From assembly GCA_029582155.1 (NCBI GenBank), contig CM055907.1, positions 33,105,983 through 33,169,982 of the forward strand: a stretch of DNA of 64,000 bases, in the 5' to 3' direction. Of this stretch, positions 1 to 64,000 are shown piece after piece (within the stretch, counting starts at the first letter, position 1; every line of letters begins with the position of its first letter). This stretch comes from Panopea generosa (taxonomy: Eukaryota; Mollusca; Bivalvia; Adapedonta; Hiatellidae). The position numbers were made by a program, and so were the translations under genes. The notes beneath the pieces were generated by a model, which searched no databases, was not told the origin of the DNA, and worked only from the letters and a program-made list of their open reading frames with translations.

Positions 1-2037
1 ACTAGTTGATAGCGACTTTAACCCAGACCAGAAAAATAGGATATTATTATTATTAAAATGCTTAAAGCTCTGCTGTATTTGATGACATGATATTAAATAA
101 TTCTGCTGAGTTTCTTATCTCAAATGAAATGTTAAGTGCATAAAAATTATTTAATGGCAGTTTGTGCTTCCTGTTTCAAGAAACATGTTTGTCCAGATTG
201 ATTTTCTGTTGTTGATACAATGTTGTTCCCTGGCTATACAACTCATTTAAGTAATTCTCAGACTTTACTCTAGAAATTTACATTTTTTTTTGTAAATTCT
301 GTCTGAGTTTACAGGAAAATTTTTAAAAAACCATGGTTTTAATAATTTTTTACAAAGATTGTGAAATGCTGACACTATAAAAATGAAAATAACAAACAGA
401 TTTTCTGGTGTTTCATTAGTATCGTAGCATGTTGGAAAATTTAGCTATTTTCATATGCACCTCTAACTGCTCGAGAGAAAGTAGTTCTTGATTTTTTATG
501 TATCTGTCTGAGAAATCCGGTCTAAAAGTCGGCGCTTCAAAAATCGGATTCTAAAAGGTTACTGCAGTTCCGTTTATTAGGGATGTTTTAAGACTTAACT
601 ATTAATGTCTACTTTTATGAAATTTATACAGATACCCAATGAAAATATTTTTCATTACAGAATCAAACATTAAAAATACAAACTTATCAATTGTATTACC
701 TTTGAATTATGACAAATTGTCCATTAAAAAAACTTGTTTACTATATTTTTATGGCAACAATATTTTGATATAGAATAGAAAAACATATACTTGAAATGCA
801 CTATTTGCACTGAAATGCACCCCTGGTGTTAATTTTGTACATAATGATGGATGGAGAGTATGGCATCTGATACCTGGGGATATCCAATGATGCATTTATG
901 AACACAAAACGTAAACTTTCAACACAAGATAGCATACCCATCCCGTACCCATCCAATTTCATTTCTTGTTACATGTGTTTCCAAGAGAAACACTGAAATG
1001 TATTCATGTTTTTTATTTGAAAAGCTACGAGTTAACTTCCAAGATTCAAAGAAAAATAAGTTAAGCTAACTGATCGTCTTTTAGCCCTAGATGGCATAGC
1101 AATGACTGAATATTCAAACAAACAAACAAATGGCGCCTCTCAGGACCTTGAGTCCTTTGATAAATTGTTTCTGGATATTTTCTTATTAAATATGCAAGTG
1201 ATTGAGATAAGTGCATTTCAACAACATACTTGCTACATTTGCCTTTTCCCTCAGCTAGAATCTGGCCAGGTTTTAGTATCACACGAAATATTGTGGTAAT
1301 AAACCATATATTTAATTTTACTATATTTTTCACTTGATAATGTACAAACAAACTCAATCAATGAAGTAAAAAAAGAAGATATTTACAATCAGACCCTGTA
1401 GCATATGCAAATATTTTCCACACAAGCTGTTGATTATTCAATATGTGGTCTGTGTTCAGAATATCAAATTATACGGAAGACAAAAAAATATCATGGGGCC
1501 ATGGTAGTCATGGCAACAAGACTCATTTACAAGTTTAACATAAAAGTTATAAACCTTAAGTACTGCAGACTAAATGTATCATTATTTTTTCCAGTGTTGA
1601 CTATCTTTTAAAACTTTGTTTTATTTAACCCCTGGTACTAAGGAGAGTTTCACAATTGTAGTTTAGTCTTTAATTAATTAACAAGAGAACTCGTTTGAAC
1701 AAGTCAATCTTCTATATAGAGCAGTAACTCCTCAACTAGCAAATAGATTGTCCAACATGAAACTTCACCGCTACTCACACATTTACTGTCAAGGTTTTCA
1801 GTAGGGTAAAGCTTCCTATAATGAGCCTATATCAGTAAATGAGTATAAAAGATTGATAAGAATTGATTACACAGCTCTTTAAACCCATCATAGACAAGAT
1901 AAGGCAATATTGAAGAACTACCGTTGGTGTAACAATCTCTCTTTTAACCTAGAAAGTAAACATAAAATATGTTCACTAGACCTCCTGGGTGCCTATTGCT
2001 GTTTTTTGTGTACTTGTAATAATGTATCATATCCAGG
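1..2037 (+). other. PSMD1: PSMD1 intron, mostly unassigned AT-rich sequence
   Basis: No exon, RNA gene or full transposon was recognised. The only repeat-like piece is a SINE tail near 1058-1128. The short open frames have no family resemblance. Confidence 0.6.
1058..1128 (+). repeat. SINE tail fragment (family C)
   Basis: 'AACTGATCGTCTTTTAGCCC' followed by 'AGATGGCATAGCAATGACTG', 'AATATTC' and an (AAAC)n tail. The same tail ends the copy at 24003-24070 (AACTGATTGTCTGTTAGCCC). The body is missing. Confidence 0.5.
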
Positions 2038-2039
2038 TG

Positions 2040-2761
2040 ATCATACTTATATACATTGTAACATTTGTTATACACCAGGTCTACATTTGTCATGATGTTA
2101 TACACCTGGTGTATCATTTGTCATATTGTTATACAACTGATGTATCATCATGTTACACACCTGGTATATAATTTATGTTGTTATACACCTTGCGTATCAT
2201 TTGCCATGTTATACACCTGGTATAACATTTGCCATGTTATACACCTGGTATAACATTTGCCATGTTGTTATACACCTGGTTTATCATTTGCCATGTTATA
2301 CACCTGGTATAACATTTGCCATGTTATACACCAGGTCTACATTTGTCATGATGTTATACACCTGGTGTATCATTTGTCATATTGTTATACAACTGATGTA
2401 TCATCATGTTACACACCTGGTATATAATTTATGTTGTTATACACCTGGCATATCATTTGCCATGTTATACACCTGGCGTATCATTTGCCATGTTATACAC
2501 CTGGTATAACATTTGCCATGTTGTTATACACCTGGTTTATCATTTGCCATGTTGTTATACACCTGGTATAATATTTGTCATGTTGTTATAAACCTGGTAT
2601 ATCATTTGCCATGTTGTTATACACCTGGTATAACATTTGTCATGTTGTTATACACCTGGTGTATCATTTGTCATGTTGTTATACACCTGGTATAACATTC
2701 GTCATGTTGTTATACACCTGGTGTATCATTTGTCATATTGTTATACACCTGGTGTATCATT
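2040..2761 (+). repeat. 28-31 bp satellite with CACCTG core, left block
   Basis: Tandem units of the type GTTATACACCTGGTGTATCA then TTTGTCAT, with GTT length variants. The core ATACACCTGGTGTAT is a near-perfect palindrome around the E-box CACCTG. Open frames across it are by-products of the repeat. The array resumes at 4468 and 6063 after two insertions. Confidence 0.95.
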
Positions 2762-4467
2762 ATACCCTGACAAACCCTGAGGTCGGTCTGTCGGTCCGTC
2801 GGTCTGCCGGTCTGTCGGTCGGTCTGTCCGTTGCAATTTTCCTTGTCAGGAGCATCACTTGAAAAGTATTGGATTGAATTTCATCAAACGTCATACAATG
2901 ATAGAATATAATGAGAGGAAGTGCAGTGTACAAGAAACATTACTCTATTCTTGCTAATTACAGAGTTATTGCCCTTTGATATTTATTCTTGTCCGGAGCA
3001 TAACTTGAAAAGTACCAGATGGAATTTCATCAAGCTTCATACAATGGTAGAATATAATGAGAGGAAGTGCAGTGTACAGGAAACATAACTCTATTCTTGC
3101 TAATTACAGAGTTATTGCCCTTTGATATATTTCCCTTTGATATTTTTTCTTGTCCAAAGCATAACTTGAAAAGTACTGGATGGAATTTCATCACGCTTCA
3201 TACAATGGTAGAATATAATGAGAGGAAGTGCAGTGTACACGAAACATAACTCTATTATTGCTAATTACAGAGTTATTGCCCTTTGATATATTTCCCTTGT
3301 CCGGAGCATTACTTTTAAAGAACTGGATGGAATTTCATCAAACTTCATACAATGGTAGAATATAATGAGAGGAAGTGCAGTGTACAAGAAACATAACTCT
3401 ATTCTTGCTAATTACAGAGTTATTGCCCTTTGATATATTTCCCTTGTCTGGAGCATTACTTTTAAAGTACTGGATGGAATTTCATCAAACTTCATACAAT
3501 GGTAGAATATAATGAGAGGAAGTGCATTGTACAAGAAACATAACTCTATTATTGCTAATTACAGAGTTATTGCCCTTTGATATTTTTTCTTGTCCGGAGC
3601 ATAACTTGAAAAGTACTTGATGGAATTTCATCAAACTTCATACAATGGTAGAATATAATGAGAGGAAGTGCAGTGTACAAGAAACATAACTCTATTCTTG
3701 CTAATTACAGAGTTATTGCCCTTTGATATATTTCCCTTGTCCGGAGCATTACTTTTAAAATACTGGATGGAATTTCATCAAACTTCATACAATGGTAGAA
3801 TATAATGACAGGAAGTGCAGTGTACAGTTAACATAACTCTATTCTTGCTAATTACAGAGTTATTGCCCTTTGATATATTTCCCTTGTCCGGAGCATTACT
3901 TTTAAAGTACTGGATGGAATTTCATCAAACTTCATACAATGGTAGAATATAATGAGAGGAAGTGCAGTGTACAAGAAACATAACTCTATTCTTGCTAATT
4001 ACAGAGTTATTGCCCTTTGATATATTTCCGTTGTCTGGTGCAGTACTTTTAAAGTACTTTTAAAGCCATCAGTGATAACAGTTTAATAAAGAACCAAGTT
4101 GATGAATACATGGAGTTCGAGCAAAGCAGGTTCGATATTGTATTCCTAGTGCTCTTGTTTGTTTCTTATCCATAAAACTGTTGTCCCTCAACATAACTCG
4201 AAAAAGTATAACATTTATTGATTGCCATGAAAGCTTGTACACTGCACAATAATTAAAAAGACCGTTTTTAATTTTAACAAAACCATAAAAAAATTAACAA
4301 TACAAAAAACTCAATCCATAACATTCTCTTTTATTAAGAATTTTTTTTGTCTGGAGCATAACTTTAAAACTATTGGATATAATTTAATAAAACTTCATAC
4401 AATGGTTAACCATTTTCTGTCATGGCGGCGTTCGGGGGTATTCATCACCTTCAGTGATAGGTCTAGT
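2762..4467 (-). mobile_element. Non-autonomous element A with ~147 bp tandem core
   Basis: Inserted in the 28-31 bp satellite: left flank GTATCATT, right flank TTGTCATATTG. The left end is ATACCCTGACAAACCCTGAG followed by a GGTCTGTC-rich stretch; the right end is CAGTGATAGGTCTAGT. The middle (about 2870-4060) holds roughly eight ~147 bp units containing GAGCATAACTTGAAAAGTAC and ATAATGAGAGGAAGTGCAGT. No transposase frame is present. The architecture resembles the tandem-core elements described in bivalves (pearl / Helitron-like). Strand is assigned by analogy with the other elements. Confidence 0.75.
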
Positions 4468-4837
4468 TTGTCATATTGTTATACACCTGGTGTATCATTT
4501 ATCATGTTACACACCTGGTATATCATGTATCATGTTGTTATACACCTGGTATAACATTTGTCATGTTGTTATACACCTGGTGTATCATTTGTCTTATTGT
4601 TATACACCTGGTGTATCATTTGTCATATTGATATACACCTGGTGTATCATTTGCCATGTTGTTATACACCTGGTATAACATTTGCCATGTTGTTATACAC
4701 CTGGTGTATCATTTGCCATGTTGTTATACACCTGGTATAACATTTGTCATGTTGTTATACACCTGGTGTATCATTTGTCATATTGATATACACCTGGTGT
4801 ATCATTTGTCATATTGATATACACTTGGTGTATCATT
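4468..4837 (+). repeat. 28-31 bp CACCTG satellite, middle block
   Basis: Same unit as 2040-2761, resuming directly after element A and interrupted again by element B. Confidence 0.93.
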
Positions 4838-6062
4838 AGCTCGCTGGGACGAAGTCCAAGGAGAGCTATTGTCATGACCCCTGCGTCGGCGTCTGTGGAC
4901 ACCCAGGTTAAACTTTTGCGTTTAAGTTTCAGCTATCTATGCAACCACTCATTGGATGTCAATGAAACTTTGCATGTGTGTTTACCATCATCAATGGAAC
5001 ACACAGAGATAAAAACCATAACTCTGGATTGCATTTTGGCACAGTTATGGCCCTTTTTGGACTTAGTCACCCATGTTTAACTTTGCATTTAGTTTCGTTT
5101 AAGTTTAAGATATCAATGCAACCACTCATTGGATGTCAATGAATCTTCACATGTGTGTTCACCATCATCAATGGAATACACAGAGACAAGAACCATAATT
5201 CTGAATGCATTTTGGCACAGTTATGGCCCTTTTTGGACTTAAACACCAAGGTTAAACTTTGCATTTAGTTGCGTTTAAGTTCAAGAAGTCTATGCAACCA
5301 CTCATTTATTGTGAATGAAACTTCACATCTGTGTTCACCATCATCAATGAAACACACAGAGACAAGAATCATAATTTTGGATTGCTTTTTGGCACAGTTA
5401 TGGCCCTTTTTGGACTTAGACACCCAGGTTAAACTTTGAGTTTAGTTGTGTTTAAGTTTAAGATATCTATGCAACCACTCATTGGGTGTGAATTTAACTT
5501 CACATGTGTGTTCACCATCATCAATGGAACACACAGAGACAAGATCCATAATTTTGGATTGCTTTTTGGCACAGTTATGGCCCTTTTTGGACTTAGGCAC
5601 CAAGGTTAAACTTTGAGTTTAGTTGCGTTTAAGTTTAAGATATCTATGCAACCACACATTGGATGTGAATGAACCTTCACATGTGTGTTCACCATCATCA
5701 ATGGAACACACACAGAGAAGAACTATAACTCTGGGTTGTATTTTGGCACATTTATGGCCCTTTTTTTACTTAACTTTTCAGGTTAAAGTTTTTTATCAGG
5801 TAAGATACCTATGCAACCACTCATTGGATATGAATGAAACTTTGCGTGTGTGTTCACCATCATCATTGAAACACTAAGAGACAAGAACCATAACTCTGTG
5901 TTGCATTTTGGCAGAGTTATGGCCCTTTAAGACTTAATTTTTTGTCTGTAGACACCCAGGTTAAACTTTTGTGTTAAGATGCGTTTAAGTTTTTGTGTTT
6001 GCTTCCATTTGTGGTGAGTTTTATCCCATTGGCGAGCTTTGTTGTCTTCTGACAACTCTTGT
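4838..6062 (-). mobile_element. Tandem-core Helitron/pearl-like element B
   Basis: The left end AGCTCGCTGGGACGAAGTCC includes the hairpin GGAC-GAA-GTCC; the right end is GGCGAGCTTTGTTG...CAACTCTTGT. Between them are about six ~180 bp core units with CTATGCAACCACTCATTGGA, CACACAGAGA and TTATGGCCCTTTTTGGACTT. Read on the minus strand it starts ACAAGAG and ends hairpin-GAGCTA(A). The flanking satellite shows T/T insertion. No transposase is present. Same family as 35529-36496 and 62198-62481. Confidence 0.8.
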
Positions 6063-6180
6063 TTGTCATATTGTTATACACCTGATGTATCATTTGTCAT
6101 GTTGTTATACACCCGGTATAACATTTATCATGTTGTTATACACTTGGTGTTATACACTTGGTGTATCATTTGTCACATTA
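6063..6180 (+). repeat. 28-31 bp CACCTG satellite, right block
   Basis: The final units of the array before unrelated sequence starts at about 6175. Confidence 0.9.
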
Positions 6181-7239
6181 AACTTTATGATTGCAGACTT
6201 TGTATTTAAACTTTCTTATACAAATTATTTGTAAGGTTGTTTTACCAAAAAACATTGTTGTTTGGAGATAATGGCAATTGTACGCCACAAAATATAGATA
6301 TTAATAAATGTTATGTTTTGTGAAAGTTATTTCCCTTATACGCATAATTATACATGTATATTAATATAGTATAGAAAAAGTTATTTCCCTTGTTAAAATC
6401 ACGGGCTGTTTATGTTCGTTATCGTTAAAATCACGAGAAGCTGTTTGGACAAAAAATAAAAGTTTAATCAAGAAACATCGTTGTCACTCTGCCATTTCCA
6501 CATCAACAATTGTGTAAATCCTATTGCTCACACAATGGCTTTGTCATTGCTGGTGTTGTGCTTTGCCAAATTGTGTAAGAGTTGTCTTTCTTCTTTATAA
6601 CGAAATGGGTTGTTGATTGAATGCAGCTTATCAAGTTATGTTTAATGAACTCGCCCAGGCCAACTTACCCGCATGACTGATAAAGAAAAAGCAAACCACA
6701 CTATCCTTTAACAATTGTCTGAAATGTCCAAAAAAGTATTAATCAATTGAAAAGAGTTGGTTCTTTATCCCAACACTTGCAGGCTTAAAATTTTGAGTGG
6801 CCGAGTCAGATTCTCAAACAGTTTGGAATTTAGACCTTTGTCACTCAACCTTACTGAATTTGTTGTAGTATTCTGATACACAAAAACAGGCTGCCATATT
6901 TTCTGCATCGCTGAAAGAGAGGTGAATATAAAGGAAATAAAATGAATTATTTCCACTGACCATGAAATATGCAATTCACTCCAATTCATGCATAGATGTA
7001 TTATCATAAACTCAGGGCACAGAGCTGGTCAGTGTTACTGAATATTGAGATAAGTTCATTAATGTTGAGATATTGTAATACCCAATACCAGTGGAGTGCC
7101 CAGCTACATCTTACCACAGGAAATAAGTGTGAATTTCTCTGGCATACAGAATCGCAGTGCTGGATTTACAGAGTTTGTAAAGTAGGAACAACTAAATGTT
7201 AGATATGGAAAACCAGATGCTGCTTCAAGGGTTATACTT
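6181..7239 (+). other. PSMD1: PSMD1 intron, unassigned
   Basis: No gene or clear repeat was recognised. Open frames at 6765-7007 and 6996-7202 are short and resemble nothing known. Confidence 0.5.
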
Positions 7240-7486
7240 AGAACCGTGTGTTATATGAATGTACTGGTGTGTTATATGAATATACAGAGAATGGTGTGTT
7301 ATATAAATATACAGAGAATGGTGTGTTATATAAATATACTGAGAATGGTGTGTTAGATGAATATACAGAGAACAGTGTGTTATATGAATGTACTGAAGTG
7401 TTATATGAATATACAGAGAATGGTGTGTTATATGAATAAACAGAGAAAAGTGTGTTATATGAATGTATAGAGAATGGTGTGTTGTT
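7240..7486 (+). repeat. 27 bp satellite, left block
   Basis: Tandem units close to TATGAATATACAGAGAATGG followed by TGTGTTA. The same unit resumes at about 8599, so a single array was split by the element between. Confidence 0.92.
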
Positions 7487-8598
7487 ATGCTTCCCTAAAA
7501 GGGGGAAGCATATAGTCGCAGCTTCGTCCATGCATCCGTCTGTGTGTCACCAATTCTTGTCCGGGCTATTTGTATACAACCTCAGGTTAGAATTTTATGA
7601 AACTTGCTAGAATGCATCATTATCAAGTGCAGATGCGCATACTATCTTTATGTTCCGGTTTGATGATTTTTCACAGCCCTTTTATTCTATTTGTGACCAA
7701 ATTCTTGTCCGTGCTATTTCTCTACAACCCCATGTTGGAATTTTATTAAACTTGCTAGGATGCATCATTTCCAAGCGCAAATGCGCATATTGTCTATGTG
7801 TTTTGTTTAATGTTTTTTCACGGAGTTATGGCCCTTTGATTAAGTCTGTGACCAAATTATTGTCAACGCTGTTTTTTACAACCCCATGTTGGAACTTTGT
7901 GAAACTTGCTAGGATGCATCATTACCAAGTGCAGATGCGCATATTGTCTTTGTGTTCCGGTTTGATGATTTTTCACAGAGTTATGGCCTTTTGATTCTAT
8001 CCGTGACCAAATTATTGTCTGCGCTATTTCTCTACAACCCCATGTTGGAATTTTATGAAACTTGCTTGGATGCATCATTACCAAGTGCAGATGCGCATAT
8101 TGTCTGTGTTTTGGTTCGATGATTTTTCATGGACTTATTGCCCTTTCATTGAGTCTGTGACCAAATTATTGTCCTCGTTTTTTCTCTACAACCTCACGTT
8201 GGAATTTTATGAAACTTGCTATGTTTCTGTTTCTTTTTGATGATTTTTCACGGAGTTATGGCCGTTTGATTCAGTCTGTGACCAAATTCTTGTCCAGGCT
8301 ATTTCTCTACAACCTGTTGTTGGAATTTTATGAAACTTGCTAGGATGCATCATTACCAAGTGGAGATGTTCATATTGTCATCATGCCGCTATTTCCCTAC
8401 AACCTCTGGTTTTAATTCTGTAAAACTAGCTAGGATCTGCGCATATTGTCATTTTGTTCCAGTTAAATAATTTGCGAATTAGTTCTGTGAAGTGCAGAGC
8501 CACATACTGTTCTGCTATACAGTTTGGTACTCTTCAACCAAGTACAGAGGCAAACACTCACTTGGGGAGCATCCATTGGTTCCACAGATATTTTCTTG
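7487..8598 (-). mobile_element. Tandem-core element with ATGCTTCCC/GGGAAGCAT hairpin end
   Basis: The left end has the hairpin TGCTTCCC-(TAAAAGG)-GGGAAGCA; the right end is TTGGGGAGCATCCA...ATTTTCTTGT. The core is about five ~180 bp units with TTTTATGAAACTTGCTAGGA, TGCATCATTACCAAGTGCAG and CGGAGTTATGGCC. It interrupts the 27 bp satellite. The right end matches that of the element at 16881-18268, so the two share terminal modules. Confidence 0.7.
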
Positions 8599-9130
8599 TA
8601 TGAATGTATAGAGAACAGTGAGTTATATAAATGTATAGAGCATGGTGTATTATATGAATATATGGAGAATGGCATAATATATGAATGTATAGAGAATGGT
8701 GCATTATATGAATGTATAGAGAATGGTGCATTATATGAATGTATAGAGAATGTTGAGTTATAAATGTATGGGGAATGGTGTGTTATATGACTGTATGGGG
8801 AATGGTGTGTTATATGATTGTACAGAAAATGGTATGTTATATGAATGTATAAAGAATGGTCTGTTATATGAATGTATAGAGAACAGTGAGTTATATGAAT
8901 GTACAGAGAATGATGAGTTATATAAATGTATATAGAATGGTGTGTTATAATATAATGAATGTATAGAGAATGGTGAGTCATAATTATAAATGTATAGAGA
9001 ATGGTGTGTTATATGAATGTATAGAGTTTGGTGTGTTATATGAATGTATAGAGAACAGTGATTTATATAAATGTATAGAGAATGATGTGTTATGTGAATA
9101 TACAGAGAACCATATGTTATATGAATGTCA
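8599..9130 (+). repeat. 27 bp satellite, right block
   Basis: About 19 units of TATGAATGTATAGAGAATGG then TGTGTTA, with variants. The open frames on either strand come from the repeat. Confidence 0.93.
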
Positions 9131-9389
9131 ATTGATGTTGTTATTGAAAGATTTAATTAAATTGGTACTAAGTAAATTTTAGAAGATGTGAGAGAAGATG
9201 AAGGATTGTTATTTATCGCTTTTAGTAATATGTCTATTATTGCACTTATTTAAATCGCTGTGAAGACAGCAGAGGTGGGTCGGTTTGTGAATCAAATTTA
9301 ATGATAATGTATAGTATTGCAGTGAAGCCAGCAGAAGTGGTTGGCTTTGTGAATCTCTTTGTGTGATATGTCTAGTATTGTACTTACAG

Positions 9390-9504
9390 AACACCAGAAC
9401 AATGCCCCAGTGTTGTATCACTACTGTCAGAGAGCTACAATCCCCATGTCAGATTTGGTGCTGCCATGGCCCTTGGAATAGCGTGTGCTGGCACAGGACT
9501 GAAG
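9390..9504 (+). CDS. PSMD1: PSMD1 exon (PC-repeat region), first in window
   Basis: The acceptor is 'tacttacag' ending at 9389 and the donor is GTAAGG at 9505. The exon begins with the last base of a split codon (expected Arg) and then encodes [16 protein letters not shown] and [18 protein letters not shown], ending in GLK. This is one HEAT-like PC repeat of the Rpn2 toroid and is close to the vertebrate protein. It ends in phase 0. No exon for the preceding residues was found at 1-9389, so that interval is intron. Confidence 0.95.
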
Positions 9505-12500
9505 GTAAGGCTTTCTCTTTATCAATGGCAAGTTGGTTCCCAGCCAGGTTTCAGTACTTTCCACTGCCACCATTCATGTTAAAAACTATAGTAATTTAAA
9601 TGTTATATTGAAGAAAAACAAGTTTAACTTTAGCTATCTATTTTGCAAACACATTAAGAAAAGTTAATTTAGAGCTTATTTATAATGATTGTTGTTGCTG
9701 TTTCAATTTGAAAGTTAAAAACTTAAACATAAAATAATACATAAGAAACCAAAGTGCCCAAAGAATCGTCCCTTTCTCACTTTATACCAAGTTGCTAACT
9801 ATTCAGTGAACATCCAGCATGTCGGACCAGAAACAAACATCTTCACAGTGTTAACTTTAGGAAAACGATAAAATTAGGGATCTAGAGATGATTAGACTGG
9901 GGAAAACTTCAGTCCTGGGAATATCTACTTGTTAACTAGAAGTAAATTAAACATCTAATCTATTGTTTCAGAAATCCTTCTGTGCACCCTGCCAACCCTA
10001 GCACTAAATATACACTCACTGACCATGAGTAATCTAATTTAATCTTTTATTATCAATATAGAATTCCCTTAACTCTATTAATAACTTCCAGACACCATGC
10101 CAACTCTAGTGCTATAAATATTCACTCATTGACCATAAGACCTTGTAGAATTCCCTAAATCTATTTATAAATTGCTGGCATCATGCCAACTACAGCCCCA
10201 TGAATATGCACTTATTTACCTGGAGTAAGATTAGACATTATTGACTGATCTACTCTATTTGCTTAGGTGTTCAGTCATATCGCGACGGTGTCTACTTGAG
10301 ACAGTATTCTGAGCGCTGTCACACTGGAGTATCATGCCGCAAACACATGGTATGATACCCCACCCAGTCACATTATACTGACACCGGGCCGACCAGACCT
10401 AGAACTCGCCTCTAAATGCTGAGCGAGGAAGCTTCTAGTACCATTTTTAAAGTCTTTGGTATGACCCAGCCGGGGATCGAACCCACGACCTTCCGCATAC
10501 GAGGCGGATGCTCTACCACTAGACCACACCGTGGTCCCTATTTGCTAAGAATTCTGGAAGTGGTCACTGAAGTGACATAATATATAGTGTGGTTTGCTGG
10601 CCTATTACTGATTTATTCTTGGGCCAAGGAACCAGACTAAGAAATATTCGAAGCAGTATTTATTTAAACAAATGAAGAATATATTATTGTTAGCACGATT
10701 TACATACGGTTTTTGTATGTGCTTATAATGATAATTATTTATGATTATAAATTAGGTAACAAAACATAGAGTTTGTTATTAAAGTTTGCTTATTATTCAA
10801 ACTGGGAATGAAATAATGACACATACTGGTCTGTTTGATTACTGATTATCTAGAGATTCAAGATTATCAAAATACTCGAATAAAAGTGGAACAAGACCAT
10901 AAGTATCTGTATATTAATCAAGTACACATATTATGAAATATTTATTCTGCAATGGTTTCTTTTACGATGTTGGTTTAACAAAGCGGACATAATCTAGCCA
11001 GTTTGCATAAATGCTTTTTCCAGCCAGACAATCGTGTGCAATATATTCTAGTCATCTTTGATGCTTTGCATCAATCGCATCAATATTTTCTTGTCTATTA
11101 TTAGAACTGTATAATTTCTTTATCTCTGTAATTACATTCAAGCACCTTGCCTAAATGATTACCTGCTGGAACATAGAATCAGGGCTTGGCTTATCTGAAG
11201 TAGTTAAGAAAACTGACAGAAAACTATATTCTCAGTTAGCGGTCACAGTTCTATCTAAAAAATAGTTGTTGTATTGTGCTTTGCATCATTTTCAACAATT
11301 TTTCAGCCATATCATGATGACTATTCTGAGTGCTGCCACACTGGAGATGCCACAAACACATGGTATGATAACCCACCCAGTCACATTATACTGACACTGT
11401 GCCGACCAGGCCTAGTAATATGCTCTAAATGCTGAGTGCCAAACAAGGAAGCTTCTAGTACCATTTTTCAAGTATTTAGTAGTTCAAGAATAAGTATGAT
11501 ATTGGTTATAAAGATGACAAAGATTACAATGCTCTTCATTATGTTTTGTCTTTAGGAAGCCATAAGTCTGATAGAGCCAATGACAAATGATCCTGTCAAC
11601 TATGTAAGACAAGGAGCTCTCATAGCATCTGCCATGATCCTGATACAGCAGAATGAGGTGACCTGTCCACGGGTGAGTAGAAAAGTCAGTCTTACAAGAT
11701 CCTCATACAGCAGAATGAGGTGACCTGTCCAAGGGTGAGTAGCAATGTCAGTCTTATACGATCCTTATACAGTATAATGAGGTGACCTGTCTACAGGTGA
11801 GTAGCAATGTCAGTCTTATACGATCCTTATACAGTAGAATGAGGTGACCTGTCCACGGATGAGTAGCAATGTCAGTCTTACAAGATCCTCATACAGCAGA
11901 ATGAGGTGACCTGTCCACGGGTGAGTAACAATGTCAGTCTTACAAGATCCTCATACAGCAGAATGAGGTGACCTGTCCACGGGTGAGTAGCAATGTCAGT
12001 CTTAAACGATCCTTATACAGTAGAATGAGGTGACCTGTCAACAGGTGAGTAGCAATGTCAGTCTTACAAGATCCCCGTTCAGCAGAATGAGGTGACCTGT
12101 CCATGGGTGAGTAGCAAAGTCAGTCTTAAAAGATCCTTATACAGCAGAATGAGGTGACCTGTCCACAGGTGAGTAGCAATGTCAGTCTTAAACGATCCTT
12201 ATGCAGTATAATGAGGTGACCTGTCTACAGGTGAGTAGCAATGTCAGTCTTACAAGATCCTCGTACAGCAGGATGAGGTGACCTGTCCACGGTTGAGTAG
12301 CAATGTCAGTCTTACAAGATCCTCGTACAGCAGAATGAGGTGACCTGTCCACGGGTGAGTAGCAATGTCAGTCTAACAAGATCCTTGTACAGCAGGATGA
12401 GGTGACCTGTCCACAGGTGAGTAGCAATGTCAGTCTTAAACGATCCTTAGTGACCTGTCCACGGGTGAGTAGCAGTGTCAGTCTTACACGATCCTTGTAC

Positions 12501-15500
12501 AGCAGAATGAGGTGACCTGTCCACGGTTGAGTAGCAATGTCAGTCTTACAAGATCCTTGTACAGCAGGATGAGGTGACCTGTCCACGGGTGAGTAGCAGT
12601 GTCAGTCTTACAAGATCCTTATACAGCAGAATGAGGTGACCTGTCCACAGATGAGTAGCAATGTCAGTCTTAAACGATCCTTATACAGCAGAATGAGGTA
12701 ACCTGTCCACAGGTGAGTAGCAATGTCAGTCTTAAACGATCCTTATACAGTAGAATGAGGTGACCTGTCCACGGGTGAGTAGCATTGTCAGTCTTAAATG
12801 ATCCTTATACGGTAAAATGAGGTGACCTGTCCACGGGTGAGTAGCAATGTCAGTCTTAAACGATCCTTATACAGTAGAATGAGGTGACCTGTCCACGGGT
12901 GAGTAGCAATGTCAGTCTTTAACGATCCTTATACGGTAGAATGAGGTGACTTGGCCACAGGTGGGTAGCAATGTCAGTCTTAAACGATCCTTATACAGTA
13001 GAATGAGGTGACCTGTCCACGGGTGAGTAGCAATGTCAGTCTTTAACGATCCTTATATGGTAGAATGAGGTGACTTGTCCACTGGTGAGTAGCAATGTCA
13101 GTCTTAAACGATCCTTATACAGTAGAATGAGGTGACTTGTCCACAGGTGGGTAGCAATGTCAGTCTTAAACGATCCTTATACAGTATAATGAGGTGACCT
13201 GTCCACAGGTGAGTAGCAATGTCAGTCTTTAATGATCCTTATATGGTAGAATGAGGTGACTTGTCCACTGGTGAGTAGCAATGTCAGTCTTAAACGATCC
13301 TTATATGGTAGAATGAGGTGACCTGTCCACGGGTGAGTAGCAATGTCAGTCTTAAATGATCCTTATATGGTAGAATGAGGTGACCTGTCCACGGGTGAGT
13401 AGCAATGTCAGTCTTAAACGATCCTCGTACAGCAGAATGAGGTGACCTGTTCACGGGTGAGTAGCAATGTCAATCTTACAAGATCCTCATACAGTAGAAT
13501 GAGGTGACTTGTCCACAGGTGAGTAGCAATGTCAGTATTGCCCTTTATTTCAATTGCTATGATTTGTCTACAGGTCGGTAGCCAAATCAGTATTGCTCTT
13601 TATTTTAAAAACACTGAGGATGACTTAAACACATTTACACACAAGCCAGTAAGATGTATTGTATGGCTAATCATGAAGAATGATGATTGTATATCTATTA
13701 AATTCCTTCCTAAGTATAATTCTTCCATCAAATTTCAGCTTTCTAATTACATTGATATCAATATTTCTTGAATCAGAGACAGGAAGTCTGACTTCTTGTT
13801 GATATTTATTCAATTATTTAATGCAGCTTGAAAACATGAACCAAATATTATGATTTCTCATCTAAATTTAATTTTAAAGAAGACAAGGCTACAAACAAGG
13901 GTCATGTTTAGATGTGACATCATTCCTCTTACTACAACATGTTGTTCTAGATAAGGAGATACCGTATACCGCTGAATTAACTCCCCAGTTTTGTAACATA
14001 CTATAACTTACGTTTCACCTTACACAGGTTGGACATTTCCGTCAGATGTACAGCAAGATCATCAGTGATAAGCATGATGACATCATTGCCAAGTTTGGTG
14101 CCATCCTGGCCCAGGGCATCATGGATGCTGGTAAGTTTTCACACTTCTATGCCCAATATTACAAACAGAAAATTCTCTTTTATGCTTGGTTATTTTATGA
14201 ATAGGGGAATTTATGTACTCGCGTCTGTGTCCCACCTGCATTAACTGCATTAAGGTTTCAGTACAAGTTGTTCATAAGAGTGCAAAGCTTGCAGTTACAT
14301 GACTGGAACTTGTTATAAATGTGCATATTTAAACCCTGAGGCATTATGTAACAGTGGGCTCCCTTTACAACCAATGTAGCTTCCCTTTACACTCCCTTTC
14401 CTTTACAAACAGTATAACTATCCTTTACACCCTCTTCCCTTTACAAACAGTAAAAGCTTCCCTTTTCACCACTATACCTTTACAAACAATGTAGCTTCCC
14501 TTAACTTCCCCTTCCCTTTACAAACAGTATAGCTTCCCATTACTCCACCTTCCCTTTACAAACAATGTAGCTTCCCTTTACTAACAATGTAGCTTCCCTT
14601 TACGCCGCCTTCCCTTTACAAACAATGTAGCTTCCCTTTACACCCCCTTCCCTTTACTAACAGTATAGCTTCCCATTACTCCACCTTCCCTTTACAAACA
14701 ATGTAGCTTCCCTTTACATCACCTTCCCTTTACAAACACTGTAGCATCCTTTTACATCACCTTCCCTTTACAAACACTGTAGCTTCCCTTTACATCACCT
14801 TCCCTTTACAAACAATGTAGCTTCCCTTTACAACACCTTCCCTTTACAAACACTGTAGCTTCCCTTTACATCACCTTCCCTTTACAAACACTGTAGCTTC
14901 CCTTTACATCACCTTCCCTTTACAAACAATGTAGCTTCCCTTTACAAACAATGTAGCTTCCCTTTATACCACCTTCCTTTTATAAACAGTATAGCTTCCC
15001 ATTACTCCACCTTCCCTTTACAAACAATGTAGCTAACCTTTACTCCACCTTCCCTTTACAAACAATGTAGCTTCCCTTTACAAACAATGTAGCTTCACTT
15101 TATACCACCTTCCTTTTATAAACAGTATAACTTCCCATTACTCCACTTTCCCTTTACAAACAATGTAGCTTCCCATTACTCCACCTTCCCTTTACAAACA
15201 ATGTAGCTTCCCTTTACAAACAATGTAGCTTCCCTTTATACCACCTTCCTTTTATAAACAATGTAGCTTCCCTTTATACCACCTTCCTTTTACAAACAGT
15301 ATAGCTTCCCATTACTCCACCTTCCCTTTACAAACAATGTAGCTTCCCTTTACAAACAATGTAGCTTCCCTTTATACCACCTTCCTTTTATAAACAATGT
15401 AGCTTCCCTTAACATCCCCTTTCCTTTACAAACAGTATAGCTTCCCATTACTCCACCTTCGCTTTACAAACAATTTAGCTTCCCTTTATACCACCTTCCT

Positions 15501-18500
15501 TTTATAAACAATGTAGCTTCCCTTAACATCCCCTTTCCTTTACAAACACTGTAGCTTCCCTTTACACCCCCTTCCCTTTACAAACACTGTAGCTTCCCTT
15601 TACACCCCTTCCCTTTGCAAACAATGTAGTTTTTTCTTTACACCACCTTTCCTTTACAAACAATGTAGCTTCCCTTTACACCCACTTCCTTTTACAAACA
15701 CTGTAGCTTCCCTTTACACCCCTTCCCTTTACAAACAATGTAGCTTCCCTTTACACCCACTTCCCTTTACAAACAATGTAGCTTCCCTTAACATCCCCTT
15801 TCCTTTACAAACACTAGCTTCCCTTTACACCCCCTTCTCTTTACAAACACTGTAGCTTCCCTTTACACCCCTTCCCTTTACAAACACTGTAGCTTCCCTT
15901 TACACCCCTTCCCTTTGCAAACAATGTAGTTTTCCTTTACACCACCTTTCCTTTACAAACAATGTAGCTTCCCTTTACACCCACTTCCCTTTACAAACAA
16001 TGTAGCTTCCCTTTACACCCACTTCCCTTTACAAACAATGTAGCTTCCCTTTACACCCACTTCACTTTACAAACAATGTAGCTTCCCTTTACACCCACTT
16101 CCCTTTACAAACAATGTAGCTACTATTCCAAGCACTTGTGTTGTTGTTTTGTGTGTGTTATAAACAACATTGTTGTATAAACAAATAAACATTCAATTAA
16201 GTTTCTTTTTGTAAGTGTTTTCTTGGACAATAATTGGTGGGGTTGGTTTATTTGAGGGAGTAATCATGCGCAGATGTAGATAAGATATCTAGTTGATTTC
16301 ATTATTTCATAATAATTTGCAGATATATAATTATGATATGATTATAATTATAATGTGTATTATATTTGTAAATAGATTTTGCAGTTAGAAATTAAATAAT
16401 GACCAAGCTGCCATATGATCTCGATGCCATATCATGCTAAATACCATTCATGCAAAGATATCGTTTATTGACGCATTTCAAAACAGTTCTGAATAATGGG
16501 AATAGATCCTGTCTGAAATACTCATCACAAGGGATTTCATGAGTAGATAAAATCAAATTTATTGGGGAATGATAAGTAAAATTGATTTAGAAATATTTGT
16601 ACTTCACATTTTATTTGTTCAAATTGAATATAAAAAGAAATTAACGCAGACGTTTGCAGAAATCAACAAGGAGACGTATTATTGTGGTAAATCACGATAA
16701 ACTGCACACTCAAACAAAAGGTCATCTTTATTAAATTAAAGGGGAATATTTTAACATCACAGTTTATACTGCCAGTGCCAAACTACAAGATTTCATTTTA
16801 TAAGTATTTTTATTTGGTGAAACTTTGATAGTCTAAGGCATTGCAAATTTTATAGGAGTTATGGCCCCTTTTACACTTTTTATGCTCCCTAAAAAAAATT
16901 TGGGGTGGTATATAGTATTCACAGCATCCATCCGTCCGGTATTTTGTTTCTGGCCTGTATCATTGTCATGCATAGATTGATTTTGTTGATACTTTATACA
17001 AATGATCATCATAACATGACGACGTGTCACAAGTAAGACCCACACCCATACCTTAAAGGTCAAGGTCACAGTTTGAATTTGTTTGAATACATTTTGAGTC
17101 TGAGATTTCGTGTCCGCCCTGTAACTTTGTCATGCATAGATGGATTTTAATGATACTTGCTACAAATGATCAACATAACATGACAACGTGTCACGAGTAA
17201 GACCCACACTCATAACTCAAAGGTCAAGGTCACTATTTGAGTTTGTTTGACAACACTTAGAGTTTGTGTGAGATTTCGTGTCCGGCCTGTAACTTTGTCA
17301 TGCATAGATGGATTTTATAAATACATGGTACAAATGATCAACATAACATGACATGTTGCGAGTAAGACCCACACCTGTACCTCAAAGGTCAAGGTCTTTA
17401 TTTGAGTTTGTTTAACAACACTTTGAGTCTGTGTGAGATTTCGTGTCTGGCCTGCAACTTTGTCATGTATAAATGGATTTTAATAATACTTGTGATCAAC
17501 ATAACATGATGACATGTTGCACTTAATACCCAAACTCCCACTTCAAAGGTCAAGGTCACAATTTTAACTTTGTTTGACAACACTTTCAGTCATTTTGACA
17601 TTTTTTGTCCGGTCCGTCATCTATGGATAAATTTTAAAAACACTTGGTTCAGTTGATCAACATGACATAATTAAGTGTCGCATGTAGGACCCAGAACTTT
17701 TCCTCAAAGATCAAGGTCACACTTTCAATTTGTTTGATATTGTGTGTCTGGTCTGTGACTTTAACTTGGCTCAATTTATCAAGATGACATGACGACGTGT
17801 CATAAGTAAGACCTAGACCCATACTTCAAAGATCAAGGTCACGCTTTTAGTATGTATGACATCACTTTAAATCTGTTTGAAATTTCAAGTCCATCCTTTA
17901 ACTTTATCATGCATTGATGGATTTCAATTGGCTCAATTTATCAACAATTGATCTGTAACTGTTAAATTTAGGGATTTTAAAATAGCTTGACACAAGTGAT
18001 CAGCATGTCATGATGATGTTTCAGCAACATTTAACTGTTGAAATACCCAGACCATTACATCAGATGTCAAGGTCAAGGTTTCACAAAGGTCAAGGTCATG
18101 CTTTAATGTAAAAAAAAAACATGAAATTGTATGTCTAGTCTGAAACATCAGTCCATTTCTCTTTATATTCATGGATACATCACTACCTATTATAACATAA
18201 TTATATTGTTATTTTTTAATAACCATTTGGGGGGCATGCAACACTTACCAGTGATTTTTTCTTGTTTGGTAAAAGATTGGTTTCCAATGAATGGCTTCTG
18301 GAAGAGTGTGTATTTGATTTATATTTGGTGATTACAATTTTCTCAATTAAATTTTACAAGAGCTATGTGCACCCCTTTTTACTGATTTTTTTTTATATAT
18401 AAAATTCACTAACAGACAGCAGGGATATAAAAGTGTGTGTCCTATGGACACATTGCTAGTTTGATCACAGCTATATTGTTCTGTTTGTTAACTTATGTTT

Positions 18501-21500
18501 CTCTCCTACATTATATTTCAAAAAGAATTACAGAAACATTAATGTTGTTATGAGATCAAACGTCTCTTTATTGTTTGACACAAAGAAACAGCATGTGGCC
18601 TGTTTTAGCTTGACTATTCGAAGAATATGAGAGCTATTCTACTCTCCAGGTCGTCAGTGTCTTACCTTTGTTAAAGTTTTGCATGCAAGTCCCTATCTCA
18701 GTAACCATCACATGTAATGATTTGAAACTTTACACAAGCATCAACCAGTCATCAACCCTACTACAATAACTAAGTTAGATAACTCTTGCATGAATTAAAT
18801 GCAAATTATTGCCCTTGTTTGACTTAGAAATTCTGGTTAAAGTTTTGCGTGCAAGTACCATCAAGTCCCCTTGTTTTACTTACAAAATCTGGTTAAAGTT
18901 TTGCGTGCAAGTACCATCAAGTCCCCTTGTTTTACTTAAAAAATCTGGTTAAAGTTTTGCATGCAAGTACCATCAAGTCCCCTTGTTTTACTTACAAAAT
19001 CTGGTTAAAGTTTTGCATGCAAGTACCATCAAGTCCCCTTGTTTTACTTACAAAATCTGGTTAAAGTTTTGCATGCAAGTACCATCAAGTCCATATCTCA
19101 CCACCACTTAATGTATTTGATTGAAACTTCACACAAAACTTTCTAGTCATCAAACATATAACAATAACTAAGCTTGAATATAATGCAAAATTATTGCCCT
19201 TATTTGACTTAGAAATTCTGGTTAAAGTTTTGCTTGCAAGTACCATTTAGTCCATATCTCACCAACCACTTAATGTATTTGATTGAAACTTTACCCATCT
19301 TTCCCAGTCATCAACCCTTCTACAACAACTAAGTAAGATAACTCTTGCATGAATATAATGCATATTATTGCCCTTATCTGACTTAGAAATTAAAGTTTAA
19401 AGTTAAAGTTTTGCATGCAAGTACCATTTAGTCAATATCTCACCAACCATACAATGTATTTGATAGAAATTTTACACAAGCCTTCCCGGTCATCAGCCCT
19501 ATTGCAATAACTAAGTTAGATAACTCTTGCATAAATATAATGCAAATTATTGCTCTTGCTTGACTTAGAAAATCTGGTTAAAGTTTATGTGCAAGCCCCC
19601 ATCTCAGTAATCAATCCATGTATTGACTTGAAACTTTACACAAGCCTTCCCAGTCATCAACCCTACAACAATAACTAAGTTAGATAACTTTTGCATGAAT
19701 ATAATGCATATTATTGCCCTTGTTTGACTTAGAAATTCAGGTTAAGGTTTTGCTTGCAAGTACCACCATGTCCATAACTTACCAACCACTCAATTTATTG
19801 TATTAAAACTCCACACAAGATTTTCCAGTCATTAGACCTACTAAAATAATGAAGTTACATAAATTTTGCAAGAATATATTGAAAGTTATTGCCCTTGTTT
19901 GACTTGAAATGCTGGTTAAATGTTTGCGTGCAAATACCATCAAGTCCATATCTCAGCAACTGCACTATGTATTTGATTATAAGTTTAACTCTTGCATGAA
20001 TATAAAACAAATTATTGCCCTTGTTTGACTTATAGTTTTTGGTTAAGTTTTGCATGCAAGTACAGGTAAGTTCATATCACACCAACCACTCAATGTATTT
20101 GATTGAAACTTTACATATGGCTTTGTAGTCATGGAACCAACTAAGTTAATAAAGTGGGATAACTCTTGCCAGATATTTTTGCAAAATTATGGTCTTTGTT
20201 TGACATCGAAATAATATAACTCAGCAGTCACTGCATGTATTGGATTGAAACTTCATACAAGGTATTGCAGTTTTAAGACCTACTCAATTTTGTCAATTGT
20301 GTAAGGTCGATAACTCTTATTTGCTTGAATTTGTCATCAGTCTCAATCAAATTTGTACTTTTGTGACAAATATTCAAATAGTCAAGCGCACTGTCCCTCC
20401 GACAGCTCTTGTTCCTTTATTAACCAAGCTCACATGAACAAAGATTAATATCTTCACCCGTATGTCAACAACTACTTGGATGACATATCCTTTGGAGCTT
20501 AAATGAAAACCTTAAATAATGTCCCCTTTACAACTAGGATACATGGAGCTTTTCACAGAAGGGGGGGGGGGGGATAAAGCTTTAGCAATCTGGAAAATAA
20601 AGCATAACACTGTTAAAATCATGTTCTAACCATTAATTACCAGATATTAGAATAATATTTCATATCTAGACAGGTTTTTACATTTTGGGAATTTTTTGGG
20701 CCTAAATTGAGAAAAACATAATTTTTTTAATTGGGAAGTAGCTGAATATGGGGCGCTGTTTAATAAGGTAAAAAAGTTCTTTCATGAGTCCACGAATCCC
20801 TGCTTGCTTACAGTCCCATTGATGATTCATATACAACATTGTGTCTAATTGTCATTTGTCTCTCTCACCACTGATTCAAGTGGGAAAGTTATCAGTTACT
20901 TGAGATGGGTGTACTGGAATACTGGTTTATAACCTTCAAGAATTCCAGGAAATAGTGGTAAAGTTATTAGTTACTTGAGATGGGTGTACTGGAAGGAAAT
21001 AGTGGTAAAATTATCAGCTACTTGAGATGGGTGTAGTGGAATACTGGTTTTTAACCTTCAAGAATTCCAGGAAATATTGGTAAAGTTATCAGTTACTTGA
21101 GATGGGTGTACTGGAATACTAGTTTATAACCTTCAAGAATTCCAGGAAACAGTGGTGAAATTATCAGTTACTTGAGATGGTTGTACTGGAATACTGGTTT
21201 ATAACCTTCAAGAATTCCAGGAAATCGTGGTTAAGTTGACGGATCAGCTGCTACCACTCGATCGCAAAACAAAATGATGCTAAATATTCAAACAGGCATT
21301 TAAGTCTGAATTTATGATTTTCAAAGCAACAATGATATAGAAATCTCTTTCAATTATTATTTGAATGATAAAAACACAAAAATCGTGACATTTCACTTAG
21401 GAGACTAGCCAGCAGGTGGTCTGGCTGATTTTATCTCTATATTTTGTAGTCCAACCAGACTAAATTTATGATGTTTTGATATCATGCAGCGAATTGATGC

Positions 21501-24500
21501 TTAAGATTTTTCATAAAAAATATTTTGTTAAGTAAAAAATGTAATATATGTGAAAATAATTTGATCATGCAATAAAGGCCATTGAGGATATGCGTTATTG
21601 TTACTTTATTTTACATTTATCATAGAAGTGCTAGATGTGGTGTTCCAATGTCTGTGATGCACCAGATAAAACAAGTATTTATCTCTGTTTGTGTCACTCT
21701 GTATGTGCTGATATTACCCATGATAAATTTCAAGATGCTCAATCTCTCTCAGATATAACCAGTGCATACTTTCAGAATGAAGGCAGAAACATGATAAGAA
21801 ATATGATAAGACATTATACATATACAAGTTGTGCTAAGAGTATCAGCCACTGGTGTTGAAGTAATGTTTATAATTTTCCACAAGTTTGCAGATCACATGG
21901 TTTAGGCCCATTTTTTTTATCTCCGCTCCGGGGTGGGTGGGTGGGTAATAAAAAGAGTAATTCTTGAAAGCCAGAAGTCATTTGTCATTTGTTAGCAGCA
22001 CTTTCTCTGAAACCACTGGGCCAATTAAACTCAGGCTTCACATGGATGTTTCTATTGCATAGGAGACAATACAGAAGTTTTTGTTTTTTTTCGATCTGAA
22101 ATTCAAGATGGCTGCCATTACTAAAAATAGTCCAAAACTTAAAAAATCTTCTTCTCATAAATGGCCCCAACAGATTTTCAAAATGTTTATGTAGTAATGA
22201 TGACCAACTATAGTTTTATTAGATTTGTTCAAATGGTGTCACTAGGGTTAAATATGACTCCGCCCTGTGGGTTCAATTAGGGGACATGTCATTATAATAA
22301 TTTTTTTTAAAAAAAATGGAAATGATTTTGCCTATATCTTCACAGAAGCATTGTTTGGTGAAGGAGGTTCAGATTTGTAAAAATGACTTGGTTCCACTGT
22401 CTTAAGGGGTCAGGAGGGGCCCCAAAAGGGTAAAAATTGGGAATTATTAAATTTGTTTTCTTAAGAACCGGTATGTCAGATTTGTTCATATTTTGCATAA
22501 ATTATCCCTATGTGTAGGGATTTGATTGCAGATAAGAATTTAGGGGCTAAAATTTAAAGGGGCCCTGTAAGGGGACTTAGAATTTTACATAGGGATACTA
22601 TGGGAAAACAGAAAATTCTCTTTTTCTTTCCTCTTTTCTGAAACCACTTGGCCAATTAAAATGAAACTTCACATGGATGTTCTATTGCATAGGAGACTAT
22701 ACAGAAGATTTTTTTTTTTTTCGATCTGAAATTCAAGATGGCCGCCATTACTAAAAATAGTCCAAAACTAAAAAAATCTTCTCATGAACGGCCCAACAGA
22801 TATTCAAAATGTTTATGTAGTGACCCTGCCCCGAGGGTTCAATTAGGGGACACATGTCAATATAATATTTTTTTTTTTTTTTTTTTTAATTGAAATGATT
22901 TTGCCTATATCTTCACAATAGCATTGTTAGGTGAAGGAGGTTCATATTTGTAAAAATGACTGGGTTCCTATGTTTTAAGGGGTCAGGAGGGGCCCCAAAA
23001 GGGTACAAATTGGGAATTACTAAAATTGATTTCTTAAAAACCGGTATGTCAGATTTGTACATATTTGATATAAATTATCCTTATGTGTAGGGGTTTGATT
23101 GCAGATAAAAATTTAGGGGCTAAAATATATAGGGGCCCTGTAAGTGGACTAAGAATTTTACATAGGTATACTATGGGAAAACTGAGAATTCTCCTTTTTT
23201 TTTCATTTATACTGAAACCACTTGGCCAATTAAACTGAAACTTCACATGGATGTTTCTATTGCATAGGAGACTATACAAAAGATTTTTTTTTCTATCTAA
23301 AATTCAAGATGGCCACTGTTACTTAAAATAGTCCAAAACTTAAAAAATCTTCTTCTCATGAACAGTCCAACAGATTTTCAAAATGTTTATGTAGTAATGA
23401 TGACCAACTATAGTTTTGTTAGATTTGTTCAAATGGTGTCCCTATGGTTAAAAATGACCCCGAGAATTTCAAAAATTGCTATGGTCACTATGAGTCAGTA
23501 GAGCGTCCTCAGGCCCTCTTGGGCCTTTTGTTTATGTACAAAATTCTCCATTTCCAACTCCAAAACTGTTCAAGGTAACTTTACGAAACTTTGTACACAT
23601 GTCAACCTATTGGTCTTCTTATAAAATACTTTTCATTTTCCATATTTTTCATTTACCATGCAAATTTTTTTTGCAAAATTCTCCCTTTCTGGTGCTCGTC
23701 TCTAAAACCTAGTGGTCTAGTAGCACCGTTTGCTGTGAAGGAAACTCAGAACATCAGTGTAAAATAGCCAGGTCCGATTACCTTATTGACTCTTTTGGTA
23801 ACTTGTCTGACCATCAATCAAGGGGTCGTGAGTTCAAATCGCCACCCGGCAAGTCTCTGTGATGATTGATATACGACATTGTGTATTGTGTCTCATTATC
23901 ATTCTTCTCTCACGGCTGATTCAAGTGGGAAAGTTACTAGTTACTTGCAGAGATGGGATGTGCTAAAGTATTGGTAAACCTTTCAGGATCCTAGGAAACA
24001 GTGGCTAGATTAACTGATTGTCTGTTAGCCCAAGATGGCATAAAAAAGACACTAAATATTCCATCAATCAATCAGTGTAAAATATCCCATTGTGGGGAAT
24101 ATTAACTCCTATGTTCTCTTATTCACCATCAAATGGAAATGTTTAAAATTGGCATTTACTGTGCAGGGTCCCTATACATCCTAGTCCTTTGATTTGTTCA
24201 AACTTCAATCACCTACTCGCAGGGATTCACTATGATCAGACAATGCTTTAGATCTGATCTCAATTGGACTTGGCCTAAAGCTCAAGTGTCAGCTGTTATG
24301 ATCACTTTTCGTTGGTCAGTTTGTGTTTCTATGCATGTCTGTCTGTCCATCGACATATTTTCACCATATTTGGAGTGTAGCAAGAAGCTTTTTCAAGGTC
24401 ATTCAAATGATACATTGTTGTTTACATGGGAATGCTATAGGAAAAAAGAAAATAATTCTCATTTTTCTCACAGATAAGTTCTTTATAGGTTTAGTCTTCA

Positions 24501-27500
24501 AAATAAGAACTGACAGGTGAGATAAGGTAAGCAACTTAGACATATATTGCTATGTAAAAGTTGCCTTACTCCCCCACTATTTGTGATCAAATTAAGCAGA
24601 AACTTGCTTGGAAGGTTTTAAATTAAAAATCTTGCCCATGCTTCTACTCTTGAACCAACTCTTGTTTTTCAATGAAGTTTGCTCAGAAAGATCAATATGA
24701 AAATATGTATGTATGAGGGGGGGTTCAAAAAGTTTGTAGACTTTTGCCATAACTTTTTTATTTATCAGTGTATTCTAATGTTTTTCAGGGAGCCTTTGCC
24801 GCTATATATTTGCAGTGATTTTACAAAAATTTGATAATTTTCCATCATTAGTTTATAGTCTATAGTAACTATGGAAACGTCTATTTACATAGTTGGGGCA
24901 GTTTTTGCTTCTTTTTTTTCTACGTGTTATATTCAAACAAGCGTAGCGTTGCCAAAACAGATTTTATTTTTAAATAAAAAATATCAGTGTATGCTGTATC
25001 GTATGTTGGTTTACATCCTTTAAAAAAAAAAAGCACCGATTATGGATTATGCGCATCTTTTAATGACGTCAATATTATGATGTTACAGTATGCCATTTTG
25101 TTTAAAACAAAATGACGTTGGGGCACTTGAAAATGGATTAGCATTTGGAAAACCGCAGTTCTGTAAAGTTCTGCTCCTTGTTAAGTAATACACCTGCTTA
25201 AACAAAGGAACAGAAGTATGTACAATGAATCTTATGTTTCAAGGTTTTTAGTATGATGTATCATGTTAAAGTTTTCAAAATATGTCCCAAATACATTTAT
25301 TTCAAATACAATAATACTATTGTGCATTGTACAGTAGTGAAAGAAAGTTTTGCACATTTATTCTCTTTAACCATCAGTTGTCATTCCCTGAAACTTTGTG
25401 GGAAGGATCAGTCTGATGCCTAACTTTACACCTGATGCCTAACATGCCTAACTTTGTTCTGATGCCTAACTTTGCATATCTCTTTTGAATTCTGGCTCAA
25501 TGAGTTGACTAGACAATGCTTTAAATGTCAAATTGAACCTTTTTTTGCACAAATTGATGAAATCATGAATTTCCATTTTCCTTATTATCCTTATATAAAA
25601 CTCAAAGACTTTGTAGGGCTTTGTCTTATAAATACTAGCCCCTGGATTTATATAAGCTTCAGTCCTCTACACAGGGGGGTAATTCATGATAAATATGAAC
25701 ACATTTGACTGACCTGTATTTGAGATATGTTTGTTGTTAAATTTCCAATTTTGTAATCTTTTTTAGACCCTCATGACCCCTTAAGCCAGTGGAACCAGTC
25801 ATTTTAACATATCTAAATCTCTTTGGCCAAGCAATACTTTTAATCTCTATTATAATCACATGCATTCCCTAATTGAGCCCTAAGGGTGGGGTCATTTTAA
25901 ACCCGAGGGGCACCATTTATACAAATCTGACTGAACTGGATTTGGTGAAAATCTCTCATAAATTAGATATTTTTAAAATCGGTACGGTTTTATGAGAAGT
26001 TTTTTAATATTTTCAGTAATGGTGGCCATCTTGTATTTTAGATTGAAAAAACAATAGCAAAAACAGATAAATGAGACGCATCCATGTGAAGTTTCAGTAT
26101 AACTAGTGGTTTCAGAGAAGCACTGTATACTTATGGTCTGCTGAAAATCAAATCAATTCAATTCTACCTGTTCTGATCATGTTTTGTGTTATACTGAACA
26201 GCCTCCCTTCGGACATCAACAGATAGTGCCAAATAGCAAGTATTGAAAAATAAATAAACTCATGGAGATATGAAGCTTTATGTGAATTTACCAAGGAGAT
26301 GAACTGATACAGATATATGGGAGAAACCTGACATTTTATGCCAAGTAATAAAATAATCCAAATAATCTATGGCAGATAGTTGACTCTGGGGAAAATTCTC
26401 ATTTGCTGTGGCTATAACACAGCAGGGTGAAGCCTAACTTGTGTGAGATGGTGGTGGGAATAAGTATTTAGTAAGACTTCATAACATAAATATATGCCAC
26501 AGGGTCACAGTGCCCACTTTTGTTAAGATGATGGATTTGATCATGTGATATAAGCAGAACTGTTAATTTCTACTATTTTTGTCAGCTAGCTTGTGGTGAG
26601 CTTCACATAGCCGTCACAATGGCGCTTAAGTGAAGGTTTGTCCACACTTAAGTCCAATCTTGTCCAGGCTCTAACTTTCTCATTTGTAGAAGGATTTTAA
26701 AATAACATGGCACAAAATTACTGTTCACTATTTTAAAATAAGATGACACAAAATGAGTGTTTACTATAGTGAGATGAGATGTTGTGCACACATAGAGGTT
26801 CAAGTCCAGAAATATGTACAACATTTCGTCTACTCCATATCTTGTAAACCACTTGAAAGATTTGAAATAACTTGGTACAAATGTTCACCATAATTAGACT
26901 ATGTGTTGCACACAAAACCCAGGTTAATTGGTGAAGGTCACACTTACAGGTTCTAGATCAGAAATAAGTAAAAAGGTTTCATGTCCACTACATATCTTGT
27001 AACCATCTCAACAGATTTGTAATAATTTGGCACAAATGTTGATGTGTCACGCCCAAGACCATGGTTATATTTAGACCTTCAAGGTCAGAAATACGCACAC
27101 AATTCGTGTCTATTCCGTATCTTGTAAATTACTTGACAAATTTTGAAATAACATGGCTAACTTATGTTGCACACGATGTCCAGGATATTAACTCAAAGGT
27201 CAAGGTCACACATAGGGGCTCAAGATCAGAAAAGCCACTTCATTTTTCATTTTTCATATTTTGTAAATCACATGAAAGATTTTGAAATAATATGCCATAA
27301 ATGTTCACCATAATGGGACATTTGCTCGCAGGTCTGTTTTGGCAGGTTCTACATTGTAGCCCTTTGGCATATTGTTATCAGGAAGGCACCACCAATTTCA
27401 AGGGGTAGGTAAGCAATAAATGAAAAATCTCAGTTGGTTACTAGACCCCTATCTACAACCAACTCCAACCCAATTACCCCATCTCTGTCAATGTGTCTAA

Positions 27501-30500
27501 GAACAAAAAAACAACATATTAATAATGAAATCAATGATGCAGTCTGCAGTAAATTCTGTGACAAGAACAATCATGTAGTTAAAATGTTTTAAAGAACAAA
27601 AAGATAACATTGTGTAGTTATTTATCCCGAAAAGCTGTTTATATTCTATTGGGTTATTGGTGAAAACTGATTTAACTGCAAATGACCTTCTCATTAAACT
27701 CATTAGTTGTGTTGTTTTCTCAATTATCAGTAATAAAACAATTGTGTTTTAACTAAAGTGTTCAAAAGATGAGGAAGAAAAAATAACAATTGGTAAAGTT
27801 TTATGATAAAACTTGCTATATATTGTAGCACCTGTCACCAAATAACTTCACATGGGGGCAGGTCTTCAGTGAGGTTACGTAGGTTATGTGTTTAGGGGTT
27901 TGTGACTGCGACTATGCTCTGATATTGAAAAAATTCTGACAAATATTAGACATATTGTTCTTCATGCAACCTGCTGGGTAAAGTGAAATTGATTTGTTAA
28001 TCGTAGCCCAATCAAAACACCTTATTTATTTAAATATTTTTAGGTAAGTATTTCAAATTGTAGAAATCATTAAAAAATTTCACAAAGATTTCACAATGTT
28101 TAGAAGCAATCCGTGTTATAACGTGTCAGTATAAGTTTACAAGCAAGCTGAGTTATATTGTGTCAGTTTAAGTTTAGAAGCAATCTGTATTATAATGTGT
28201 CAGTTTAAGTTTAGGAGCAATTTGTCAGTTTAAGTTTAGAGGCAAACTGGGTTATAATGTGTCATTTAAAGTTTAGAAGCAAACCGTGTTTATATGTCAG
28301 TTTAAGTTTAGAAGCAAGCCATGTTATATGTCAGTTTAAGTTAAGAAGCAAGCCGTGTTATAATGTGTCACATTAAGTTTAGAAGCAATCTGTGTTATAA
28401 TGTGTCAGATTAAGTTTAGAAGCAAACCATGTTATAATGTGTCAGATTAAGTTAAGAAGCAATCCATGTTATAATGTGTCAGATTATGTTAAGAAGCAAG
28501 CCATGTTATAATGTGTCAGATTAAGTGTCAGTTGCAAGCCATGTTATAATGTGTCAGTTTAGGTTAAGAAGCAAGCTATGTTATAATATGTCAGATTAAG
28601 TTAAGAAGCAAGCCATGTTATAATGTGTCAGATTAAGTGTCAGTTTAAGTTTAGAAGCAATCCATGTTATAATTTGTCAGTTAAAGTTAAGAAGCAAGCC
28701 ATGTTATAATGTGTCAGTTTAGGTTAAGAAGCAAGCCATGTTATAATGCGTCAGATTAAGTGTCAGTTTAAGTTTAGAAGCAATCCATGTTATAATTTGT
28801 CAGTTAAAGTTAAGAAGCAAGCTATGTTATAATGTGTCAGATTAAGTTAAGAAGCAAGCCATGTTATAATATGTCAGTTTAAGTTTAGAAGCAATCCATG
28901 TTATAATATGTCAGATTAGGTTGAGAAGCAATCCTTGTTATAATTTGTCAGTTAAAGTTAAGAAGCAAGCCATGTTATAACATGTCAGATTAAGTTAAGA
29001 AGCAAGCCATGTTATAATGTGTCAGATTAAGTTAAGAAGCAAGCCATGTTATAATATGTCAGTTTAAGTTTAGAAGCAAGCCATGTTATGATGTGTCAGT
29101 TTAGGTTAAGAAGCAAGCCATGTTATAATGTGTCGGATTAAGTTTAGAAGCAATCCATGTTATAATGTGTCAGTTTAGGTTAAGAAGCAATCCATGTTAT
29201 AATGTGTCGGATTAAGTTAAGAAGCAAGCCATGTTATAATGTGTCAGTTTAGGTTAAGAAGCAAGCCATGTTATAATGTGTCAGATTAAGTTTAGAAGCA
29301 AGCCATGTTATAATGTGTCAGATTAAGTTTAGAAGCAAGCCATGTTATAATGTGTCAGATTAAGTTTAGAAGCAATCCATGTTATAATGTGTCAGTTTAA
29401 GTTTAGAAGCAATCAATGTTATAATGTGTCAGTTTAAGTTAAAAAGCAATTTATGTTATAATGTGTCAGATTAAGTTTAGAAGAAAGCCATGTTTTATTG
29501 TGTCAGATTAAGTTAAGAAGCAAGCCATGTTATAATATGTCAGTTTAAGTTTAGAAGCAATCCATGTTATAATGTGTCGGATTAAGTTGAGAAGCAATCC
29601 ATGTTATAATATGTCAGATTAAGTTGAGAAGCAATCCATGTTATAATGTGTCGGATTAAGTTTAGAAGCAATCCATGGTATAATGTGTCAGATTAAGTTA
29701 AGAAGCAATCCATGTTATAATGTGTCAGATTACGTTAAGAAGCAAGCCATGTTATAATGTGTCAGATTAAGTTTAGAAGCAAGCCATGTTATAATGTGTC
29801 AGTTTAAGTTAAGAAGCAAGCCATGTTATATGTCAGTTTAAGTTTAGAAGCCAATTATGTTATATGTCAGTTTAAGTTTAGAAGCAAGCCATGTTATATG
29901 TCAGTGTAAGTTTAGAAGCAAGCCATGTTATATGTCAGTTTAAGTTTAGGAGCAAGCCATGTTATAATGTGTCAGTTTAAGTTTAGAAGCAAGCCATGTT
30001 ATATGTCAGTTTAAGTTTAGAAGCAAGCCATGTTATATGTCAGTTTAAGTTTAGAAGCAAACCATGTTATAATGTGTCAGTTTAAGTTAAGAAGCAAGCC
30101 ATGTTATATGTCAGTTTAAGTTTAGAAGCAAACCATGTTATATGTCAGTTTAAGTTAAGAAGCAAGCCATGTTATAATGTGTCAGTTTAAGTTTAGAAGC
30201 AAGCCATGTTATATGTCAGTTTAAGTTTAGAAGCAAGCCATGTTATAATGTGTCAGTTTAAGTTAAGAAGCAAGCCATGTTATATGTCAGTTTAAGTTTA
30301 GAAGCAAGCCATGTTATATGTCAGTTTAAGTTTAGAAGCAAGCCATGTTATAATATGTCAGTTTAAGTTTAGAAGCAATCCATGTTTTATGTCAGTTTAA
30401 GTTTAGAAGCAAGCCGTGTTATATGTCAGTTTAAGTTTAGAAGCAAGCCATGTTATAATGTGTCAGTTTAAGTTTAGAAGCAAGCCGTGTTCTAAAGAAG

Positions 30501-33500
30501 CAATCTGTGTTATGTCAGTTTAAGGATTTGAAACTGCTGCATGTATGGAGGCTGCCACTAAGTCTGGGATCATGATCTGAGATATTGATATAGGTGATAT
30601 ACAAGTGAAACTCTTGGCAAGGCCTGTAAAATCAATGAAACTTTGTTGTCAGAGCCAATAGATAAACACAACTCAGTTCTCCCATACCTCCTTTAGTCTA
30701 AAATATATTTACACCATTGCTTATTCTCCACTGGACAGCCACACATATTCATGAAATAATCTAACGAAAAAGTTCAATTTAGAAACATAATGGAATGAAC
30801 CCACACATCCCCACCCATAAAATGTTTTAATTTTTTGCACATATCAATGTTTTTTTATATATCTTGGGCATTTTAACTCGTTGTTCCAGTACTCATATCT
30901 ATTATGCTCTGTCTTTAGCCCTTTTGAGCGCGGAATATGAATTCTTGGTGTGTTATTCTTTGCTTGGATGGTTATTGATTTGTACAGCACACAAATATAA
31001 TATTATCTGTAGATGATTGTCATGTGTGACTTCTATAAAAATAATATGGGGAGAAATGTGACATGTACAGAGACAAGGACTGATAAAGTAAGGTGTAGGT
31101 TACATGAAGTAGTCTCAGTACCCGACTAATGTCATTAATGATTTACGATATTCAAGTTATATAAGCGTAATTACAATACATTTATTATTCCCCACTTTTC
31201 AAAGAATTGGGGGATAGTGAAATTGTGTTCATCAATCTGTCTGTCTGTGCACAAGAGTGGTTATTTAAGTATTTAGGGTAAGTAATTTTTGGACAATTGA
31301 AAAACAATTATGTGGCTGTTCCGAGATACTTAAAAAATGCTTTTATGTGGCTGAACTTTAGCCACACAAGTAGTCAGCTGGGCACAAAGAAGCCACTTAA
31401 CTATCCATTTGTTAGAACGTTCATATGTCCGTCATGTTTTGGACCAACAACTTTGCAGACACAACTCCTGATTTTAACATGATTTGGATGAAACTTTCTG
31501 TATAGCAAGTGCATAGTCTGGCCATGTGTTTGTGGTCTTTATCATAGACCTATGGCCCTTTGTTCTTTTAACTTAGATTTTATCTCATACTTTAGACATA
31601 CAAATCTTCGAACAGTTTTAACCTGATTCAATATGTGCCTGTTGCATTGGGGTTCTGATTAGATCATTAATTATGGAGTTATGGTCCTTTGTTATTTAAA
31701 CTCAATTTTTACATTACACTTTGGACCAACAACCATGCAGTAGCAACTCCTCCTACAGTTTAAATACAATTCAAATAAAACTTGCTGTACAGCAGGTACA
31801 TGATCTGAACATGAGCCTGTGATCTTGGTGTTCCGATTCTATAGATTCTTCTTAAATTATGGCCCTTTGACATTTATAATGAAATTGCAATTTTGCATTT
31901 CAGCCTATAACTATTCAGTAACAGCATTTACCATATTGAATGTTCTAATGAGGACAGGCCTTCAAAAAGTGATGTTTAACATAACAATCCTTTTTTTTAC
32001 ATCTCAGGCATTATAATGCAGTGTTCCAGAACCCACATCCACAGGCAATCATTATTTTGCTCAGTCATTGCAGTTTCAAGCAAAATATTAATTTTGTTTG
32101 TCTTTTGGCAGTAAGAAATAGTAAAAATGGTGAGAAAAGTTACTTCATCAATAAAAGCCACATTTCAGATTAACAGTGATTCCAGGAATTAATATGATTC
32201 GTAGAAGGGGTCGATAATACCCAGCAGCCTTTGCTCTATACCAATCTGATACGTACTGGTCACCATGTTTCTTTGTAATCAACGATGATATCACTATGTA
32301 TAGTTTGTACAGGGCTGCACAGATAGTGTGGTTTTATTATCATTTTTAGCTTAGAATAGGGGGGCTATTGTATTCGCGTTGGCGTTGGTTTTTCAGTTTA
32401 AAGTTCTTTATCAGGTCAGATATCTATCCAACCACTCATTCAATGTTAATGAAACTTCATATGTGTGTTCAGCATCATCAATGGAACACACACAGATAAG
32501 AACAATAACTCTAGGTTGCATCAGGAAGAGTTATGGCCCTTTTTGGACTTAATTTTTCAGGTTGAAGTTTTTTTATCAGGTAAGATATCTATGCAAACAC
32601 TCGTTCGGTATAAATGAAATTTCAGTCATGTGTGTTCAACATCATCAATAACACACAGAGACATGAATCATAAATCTGGGTTGCATTTTGGCAGAGTTAT
32701 GGCCCTCTTTGGACATAATTTTTCAAGTTAAAGTTTTTTAACCATGTAATATTATCTAATCAACAACTCATTGGATATAAATGAAACTTCACATGTGTGT
32801 TCAGTGGAACACATAGAGACAACAACCATAACTCTTGGTTGCATTTTGGCACAGTTGTGGCCCTTTTCTTTGCTTGATTATTCAAGGTAAAGTTTTTAAT
32901 CAGGTAAGCTATCTATGCAACCACTCATTTGATATTAGCAGGTTAAAGTTTGTAGTACAAGGTGTTGAGCTTATATGTTTGACAAATAGGGTCAGTTTTT
33001 CAGGTATTATTACTTTTTATCTAAATTTTTTGTTTTCATTTTCATGAAAGTTTAACTTTCTGTAATTTTTTTTCTTCATTTTCATGAAAATAAAATAGTA
33101 TTGGTGAATTAATTTATTTTTAACAGACAAGCAATAATTATAGCTTATTTTACCACCCCTGAGTTTTAATTGTGTTCCATTTGGTCCTTATTTCCTGATA
33201 AAGTTGTTGTTTTAGAACAGCATCGAAATAGTGAAGCGCTCTGTTTCTCCGACAGCTCTTGTTAATTTTATCTTTAGAACAACACAGCAGTATAATATGT
33301 ACATATGTTTTACAGGTGGCAGGAACATGACCATCTCCCTCCAGTCTAGGACAGGACACAGTAACATGGAGGCCATTGTAGGGCTGCTGGTTTTCTCCCA
33401 ATTCTGGTTCTGGTACCCACTCACACATTTCCTGTCCCTTTCATTCACACCAACGTGTACCATCGGACTCAACACTGATTTAAAGGTGGGTGCAGTGCTT

Positions 33501-36500
33501 ACATAATTTACTTACTTTTTAGTTCACCTTAGCCAAAGTCTGAAGTGAAATAGTGCGATTGCTTTTTGTCTGTCCATTTGTTTGCCATCTGTCAACAATT
33601 ACTCAAAAAAATTCTCTTAAACTGTATGCCAGAGTTTTACCAAATTTGGTGTGATATGTTGTGGTTTTTTTAACCTTTTTTCAAGTTAGTGTTCAAGTTC
33701 AAGCGCTAGGTCCAGTGGTAGAGCACCAAACCCATGATTGGAGATCCCCCACAGCTATGTGTGGTGTCTTTTAGAAGGAAACTTTTTCTGCATATTCTTT
33801 GTACTGGTTTACTTAGAAAGACTTCAAGCATGATTTGTATAAGTTGGAATTACTCGTGTTGCAATCAAAGTAAAAAAAGATACCCTGCAATCAAATTTGA
33901 CTGCGCCACAAGAGCTAATCAAGTTTTTATTAAAAAAAATTTTCTCATAAACTATCATCAAAATTTATTCATATTTGGTATAAATGATTCCTATGAGTAG
34001 GGGTTTTGAGTTTGTTCAAATAAAGACGATAGGATCCATTGGGGCCCAATGAGGGGACTTTAATTTTGAAAGGAGTTTTACAGGAAAACAGCAAATTCTG
34101 TTTTGCTTATCTATTTTAAGTATTATTTTAATCATCAAGATGTCTGGAGCATTGTTTAGTCATAACAGTTGCGACTGAGTCCTTAAAATGATGTTTAATG
34201 GTGTTTAATATTAATAAGAGGACAGCAGGGGTCCAAAATGGGATAAAACTGAATATTCAGAAAATTGAATCTTCTTCTCAAGAACTGATGAGCTAAATTT
34301 GTTCATATTTGGTATAAATGGTCCCTATGAGTAGGATTTGTTCGTATAAAGTGGATAAGAATCATTGGGGTCTTTCATTTTTACAAAGGATTACTATGGG
34401 AAAATAAGAAATTCTGTTTTGCTCAATTATTTATTTCAATCAACTTGATTTCTGTCTGAAGTATTCAGTCATAACAGTTGAGACTGGGTCCTTTAAAAGG
34501 GATTTAATATCCATAAGGAACCAGCACGAACCTAAAAAGGAGTAAAATTTCAAAAATCTTCTTCTTAAGAACTGATGGGTGAAGTTTGTTCATATTATAT
34601 GTAAATGATCCCTATGAATAGGGGTTTGATGTCTGTTCAAATAAAGACCTGCAGTATATAGGGGCCTAATAAAGGCACCTTGATTTTTACGTATAAATAC
34701 TAAGGGAAAACAATTAATTCTCTTTTTATCTTTTCTTTTAGAATGATTTTGATTATCTTGAGATTTGGAGTATTGTTTAGTCTTAACATTTGAGATTGGG
34801 TCCCTTGAAAGGGGTTTTAATATTCATAAGGGGCCAGCAGGGATAATTGGAAGTAGTGAGAGTTTAAGCATGTATAATGAGCATATATCTTGTGTGCTCT
34901 ATGTAGACGACTATTAAAAGATAAAAATCACTACAGTTACCATGCACCTGTTAGAGAAACCCTAAATCATTCTTTAAAAATATCTTAACTCTCCAGAACA
35001 GATAGGCTGGGTTTCTACACACTCAGTCTCCAGTTTATTCCAATAATGCCCCTCATCCATCAAACAAATACTTGGATGAGGGCCCATCATTTCTCATGAG
35101 CCTTCAGCTTTCGCATGTATAATGAGCATCTTCTAAATAAACAACAAAACAAAGCAAACTAACCCACAATGTTTTTTCTGTGTAACTATATCATGAACAA
35201 TAATACATTATATCCAAGACAATGAACAAAATTTCATATTGTGTTATTAAACATACATCAAACACAATTTGGGAATGATTTTAAATATCTTGATATTTGG
35301 TGTATTTTTTAGTCATAACAGTTGTGACTGCATTTTTTACTCGGAATTTAAGAAGACTACATTTTAAACATAATGAATCAATGCTATGGAAAGTTAATTC
35401 CCATTTTTCTTATATATAAGTTCTTCATTGGTTTAATCAATTTGCAATTTGAAAAGAAGTTGTAGGTGAGCAACTTAGGTCTCAATTGGTCCACTCCTTA
35501 ATTAGAAATTTGCCATTATTCAATTTTTAGCTCGCCGGGACGAAGTCCAAGGAGAGCTATTGTCATGACTCCGACGGCGGCGTCTGTAGACACCAAGGTT
35601 AAACTTTTGCGTACAAGTTTCAGATATCTATGCAACCACTCATTTGATGTGAATGAAACTTTGCACGTGTGTTTACCATCATCAATGGAACACACAGAGA
35701 TAAGAACCATAACTCTTGATTGCATTTTGGCACAGTTATGGCCCTTTTTGGACTTAGACACCCAGGTTAAACTTTGCATTTAGTTGCGTTTAAGTTTTAA
35801 GTTATCTATGCAACCACTCATTGGATGTGAATGAAACTTCACACATGTGTTCACCATCATCAATGGAACACACAGAGATAGGAACCATAACTCTTGGTTG
35901 TATTTTGGTACAGTTATGGTCCTTTTTGGACTTAGACACCAAGGTTAAATTTTCTGTTTAGTTGCATTTAAGTTTAGGATATCTATGCAACCACTCAATG
36001 GATGTGAATAAAACTTCCCATGTGTGTTCACCATCATCAATGGAACACACAGAGACAAGAACCATAACTTTGGATTGCTTTTTGGCACAGTTATGGTCCT
36101 TTTTGGACTTAGACATCCAGGTTAAACTTTGAGTTTAGTTACGTTTAAGTTTAAGATATCTATGAAACCACTCATTGGATGTGAATGAACCTTCACATGT
36201 GTGTTCACCATCTTCAATGGAACACACACAGACAAGAACCACAACTCTGGGTAGCCGTTTGGCTTAGTTATGGCCCTTTTTCGACTTAATTTTTCAGGTT
36301 AAAGTTTTTTTATCAGGTAAGATATCTATGTAACCACTCAGTGGATATGAATGAAACTTCGCATGTGTGTCCACCATCATCATTGAAACACACAGAGACA
36401 AGAACCATAACTCTGGGTTGCATTTTGGCACAGTTATGGCCCTTTTTAGACTTAGACACCCAGAGGCGAGCTTTGTTGTATTATGACAGCTCTTGTTTAT

Positions 36501-39500
36501 TTAACGTTTCACTGTGATAACAATTGACCGTATCATCGTGATACCAATTCACCGTATCACAGTGTTACCAATTTAACATATCACAATGATACCAATTTAC
36601 CGTATCACAGTGATACCAATTTACCGTATCACAGTGATACCAATTTACCATATCACAGTGATACCAATTTACCGTATCACCGTGATACCAATTTACCATA
36701 TCACAGTGATACCAGTTTACCGTATCACAGTGTTACCAATTTACCATATCACAGTGTTACCAATTTACCGTATCAACACGATACCAATTTACCGTATCAC
36801 AGTGATACCAATTTAACATATCACAGTGATACCAATTTCTTCTTCATTAAGATTAAACTTAGCTCAAAAATTACTATTACATTCATGTCAGGAATTCTTT
36901 TATGAAGCTAAAATAATAAGATGTACTTAAACTCTAGATATATTATGCAGGCGTCCAAAGTTTGATATTAATCGACATTGTTTATTATCCAAATTAATCG
37001 ACATTGTTTACTATCCAAATTAATCGACATTGTTTACTAAACAAATTAATCGACATTGTTTACTATCCAAATTAATCGACATTGTTTACTATCTTAAACT
37101 GGAATAATCCAAATAGATGGTCACTATCCTTTATTAGAGTAATCAATATAGATATATAGTATTAGTGTTTGTCTCTTGTTTCACAGATGCCCAAGGTTGA
37201 GTTGAGTAATCTATAAAGATATATATTATTAGTGTTTGTCTCTTGTTTCACAGATGCCCAAGGTTGAGTTGAGTAATCTATATAGATATATATTATTAGT
37301 GTTTGTCTTTTGTTTCACAGATGCCCAAGGTTGAGTTGAGTAATCTATATAAATATATATTATTAGTGTTTGTCTCTTGTTTCACAGATGCCCAAGGTTG
37401 AGTTGAAATCCAATGCCAAGCCATCCATGTTTGCATATCCACCCAATCTGGAAGAGAAGAAAAAGGAAGTGAAGGACAAAGTAGAGACAGCGGTGCTTAG
37501 TATCACAGCAAAACAGAAGAAGAAAGAAGCTGACAAAAAGAAAGAGGAAGAAAAAATGGACACGGTGTGTTTTTGATCTAATAAATTTTTGCAAATGTTT
37601 ATTCACAAAAGGTGCGACCGGGTCTTTTAAAGAGGATTATATATCCATAAGGGACAGTAGAGGCCTAAAAAGGGATAAAACTGGTGGGCTTGACATTTTC
37701 ACAGACCTGTACTGGTGGGCTTGACATTATCACATACCTGTACTGGTGGGCTTGACATTATCACAGACCTGTATTGGTGGGCTTGACATTATCACATACC
37801 TGTACTGGTAGGCTTGACATTATCACAGACCTGTACTGGTAGGCTTGACATTATCACAGACCTGTACTGGTGGGCTTGACATTATCACATACCTGTACTG
37901 GTGGGCTTGACATTATCACAGACCTGTACTGGTGGGCTTGACATTATCACATACCTGTACTGGTAGGCTTGACATTATCACAGACCTGTACTGGTGGGCT
38001 TGACATTATCACATACCTGTACTGGTAGGCTTGACATTATCACAGACCTGTACTGGTGGGCTTGACATTATCACAGATCTACTGGTGGGCTTGACATTGT
38101 AAGCCTTGGGCATGAAGTTTCTTGTTTTTATTGACAGGCTAGCAAACAGCAATAAAATTCATGCTTTAGTACGGTATGTAACATGAAATACTGTATTCTG
38201 CCATCATGTAGCGACTTAAACAAAATGCATAATGACGTTTCTATGATGCAGTGAAATGAATTTGCAGCTCTTTTTTTTTTTTAAGGACGAGAAAGCAGAT
38301 GACAGCACAGAAAAGAAACAAGAAGCAGAGAAAAAAACAGAAACTGTGGAAAAAGAGAAAGAAGATGAGAAAAAAAAAGAGGAAGAAACAAAGAAGAAAG
38401 AACCAGAACCCATGTTTGAGATGTTGAACAATCCAGCTCGTACAATGAGAGCTCAGGTAACTAGACAAATTTTGCACATACATACTTTATCAAATTACAA
38501 GTGTTTATACTGGCAATTATACTCTTCGCCATGTGAATTGACTGAAGTGTTTACACTTCTCTCAATCTTCACCTTGTGAATCGACTGAAGTGTTTACACT
38601 TCTCCATCCACACAATGTGAATTGTGTTTACTCTGCTTAATCCACACAATGTAAATTCTCAATCTACACAATGTGAATCGACTGAAGTGTTAACACTTCT
38701 CAATCTACACAATGTGAATCAACTGAAGTGTTTACACTTCTCAATCTTCACCTTGTGAATCGACTGAAGTGTTTACACTTCTCAATCCACACAATGTGAA
38801 TTGACTGAAGTGTTTTCACCTCTTAATCCACACAATGTGAATCGACTGAAGTGTTTACACTTTTCAATCTTCACCTTCTGAATCGACGAAAGTGTTTACA
38901 CTTCTCAATCTACACAATGTGAATCGACTGAAGTGTTTACACTTCTCAATCTTCACCTTGTGAATCGACTGAAGTGTTTACACTTCTCAATCTTCACTTT
39001 GTGAATTGACTGAAGTGTTTACTCTTCTCAACCTACACAATGTGAATCGATTGAAGTGTTAACACTTCTTATTCCACACAATGTGAATCGACTGAAGTGT
39101 TTACTTTTCTCAATCCACACAATGTGAATTGACTAAAGTGTTTACACTTCTCAATCCACACAATGTGAGTCGACTGAAGTGTTAACTCTTCTCAATCTAC
39201 ACAATGTGAATCGGCTGAAGTGTTTACACTTCTTAATCCACACAATGTGAATCGACTGAAGTGTTTACTCTTCTCAATCCACACAATGTGAATTGACTAA
39301 AGTGTTTACACTTCTCAATCTACATAATGTGAATGGACTGAAGTGTTTACACTTCTCAATCTAAATAATGTGAATTGACTGAAGTGTTTACACTTCTCAA
39401 TCCACACAATGTGAGTCGACTGAAGTGTTAACTCTTCTCAATCTTCACCATGTGAATTGACTGAAGTGTTTACTCTTCTCAATCTACACAATGTGAATCG

Positions 39501-42124
39501 GCTGAAGTGTTTACACTTCTTAATCCACACAATGTGAATCGACTGAAGTGTTTACTCTTCTCAATCCACACAATGTGAATTGACTAAAGTGTTTACACTT
39601 CTCAATCTACATAATGTGAATGGACTGAAGTGTTTACACTTCTCAATCTAAATAATGTGAATTGACTGAAGTGTTTACACTTCTCAATCCACACAATGTG
39701 AGTCGACTGAAGTGTTAACTCTTCTCAATCTTCACCATGTGAATTGACTGAAGTGTTTACTCTTCTCAATCTACACAATGTGAATCGGCTGAAGTGTTTA
39801 CACTTCTTAATCCACACAATGTGAATCGACTGAAGTGTTTACTCTTCTCAATCCACACAATGTGAATTGACTAAAGTGTTTACACTTCTCAATCTACATA
39901 ATGTGAATGGACTGAAGTGTTTACACTTCTCAATCTAAATAATGTGAATTGACTGAAGTGTTTACACTTCTCAATCTACACAATGTGAATTGACTGAAGT
40001 GTTTACACTTCTCAATCTTAACTGTGCTTCACATATACAAAGAATTCTAAAGAATTAAATGTCTAGATCACTAAGTGAAGACGTGTGACTATCAGTGCAA
40101 GGTCACGGCTAGTCAAGATTTCTTAATTATCAGTACAGAACTGTGTCAAGGTCATCAAGAGTAAAGTTGCATGGTTTTAAGTAGTTCTACCTATTACACA
40201 CAACTATGAAGCATATTTTGTCACTAAGGGAAAACAATTTAAAAAAATTGAGTTAAATGTTAAAATCGTTATTATTTTAAAGAAGGTGCGGTCTTCCAAA
40301 AGAAATATGCTGCAAGGAGTTAAGTAGCTGTACCTGTTACTCAGCTAGAAATCAAACTTTGTGACAGGAGCAAGCAGTTTCAATGACACAGGAACTAAAT
40401 TTGGTTCAAACTTCCATTGTAAGAAGTCTGTACATCTCCAGCCAAGAGTAACACTGCACATTTGAACATTCAATAAAAATATGCCAGGTTTTACTTACAA
40501 GTAAATAATGGCTGTATAACCTCTGATTTAGAATACATAGATGGTATTTTCATAATTAAGCAGGCCAAAGCTGCTACATGACAATTTAAATCTGTAATGA
40601 CAACTATAAATCTAGAGTGAAGCCTGTAAATCTGTAATGACGGCTGTAAATCTGTAATGACGACTATGTATCTGTAATGACTGTTATCAATCTGTAATGA
40701 CAGCTATAAATCTGTAATGGCGACTATCAATCTGTAATGACGACTATAAATCTGTTATGATAGCTATCAATCTGTAATGATGACTATAAACTAATAATCT
40801 GTAATGACGACTATAAATCTGTAATGACGACTGATAATCTGTAATGACGGCAATCAATCTGTAATGACGGCTATAAATCTGTAATGGCAACTATAAATTG
40901 TAATGACGGCTATAAATCTGTAATGACGACTATCAATCTGTAATGACGACTATAAATCTGTAATGACGACTAATAATCTGTAATAACGGCTATAAATCTG
41001 TAATGGCAACTATAAATTGTAATGACGGCTATAAATCTGTAATGACGACTATCAATCTGTGTGTTTTCCCTTGTAGTTGAAGGTACTCAATATGCCAGAA
41101 AGCAGCAGGTATTCCCCATTGAAGGACATCAGCAATGGTGGTATTGTTATGTTGAAAGATGTCAAACCCGGAGAAAAGGAGGAAATTGTAGAACCCGTCA
41201 TTGGTAAGTAGACTTCATACATAGCTGGCCTGGAGATAAATCTTAGTAGGAATTTTATCAGACCAAACATGGTCACAAATACCTTGGTTGTTGACTTCAG
41301 TAACTCTAAAACCTTCCAAGGTAACTTCAGGAAACTTTATACTCATGATCTCAGTGCAGATCTCATTTTATTTTTAATATATTTTCTGTAACAATGGAAA
41401 CAAATAGCCAAAATTACTAAATTATCATAACTTTAAAACTTTTGAAGATAGTTTCATGAAACAGTGTACACATGTCAGCTAAGTGGCCAAGTAGTGTGCC
41501 TCTTGCTGTGAATTATTTTTCATTTTCAATAGCTGTTCTGTTACCATGAAAAAAAAAGGCCAAAATTACGAAATTTTTAAGTATCAGAATGTCTTAAATA
41601 AAATAATCACCATAATTGGGATATTGATGACTATGTCGTCTTGTTCCTAGTTAATCAGAATTTTTGTAAAGCGGAAGACAATAATTTGGGTCCGTCCGTC
41701 AGACTTTTGGTTTCTGTGCAATAACTTGAGAATGTCAGAATCAAATATTTTGAAATTTTATTACAATGTTTATAATGACAAAACAGAGGCTAAGGTTGAT
41801 TTAAGTGATTGTGGCATTTGTCGTTCTACAGTTATGCGCCTTTAATTTGTGAAAAATCATATTTTAGGGGTTTCCTTGCAATAATTTAAGACTGCCTGAA
41901 TCAAATATTTTGAGATTTTAATACAACAATTATAATGACAAACCAGTTCGATTTAAGGGGTTGTAGCATTTGTTAAAAATCATATTTATGGGGGTTTCCG
42001 TGCAATACCTTGAGAATGCCTAAATCAAATCTTTTTTTATTTTATTGTTTCAGCTGGCGGTCCAAAGGTTGAGGATGAAGAGGAGCCTGAACCACCAGAG
42101 CCATTTGAGTGGACTGAGGATTAA
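9390..42124 (+). CDS. PSMD1: PSMD1 (26S proteasome regulatory subunit 1 / Rpn2), 3' portion, eight exons
   Basis: Spliced CDS joined from 9390-9504, 11556-11672, 14028-14130, 33316-33485, 37388-37564, 38286-38456, 41077-41203 and 42054-42124. All junctions are GT-AG and the phases agree, giving one split codon, ~349 residues and a stop. Rpn2 is a large non-ATPase scaffold of the 19S regulatory particle base; it links the ATPase ring and binds the ubiquitin receptor Rpn13. Visible parts in order: PC (proteasome/cyclosome) toroid repeats with the '[15 protein letters not shown]' type signature and '[20 protein letters not shown]'; the toroid-closing 'SLQSRTGH' and '[13 protein letters not shown]'; a long Lys/Glu KEKE linker; and an acidic, proline-rich tail ending [10 protein letters not shown]. 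The C-terminal acidic tail is the Rpn13-binding region in known orthologues. The family is about 950 residues long, so roughly the last third is here. The 5' exons are outside the window. Introns are very repeat-rich; the one at 14131-33315 is 19 kb. Identification is secure. Confidence 0.96.
9505..10254 (+). other. PSMD1: PSMD1 intron, unassigned
   Basis: No recognised feature apart from a weak repetition at about 9990-10200 of 'CACTCA(T/C)TGACCAT' and 'CATGCCAACT' phrases. Confidence 0.5.
10264..10537 (-). mobile_element. tRNA-derived SINE, family A, full copy
   Basis: On the minus strand it begins with a tRNA-like head: box A TGGTCTAGTGGTAGAGCATC and box B GGTTCGATCCC. A conserved body follows (AAAAATGGTACTAGAAGCTT, GTCAGTATAATGTGACTGGG). 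It is flanked by a 9 bp target-site duplication CTATTTGCT at 10255-10263 and 10538-10546. The same element occurs at 44039. Polymerase III transcription and LINE-driven retroposition are inferred from the class. Confidence 0.9.
11293..11475 (-). mobile_element. SINE family A fragment lacking the tRNA head
   Basis: Matches the body and tail of the 10264-10537 copy (CACCCAGTCACATTATACTG, GGAAGCTTCTAGTACCATTT) but stops before the tRNA-like part, so it is 5' truncated. Confidence 0.8.
11556..11672 (+). CDS. PSMD1: PSMD1 exon ending in ...NEVTCPR
   Basis: The acceptor is 'tgtctttag' ending at 11555 and the donor is GTGAGT at 11673. It has 39 codons, phase 0 to 0, reading [20 protein letters not shown] and [19 protein letters not shown]. 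This is the next PC repeat. Its last ~35 bases and the donor are the founder-like first unit of the 60 bp minisatellite that follows, so identical or near-identical exon ends with donors recur through the intron. The first copy is the coding one, because only it follows the conserved upstream residues. Confidence 0.95.
11637..13545 (+). repeat. 60 bp minisatellite carrying the exon 3' end and 5' splice site
   Basis: About 31 units of ~60 bp, each like CAGCAGAATGAGGTGACCTG then TCCACGGGTGAGTAGCAATG and TCAGTCTTACAAGATCCT. The first unit overlaps the end of exon 11556-11672 and its donor. By eye about 25 units keep GTGAGT, two have GTGGGT, and four have lost GT (ATGAGT or TTGAGT). One unit near 12450 is shortened. 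Confidence 0.96.
14028..14130 (+). CDS. PSMD1: PSMD1 exon [10 protein letters not shown]...QGIMDAG
   Basis: The acceptor is 'cttacacag' ending at 14027 and the donor is GTAAGT at 14131. It encodes [20 protein letters not shown] then [14 protein letters not shown], and ends on the first base of a Gly codon (phase 1). It covers the last part of the PC toroid. The next exon, 19 kb away, supplies the remaining two bases of the Gly codon. Confidence 0.95.
14360..16125 (+). repeat. Pyrimidine-rich tandem array (CTTCCCTTTACA type)
   Basis: ~1.77 kb of tandem units built from CTTCCCTTTACAAACAATGT plus AGCTTCCCTTTACACCACC, in single and double forms. It is strongly strand-asymmetric: the plus strand is rich in C/T tracts. 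It lies in the 19 kb PSMD1 intron. Confidence 0.95.
16126..16880 (+). other. PSMD1: PSMD1 intron, unassigned AT-rich
   Basis: No recognised feature. Confidence 0.5.
16881..18268 (-). mobile_element. Tandem-core element with AAAGGTCAAGGTCAC in each unit
   Basis: The left end is TTTATGCTCCCTAAAAAAAA then TTTGGGGTGGTATATAG; the right end is CCATTTGGGGGGCATGCA...TTTTTTCTTG. The core has about six units of ~165-180 bp with CTTTGTCATGCATAGATGGA, ATCAACATAACATGAC and AAAGGTCAAGGTCAC. No transposase is present. The ends are shared with 7487-8598. Confidence 0.75.
18607..20412 (-). mobile_element. Tandem-core Helitron/pearl-like element C
   Basis: The left end AGCTTGACTATTCGAAGAAT includes the hairpin TATTC-GAA-GAATA; the right end is GTCCCTCCGACAGCTCTTGT. 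The core is about nine units, some truncated, with GTTAAAGTTTTGCATGCAAG, CACTTAATGTATTTGATTGA and TATTGCCCTTGTTTGACTTA. The core is clearly related to, but diverged from, element B (both end a unit with GCCCTT...GACTTAGA and begin the next with GGTTAAA). A run of five short units occurs near 18830-19090. Confidence 0.78.
20800..21245 (+). mobile_element. SINE family C copy with tail expanded in tandem
   Basis: Starts with TTGATGATTCATATACAACA and CACCACTGATTCAAGTGGGA, as in the copies at 23775 and 57468. The segment from AAAGTTATCAGTTACTTGAG to AAGAATTCCAGGAAATAGTG is then repeated about five times, with one shortened unit. Confidence 0.65.
21246..21904 (+). other. PSMD1: PSMD1 intron, unassigned
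   Basis: No supported gene. The 74-codon open frame at 21635-21859 has no recognisable family features. Confidence 0.5.
21905..23530 (-). mobile_element. Tandem-core element, three ~600 bp units, with AGGCCC hairpin end
   Basis: Units restart near 22006, 22630 and 23210 with CTGAAACCACTTGGCCAATT and AAACTTCACATGGATGTT, and include TTCAAGATGGCCGCCATTAC. The right end CTCAGGCCCTCTTGGGCCTT TTGTTT contains the stem AGGCCC/GGGCCT. A diverged opposite-orientation copy of the unit is at about 25770-26115. Confidence 0.6.
23775..24075 (+). mobile_element. SINE family C, near-complete
   Basis: tRNA-like start with box B GTCGTGAGTTCAAATCGCC, body GATTCAAGTGGGAAAGTTAC and TTACTTGCAGAGATGGGATG, and tail ACTGATTGTCTGTTAGCCCA ending in (AATC)n. 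Confidence 0.65.
24076..25769 (+). other. PSMD1: PSMD1 intron with degenerate repeat ends
   Basis: 24480-24550 (GACAGGTGAGATAAGGTAAG, CAACTTAGAC) resembles the end of the element at 33529-35480. 24715-24770 begins GAGGGGGGGTTCAAAAAGTT, like a DNA-transposon terminal sequence, but no partner end was established. Nothing coding was recognised. Confidence 0.4.
25770..26115 (+). repeat. Inverted, diverged copy of the 22-23.5 kb unit
   Basis: Contains GACCCCTTAAGCCAGTGGAA, GGTGGCCATCTTGTATTTTA and CCATGTGAAGTTTCAG, the reverse complements of phrases in the 21905-23530 units. Confidence 0.6.
26610..27320 (+). repeat. Degenerate ~150 bp repeat with CAAAGGTCAAGGTCACA
   Basis: Repeated phrases TTGTAAACCACTTGAAAGAT, TTTGAAATAACTTGGTACAA and ATGTTCACCATAAT recur about every 150 bases, with ACTCAAAGGTCAAGGTCACA at 27191. 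Probably an old tandem-core element related to 16881-18268. Boundaries are unclear. Confidence 0.5.
27321..28090 (+). other. PSMD1: PSMD1 intron, unassigned
   Basis: No recognised gene or repeat. Confidence 0.5.
28091..30520 (+). repeat. 34-37 bp tandem array (AAGCAAGCCATGTTATAATG type)
   Basis: ~2.4 kb of units like GTGTCAGATTAAGTTAAGAA then GCAAGCCATGTTATAAT, mixed with a 34 bp form lacking AAT (TTATATGTCAG). Roughly 65-70 units. The 34 bp form dominates from about 29830 onwards. Confidence 0.96.
30521..31185 (+). other. PSMD1: PSMD1 intron, unassigned
   Basis: No recognised feature. Confidence 0.5.
31186..32110 (-). mobile_element. Probable degenerate tandem-core element
   Basis: Starts TATTCCCCACTTTTCAAAGA then ATTGGGGGATAG (CCCC/GGGG hairpin) and has two to three diverged units with TATGGCCCTTTG and TTGGACCAACAACTTTGCAG. 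The right boundary is uncertain. Confidence 0.45.
32348..33262 (-). mobile_element. Tandem-core Helitron/pearl-like element D
   Basis: Left end AGCTTAGAATAGGGGGGCTA (AATAG/CTATT stem); right end GTTTCTCCGACAGCTCTTGT. About three units with TCAGGTAAGATATCTATGCA, ACACACAGAGACA and CAGAGTTATGGCCCT. It ends 53 bases before the PSMD1 exon at 33316. Confidence 0.75.
33316..33485 (+). CDS. PSMD1: PSMD1 exon [14 protein letters not shown]...NTDLK
   Basis: The acceptor is 'gttttacag' ending at 33315 and the donor is GTGGGT at 33486. It completes a Gly codon and then encodes [20 protein letters not shown] and [20 protein letters not shown], ending in [11 protein letters not shown]. This aromatic, highly conserved stretch closes the Rpn2 toroid. 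It lies just downstream of a tandem-core transposable element that ends at 33262, only 53 bases before the exon. Confidence 0.95.
33529..35480 (-). mobile_element. Tandem-core element, ~300 bp units, carrying a SINE
   Basis: Left end TTTTTAGTTCACCTTAGCCA...AAGTGAA (inverted TTCAC/GTGAA). Units near 33940, 34280 and 34560 share TTCATATTTGGTATAAATGA, TCCCTATGAGTAGG and AAATAAAGAC. The right end is near TTGTAGGTGAGCAACTTAGG. A SINE lies inside at 33710. Confidence 0.5.
33710..33890 (+). mobile_element. SINE family B, degenerate copy
   Basis: AGGTCCAGTGGTAGAGCACC is the box A region. The box B segment appears deleted compared with 58946-59154. The body CACAGCTATGTGTGGTGTC and GACTTCAAGCATGATTTGTA is recognisable. 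Confidence 0.7.
35529..36496 (-). mobile_element. Tandem-core Helitron/pearl-like element E
   Basis: Left end AGCTCGCCGGGACGAAGTCC with the GGAC-GAA-GTCC hairpin; right end GAGGCGAGCTTTGTTGTATT then ATGACAGCTCTTGT. About five ~180 bp units as in element B. Complete ends, no transposase. Confidence 0.82.
36512..36838 (+). repeat. 24 bp array with palindrome GTATCACAGTGATAC
   Basis: About 14 units of ACCAATTTACCGTATCACAG then TGAT. Each holds a 7 bp inverted repeat (GTATCAC/GTGATAC) around one base, giving a regular series of dyads. It lies directly after element E. Confidence 0.93.
36965..37090 (+). repeat. ~28 bp repeat (ATTAATCGACATTGTTTACT)
   Basis: Five units of ATTAATCGACATTGTTTACT then ATCCAA in PSMD1 intron 33486-37387. 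Confidence 0.9.
37141..37406 (+). repeat. 67 bp array carrying the 3' splice site and exon start
   Basis: Four copies of TTAGTGTTTGTCTCTTGTTT then CACAGATGCCCAAGGTTGAG. ATG follows the AG at 37187, 37254, 37321 and 37388, exactly 67 bp apart. The first three read into GAGTAATCTATA; only the last continues as coding sequence. Confidence 0.95.
37388..37564 (+). CDS. PSMD1: PSMD1 exon [19 protein letters not shown] plus start of KEKE linker
   Basis: The acceptor is 'ttgtttcacag' ending at 37387 and the donor is GTGTGT at 37565. It has 59 codons, phase 0 to 0. It starts [19 protein letters not shown] (Met here is internal, not a start) and continues through [20 protein letters not shown] into Lys/Glu-rich sequence. 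The acceptor and first 19 bases are repeated three times upstream at 67 bp spacing. Only the fourth copy continues into the conserved '[12 protein letters not shown]', so it is taken as the true exon. Confidence 0.94.
37680..38097 (+). repeat. 31 bp array (GGTGGGCTTGACATTATCAC)
   Basis: About 13-14 units of CTGGTGGGCTTGACATTATC then ACAGACCTGTA, fitting most of the 721 bp intron between the two KEKE exons. Alternating CAGACC and CATACC variants suggest paired-unit expansion. Confidence 0.94.
38286..38456 (+). CDS. PSMD1: PSMD1 exon encoding the KEKE linker and [14 protein letters not shown]
   Basis: The acceptor is a run of 12 T followed by AAG, ending at 38285; the donor is GTAACT at 38457. 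It has 57 codons, phase 0 to 0: [19 protein letters not shown], more Lys/Glu repeats, then [24 protein letters not shown] stretches are known in several proteasome subunits; this one looks longer than the vertebrate linker. A second AG 18 bases upstream (exon start 38268) would keep the frame and add Leu-Phe-Phe-Phe-Phe-Lys, but it lacks a pyrimidine tract, so 38286 is preferred. Confidence 0.93.
38515..40020 (+). repeat. 41 bp array with ~287 bp higher-order repeat
   Basis: Units of GAAGTGTTTACACTTCTCAA then TCTACACAATGTGAATCGAC T. Variant order recurs: GAATCGGCTGAAGTGTTTAC occurs near 39209, 39496 and 39783, so blocks of seven monomers (~287 bp) were duplicated. Confidence 0.94.
40021..40584 (+). 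other. PSMD1: PSMD1 intron, unassigned
   Basis: No recognised feature between the 41 bp and 20 bp arrays. Confidence 0.5.
40585..41060 (+). repeat. 20 bp array (CTATAAATCTGTAATGACGA) abutting an acceptor
   Basis: About 23 units of CTATAAATCTGTAATGACGA with variants, running to 17 bases before the exon at 41077. Each unit contains TAATGAC, which resembles a metazoan branch-point sequence. Confidence 0.94.
41077..41203 (+). CDS. PSMD1: PSMD1 exon [20 protein letters not shown]...VEPVI
   Basis: The acceptor is 'gttttcccttgtag' ending at 41076 and the donor is GTAAGT at 41204. It encodes [20 protein letters not shown] and [20 protein letters not shown], and ends on the first base of an Ala codon. 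It corresponds to the conserved C-terminal beta-rich segment. A 20 bp tandem array runs to within 17 bases of the exon and must include the branch-point region. Confidence 0.95.
41204..42053 (+). other. PSMD1: Last PSMD1 intron
   Basis: Contains diverged repeats (TGTGCAATAACTTGAGAATG near 41720, 41870 and 42000) of the same general style as the tandem-core elements. No separate boundaries established. Confidence 0.5.
42054..42124 (+). CDS. PSMD1: PSMD1 terminal exon with stop codon
   Basis: The acceptor is 'tattgtttcag' ending at 42053. It completes Ala and then encodes [20 protein letters not shown], Glu-Asp and TAA at 42122-42124. The acidic PPEPFE tail matches the family C-terminus, which binds Rpn13 in characterised orthologues. 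The 3'UTR follows, with the first AATAAA at 42349. Confidence 0.95.
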
Positions 42125-42800
42125 ATAATCTCCAGCAGACAACCATCTCACTGTTTACAAACAACATAAACAAACACTTATCATAAAGACATTATTGCTG
42201 AATTTCAATATCTTTGGTGATACTAAGAATGTGAATACTTTTATGTAGATTTTTCACTTGTTTATTATTTATGCAAAAGTAAATATCCAATGAGCCAACA
42301 TTAAATGAATTCTTAGCTGTCCTAGAGTGTGGAAAACTGAAAAAGGTTAATAAACCATCAAGAATTATACTGTGGTCACTATTTAAGGTAAAACTTTCCA
42401 TAGAGTGTCGTATAATAAACCATCAAGAATTATACTGTGGTCACTATTTAAGGTAAAACTTTCCATAGAGTGTCGTATAATAAACCATCAAGAATTATAC
42501 AGTGGTCAGTATTTAAGGTAAAACTTTCCATAGAGTGTGGCATAATAAACCATCAAGAATTATACTGTGGTCACTATTTAAGGTAAAACTTTCCATAGAG
42601 TGTGGCATAATAAACCATCAAGAATTATACTGTGGTCACTATTTAAGGTAAAACTTTCCATAGAGTGTGACATAATAAACCATCAAGAATTATACTGTGG
42701 TCACTATTTAAGGTAAGACTTTCCATAGAGTGTGAAATAATAAACCATCAAGATTTATACAGTGGTCACTATTTAAGGCAAAAATTTCCATTGTTCGGGG
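42125..42800 (+). terminator. PSMD1: PSMD1 3'UTR and seven-fold poly(A)-signal array
   Basis: After the stop codon, AATAAA occurs at 42349, 42414, 42479, 42544, 42609, 42674 and 42739, an exact 65 bp period. The signal is part of a tandem unit containing 'AATAAACCATCAAGAATTAT' and 'CTTTCCATAGAGTGTG'. The array ends just before a run of 16 G at about 42798-42813. The first signal is 225 bases after the stop and is probably sufficient. Downstream copies could give a ladder of 3' ends. Which copy is used cannot be told from sequence. Confidence 0.75.
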
Positions 42801-42813
42801 GGGGGGGGGGGGG

Positions 42814-43965
42814 ATATTATGAAAGATATTTTCAAAATATTGGTGGTGAAAAAAAATAATAAAAATATTCTGTACAATAATAATTAAAACAACAATTTTA
42901 ATAGTTATCTATACTTTACCATTTTATGTCATAATCTTCATAATGATGCTTTTGTGGTACAGTTTTGGTTTCGTTAAGAAAACATCCAGCTTTTTTTTCT
43001 CAGTTAATATTCATAGAATTTTATTTTTTTTATTCCTTAAACCAGCAACTTAAAAAAAAAATTAAGTATATTTATACTGATCAAGGCTAAAATCTTCCAA
43101 AGTGTACTTATACAATCAATCTGATATCTAGCATGTGATGTGTGCTTACCAAATATGTTTTTTCGAGAAACAAAATCAACAAGAATTCATTGAATAAAAA
43201 AGATCAATATAATAGTTGTGTGATTACATTTTGACAATGTTTGTTTTCATCTTGACTAGTAAATAATAAAGCTCAAGCTTGTCTGTGGTTTCTTTTCATA
43301 CCATTAGTATAAGATATTGTTTCTATCCCATTGGTTTCAGATAATATTTTTATTCCATTGTTTGTATACTATTGGTATACAGTTGCTTCTACACCAATAA
43401 CATAAGATAAAGTTTGTAACCACCGGTACAATGTACACAGGATACACCTAAAGTGATATTTTCTAAAATTCCAAATATGATTTTGGTCAACAAGGTAAGT
43501 TCTAACCAGATGTTCTACTTATTTTGTGACTACAACAAAAATGACTACGTGGTAAACAAGTGAATGATGTATAAATGCTTGTAGATGTAAAAACACTTTT
43601 GAGAATTATGAATATTATTTGTGTGCGTCTTATTTTTGCAATGTTGTCAAATTTCTGAATAGACATATTTATTTATCTAGAGACGTGGAACAAGTAAGCC
43701 AAGTTTCAGGGCTACAAAATGATTAGGTAAAATTACAAATTGACTCTATAACCCCTATATTAGGATAATTTTACTTTTTGAATCGAGAACAAAGGGTTAT
43801 TTAAATGCTCTGGTGTATATACTATTGCTTCAAGATGCAAACAATGATATTTCATGCGTATTAACAAAATATTCCATAAAATGTGTGACCTAATCACATA
43901 TGATACTGCAAACTTCTATATTTTTTGCATCATTTCACTAGATTAGAAACCAGTAAAGGAGATGA
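42814..43965 (+). other. Intergenic sequence after PSMD1
   Basis: AT-rich; nothing recognised apart from the poly-G run just before it. Confidence 0.5.
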
Positions 43966-44038
43966 ATGCTAAACAAACAAATCATCTTATTAGTCCCCTA
44001 CTGGTTTCACCAGATGGCAATGTTTCTGTATCAATGTA

Positions 44039-44352
44039 GACCGCAGCATGGTCTAGTGGTAGAGTGTCCGCCTCACATGCAGCAGGTCGTGGGTTCGATC
44101 CCCGACCGGGTCGTACCAAAGACTTTAAAAATGGTACTAGAAGCTTCCTCGCTTGACGCTCAGCATTTAGAGGACAGTTGTAGGTCTGGTCGGCCCGGTG
44201 TCAGTATAATGTGACTGGGTGGGGCATCATACCATGTGTCTGCGGCATGATATTCCAATGTGACAGGGCTCAGAATACTGTCTCAAGTAGACACCGTCGC
44301 GATATAACTGAAAAATTGTTGGAAGCGACGCTAAACACCAAACAACAACAAC
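44039..44352 (+). mobile_element. tRNA-derived SINE, family A, full copy
   Basis: Head with box A TGGTCTAGTGGTAGAGTGTC and box B GGTTCGATCCC, body AAAAATGGTACTAGAAGCTT and GTCAGTATAATGTGACTGGG, tail ending AAACACCAAACAACAACAA. It is flanked by TATCAATGTA (from 44029) and TATCAATATA (from 44354), a probable ~10 bp target duplication lying inside the first unit of the 75 bp satellite. Confidence 0.88.
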
Positions 44353-44369
44353 TATATCAATATAAGATA

Positions 44370-47300
44370 ATGTTTCTATGCCATGAGTATATACCAGTAG
44401 TATGCCATTTATATATAGTTATGTTTCTGTATCAATGTAAGATAATGTTTCTATGCCATTAGTATATACCGGTAGTATGCCATTTATATATAGTAATGTT
44501 TCTGTATTAATGTAAGATTATGTTTCTATGCCATTAGTATATACCGGTAGTATGCCATTTATATATAGTAATGTTTCTGTATCAATGCAAGATATGTTTT
44601 TATGCCATTAGTATAAACCGGCAGTATGTCATTTATATATAGTAATGTTTCTGTATCAGCCGTTAGTTTATACTGGTAGTATGCCATATATATATAGTAA
44701 TGTTTCTGTATCAATGCAAGATAATGTTTCTATGCCATTTATATATAGTCATGTTTCTGTATCAAGGTAAGATAATGTTTCTATGCCGTTAGTTTATACT
44801 GGTAGTATGCCATATATATAAAATAGTGTTTCTGTATCAATATAAGATCATGTTTCTATGCCACGAGTATATACCGGTAGTATGCCATTTATATATAGTA
44901 ATGTTTCTGTTTCAATGTAAGATAATGTTTCTATGCCATGAGTATATACTGGTAGTATGCCATTTATATATAGTAATATTTCTGTATCAATGAAAGATAA
45001 TGTTTTTATGCCACAAGTATATACCGGCAGTATGTCATTTATATATAGTAATGTTTCTGTATCAATGTTGGATCATGCTTCTTTGCCATTAGTATATACC
45101 GGTAGTATGCCATTTATATATAGTAATGTTTCTGTATCAATATAAGATAATGTTTCTGTGCCATGAGTATGTACTGGTAGTATGCCATTTATATATAGTT
45201 ATGTTTTGTATCAATATAAGATAATGTTTCTATGCCATGAGTATATACCGGCAGTATGTCATTTATATATAGTAATGTTTCTGTATCAATGTAAGATCAT
45301 GTTTTTTTGCCATTAGTATATACCGGTGGTATGCCATTTATATATAGTAATATTTCTGTGTCAATAAACGATAATGTTTCTATGCCATGAGTATATACCG
45401 GTAGTATGCCATTTATATATAGTAATGTTTCTGTATCAATATAAGATAATGTTTCTATGCCATTAGTATCTACCGGTAGTATGCCATTTATATATAGTAA
45501 TGTTTCTGTATCAATGTAAGATACTGTTTCTATGCCATGAGTATATCACAGTAGTATGTCATTTATATAAAGTAATGTTTCCGTATCAATGTAAGATAAT
45601 GTTTCTATGCCATGAGTATATCACAGTAGTATGTCATTTATATAAAGTAATGTTTCCGTATCAATGTAAGATAATGTTTCTATGCCATGAGTATATACTG
45701 ATAGTATGTCATTTATATATAGTAATGTTTCCGTATCAATGTAAGATAATGTTTCTATGCCATGAGTGTATACTGGTAGTATGCCATTAATATATAGTAA
45801 TGTTTCTGTATCAATGTAAGATAATGTTTCTATGCCATGAGTATATACTGGTAGTATGTCATTTATATTTAGTAATGTTTCCGTATCAATGTAAGATAAT
45901 GTTTCTATGCCATGAGTATATACTGGTAGTATGCCATTTATATAGAGTAATGTTTCTGTATCAATATAAGATCATGTTTCTATGCCATTAGTATATACCG
46001 GCAGTATGTCATTTATATTTAGTAATGTTTCCGTATCAATGTAAGATAATGTTTCTATGCCATGAGTATATACCGGTAGTATGCCATTTATATATAGTAA
46101 TATTTCTGTATCAATGAAAGATAATGTTTTTATGCCACAAGTATATACCGGCAGTATGTCATTTATATATAGTAATGTTTCTGTATCAATGTTGGATCAT
46201 GCTTCTTTGCCATTAGTATATACCGGTAGTATGCCATTTATATATAGTAATGTTTCTGTATCAATATAAGATAATGTTTCTGTGCCATGAGTATGTACTG
46301 GTAGTATGCCATTTATATATAGTTATGTTTTGTATCAATATAAGATAATGTTTCTATGCCATGAGTATATACCGGCAGTATGTCATTTATATATAGTAAT
46401 GTTTCTGTATCAATGTAAGATCATGTTTTTTTGCCATTAGTATATACCGGTGGTATGCCATTTATATATAGTAATATTTCTGTGTCAATAAACGATAATG
46501 TTTCTATGCCATGAGTATATACCGGTAGTATGCCATTTATATATAGTAATGTTTCTGTATCAATATAAGATAATGTTTCTATGCCATTAGTATCTACCGG
46601 TAGTATGCCATTTATATATAGTAATGTTTCTGTATCAATGTAAGATACTGTTTCTATGCCATGAGTACATCACAGTAGTATGTCATTTATATAAAGTAAT
46701 GTTTCCGTATCAATGTAAGATAATGTTTCTATGCCATGAGTATATCACAGTAGTATGTCATTTATATAAAGTAATGTTTCCGTATCAATGTAAGATAATG
46801 TTTCTATGCCATGAGTATATACTGATAGTATGTCATTTATATATAGTAATGTTTCCGTATCGATGTAAGATAATGTTTCTATGCCATGAGTATATACTGG
46901 TAGTATGCCATTAATATATAGTAATGTTTCTGTATCAATGTAAGATAATGTTTCTATGCCATGAGTATATACTGGTAGTATGTCATTTATATTTAGTAAT
47001 GTTTCCGTATCAATGTAAGATAATGTTTCTATGCCATGAGTATATACTGGTAGTATGCCATTTATATAGAGTAATGTTTCTGTATCAATATAAGATCATG
47101 TTTCTATGCCATTAGTATATACCGGCAGTATGTCATTTATATTTAGTAATGTTTCCGTATCAATGTAAGATAATGTTTCTATGCCATGAGTATATACCGG
47201 TAGTATGCCATTTATATATTGTTATGTTTCTGTATCAATGTAAGATCATGTTTCTATGCCATTAGTATAAACCGGTAGTATGTCATTTATATAAAGAGTT

Positions 47301-48455
47301 ATGTTACTGTATCAATATAAGATAATGTTTCTATACCATGAGTATATACTGGTAGTATGTCATTTATATATAGTAATGTTTATGTATCAATGTAAGATCA
47401 TGTTTCTATGCCATTAGTATATACCGGTTGTTTGCCATTTATATAGTAATGTTTCTGTATCAATATAAGATAATGTTTCTTTGCCATTGGTTTAAACCAA
47501 TAGTATGCCATTAATATATAGTAATGTTTCTGTATCAATATAAGATAATGTTTCTTTGCCATTAGTTTATACCTGTAGTATGCCATTAGTATATACCAGT
47601 AGTATGCCATTTATATATAGTTATGTTTCTGTATCAATGTAAGATCATGTTTCTATGCAATTAGTATATACCAGTTGTATGCCATTTATATTATAGTAAT
47701 GTTTCTATATCAATACAAGATCATGTTTCTATGCCATAAGTTTATACCGGTAGTATGCCATTTATATATAGTAATGTTTCTGTATCAATATAAGATAATG
47801 TTTCTATGCCATGAGTATATACCGGTAGTATGCCATTTATATATAGTAATGTTTCTGTATCACTATAAGATAATGTTTCTATGCCATTAGCATATACCGG
47901 TAGTATGCCATTTATATATAGTTATGTTTCTGTATCAATGTAAAATAATGTTTCTATGCCATTAATATATACTGGTTTTATGCCATTTATATAAAGTAAT
48001 GTTTCTGTATCAATGTAAGATTATGCCATTAATATATACTGGTAATATGCCATTTATATATAGTAATGTTTCTGTATCAATGTAAGATAACGTTTCTATG
48101 CCATTAATATATACTGGTAATATGTCATTTATATATAGTAATGTTTCTGTATCAATGTAAGATAATGTTTCTATGCCATTAATATATACTGAAATTATGC
48201 CATTAATATATAGTAATGTTTCTGAATTAATGTAAGATAATGTTTCTATGCCATTAATATATACTGGTAGTATGTCATTTATATATAGTAATGTTTCTGT
48301 ATCAATGTAAGATAATGTTTCTATGTCATTAGTATATACCGATAGTATGTCATTTATATATATAGTAATGTTTCTGTATCAATGTAAGATATTGTTTCTA
48401 TGCCATTAATATATACTGATAATATGCCATTTATATATAGTAATGTTTCTGTATC
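44370..48455 (+). repeat. 75 bp satellite with 1,124 bp higher-order duplication
   Basis: ~54 units like TATAGTAATGTTTCTGTATC, AATGTAAGATAATGTTTCTA, TGCCATGAGTATATACCGGT and AGTATGCCATTTA. The block at about 44949-46072 is repeated at 46073-47199 with an offset of 1,124 bp (15 units) and only about three substitutions seen. Open frames through it are repeat artefacts. Confidence 0.96.
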
Positions 48456-49110
48456 GCCTATGTGAGTCAAAACGAATAACAAAATAAATGTGATTTAAAT
48501 ATTATATAACAATATATGTTTTGCAAAATGTTGCTAAAATTGTATACATGTTATCATTGTGCGGTTTGAAGCGGGATGGCCCTGACCCCTGTAGACCCAT
48601 TAGATAAGGGGTGCATTAAAAAGATCGGAAAAGTTATGGCTGGACGTCAAATTCTGAGGTACATTTCGGGTCAACTTGTGATATTCAACGTCATGTGACT
48701 ATTTTGGACCCGCCTTGATTATTTCCAAGATGGCGGCGACAATGGAACATCGTTGGATCTTAATGCCAAACGGGAATCAGTCATTTGTCAAAGCCTGAAG
48801 TACTTCCCGCCCATGCATACAAGTCCCGCCTATTTCTTCTATAATATGATAGTTAATTAGACACTGATTGACCGTTGAAGTTATTTTGAACCAAAAGTAG
48901 TTGTATTGGATATAAATACCAATAATGGACAAAATGAGTTTATTGAAATAAAAGAGAAACATGTTATAAGACAGTACTTAGCCTATTTGCATCCTAACCG
49001 TTTCCGACCGTGAACATTTTTTTTTATTTTTTAAAAATATCAACATGTTTTATGTTCTAAATGATAAAATGGCATTAGCAGAACGGAATCCTAAAGAATC
49101 GATTTTTAAT
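48456..49110 (+). other. Intergenic segment with YY1-like motif
   Basis: A non-repetitive island between two satellites. It has CAAGATGGCGGCGACAATGG at about 48729, an ACGTCATGTGAC motif at about 48689 and CCCGCC twice. A 22-codon frame starts at the ATG in GATGGCGGC. Could be a promoter remnant or part of a repeat; no gene is supported. Confidence 0.35.
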
Positions 49111-50222
49111 AAGGGGCTCACTGTTGCAGAAACTGACAACAACTGCTGGAGTTCTAATATCAGAGTTATATGATTAATTGCTTTATTTAACTCATTACTT
49201 TAAATATTGAAAAGATGTTACCTGAATAGAACGGAATCACAACATTTCGGGCTTTATAGGGGGTTCAGTGTGACACAAGTCGATGTCAACCACTAAAGTT
49301 CGAACACGGGATATCAATGAAAAAACAATCTTTTTCATTTTTTTTTTTTTGTATATGAATTAAATTAGCAATATTGAAATAGTTCAAGTCTTAAAATGTT
49401 GTAATGATAACACCTGAACTGATTCACAAAGTTTCTGACTTTATATAGAACTCGGTGAGACACAAGCCGATATCAAACATGGGATTTCAATGGGGGGTAA
49501 AATATTTTTTATATTTGAATATAGCAATAATGAATTAGTTTATGTCTTACATTGTTGAAATAATATTACCTGAACGGAATCATGTCTCGGACTTTTTAGG
49601 GGGTTCGGTGAGACACATGCCGATGTTAACCGCTGAAGTTCGAACATGGGATTTTAATAGTAAAAATTATATTTTTCATTTTTTATTTGAATTTAGCAAT
49701 ATTGAAAAGGTTTCAGTTTTAAATTGTTGAAATGATATTACATAAAGTGAATCACAACATTTGGGACTTTATATGGAACTCGGTGAGACACAAGTCAATG
49801 TCGACAGCTGAAGTTGGAACACGGGATTTTAATGAAAAAAAAAATTATTTTTTTTAATTTGGCGATATTGAAATAGTGTCAGTCTTAAATTGTTGAAATG
49901 CTATCACCTGGACGGAATCACAATGTTTCGAACTTTATATGGGACTCGGTGAGACACAAGCCGAGATCAACAGCTGAAGTTCGAACACGGGATTTTAATT
50001 GAAAAAAATTTTTTTTATTTGAATTTAGTATTATTGAAATAGTTTAAGTCTTAAAATGTTGAAATGATATTACCTGAATGGAGTCGCAACGTTATAGGCT
50101 TTATTGGGGGCTCGGTGTAACACAAGTCGAAGTCAACTGCTGAAGTTCGAACACAGGATTTAAATAGTAGAAATAATATTTTTCACTTTTTATTTGAATT
50201 TAGCAATATTGAAAAGGTTTAA

Positions 50223-50444
50223 CCCTTTACTCCATAGATACGCATTTTCCTGCAGTAATCACAGAAGGTCATTGAAAACAGTGCAGGAAGAGTTCAGATT
50301 GCTCGTAACGAGCAATCTGAACACTTCCTGCACTGTTTTCCACTCTGTCAGTTAATATAAACATAATTCACCCATTGCTGATACGTGGTGAATTTATGCT
50401 TTCAATATTAGAGGTGTCCAAAGGCGTCTATATGAAGTAAAGGG
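50223..50444. mobile_element. TTAA-flanked foldback MITE (piggyBac-type)
   Basis: 222 bp between TTAA at 50219-50222 and TTAA at 50445-50448. Terminal inverted repeats start CCCTTTACTCCATAGA and, from the other end, CCCTTTACTTCATATAGA. TTAA duplication with CCC-starting ends is characteristic of piggyBac. The interior holds a 67 bp palindrome at 50274-50340. No transposase, so non-autonomous. Confidence 0.88.
50274..50340. repeat. 67 bp near-perfect palindrome
   Basis: Arms of 33 bp (left begins GAAAACAGTGCAGGAAG; centre GCTCGT-A-ACGAGC) with one mismatch and a single-base centre. It would fold into a long hairpin as DNA or RNA. Confidence 0.93.
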
Positions 50445-53400
50445 TTAAGTCTTAAATTGTTGAAATAATATTAAATGAAGTGAATCACAACGTTTGGGAC
50501 TTTAAAGGGGGCTTTTTTTTATTTGAATTTAGCAATATTGAAATAGTTTGTCTTAAGTTAAATGTTGAAATGATATTACTGGAACGGAATCACAACGTTA
50601 CGGGCTTTATACGGGGCTCGATGTAACAAGTCAACGTCAACCGCTGAAGTTCGAACATGGGATTTTAATTGAAAAAAAAAATATTTTTCACTTTTGAATT
50701 AGTTTTTGTCTTACATTGTTGAAATTATATAACCTGAAAGGAATCACAACGTTTCAGACTTGAAAAGGGTCTTGGTAAGACACAAGCCGATGTAACCGCT
50801 GAAGTTCGGACATGGGATTTTAATGGGAAAAAAATATTTTTTTATTTTCTTTATTTGAACTTATCAATATTAAAATAGTTTATGTCTTAAAATGTTGAAA
50901 TGATATTACTGGAATGGAATCACATTTCAACTTTTTGTGATTCACAACGTAACGGGTTTATACAGGGCTCGATGTAACCAAAGTCGACGTCAACCACTGA
51001 AGTTCGAATATGGGATTTTAATACGAAAATTTTTTTTTTTTTATTTTCTTTATTTTAACTTAGCAATATTAAAATAGTTTATGTCTTAAAATGTTGAAAT
51101 GATATTACTGGAACGGAATCACAACATTACAGGCTTTATACGCGGCTCGATATAACCAAAGTCTACATCAACCGCTGAAGTTCGAACATGGGATTTTAAT
51201 GGGAAAAATAATATTTTTTTATTTTCTTTATTTGAACTTAGCAATATTAAAATAAGTTATGTCTTAAAATGTTGAAATGATATTACTGGAACGGAATCAC
51301 AACATTACGGGCTTTATACAGGGCCTGATGTAACCAAAGACTACGTCAACCGCTGAAGTTTGAATATGGGATTTTAATAGAAAAAATAATATTTTTCACT
51401 TTTTATTAAACAACATTGAATTATTTTTTGTCTTACATTGTTGAAATAATATAACCTGAACGGAATCACAACGTTATAGGCTTTATACGTGGCTCGGTGT
51501 AACACAAGTCAACGTCAACCACTGAAGTTCAAACATAGGATTTTAATTGGAAAAGTCTTTTTTTTATTTTTAGCAATATTGAAATAGTTTAAGTCTTAAA
51601 ATGTTGAAATGATATAACCTGAACGGAATCACAACATTACGGGCTTTATACGGGGCTTGATGTAACAGAAGTCGACGTCAACCGCTGAAGTTCGAACATG
51701 GGATTGTAACTGAAAAAAGTTTTTTTTTTATTTGAATTTAGCAATATTGAAATAGTTCAAGTCTTAAAATGTTGAAATGATATTACCTGAACGGCATCAC
51801 AACGTTATAGGCTTTATACTGGGCTCGATGTAACAGAAGTCGACGTTAACCGCTGAAGTTCGAACAAGGGATTTTAATAGAAAAAATAATATTTTTCGCT
51901 TTTTATTAAATAACATTGAATTAGTTTTTGTCTTAAAATGTTGAAATGATATTACCTGAATGGAATCACAACTTTATTGGCTTTATATGGGGCTCAGTGT
52001 AACACAAGTCGAAGTCAACGGCTGAAGTTCGAACATGGGATTTTAATAGAAAAAATAATATTGTTCACTTTTTATTTAACAAACTTGAATTCATATCGTC
52101 TTAACATGTTGAAATGATATCACCTGAATGGAATCACAAAGTTACGGGCTTTATACGGGGCTCAGTTTAACACAAGTCGAAGTCAACCGCTGAAGTTTGA
52201 ACATGGGATTTTAATAGAAAAAATAATATTTTTCACTTTTTTCATTTAACAAACTTGAATTCGTTTTCATCTTAAAATGTTAAAATGATATAACCTGAAT
52301 GGAATCACAACTTTACGGGCTTTATACGGGGCTTGGTGTAACACAAGTCGAAGTCGACCGCTGAAGTTCAAACATTGGATTTAAATAGAAAAAATAATAT
52401 TTTTCACTTTTTATTTAACAAAATTGAATTCGTTTTTGTCTTAAAATGTTGAAACGACATTACCTGAATGGAATCACAATATTACAGGCTTTATAGGGGG
52501 CTCGGTGTAACACAAGTCAAAGTCAACCGCTGAAGTTCAAACAGTGGATTTTAATAGAAAAAATAATATTTTTCACATTTTTATTTAACAAACTTGAATT
52601 TGTTTTTGTCTTAAAATGTTAAAATGATATAACCTGAATGGAATCACAACGTTTCGGGCTTTATACGGGGCTTGGTGTAACACAAGTCGACGTCAACCGC
52701 TGAAGTTAAAACATGGGATTTTAATAGAAAAAATAATATTTTTCACTTTTTTTTTTAACAAACTTGAATTCCTTTTTGTCTTAAAGTGTTGAAATGATAT
52801 TACCTGAATGGAATCACAACGTTACGGGCTTTATACGGGGCTCGGTGTAACACAAGTCAAAGTCAACTGCTGAAGTTCGAACATGGGATTTAAATGGGAA
52901 AAAATATTATTTTTCACTATTTATTTGAATTTAGCAATATTGAATTAGTTTATGTCTTAAATTGTTGAAATGATATTACCTAAACAGAATCACGTTTCGG
53001 ATTTTATAGGGGGCTCGGTAAGACACAAATCGATGTCAACCGCTGAAGTTTGAACACAGTATTTTAATGAAAAAACATTTTTTAATTATTTTTTTTTTTT
53101 AATTAACAATATTGAAATAAATTAGGTCTTAAAATGTTGAAATGATATTACCTGAGCGGAATCACAAGGTTTCGGGCTTTATAAGGGGCTCATTGTAACA
53201 CAAGTCTACGTCAACCACTGAAGTTCGAACATGGGATTTTAATAGAAAAAATAATATTTTTCACTTTTTATTTGAATTAAGCAATACTGAAATTTTTTAT
53301 GTCTTAAACAGTTGAAATGATATTACCTAAACGGAATCACGACGTTATCATTGTTATAGGGGGCTCGGTGTAACACAAAACGACGTCAACCGCTGAAGTT

Positions 53401-53895
53401 CGAACATGGGATTTTAATAGAAAAAATAATATTTTTCAATTTTTATTGAACAACATTGAATTAGTTTTTATCTTACATTGTTGAAATGATATTGTCTGAA
53501 CGAAATCACAACATAACCGGCGTTATAGGGGGACAAATCGACTTCAACCGCTAAAGTTTAAACATGGGATATAAATGGGGAAAATATTTTTCTTTTTTTT
53601 ATTGGAATTTAGCAATATTGAAACAGTTTATGTCTTAAAATGTTGAAATGATATTACCTGAACGGAATCATAACGTTTCGGGTTTTACAGGGGGTTCAGT
53701 GCGAGACTAGTCTATGTCAACCGCTAAAGTTCAAACATGGGATTTTAATGCGGGGAATCTTTTTCTTTTTTAATTTAAATTTAGCAATATTGAACAAGTT
53801 TATGTCTTAAAACTGTTGAAATGATATTAACTGAACGGAATCATAACGTTACAGGCTTTATAGGGGGCTCGGTGAGACACAAGACAATGTAAACT

Positions 53896-55185
53896 GTATG
53901 CCTTAGAATACTTTTAAATATGGTATGATTAAAGAAAGAGTACATTATTCTAGTGACATACAATTTGAAGTATACCAATGCTGCAGAATATTTTTGTTAA
54001 ACAAGAAGGGATGCGAGCAGTGGTTAGTATTGGCTGCTTACGCTAGATATCGCAAGTTCAATTCCTAGCTCAACCCAATGACCTCTCAAAATAAGCAGAC
54101 TCGAAAGCAGTCAAAATAAGCTCTGAGCTTTATTTGCAATCAAGGTAAAATCAATGGGTATAAAGTAAAATAGGGATGCTTATCTGATGCTTATCTGAAT
54201 AATGAGTCACTTCAATATGGAAATGAATTGTATCGCTATCTGGAACACATTTCGTGGAAAAGCCCGACTTTCTGCCAGAAACTGTTGTTTCATAACATAA
54301 CATACAAATGAGAGTTCTGACTTTATTGGGTTTTGAGATAACTTATTGAGGTGAGTTGTGAATATTCATCTGATCAACAACTTAGACCAACTGACTGCAA
54401 TAACCCTGTATGTTATTCAATCGTCCTGAAAATGGGATTAACATTAAATATAGCCTGATTAAATAAGGCGTGAATGGACAGCTTTTTTATTATTTTGATT
54501 TCTGATCTGCTGTCCATAACAATAATAAGTCTCGGGAGACGCAAAATAAAAATCTTTAAAAGGCTCCATAGAGACGTGCAATATGTCGCACTACATTAAA
54601 TAGTGAAACAGCATGTTCAAATGTTGTATTTTATTGGTAAGGTCGCAAGGGACATGCAATTCACAATATTTATAAATGACCCATATACATCCATAATCAT
54701 GCACACCATTTGTTTCCCAGTGCTTCCTATATTAAGAAGATTTTCAAAGATTCCCAGGGGAGTCGGGACCATACCAAATCACAATTAGCAAAGCTGCATA
54801 CAACATTTCAATACGATTGAGCTTACAGTTTTTGAGAAGTTAAAAAATGTCAATTGTTTATGAATGGACACCTGACGACACACAATAACAGACAAAAGGC
54901 GATTGCAAAAAGGTCCCTTGAGACAGTCTCATGTGACCTAAAATAGAATGTTGTTTTGTAAAAAAATAATTTATTTTGATATTAACAGCAGAAAACAAGT
55001 ATACAAATCTAGACACCAATTTAATGTCATTGTTGAAAGAGTGACATTGTCTTTATAGATATGTATGTATGTGTATTATTTATATTTTATACATCAACTG
55101 TGTTATCATACACAAAACATACTGACAAAATGAAAATATGTAGAAGTACAGACGTTCTAAACAGCCTCGTGAGGGTTCACTTTTA
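53896..55185 (+). other. Intergenic, unassigned
   Basis: No recognised gene or repeat; short open frames only. Confidence 0.5.
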
Positions 55186-55390
55186 GTTTAAACTTATTTG
55201 TTTTACTTCGATTGTGTAACAAGTTCTTACAACATAGGCAAATCATGATCGAAGTATTCCTGGTAAGGACCAGTACTAAGCATATGTTGAGAAGTGTCGT
55301 GCTCAAGGACATCATACATAGTTGTGGCGGAGGATCAAACCCCGACCCTTTGATCATGGGTTCAGTGCTCTACCACTGGACCACGCGCTT
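55186..55390 (-). mobile_element. SINE family B, full-length-like copy
   Basis: On the minus strand: head AAGCGCGTGGTCCAGTGGTA, box B-like GGGGTTTGATCCTCC, then GTCCTTGAGCACGACACTT and tail ACAATCGAAGTAAAACAAAT. Same family as 58946-59154. Confidence 0.85.
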
Positions 55391-57467
55391 ATTTTTAATG
55401 ATAGTGTAATTATTACTGGGTATTAAATCATACAAATTTATTAACAAACAATTGAACTATATCCCTGTAGAAATATGCAGACATATCAAACGTCTTAGCC
55501 TTTAAGTATAAAATTATCTACTGCCTGTGCAGTCTTCTGAAAGTGCAAATAGCACTTTTATAGTAAAGATAAGTGTCATCACCAGGGTCGTGTAAACAGA
55601 GTGGCATCCTATGTCCTCTTGCGTAGATATTCTCCTGCATTCCTCTGCCAGTTCATATTTCAAAAGCAGTTACTTAAAGCAGTTATAATACACAGTCACA
55701 TGTAAATATAGCTGATTTCGGAACATTCTTTCCAGTTTCCATTTCTGTATGAAGTTACTTGTAATCACAATTTAAAATACTTATTATTCTCACTTGTTTC
55801 ACTTCCCTTACTTTTCATCTGAAAGTTGTGTAACTGAAAATGGTACTCTGATGGTTCACAGACATAACTTCATCAAACAGCAGATAAGCCAGTCGCTTTC
55901 TTACTTCTTTTTGACATCTCTGCTAAATCTATTTTTGTACCAGAAAAGTTTTTCATAAAGCATGCCATACTCCTCACATATCAATCTTACAAGGAATTCC
56001 CTCATAGGTTATGAAGGACCAACACTAATTATTAACTGACCATCCTGAAAAATTAATTATACATATATGAAAGTAAGAGTGGTTGAAATTGAAGAAAATA
56101 TATGTTAGGGTGAAATATTCCTGCAAGATAATATTAACAAAAGTGATAGGAAGGAGAGCGCACCAGATAACTCTAAAATGATAAAAATGTGCGAAACATT
56201 TAATATTAACTATTTGAAAATATTGCTTGTTATTAAGCAAACGTTTAATAGACAAACTTTTCTTAAAGTGGTAAACAACTCATGTACAATTAAAACAGTC
56301 AAACAGAACCATTATAAAGGAAAAACATTTGTAAACATCAAAATATTATTTTGTAAATACAATTACAAGTATGCTTGTAACAATAATTATATATAATTAT
56401 TGCATCTTTCCTTGACATTTGATATTATCTTATAAATTTATGGAATTTAAAAATGAAAGAAAGATCGTTTTAAAAAGCTTTTATTGATACTTACCACTCA
56501 AATTGAGGTTTCTATTTTTTCCAGGTGTTCATCTAAGTTTCATTCATATATGTGTCAGCCTCATCAAACAATGGAAATTCATAAACTCCTGCAACACAGA
56601 AAAATAGAATTTATGAGATACAGTACGATGGCTCAAACCAGACGGGACTGGACAAAACAGTTCACGTTAAGGGTTGTTTGAGCCAAGTAATGTATTATTC
56701 AACATCATACATGTACCATACGTGTACATACATTGACCAAGATAAATAATTCGAGCTATATGTGGTGTTTGAGACATCTGTGTTCGTGTCAACAAAGCTC
56801 TACTGTACATGTACTAATAGTCAAAAAAACTAAAGGCAAGATAGTACTCATGAAAAAGAAAATACTAAATGCTCAACAAAAAAAAATAGGACTGGGAGAG
56901 GTCTGAGCAAACTGATATAAAGCATGTTACCATCACTTGTAGTCATAACTTTCATAATCACAAAGTTGGATTTTAGAAAGAGACCGAATTTCTATGTTAA
57001 GGTATTTAAGACTGTCTATATTTAGAAATGGGGATTTTGTTGCAAATTTTGCCCTCCAATTAAAATATTGATTATGTCACATTTTGGTGGATTTGACATA
57101 CCAAACCATTTGAATTCTATTTCTTGATGATAATGAGATGCTTTTTATCTATTTTAAAAATAACTCTACTTTTTAAGACATTTATAGTTTTTTTCTGATA
57201 TAATCCCTTTAAGAAATCATTGTTTTTATGTCCATTGAAGGATGATATTTACTATTTGCACATTTAAGGATAATCGATTTTAATTCTCTTATAGTTCTAA
57301 TATGAATAGCATACTATACTAATTGTATTCATGCATATGTACACTAATTTTATTGTACGATTGTATATTATGAGACAGAAATAAAGTACATGTATCTGTA
57401 TTATTGTATATGTTGTTATATATAATCTCCTTACCGAGTTGTAAATTTTATATTTGAGATGTGCCAG
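55391..57467 (+). other. Intergenic, unassigned AT-rich
   Basis: No gene or clear repeat recognised. Open frames (for example 56484-56681) lack family features. Confidence 0.5.
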
Positions 57468-57690
57468 GTCTGGTTAGCTCTACAGGTAGGGTATCTCACT
57501 GTGAGTTCTTACCTGACCACAGTCTTTGCGATGAATGACACTGCCACTCGTCTCTCACCACTGATTCATATGGGAAAGTTATAAGTTACTTGTAGAGATG
57601 GGTGTGCTAGAGTACTGGTTAACCTTCCAGGATCACAGGAAAGAGTCAATAGGTTTACTGATCATCTATTAACCTTTGATGTGTAAAAAT
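57468..57690 (+). mobile_element. SINE family C copy
   Basis: TGGTTAGCTCTACAGGTAGG (tRNA-like start), CACCACTGATTCATATGGGA, AGTTACTTGTAGAGATGGGT and tail ACTGATCATCTATTAACC. The box B segment is not evident. Confidence 0.6.
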
Positions 57691-57904
57691 GACAAACTTA
57701 CTTGATTATTTGGCTTGTTGTATTGCTTTGTAAAGGTCCAACTCAGAAACAATTTAAGGAGGTGCTTCATACACTCCTTGTGTTGTCTTTATCAATACAT
57801 CCATTATTCCAAATGCTACAAAAGAGGAAAGTAAAATACATCAGCACACACATAAGCAGATTGAGAAATTAACCCATCAATCATAGATGTAATTTGTTTT
57901 CTTT

Positions 57905-58005
57905 CCTTCACCACGGCTATGTGGGGTGTTCTTGAGCAAGACATGTACCCAGGAAAACTTAGTGGACATGATTTCATAATCAACATAAAAGGTAACTTAC
58001 TTATA
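57905..58005 (+). mobile_element. SINE family B internal fragment
   Basis: CACCACGGCTATGTGGGGTG and TTCTTGAGCAAGACATGTAC match the body of 58946-59154 but the head and much of the middle are missing. Confidence 0.5.
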
Positions 58006-58239
58006 CATTAATATAGCATTTTTATTGTAATGTGTGTTTGATTTAAGATCTAAATTAATAAGAGGTCCAAGCCTTAGAGATTTTGAAAAGAACAGTGAAA
58101 TTAAGGGGAAATTAGACCTTTGTTTAAAGATCTAGCATATCAAATGCACTCTCACAGTGCATAATTTAGAAAGCTTGCAATCCTTTAGGGAGTCATACTT
58201 TGTACATGTAAAATAACTCGTTGAACTTCTATCTGCTAT

Positions 58240-58243
58240 AGTA

Positions 58244-58289
<46 letters not shown>

Positions 58290-58318
58290 AAGAGACAGAC
58301 AGACAGAGAGAGGCAGAC

Positions 58319-58381
<63 letters not shown>

Positions 58382-58419
58382 GAGGCAGACAGATAGACGG
58401 ATAGAGAGGCAGACAGACT

Positions 58420-58461
<42 letters not shown>

Positions 58462-58535
58462 GACAGACAGACAGACAAATAGAGAAAGAAAGGCAGACAG
58501 ACTGACAGAGAGAGAGAGGTGGGGCAGGGCAGGCA
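58240..58535 (+). repeat. (AG)n / (ACAG)n compound microsatellite
   Basis: Mixed GA and GACA runs, almost pure purine plus C. The serine/leucine-rich minus-strand open frames here are its by-products. Confidence 0.97.
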
Positions 58536-58945
58536 GGCAGTAAGTTTTAAATTCCAAGTTTCAAATTTTAAGTTTCAAAGTATGAATTTTTCTAAGTTTA
58601 ACATTATTTCATGAAATTAAGATGATCAAATGAGTAACTTACACATTGTATACACACTTATGAACAAAGGTGACATTTAAATGAATGCAATTTGTAAAGT
58701 TGTTAAAATACTGTACTTTAAGACTGTCAGCTGACATTAACCAGAGTGTGAGACCCAAGCTTGACCCGTACCTTTATGTCCTCTGTTTCCGAACGTGTGT
58801 GTTTATACACCATTAATCACTGCCAACTGCCAATTAGATTTGTTTTTGTTTAGTATTAAATGATTAGAATTGGGAGACTATGTTATTCTATGATTCTCTG
58901 GGATGTATGCATGTATTTGTAGTTTTGAATCACTTCAAAGTTCGT

Positions 58946-59154
58946 GAGCGCGTGGTCTAGTGGTAGAGCACCGAACCCATGATCGGAGGGTCGTGGGTTC
59001 AATCCTCCCCCACGGCTATGTGTGGTGTCCTTGAGCAAGACACTTTTTCCACATATGCTTTGTATTGGTTCTACCCAGGAAGACTTCGAGCGTGATTTGT
59101 CTAAGTTGTAAGAACTTGTTTCACAATCGAAGTTAAATAAATAAGTTTAAACTC
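58946..59154 (+). mobile_element. tRNA-derived SINE, family B, full copy
   Basis: Head GAGCGCGTGGTCTAGTGGTA (box A), box B GGGTTCAATCC, central GTCCTTGAGCAAGACACTTT and tail CACAATCGAAGTTAAATAAA. An 8 bp target-site duplication AAGTTCGT lies at 58938-58945 and 59155-59162. Confidence 0.9.
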
Positions 59155-59162
59155 AAGTTCGT

Positions 59163-60010
59163 TATTAAAGAAGAATTGTTCCGCAGATATGTGTTTTTGA
59201 ATGTATTAAACCCCAGCCTCTGAATTACAAATAGTGACTTGTAACAAAAGAAGAAGTTGCAATATAAAACCTACACACATGGAAGTAAGAAATTGGCTTT
59301 TGAGTAAATGCAATTCTTAATTATCCAGTTGCAACATACAATTTACACACATGGAAGTTAAAAAAGGTCATTCAAATGAATTAAAAATATTAAAAAATAG
59401 AATAAAGCAATCATAATTATGGCGGATAATACCCTCCATAGACAGTATCATACACTTTGTGCAATATGCTCATAGGCAAATATATGCCATATGACACTAT
59501 CCAGCAAAGGTTAAAAATTAATATTTGGAACTAGAAGACTCGGTAATGATGTCAAATGGCAAGTTATAGGTAAAATACACAATATGATTTAACGAAAAAA
59601 CAATGCAAGTTATACAAAAAATATAAATACAACTCAACAACGCTTCATCTAAAGTTACTTTAAAAGGGTATGAAATGTTGACATAGAACCAGTCATATTT
59701 AGTGTGCAGCAATGGATGCACCAGTTTAACATGATAATGAATGAAAAAAAAGCTGTCAAATACATCTTTTTTTCGCTAAATAAGGTTTTATTTAATAATC
59801 AATTATTAAATAACCCAACATAATGATAATACAACCAAACCAATGATTAAAAAAACAAACACAATGATTACATAATCAGGGAGGCAGTTTATCAACAGAA
59901 ATGAATGTTTGGTTGTCAAATCATAGGTTTATCACGTCAATGCAAGTTTTTTCGGTACATGACGTTTAACCCTACTTAAAATGAATAAATATGAACTAGA
60001 AATATTGACA
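59163..60010 (+). other. Intergenic, unassigned
   Basis: AT-rich; no recognised feature. Confidence 0.5.
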
Positions 60011-60014
60011 TGAT

Positions 60015-60146
60015 AAATAGAATACCATGCTTTATCAGGTTCTGCACAAAAAAGCAAGGACTCGACAGAGCCTCGTCCTGGATTTTTTCTAAGCTTCATC
60101 TGATAAAGTTGATAATATCAGACCCTTACATGGTATTCTCTATTTA
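60015..60146. mobile_element. Short foldback (MITE-like) element
   Basis: Inverted ends TAAATAGAATACCATG (60015-60030) and CATGGTATTCTCTATTTA (60129-60146). A second inner stem pairs AGGAC (60058) with GTCCT (60076-60080), and CTTTATCAG with CTGATAAAG. No coding capacity. It sits about 170 bp upstream of the proposed FMO TATA box. Confidence 0.55.
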
Positions 60147-60288
60147 TACTACCCAACATTATAATGTTATGGCAACCAAAACATGTTAAATGACTCCATA
60201 CACGAAAACCCATGATATTAACTAATTAAGATGTCAATCCTGACCCTAAGACGCCTCTGGCGTTCCGTAACTTATCGCCTGTTGCAGT

Positions 60289-60351
60289 GGTTAATGTTAT
60301 CAGTGGACTTTTGACAGGGTATAAAAGATAGAGGGTGTGCGTGCAGAACAA
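60289..60351 (+). promoter_or_regulatory. Probable TATA promoter of the FMO-like gene
   Basis: TATAAAAG lies at 60320-60327. A start near 60347-60355 (GTGCAGAACAACATT) would be at the usual spacing. Upstream at 60289-60303 is GGTTAATGTTATCAG, loosely HNF1-like. The strong donor 80 bases downstream supports a promoter with a short non-coding exon. No transcript evidence is available here. Confidence 0.5.
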
Positions 60352-60430
60352 CATTTATATGTCTGTCGAACTTGAAATATAAACCGTTATACTGCAGTAA
60401 CGTAACACTGTATAAACGCCGGCAACTAAG
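60350..60430 (+). other. Probable non-coding first exon of the FMO-like gene
   Basis: About 80 bases between the inferred start and the donor at 60431 (ACTAAG/GTAAGC). It contains no ATG that would extend into the coding exon. Splicing to 63572 would give a ~100 base 5'UTR. The link to the FMO exon is inferred from order, strand and the lack of any other downstream exon. Confidence 0.45.
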
Positions 60431-63400
60431 GTAAGCTCTTCAAATGAATTAGTTTTGTTTCAAAATGATGTTCGTAAATATTCCCCGATCATTTCTTACC
60501 AAAACGTCGGGTTGTGTCTATTATGTTGACCGGCCTGTATTGACCAGTTGGTCTTTGACCAATTGGCCAGCGGTGACTGGGGATTTTATTGACCACCATG
60601 AATATCTATATTGAAGGCACAATTGAGGTGCAATATGTACTAGATTGATTTTAGTTTAACTGTGATTCTAACGGGTCTGAAAAAACACAAAAACATTTGA
60701 AATGAGGTTGGAGAATTATTTTTAGTACGGTGGTTTTACCGGTTTTCGATCACTTATATCGCTGTTAAATATTTCAATATAAAACATTTGTTGACACTAA
60801 ATGCTTATATGTAATGTTTAAATAACTATAAAATAATGATTTTCTACCAAAAAATGTAACAAATACATGGCCATTGCCTTCATAATTCACGGTAGACCAA
60901 TGTGAACAAAATATACTTCAAACAAAATGGCGTGTGGAGATTTCGATCACATGACTGGATAATGTAAAGTGTCAAACTTAAATGACAGGATGCTGTAGAA
61001 GTGTAAATAAATGAAAGTATATAAAACTGTACTGACCTTTCACATGCGTGAATATTTCTCAATGGATTTATTCCAAAAAATTGGCAACTCACTGAACAGC
61101 ATCAAATTGTGTATTTTTTCTAATTTTATTTTTAAATAAATGATAAAGTAACAAATTAAAACTAAGGACTTGTATAGAAGGATAGGAAACTTGCATCTTC
61201 TGGCTATATGTTGATGAAACACTACGCGAAGGATTCCAATTTGCCAATTTCACATTTCTTTTACATAAACTGTAAGTTGTATGTAATCTTAGATGTTTAA
61301 ACATGTTTCAATCACGCAAAATGCTCTTGAATTAAAGATATTGAGGTTTTAAGGAAAATTTATCGTAATTTGTCATTATTTTAGCTGCAGTGTACACATT
61401 TTGTAATCACAAGTACTTCAACATTTTAAAAACAAATTTCTGGAAATGGTATTATTTTGATGAAAATTTCATTCTGCAGTGTAAGAATTTTGATTTGTGT
61501 TCCTGAGAAGAATGGAAGTGAAGATAATTGAAAACAATATTTTGCAAGATTTTGCTTGAATACGCGAGTGTCACAAAATCTCAGTCAGTTGCCTTTCCTC
61601 CTCTGTATAATTCCTTGATTAAAACACAATTTTTTATTTGTAAACTTTATTAATGCAGCATTTTATATCCACCTCTTCTTATCCACTTCTTATAACAAAC
61701 CTTTTCAACTATTTACTTATTTCTACATTTAACAGAGACCTATAAACATATAATTAAGTCACTGATTTAACTTTGTGGTTCTTTATATTTAGTGTGTGAG
61801 AAGTTATATGAATCCTTAACTGGATCCTACTCATAAAGAGCTATGTAAATTGTCCTAACAGTTTGGTTGTTCACAAATACGTTGTGAACTTTTAATTAAT
61901 AAAAATCCCAAAATGGGAAATATCATTGTTGTGATTTAAATTATTTTCTTTTATGAAATACAATTACTATATTCACTTATCTTCATTATCCATTGGGTTT
62001 TATGTCTATCCGTTATATAGTGTATGAGTAGTTAGGAATCCTTACTGAATCCTACTCATATAAATCTATCAGTTCATGTATGTAAATTGTCCCATCAGTC
62101 CAGATGTGTTGCATGTAAAAGAACATAGTATATAAGTTATAGTTGATACCAATTCTATTGGGTTGGTTAATGAATAAAATGATTATTAAAATGGATAACA
62201 AGAGTGGTCAGAAGACCAACAAAGTTCGCCCTCTGGGTGTCTAAGTCCAAAAAGGGCCATAACTGTGCCAAAATGCAATCCAGAGTTATGGTTCTTATCT
62301 CTGTGTGTTCCATTGATGATAGTAAACACACATTCAAAGTTTCATTCATATCCAATGAGTGGTTGCATAGATATCTGAAACTTGTACGCAAAAGTTTAAC
62401 CTGGGTGTCTACAGATAACGCCGACGATGACGCCGCCGGGGTCATGACAATAGCTCTCCTTGGACTTCGTCCCGGTGAGCTAAAAAGCATCTCATTATCA
62501 TAAATAAATAAAATCTGAATAGTTTTGCATGTCAAATCCAACTGAATGTGACAAATTTGATTTTAAATTGCAGCATTAAATGAGAACCAAGATCCCTATT
62601 CTAAAAATGGACAGCACTTAAATACTACTTGACGTCATTCAGACTTTTTCTAAGATGAAATAATTTTTACTACATGCTAGACTGTATCAATGGCGGATCT
62701 GCTCTTTTAAAAAAAAAAAACGGGCTACCACCCACTCATAAACTCCTATATTTTATTAAAATTCACTATATTTCTACTGAAAAACATGTGTGCCAATTCA
62801 GATTTTGTGTTGTACCCCTCTAAACTGAAATCCTGGATCCACTTCTGTGTATAATGGATCAAAATGAAATCATGTGACTCATTTAATACATCACAAAATA
62901 TGTTTTTATCGGAAAGTCTGTTTTAGTCTAACCTAGGCGCATAGCCAAGTTAGAAAATCTCTTTTTGATGTATTATATTGGCATGTTTAAATAAATATCC
63001 TTTTGGCAAATATGATGTCAGTGAGTATATATATATAACATTATATATTGGAAATATATGTATTTAGCCAACTTTTAAAGTTTGAAAAGTCCTGATAAAT
63101 TCCCTTTAACAGTTTTATAAAATCAAATAAAATGTTTATAATAGAATTGTTTTATTTAACTTTTATTTAAACAGTTTACCAGTTTGTCAGAAATTAAGAA
63201 AGAATCTAATCTGCTTAATATTGGAGGTTATTGTCATGCCACGTATATTGGATTTTGTCTCAATAATAAGTCTCCATAATTTATATCAACAAAGATTTTT
63301 GTATTTAATAGAATTGAATTTTCTTTATATTAACTTTTGCATATATTTCCCTCAATATTTATGTCTAAAACTGTATTAAAATCATCACAATATTACATTT

Positions 63401-63571
63401 TCTCCATGTATCAATTTTGTCACAATGTGTAAGAATAAACTTCTCAATAAGATCTTAGGTAAGCTTTTGTGATCATATATATCATGCCAAGTAAATAAAT
63501 GTATTCTAATATAACAGCATGTTTTGGAAAATTATGTCTGAATTGTCCTCAATACAAGTTTTCTTCTGCAG
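60431..63571 (+). other. Probable first intron of the FMO-like gene
   Basis: No coding sequence was recognised. The only defined insertion is the single-core element at 62198-62481. The rest is AT-rich unique-looking sequence, including a short TA run near 63030. Confidence 0.45.
62198..62481 (+). mobile_element. Tandem-core Helitron/pearl-like element F (single core unit)
   Basis: Starts ACAAGAGTGGTCAGAAGACC and ends GGACTTCGTCCCGGTGAGCT, with the GGAC-TTC-GTCC hairpin. It has just one ~180 bp core unit, against about five or six in elements B and E. Orientation is opposite to those copies. Confidence 0.82.
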
Positions 63572-63588
63572 AAATAGACGACCAGATT

Positions 63589-63758
63589 ATGATTAGAACA
63601 GATGCTCTTGTGGTTGGTGCAGGAATATCTGGTCTTGTCACTGCAAAATGTCTGGTAGAGGCAGGACTGTCTGTTACTGTGTTAGAACGGACTGGGGAGG
63701 TTGGAGGTCTGTGGACATTTCGAGAACATGACTATGGCGTGATGAGGTTTACACATAT
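63589..63758 (+). CDS. Flavin-containing monooxygenase-like, first coding exon (partial)
   Basis: The exon starts at 63572 after acceptor 'tttcttctgcag'; Met is at 63589 and the donor GTAAGT at 63759. The 56 complete residues begin MIRTDALVVGAGISGLVTAK. They show a Rossmann FAD-binding fold: GxGxxG at residues 10-15 (GAGISG), a helix, then the acidic end of strand 2 (VTVLER, Glu33), and the FMO-type GGLW at residues 39-42, followed by TFREHDYGVMRFTHM. FMOs use FAD and NADPH to add oxygen to N or S atoms. The NADPH motif and the FMO fingerprint lie beyond the window. Met 63589 is chosen because it puts the glycine motif at the usual N-terminal distance and directly follows a good acceptor. The open frame back to 63499 crosses that acceptor and is taken as intron. 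Exact FMO subfamily is uncertain. Confidence 0.88.
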
Positions 63759-64000
63759 GTAAGTATTTTAATTGTTTAACCATCTTGGTACAAGTTGATG
63801 GGGTGTTAAGTGCCCTTACAACAGGTTACAGGTTCTATCCTAATCTCAGTCCAATGACTCCTCAAAAAGAATACCAAGTAATGCTTCTTAGTAACCAATA
63901 CAGTGGAGTCTTCACTTTGGTCCACATATATCATTCTAGGTCTGATTAACCAGGCCATAAACTTGTATATTAGTATGTAAAAGTGGTATTTTCTAAATAA

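Follow-up and report, generated by a model that had tools for sequence, protein, structure and literature searches.

Tandem arrays spanning exon-intron junctions of the Rpn2/PSMD1 gene in the bivalve Panopea generosa

The 64,000-nucleotide stretch of Panopea generosa DNA described here, referred to below as the window, corresponds to positions 33105983-33169982 of contig C14 in a genome of 1.47 Gb assembled in 39 contigs. By means of the Mactra protein P0002, 22 exons of the Rpn2 gene were placed at about 32.871-33.148 Mb of C14, with the coding sequence of roughly the first 68 residues left unplaced. The placed exons cover about 277 kb, and the Mactra homologue is a protein of 991 residues. 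A tandem array of four units occupies the end of one intron of this gene and runs into the following exon. The two exons joined across that intron are these:

33316 to 33485, forward strand: preceding Rpn2 exon, the donor of which is the partner of the acceptor at 37388.
37388 to 37564, forward strand: Rpn2/PSMD1 exon that follows the array, with a translation ending in ...KMDT, recognised by its PDB matches.

The assignment of this exon to Rpn2, made in a preliminary description of the DNA, is borne out by PDB matches to the human and related Rpn2/PSMD1 subunits with E about 5e-13. A search with human PSMD1, in which 30 candidates were scored, placed 17 of 17 Rpn2 matches at one locus on C14. 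As all of the matches fall at a single locus, enough correct splicing must presumably take place there. The protein join ...LK|MP... made by the two exons is uninterrupted in all eight aligned homologues, chosen among 120 listed, which are proteins of other species and not the transcript of this one. Among the 120 homologues listed of 5240, the nearest with a species name is that of Mactra antiquata (74% over the query), that of Mya arenaria has 72% over 84%, and none is similar enough to be a protein of this species itself. On these similarities the source is very likely a heterodont bivalve.

The array preceding the exon at 37388 has a period of 67 bp, 4.0 copies and 96% matches at 37137-37406, as determined by TRF on the 64-kb window. 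A run of 4 x 67 bp at 96% is no chance match. Each unit consists of 48 intron nucleotides and 19 exon nucleotides of Rpn2/PSMD1, and the four near-identical units lie in register at 37139-37406:

37139 to 37205, forward strand: copy 1, an extra acceptor (first exon base 37187) with a 19-nt exon copy.
37206 to 37272, forward strand: copy 2, an extra acceptor (first exon base 37254) with an exon copy.
37273 to 37339, forward strand: copy 3, an extra acceptor (first exon base 37321; one C-to-T change in the pyrimidine tract) with an exon copy.
37340 to 37406, forward strand: copy 4, the true acceptor (first exon base 37388) followed by the initial 19 nt of the coding exon.

The preliminary description had reported this fourfold acceptor and exon start at 67 bp, and TRF and the register of the units agree with it. 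Its four exon-start positions are exact, as is the end of the span it gave (37141 to 37406), the start of which lies 2-4 bases too late. Any two units differ at 2-3 of 67 positions, each unit carries a substitution of its own, and the five variable positions overall are found at -42, -38, -36, -28 and -12 relative to the exon start. The 19 exon nucleotides are identical in all units and the AG is kept in all four. Within the last 20 intron nucleotides the sole change is one C/T difference in copy 3, so that copies 1 and 2 are identical there to the true acceptor. Given its small number of differences, the array looks young or homogenised. It has one match in the 1.47-Gb genome, in a search that skips very common words.

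The use of any extra acceptor would lead into an early stop. The acceptor at 37187 gives MPKVELSNL* with an in-frame TAA at 37214, and those at 37254 and 37321 each open a frame of 26 residues closed by TGA at 37332 and 37399, respectively. The kinds of stop, TAA for the first acceptor and TGA for the other two, are as had been described earlier. From the coordinates, the three stops lie 350, 232 and 165 nt ahead of the exon end at 37564. A microexon formed by an extra acceptor together with a downstream GT at +9, +14 or +19 was considered and rejected. The sites at +14 and +19 (tga|GTAATC) shift the frame; the site at +9 (aag|GTTGAG) keeps the frame, but it is a poor donor by eye, with no evidence of its use.

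A second junction-spanning array, which the earlier account of the acceptor array had not included, lies further upstream in the same gene:

11556 to 11672, forward strand: Rpn2 exon EAISLIEPM...EVTCPR, the last 37 nt of which, with the donor, lie inside the unit of the second array.
11636 to 13536, forward strand: second junction array, 62-bp unit, 31 copies; the true donor is the first (11673).

The unit is composed of the last 37 nt of the exon and 25 intron nucleotides including the donor. The spacing is 62 bp throughout except for one spacing of 48, which belongs to one shortened unit. GT is present in 27 of the 31 units; the G has changed in the other four and the T in none. Scored against a nine-letter 5' splice-site consensus, the authentic donor, CGG|GTGAGT, has 8 of 9 consensus letters, and 24 of the 30 extra donors have GT and equal or exceed that score, eight of them with a perfect match. 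Sites that have GT and 8 or more of the 9 letters thus number 25 in the array-bearing intron, the authentic one included, versus two in the 19-kb intron at 14132-33315. Reading past the true donor at 11673 leads to an in-frame stop at 11721. The donor array is the mirror case of the acceptor array, with opposite polarity and in the same gene. In both arrays the site compatible with coding is the one adjoining the body of the exon, namely the last of the four acceptors and the first of the 31 donors.

The repeated splice signals show no significant trace of selection. With the shortened unit, which is out of register in the first columns, dropped from the donor array, the remaining 30 units have a mean of 2.33 minority copies in the donor columns (-3 to +6) versus 1.92 in the other columns, and neither direction is significant (permutation P 0.37 for an equal or higher mean, 0.67 for an equal or lower one). 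The exon columns, counted likewise, have 2.05 minority copies. The non-significant permutation result means that neither removal nor upkeep of the extra donors shows. The acceptor array has five changes only, with no significant unevenness in their distribution (4 of 28 positions versus 1 of 39, Fisher P 0.15). Just one of the five falls in the part that holds the acceptor and the exon start, a leaning based on too few changes to judge. As copies 1, 2 and 4 are alike in the last 20 intron nucleotides, the sequence leaves room for a role of the extra acceptors.

Tandem junction-spanning self-matches were found at two of the 22 placed Rpn2 exons, in a survey where the borders of exons beyond the window are approximate and some exons, being near the end of a fetched stretch, have short flanks. 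The surroundings are rich in repeats. Arrays with a period of at least 10 make up 42.8% of the 64-kb window, compared with 12.7% in a sample of ten 5-kb stretches, placed arbitrarily on ten contigs. In the upstream part of Rpn2, five 10-kb stretches have array shares of 5-46%. When the unit of each distinct array is regarded as its founding segment and is placed blind to the exons, 0.84-1.86 of 43 junctions are expected to be spanned, against two observed (P of two or more 0.20-0.56). The two junction-spanning arrays are therefore about the count that blind placement of units predicts. A null based on covered bases gives a different picture, with 13.6 of 43 junctions expected within arrays and P 2e-5 in the direction of avoidance; for the window alone, where some exon edges in the array-density count are off by one base, 2 of 14 junctions lie in arrays (P 0.03). 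Taken literally, this would suggest selection keeping arrays off junctions. The unit-based null is preferred, since for an array to span a junction its founding unit must already have spanned it, and counting covered bases overstates the expectation; some selection against junction arrays may nevertheless act.

Several other repeats lie close to Rpn2 exons. At L008, a 63-bp array with at least 21.8 copies (L008:1801-3165) starts about 140 bases past an upstream Rpn2 exon, and a copy similar to its unit (81% over 58 bases, L008:1443-1500) is found just before the exon, which is thus flanked by related units. As a third junction array this candidate was rejected, since the array follows the exon, one similar copy lies upstream and the junction itself is unrepeated. 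A 38-nt match at L021:8708-8745, the same as the L014 match, was set aside, as it lies 1.4 kb away and is not tandem. The array at 9260-9380 in the window ends before an acceptor and spans no junction. The same applies to the 20-bp array at L015 (window 40587-41060, 23.5 copies), which stops 16 bases short of the exon at 41077 and so directly abuts its pyrimidine tract. Elsewhere in the window there are three separate arrays of 31-bp units that closely resemble one another, being rotations of TTGTTATACACCTGGTGTATCATTTGTCATG, at 2065-2761, 4467-4837 and 6062-6150, as well as recurring arrays of a related 165-177-bp unit, resembling a dispersed satellite, at 4916-5928, 32389-32935 and 35607-36463.

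Repeats of this kind have a precedent in lancelets, where they were named mirages. They are described in Adh3 and in the globins BflGb6 and BflGb9, with units ranging from 10-72 bp in Adh3 to 150-160 bp in BflGb6 (PMC3087553). According to the same study, the Adh3 data and globin RT-PCR suggest that mirages do not interfere with regular splicing, and a route to intron gain through them was proposed (PMC3087553). In a second report, PGBD5 is added as a lancelet mirage, and Adh and troponin C are cited (PMC3902484). The structure that defines a mirage, a unit containing exon and intron of one boundary and repeating its splice signal, is found in both Rpn2 arrays: the acceptor is repeated in one and the donor in the other. 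The Rpn2 case differs from the lancelet mirages in having both polarities in one gene, a donor array of 31 copies and a bivalve host; the lancelet evidence concerns other genes and another phylum.

By combining these observations, it is possible to propose how the acceptor array arose and how it is dealt with. The array is very probably a tolerated minisatellite of the mirage type, in which the exon-proximal acceptor is chosen and which would have no regulatory role. A 67-bp segment, made of the last 48 nt of the intron and the first 19 of the exon, would have been duplicated in tandem, by slippage or unequal exchange. When a junction is duplicated in this way, one exon stays intact at the outer border of the array, and the protein therefore survives as long as splicing is exon-proximal. 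The usual distance of the branch point falls within 48 nt of the intron end; every extra acceptor brings its own 48 nt, which makes it a plausible acceptor. The choice of the exon-proximal site might be made through exon definition, and the extra acceptors might be mostly ignored, or see low-level use, with the resulting transcripts lost to nonsense-mediated decay.

It is unlikely that the extra acceptors are used to a modest, unregulated extent, as a costly splicing noise that would combine with individual variation in copy number into a mild expression VNTR. Competition among near-identical acceptors would be expected, and the lancelet study reports six and three units in two haplotypes of the globin mirage BflGb6, as well as AG/GT signals inside many units; the RT-PCR described there, however, is reported to suggest regular splicing (PMC3087553).

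The preliminary description had left two readings side by side, a poison-splicing ladder or tolerated noise. Its anatomy and its stop logic hold. In the ladder, regulated use of the three extra acceptors would introduce early stops, and the resulting decay would tune the level of Rpn2. In poison exons and other alternative splicing coupled to nonsense-mediated decay, an alternative site brings an early stop, and all three extra acceptors of Rpn2 would do likewise. Their stops satisfy the usual 50-nt rule for this decay, and two of the three are identical to the true acceptor in the last 20 intron nucleotides. Yet any unit with a length not divisible by three tends to yield stops, as the 62-bp array does at 11721, and the 2-3 differences in 67 positions, which make the array look young or homogenised, as well as a number of junction arrays consistent with blind placement, also speak against the ladder. 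The levels of proteasome subunits in animals are, moreover, controlled mainly by transcription. The ladder, having gained no support, is very improbable.

Tolerated noise is favoured because a second array of opposite polarity is present in the same gene, the number of junction arrays is near the blind expectation, the repeated splice signals carry no significant selective signal and the lancelets provide a precedent. There is only a slight chance that Rpn2 as a whole is under splicing-level control, with 31 competing donors and four competing acceptors whose copy number, varying between individuals, would set the decayed share of transcripts and hence the proteasome level. That the copy number of the acceptor array is an artefact of assembly is hardly credible: one lancelet mirage was reported as apparently aberrant in the draft genome (PMC3087553), but all four units carry private substitutions and the present genome is assembled in 39 contigs.

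A further comparison is with the variable internal tandem repeats of human segmental duplications, of which some lie at exon-intron boundaries; novel introns are proposed to derive from them (PMC2812944). There, as here, a boundary repeat is able to change the structure of a gene. The human repeats are variable and lie in exons of recent paralogues, however, whereas the extra copies in Rpn2 are intronic and the coding exon is intact (PMC2812944). A small search of the open-licence literature, bivalves and molluscs included, found junction-spanning repeats named mirages only in lancelets. Judging from the sequence, the present pair is most likely an additional case of the junction-spanning arrays already known there, now in a bivalve Rpn2.

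The Rpn2 gene is essential, and it carries two natural constructs, one with 31 copies of a donor, 27 of them with GT, and one with four nearly equal acceptors. They offer a direct test of how the spliceosome chooses the exon-proximal site when the local signals are equal. The two arrays also bear on the question of whether junction-spanning repeats are a general product of repeat-rich genomes.
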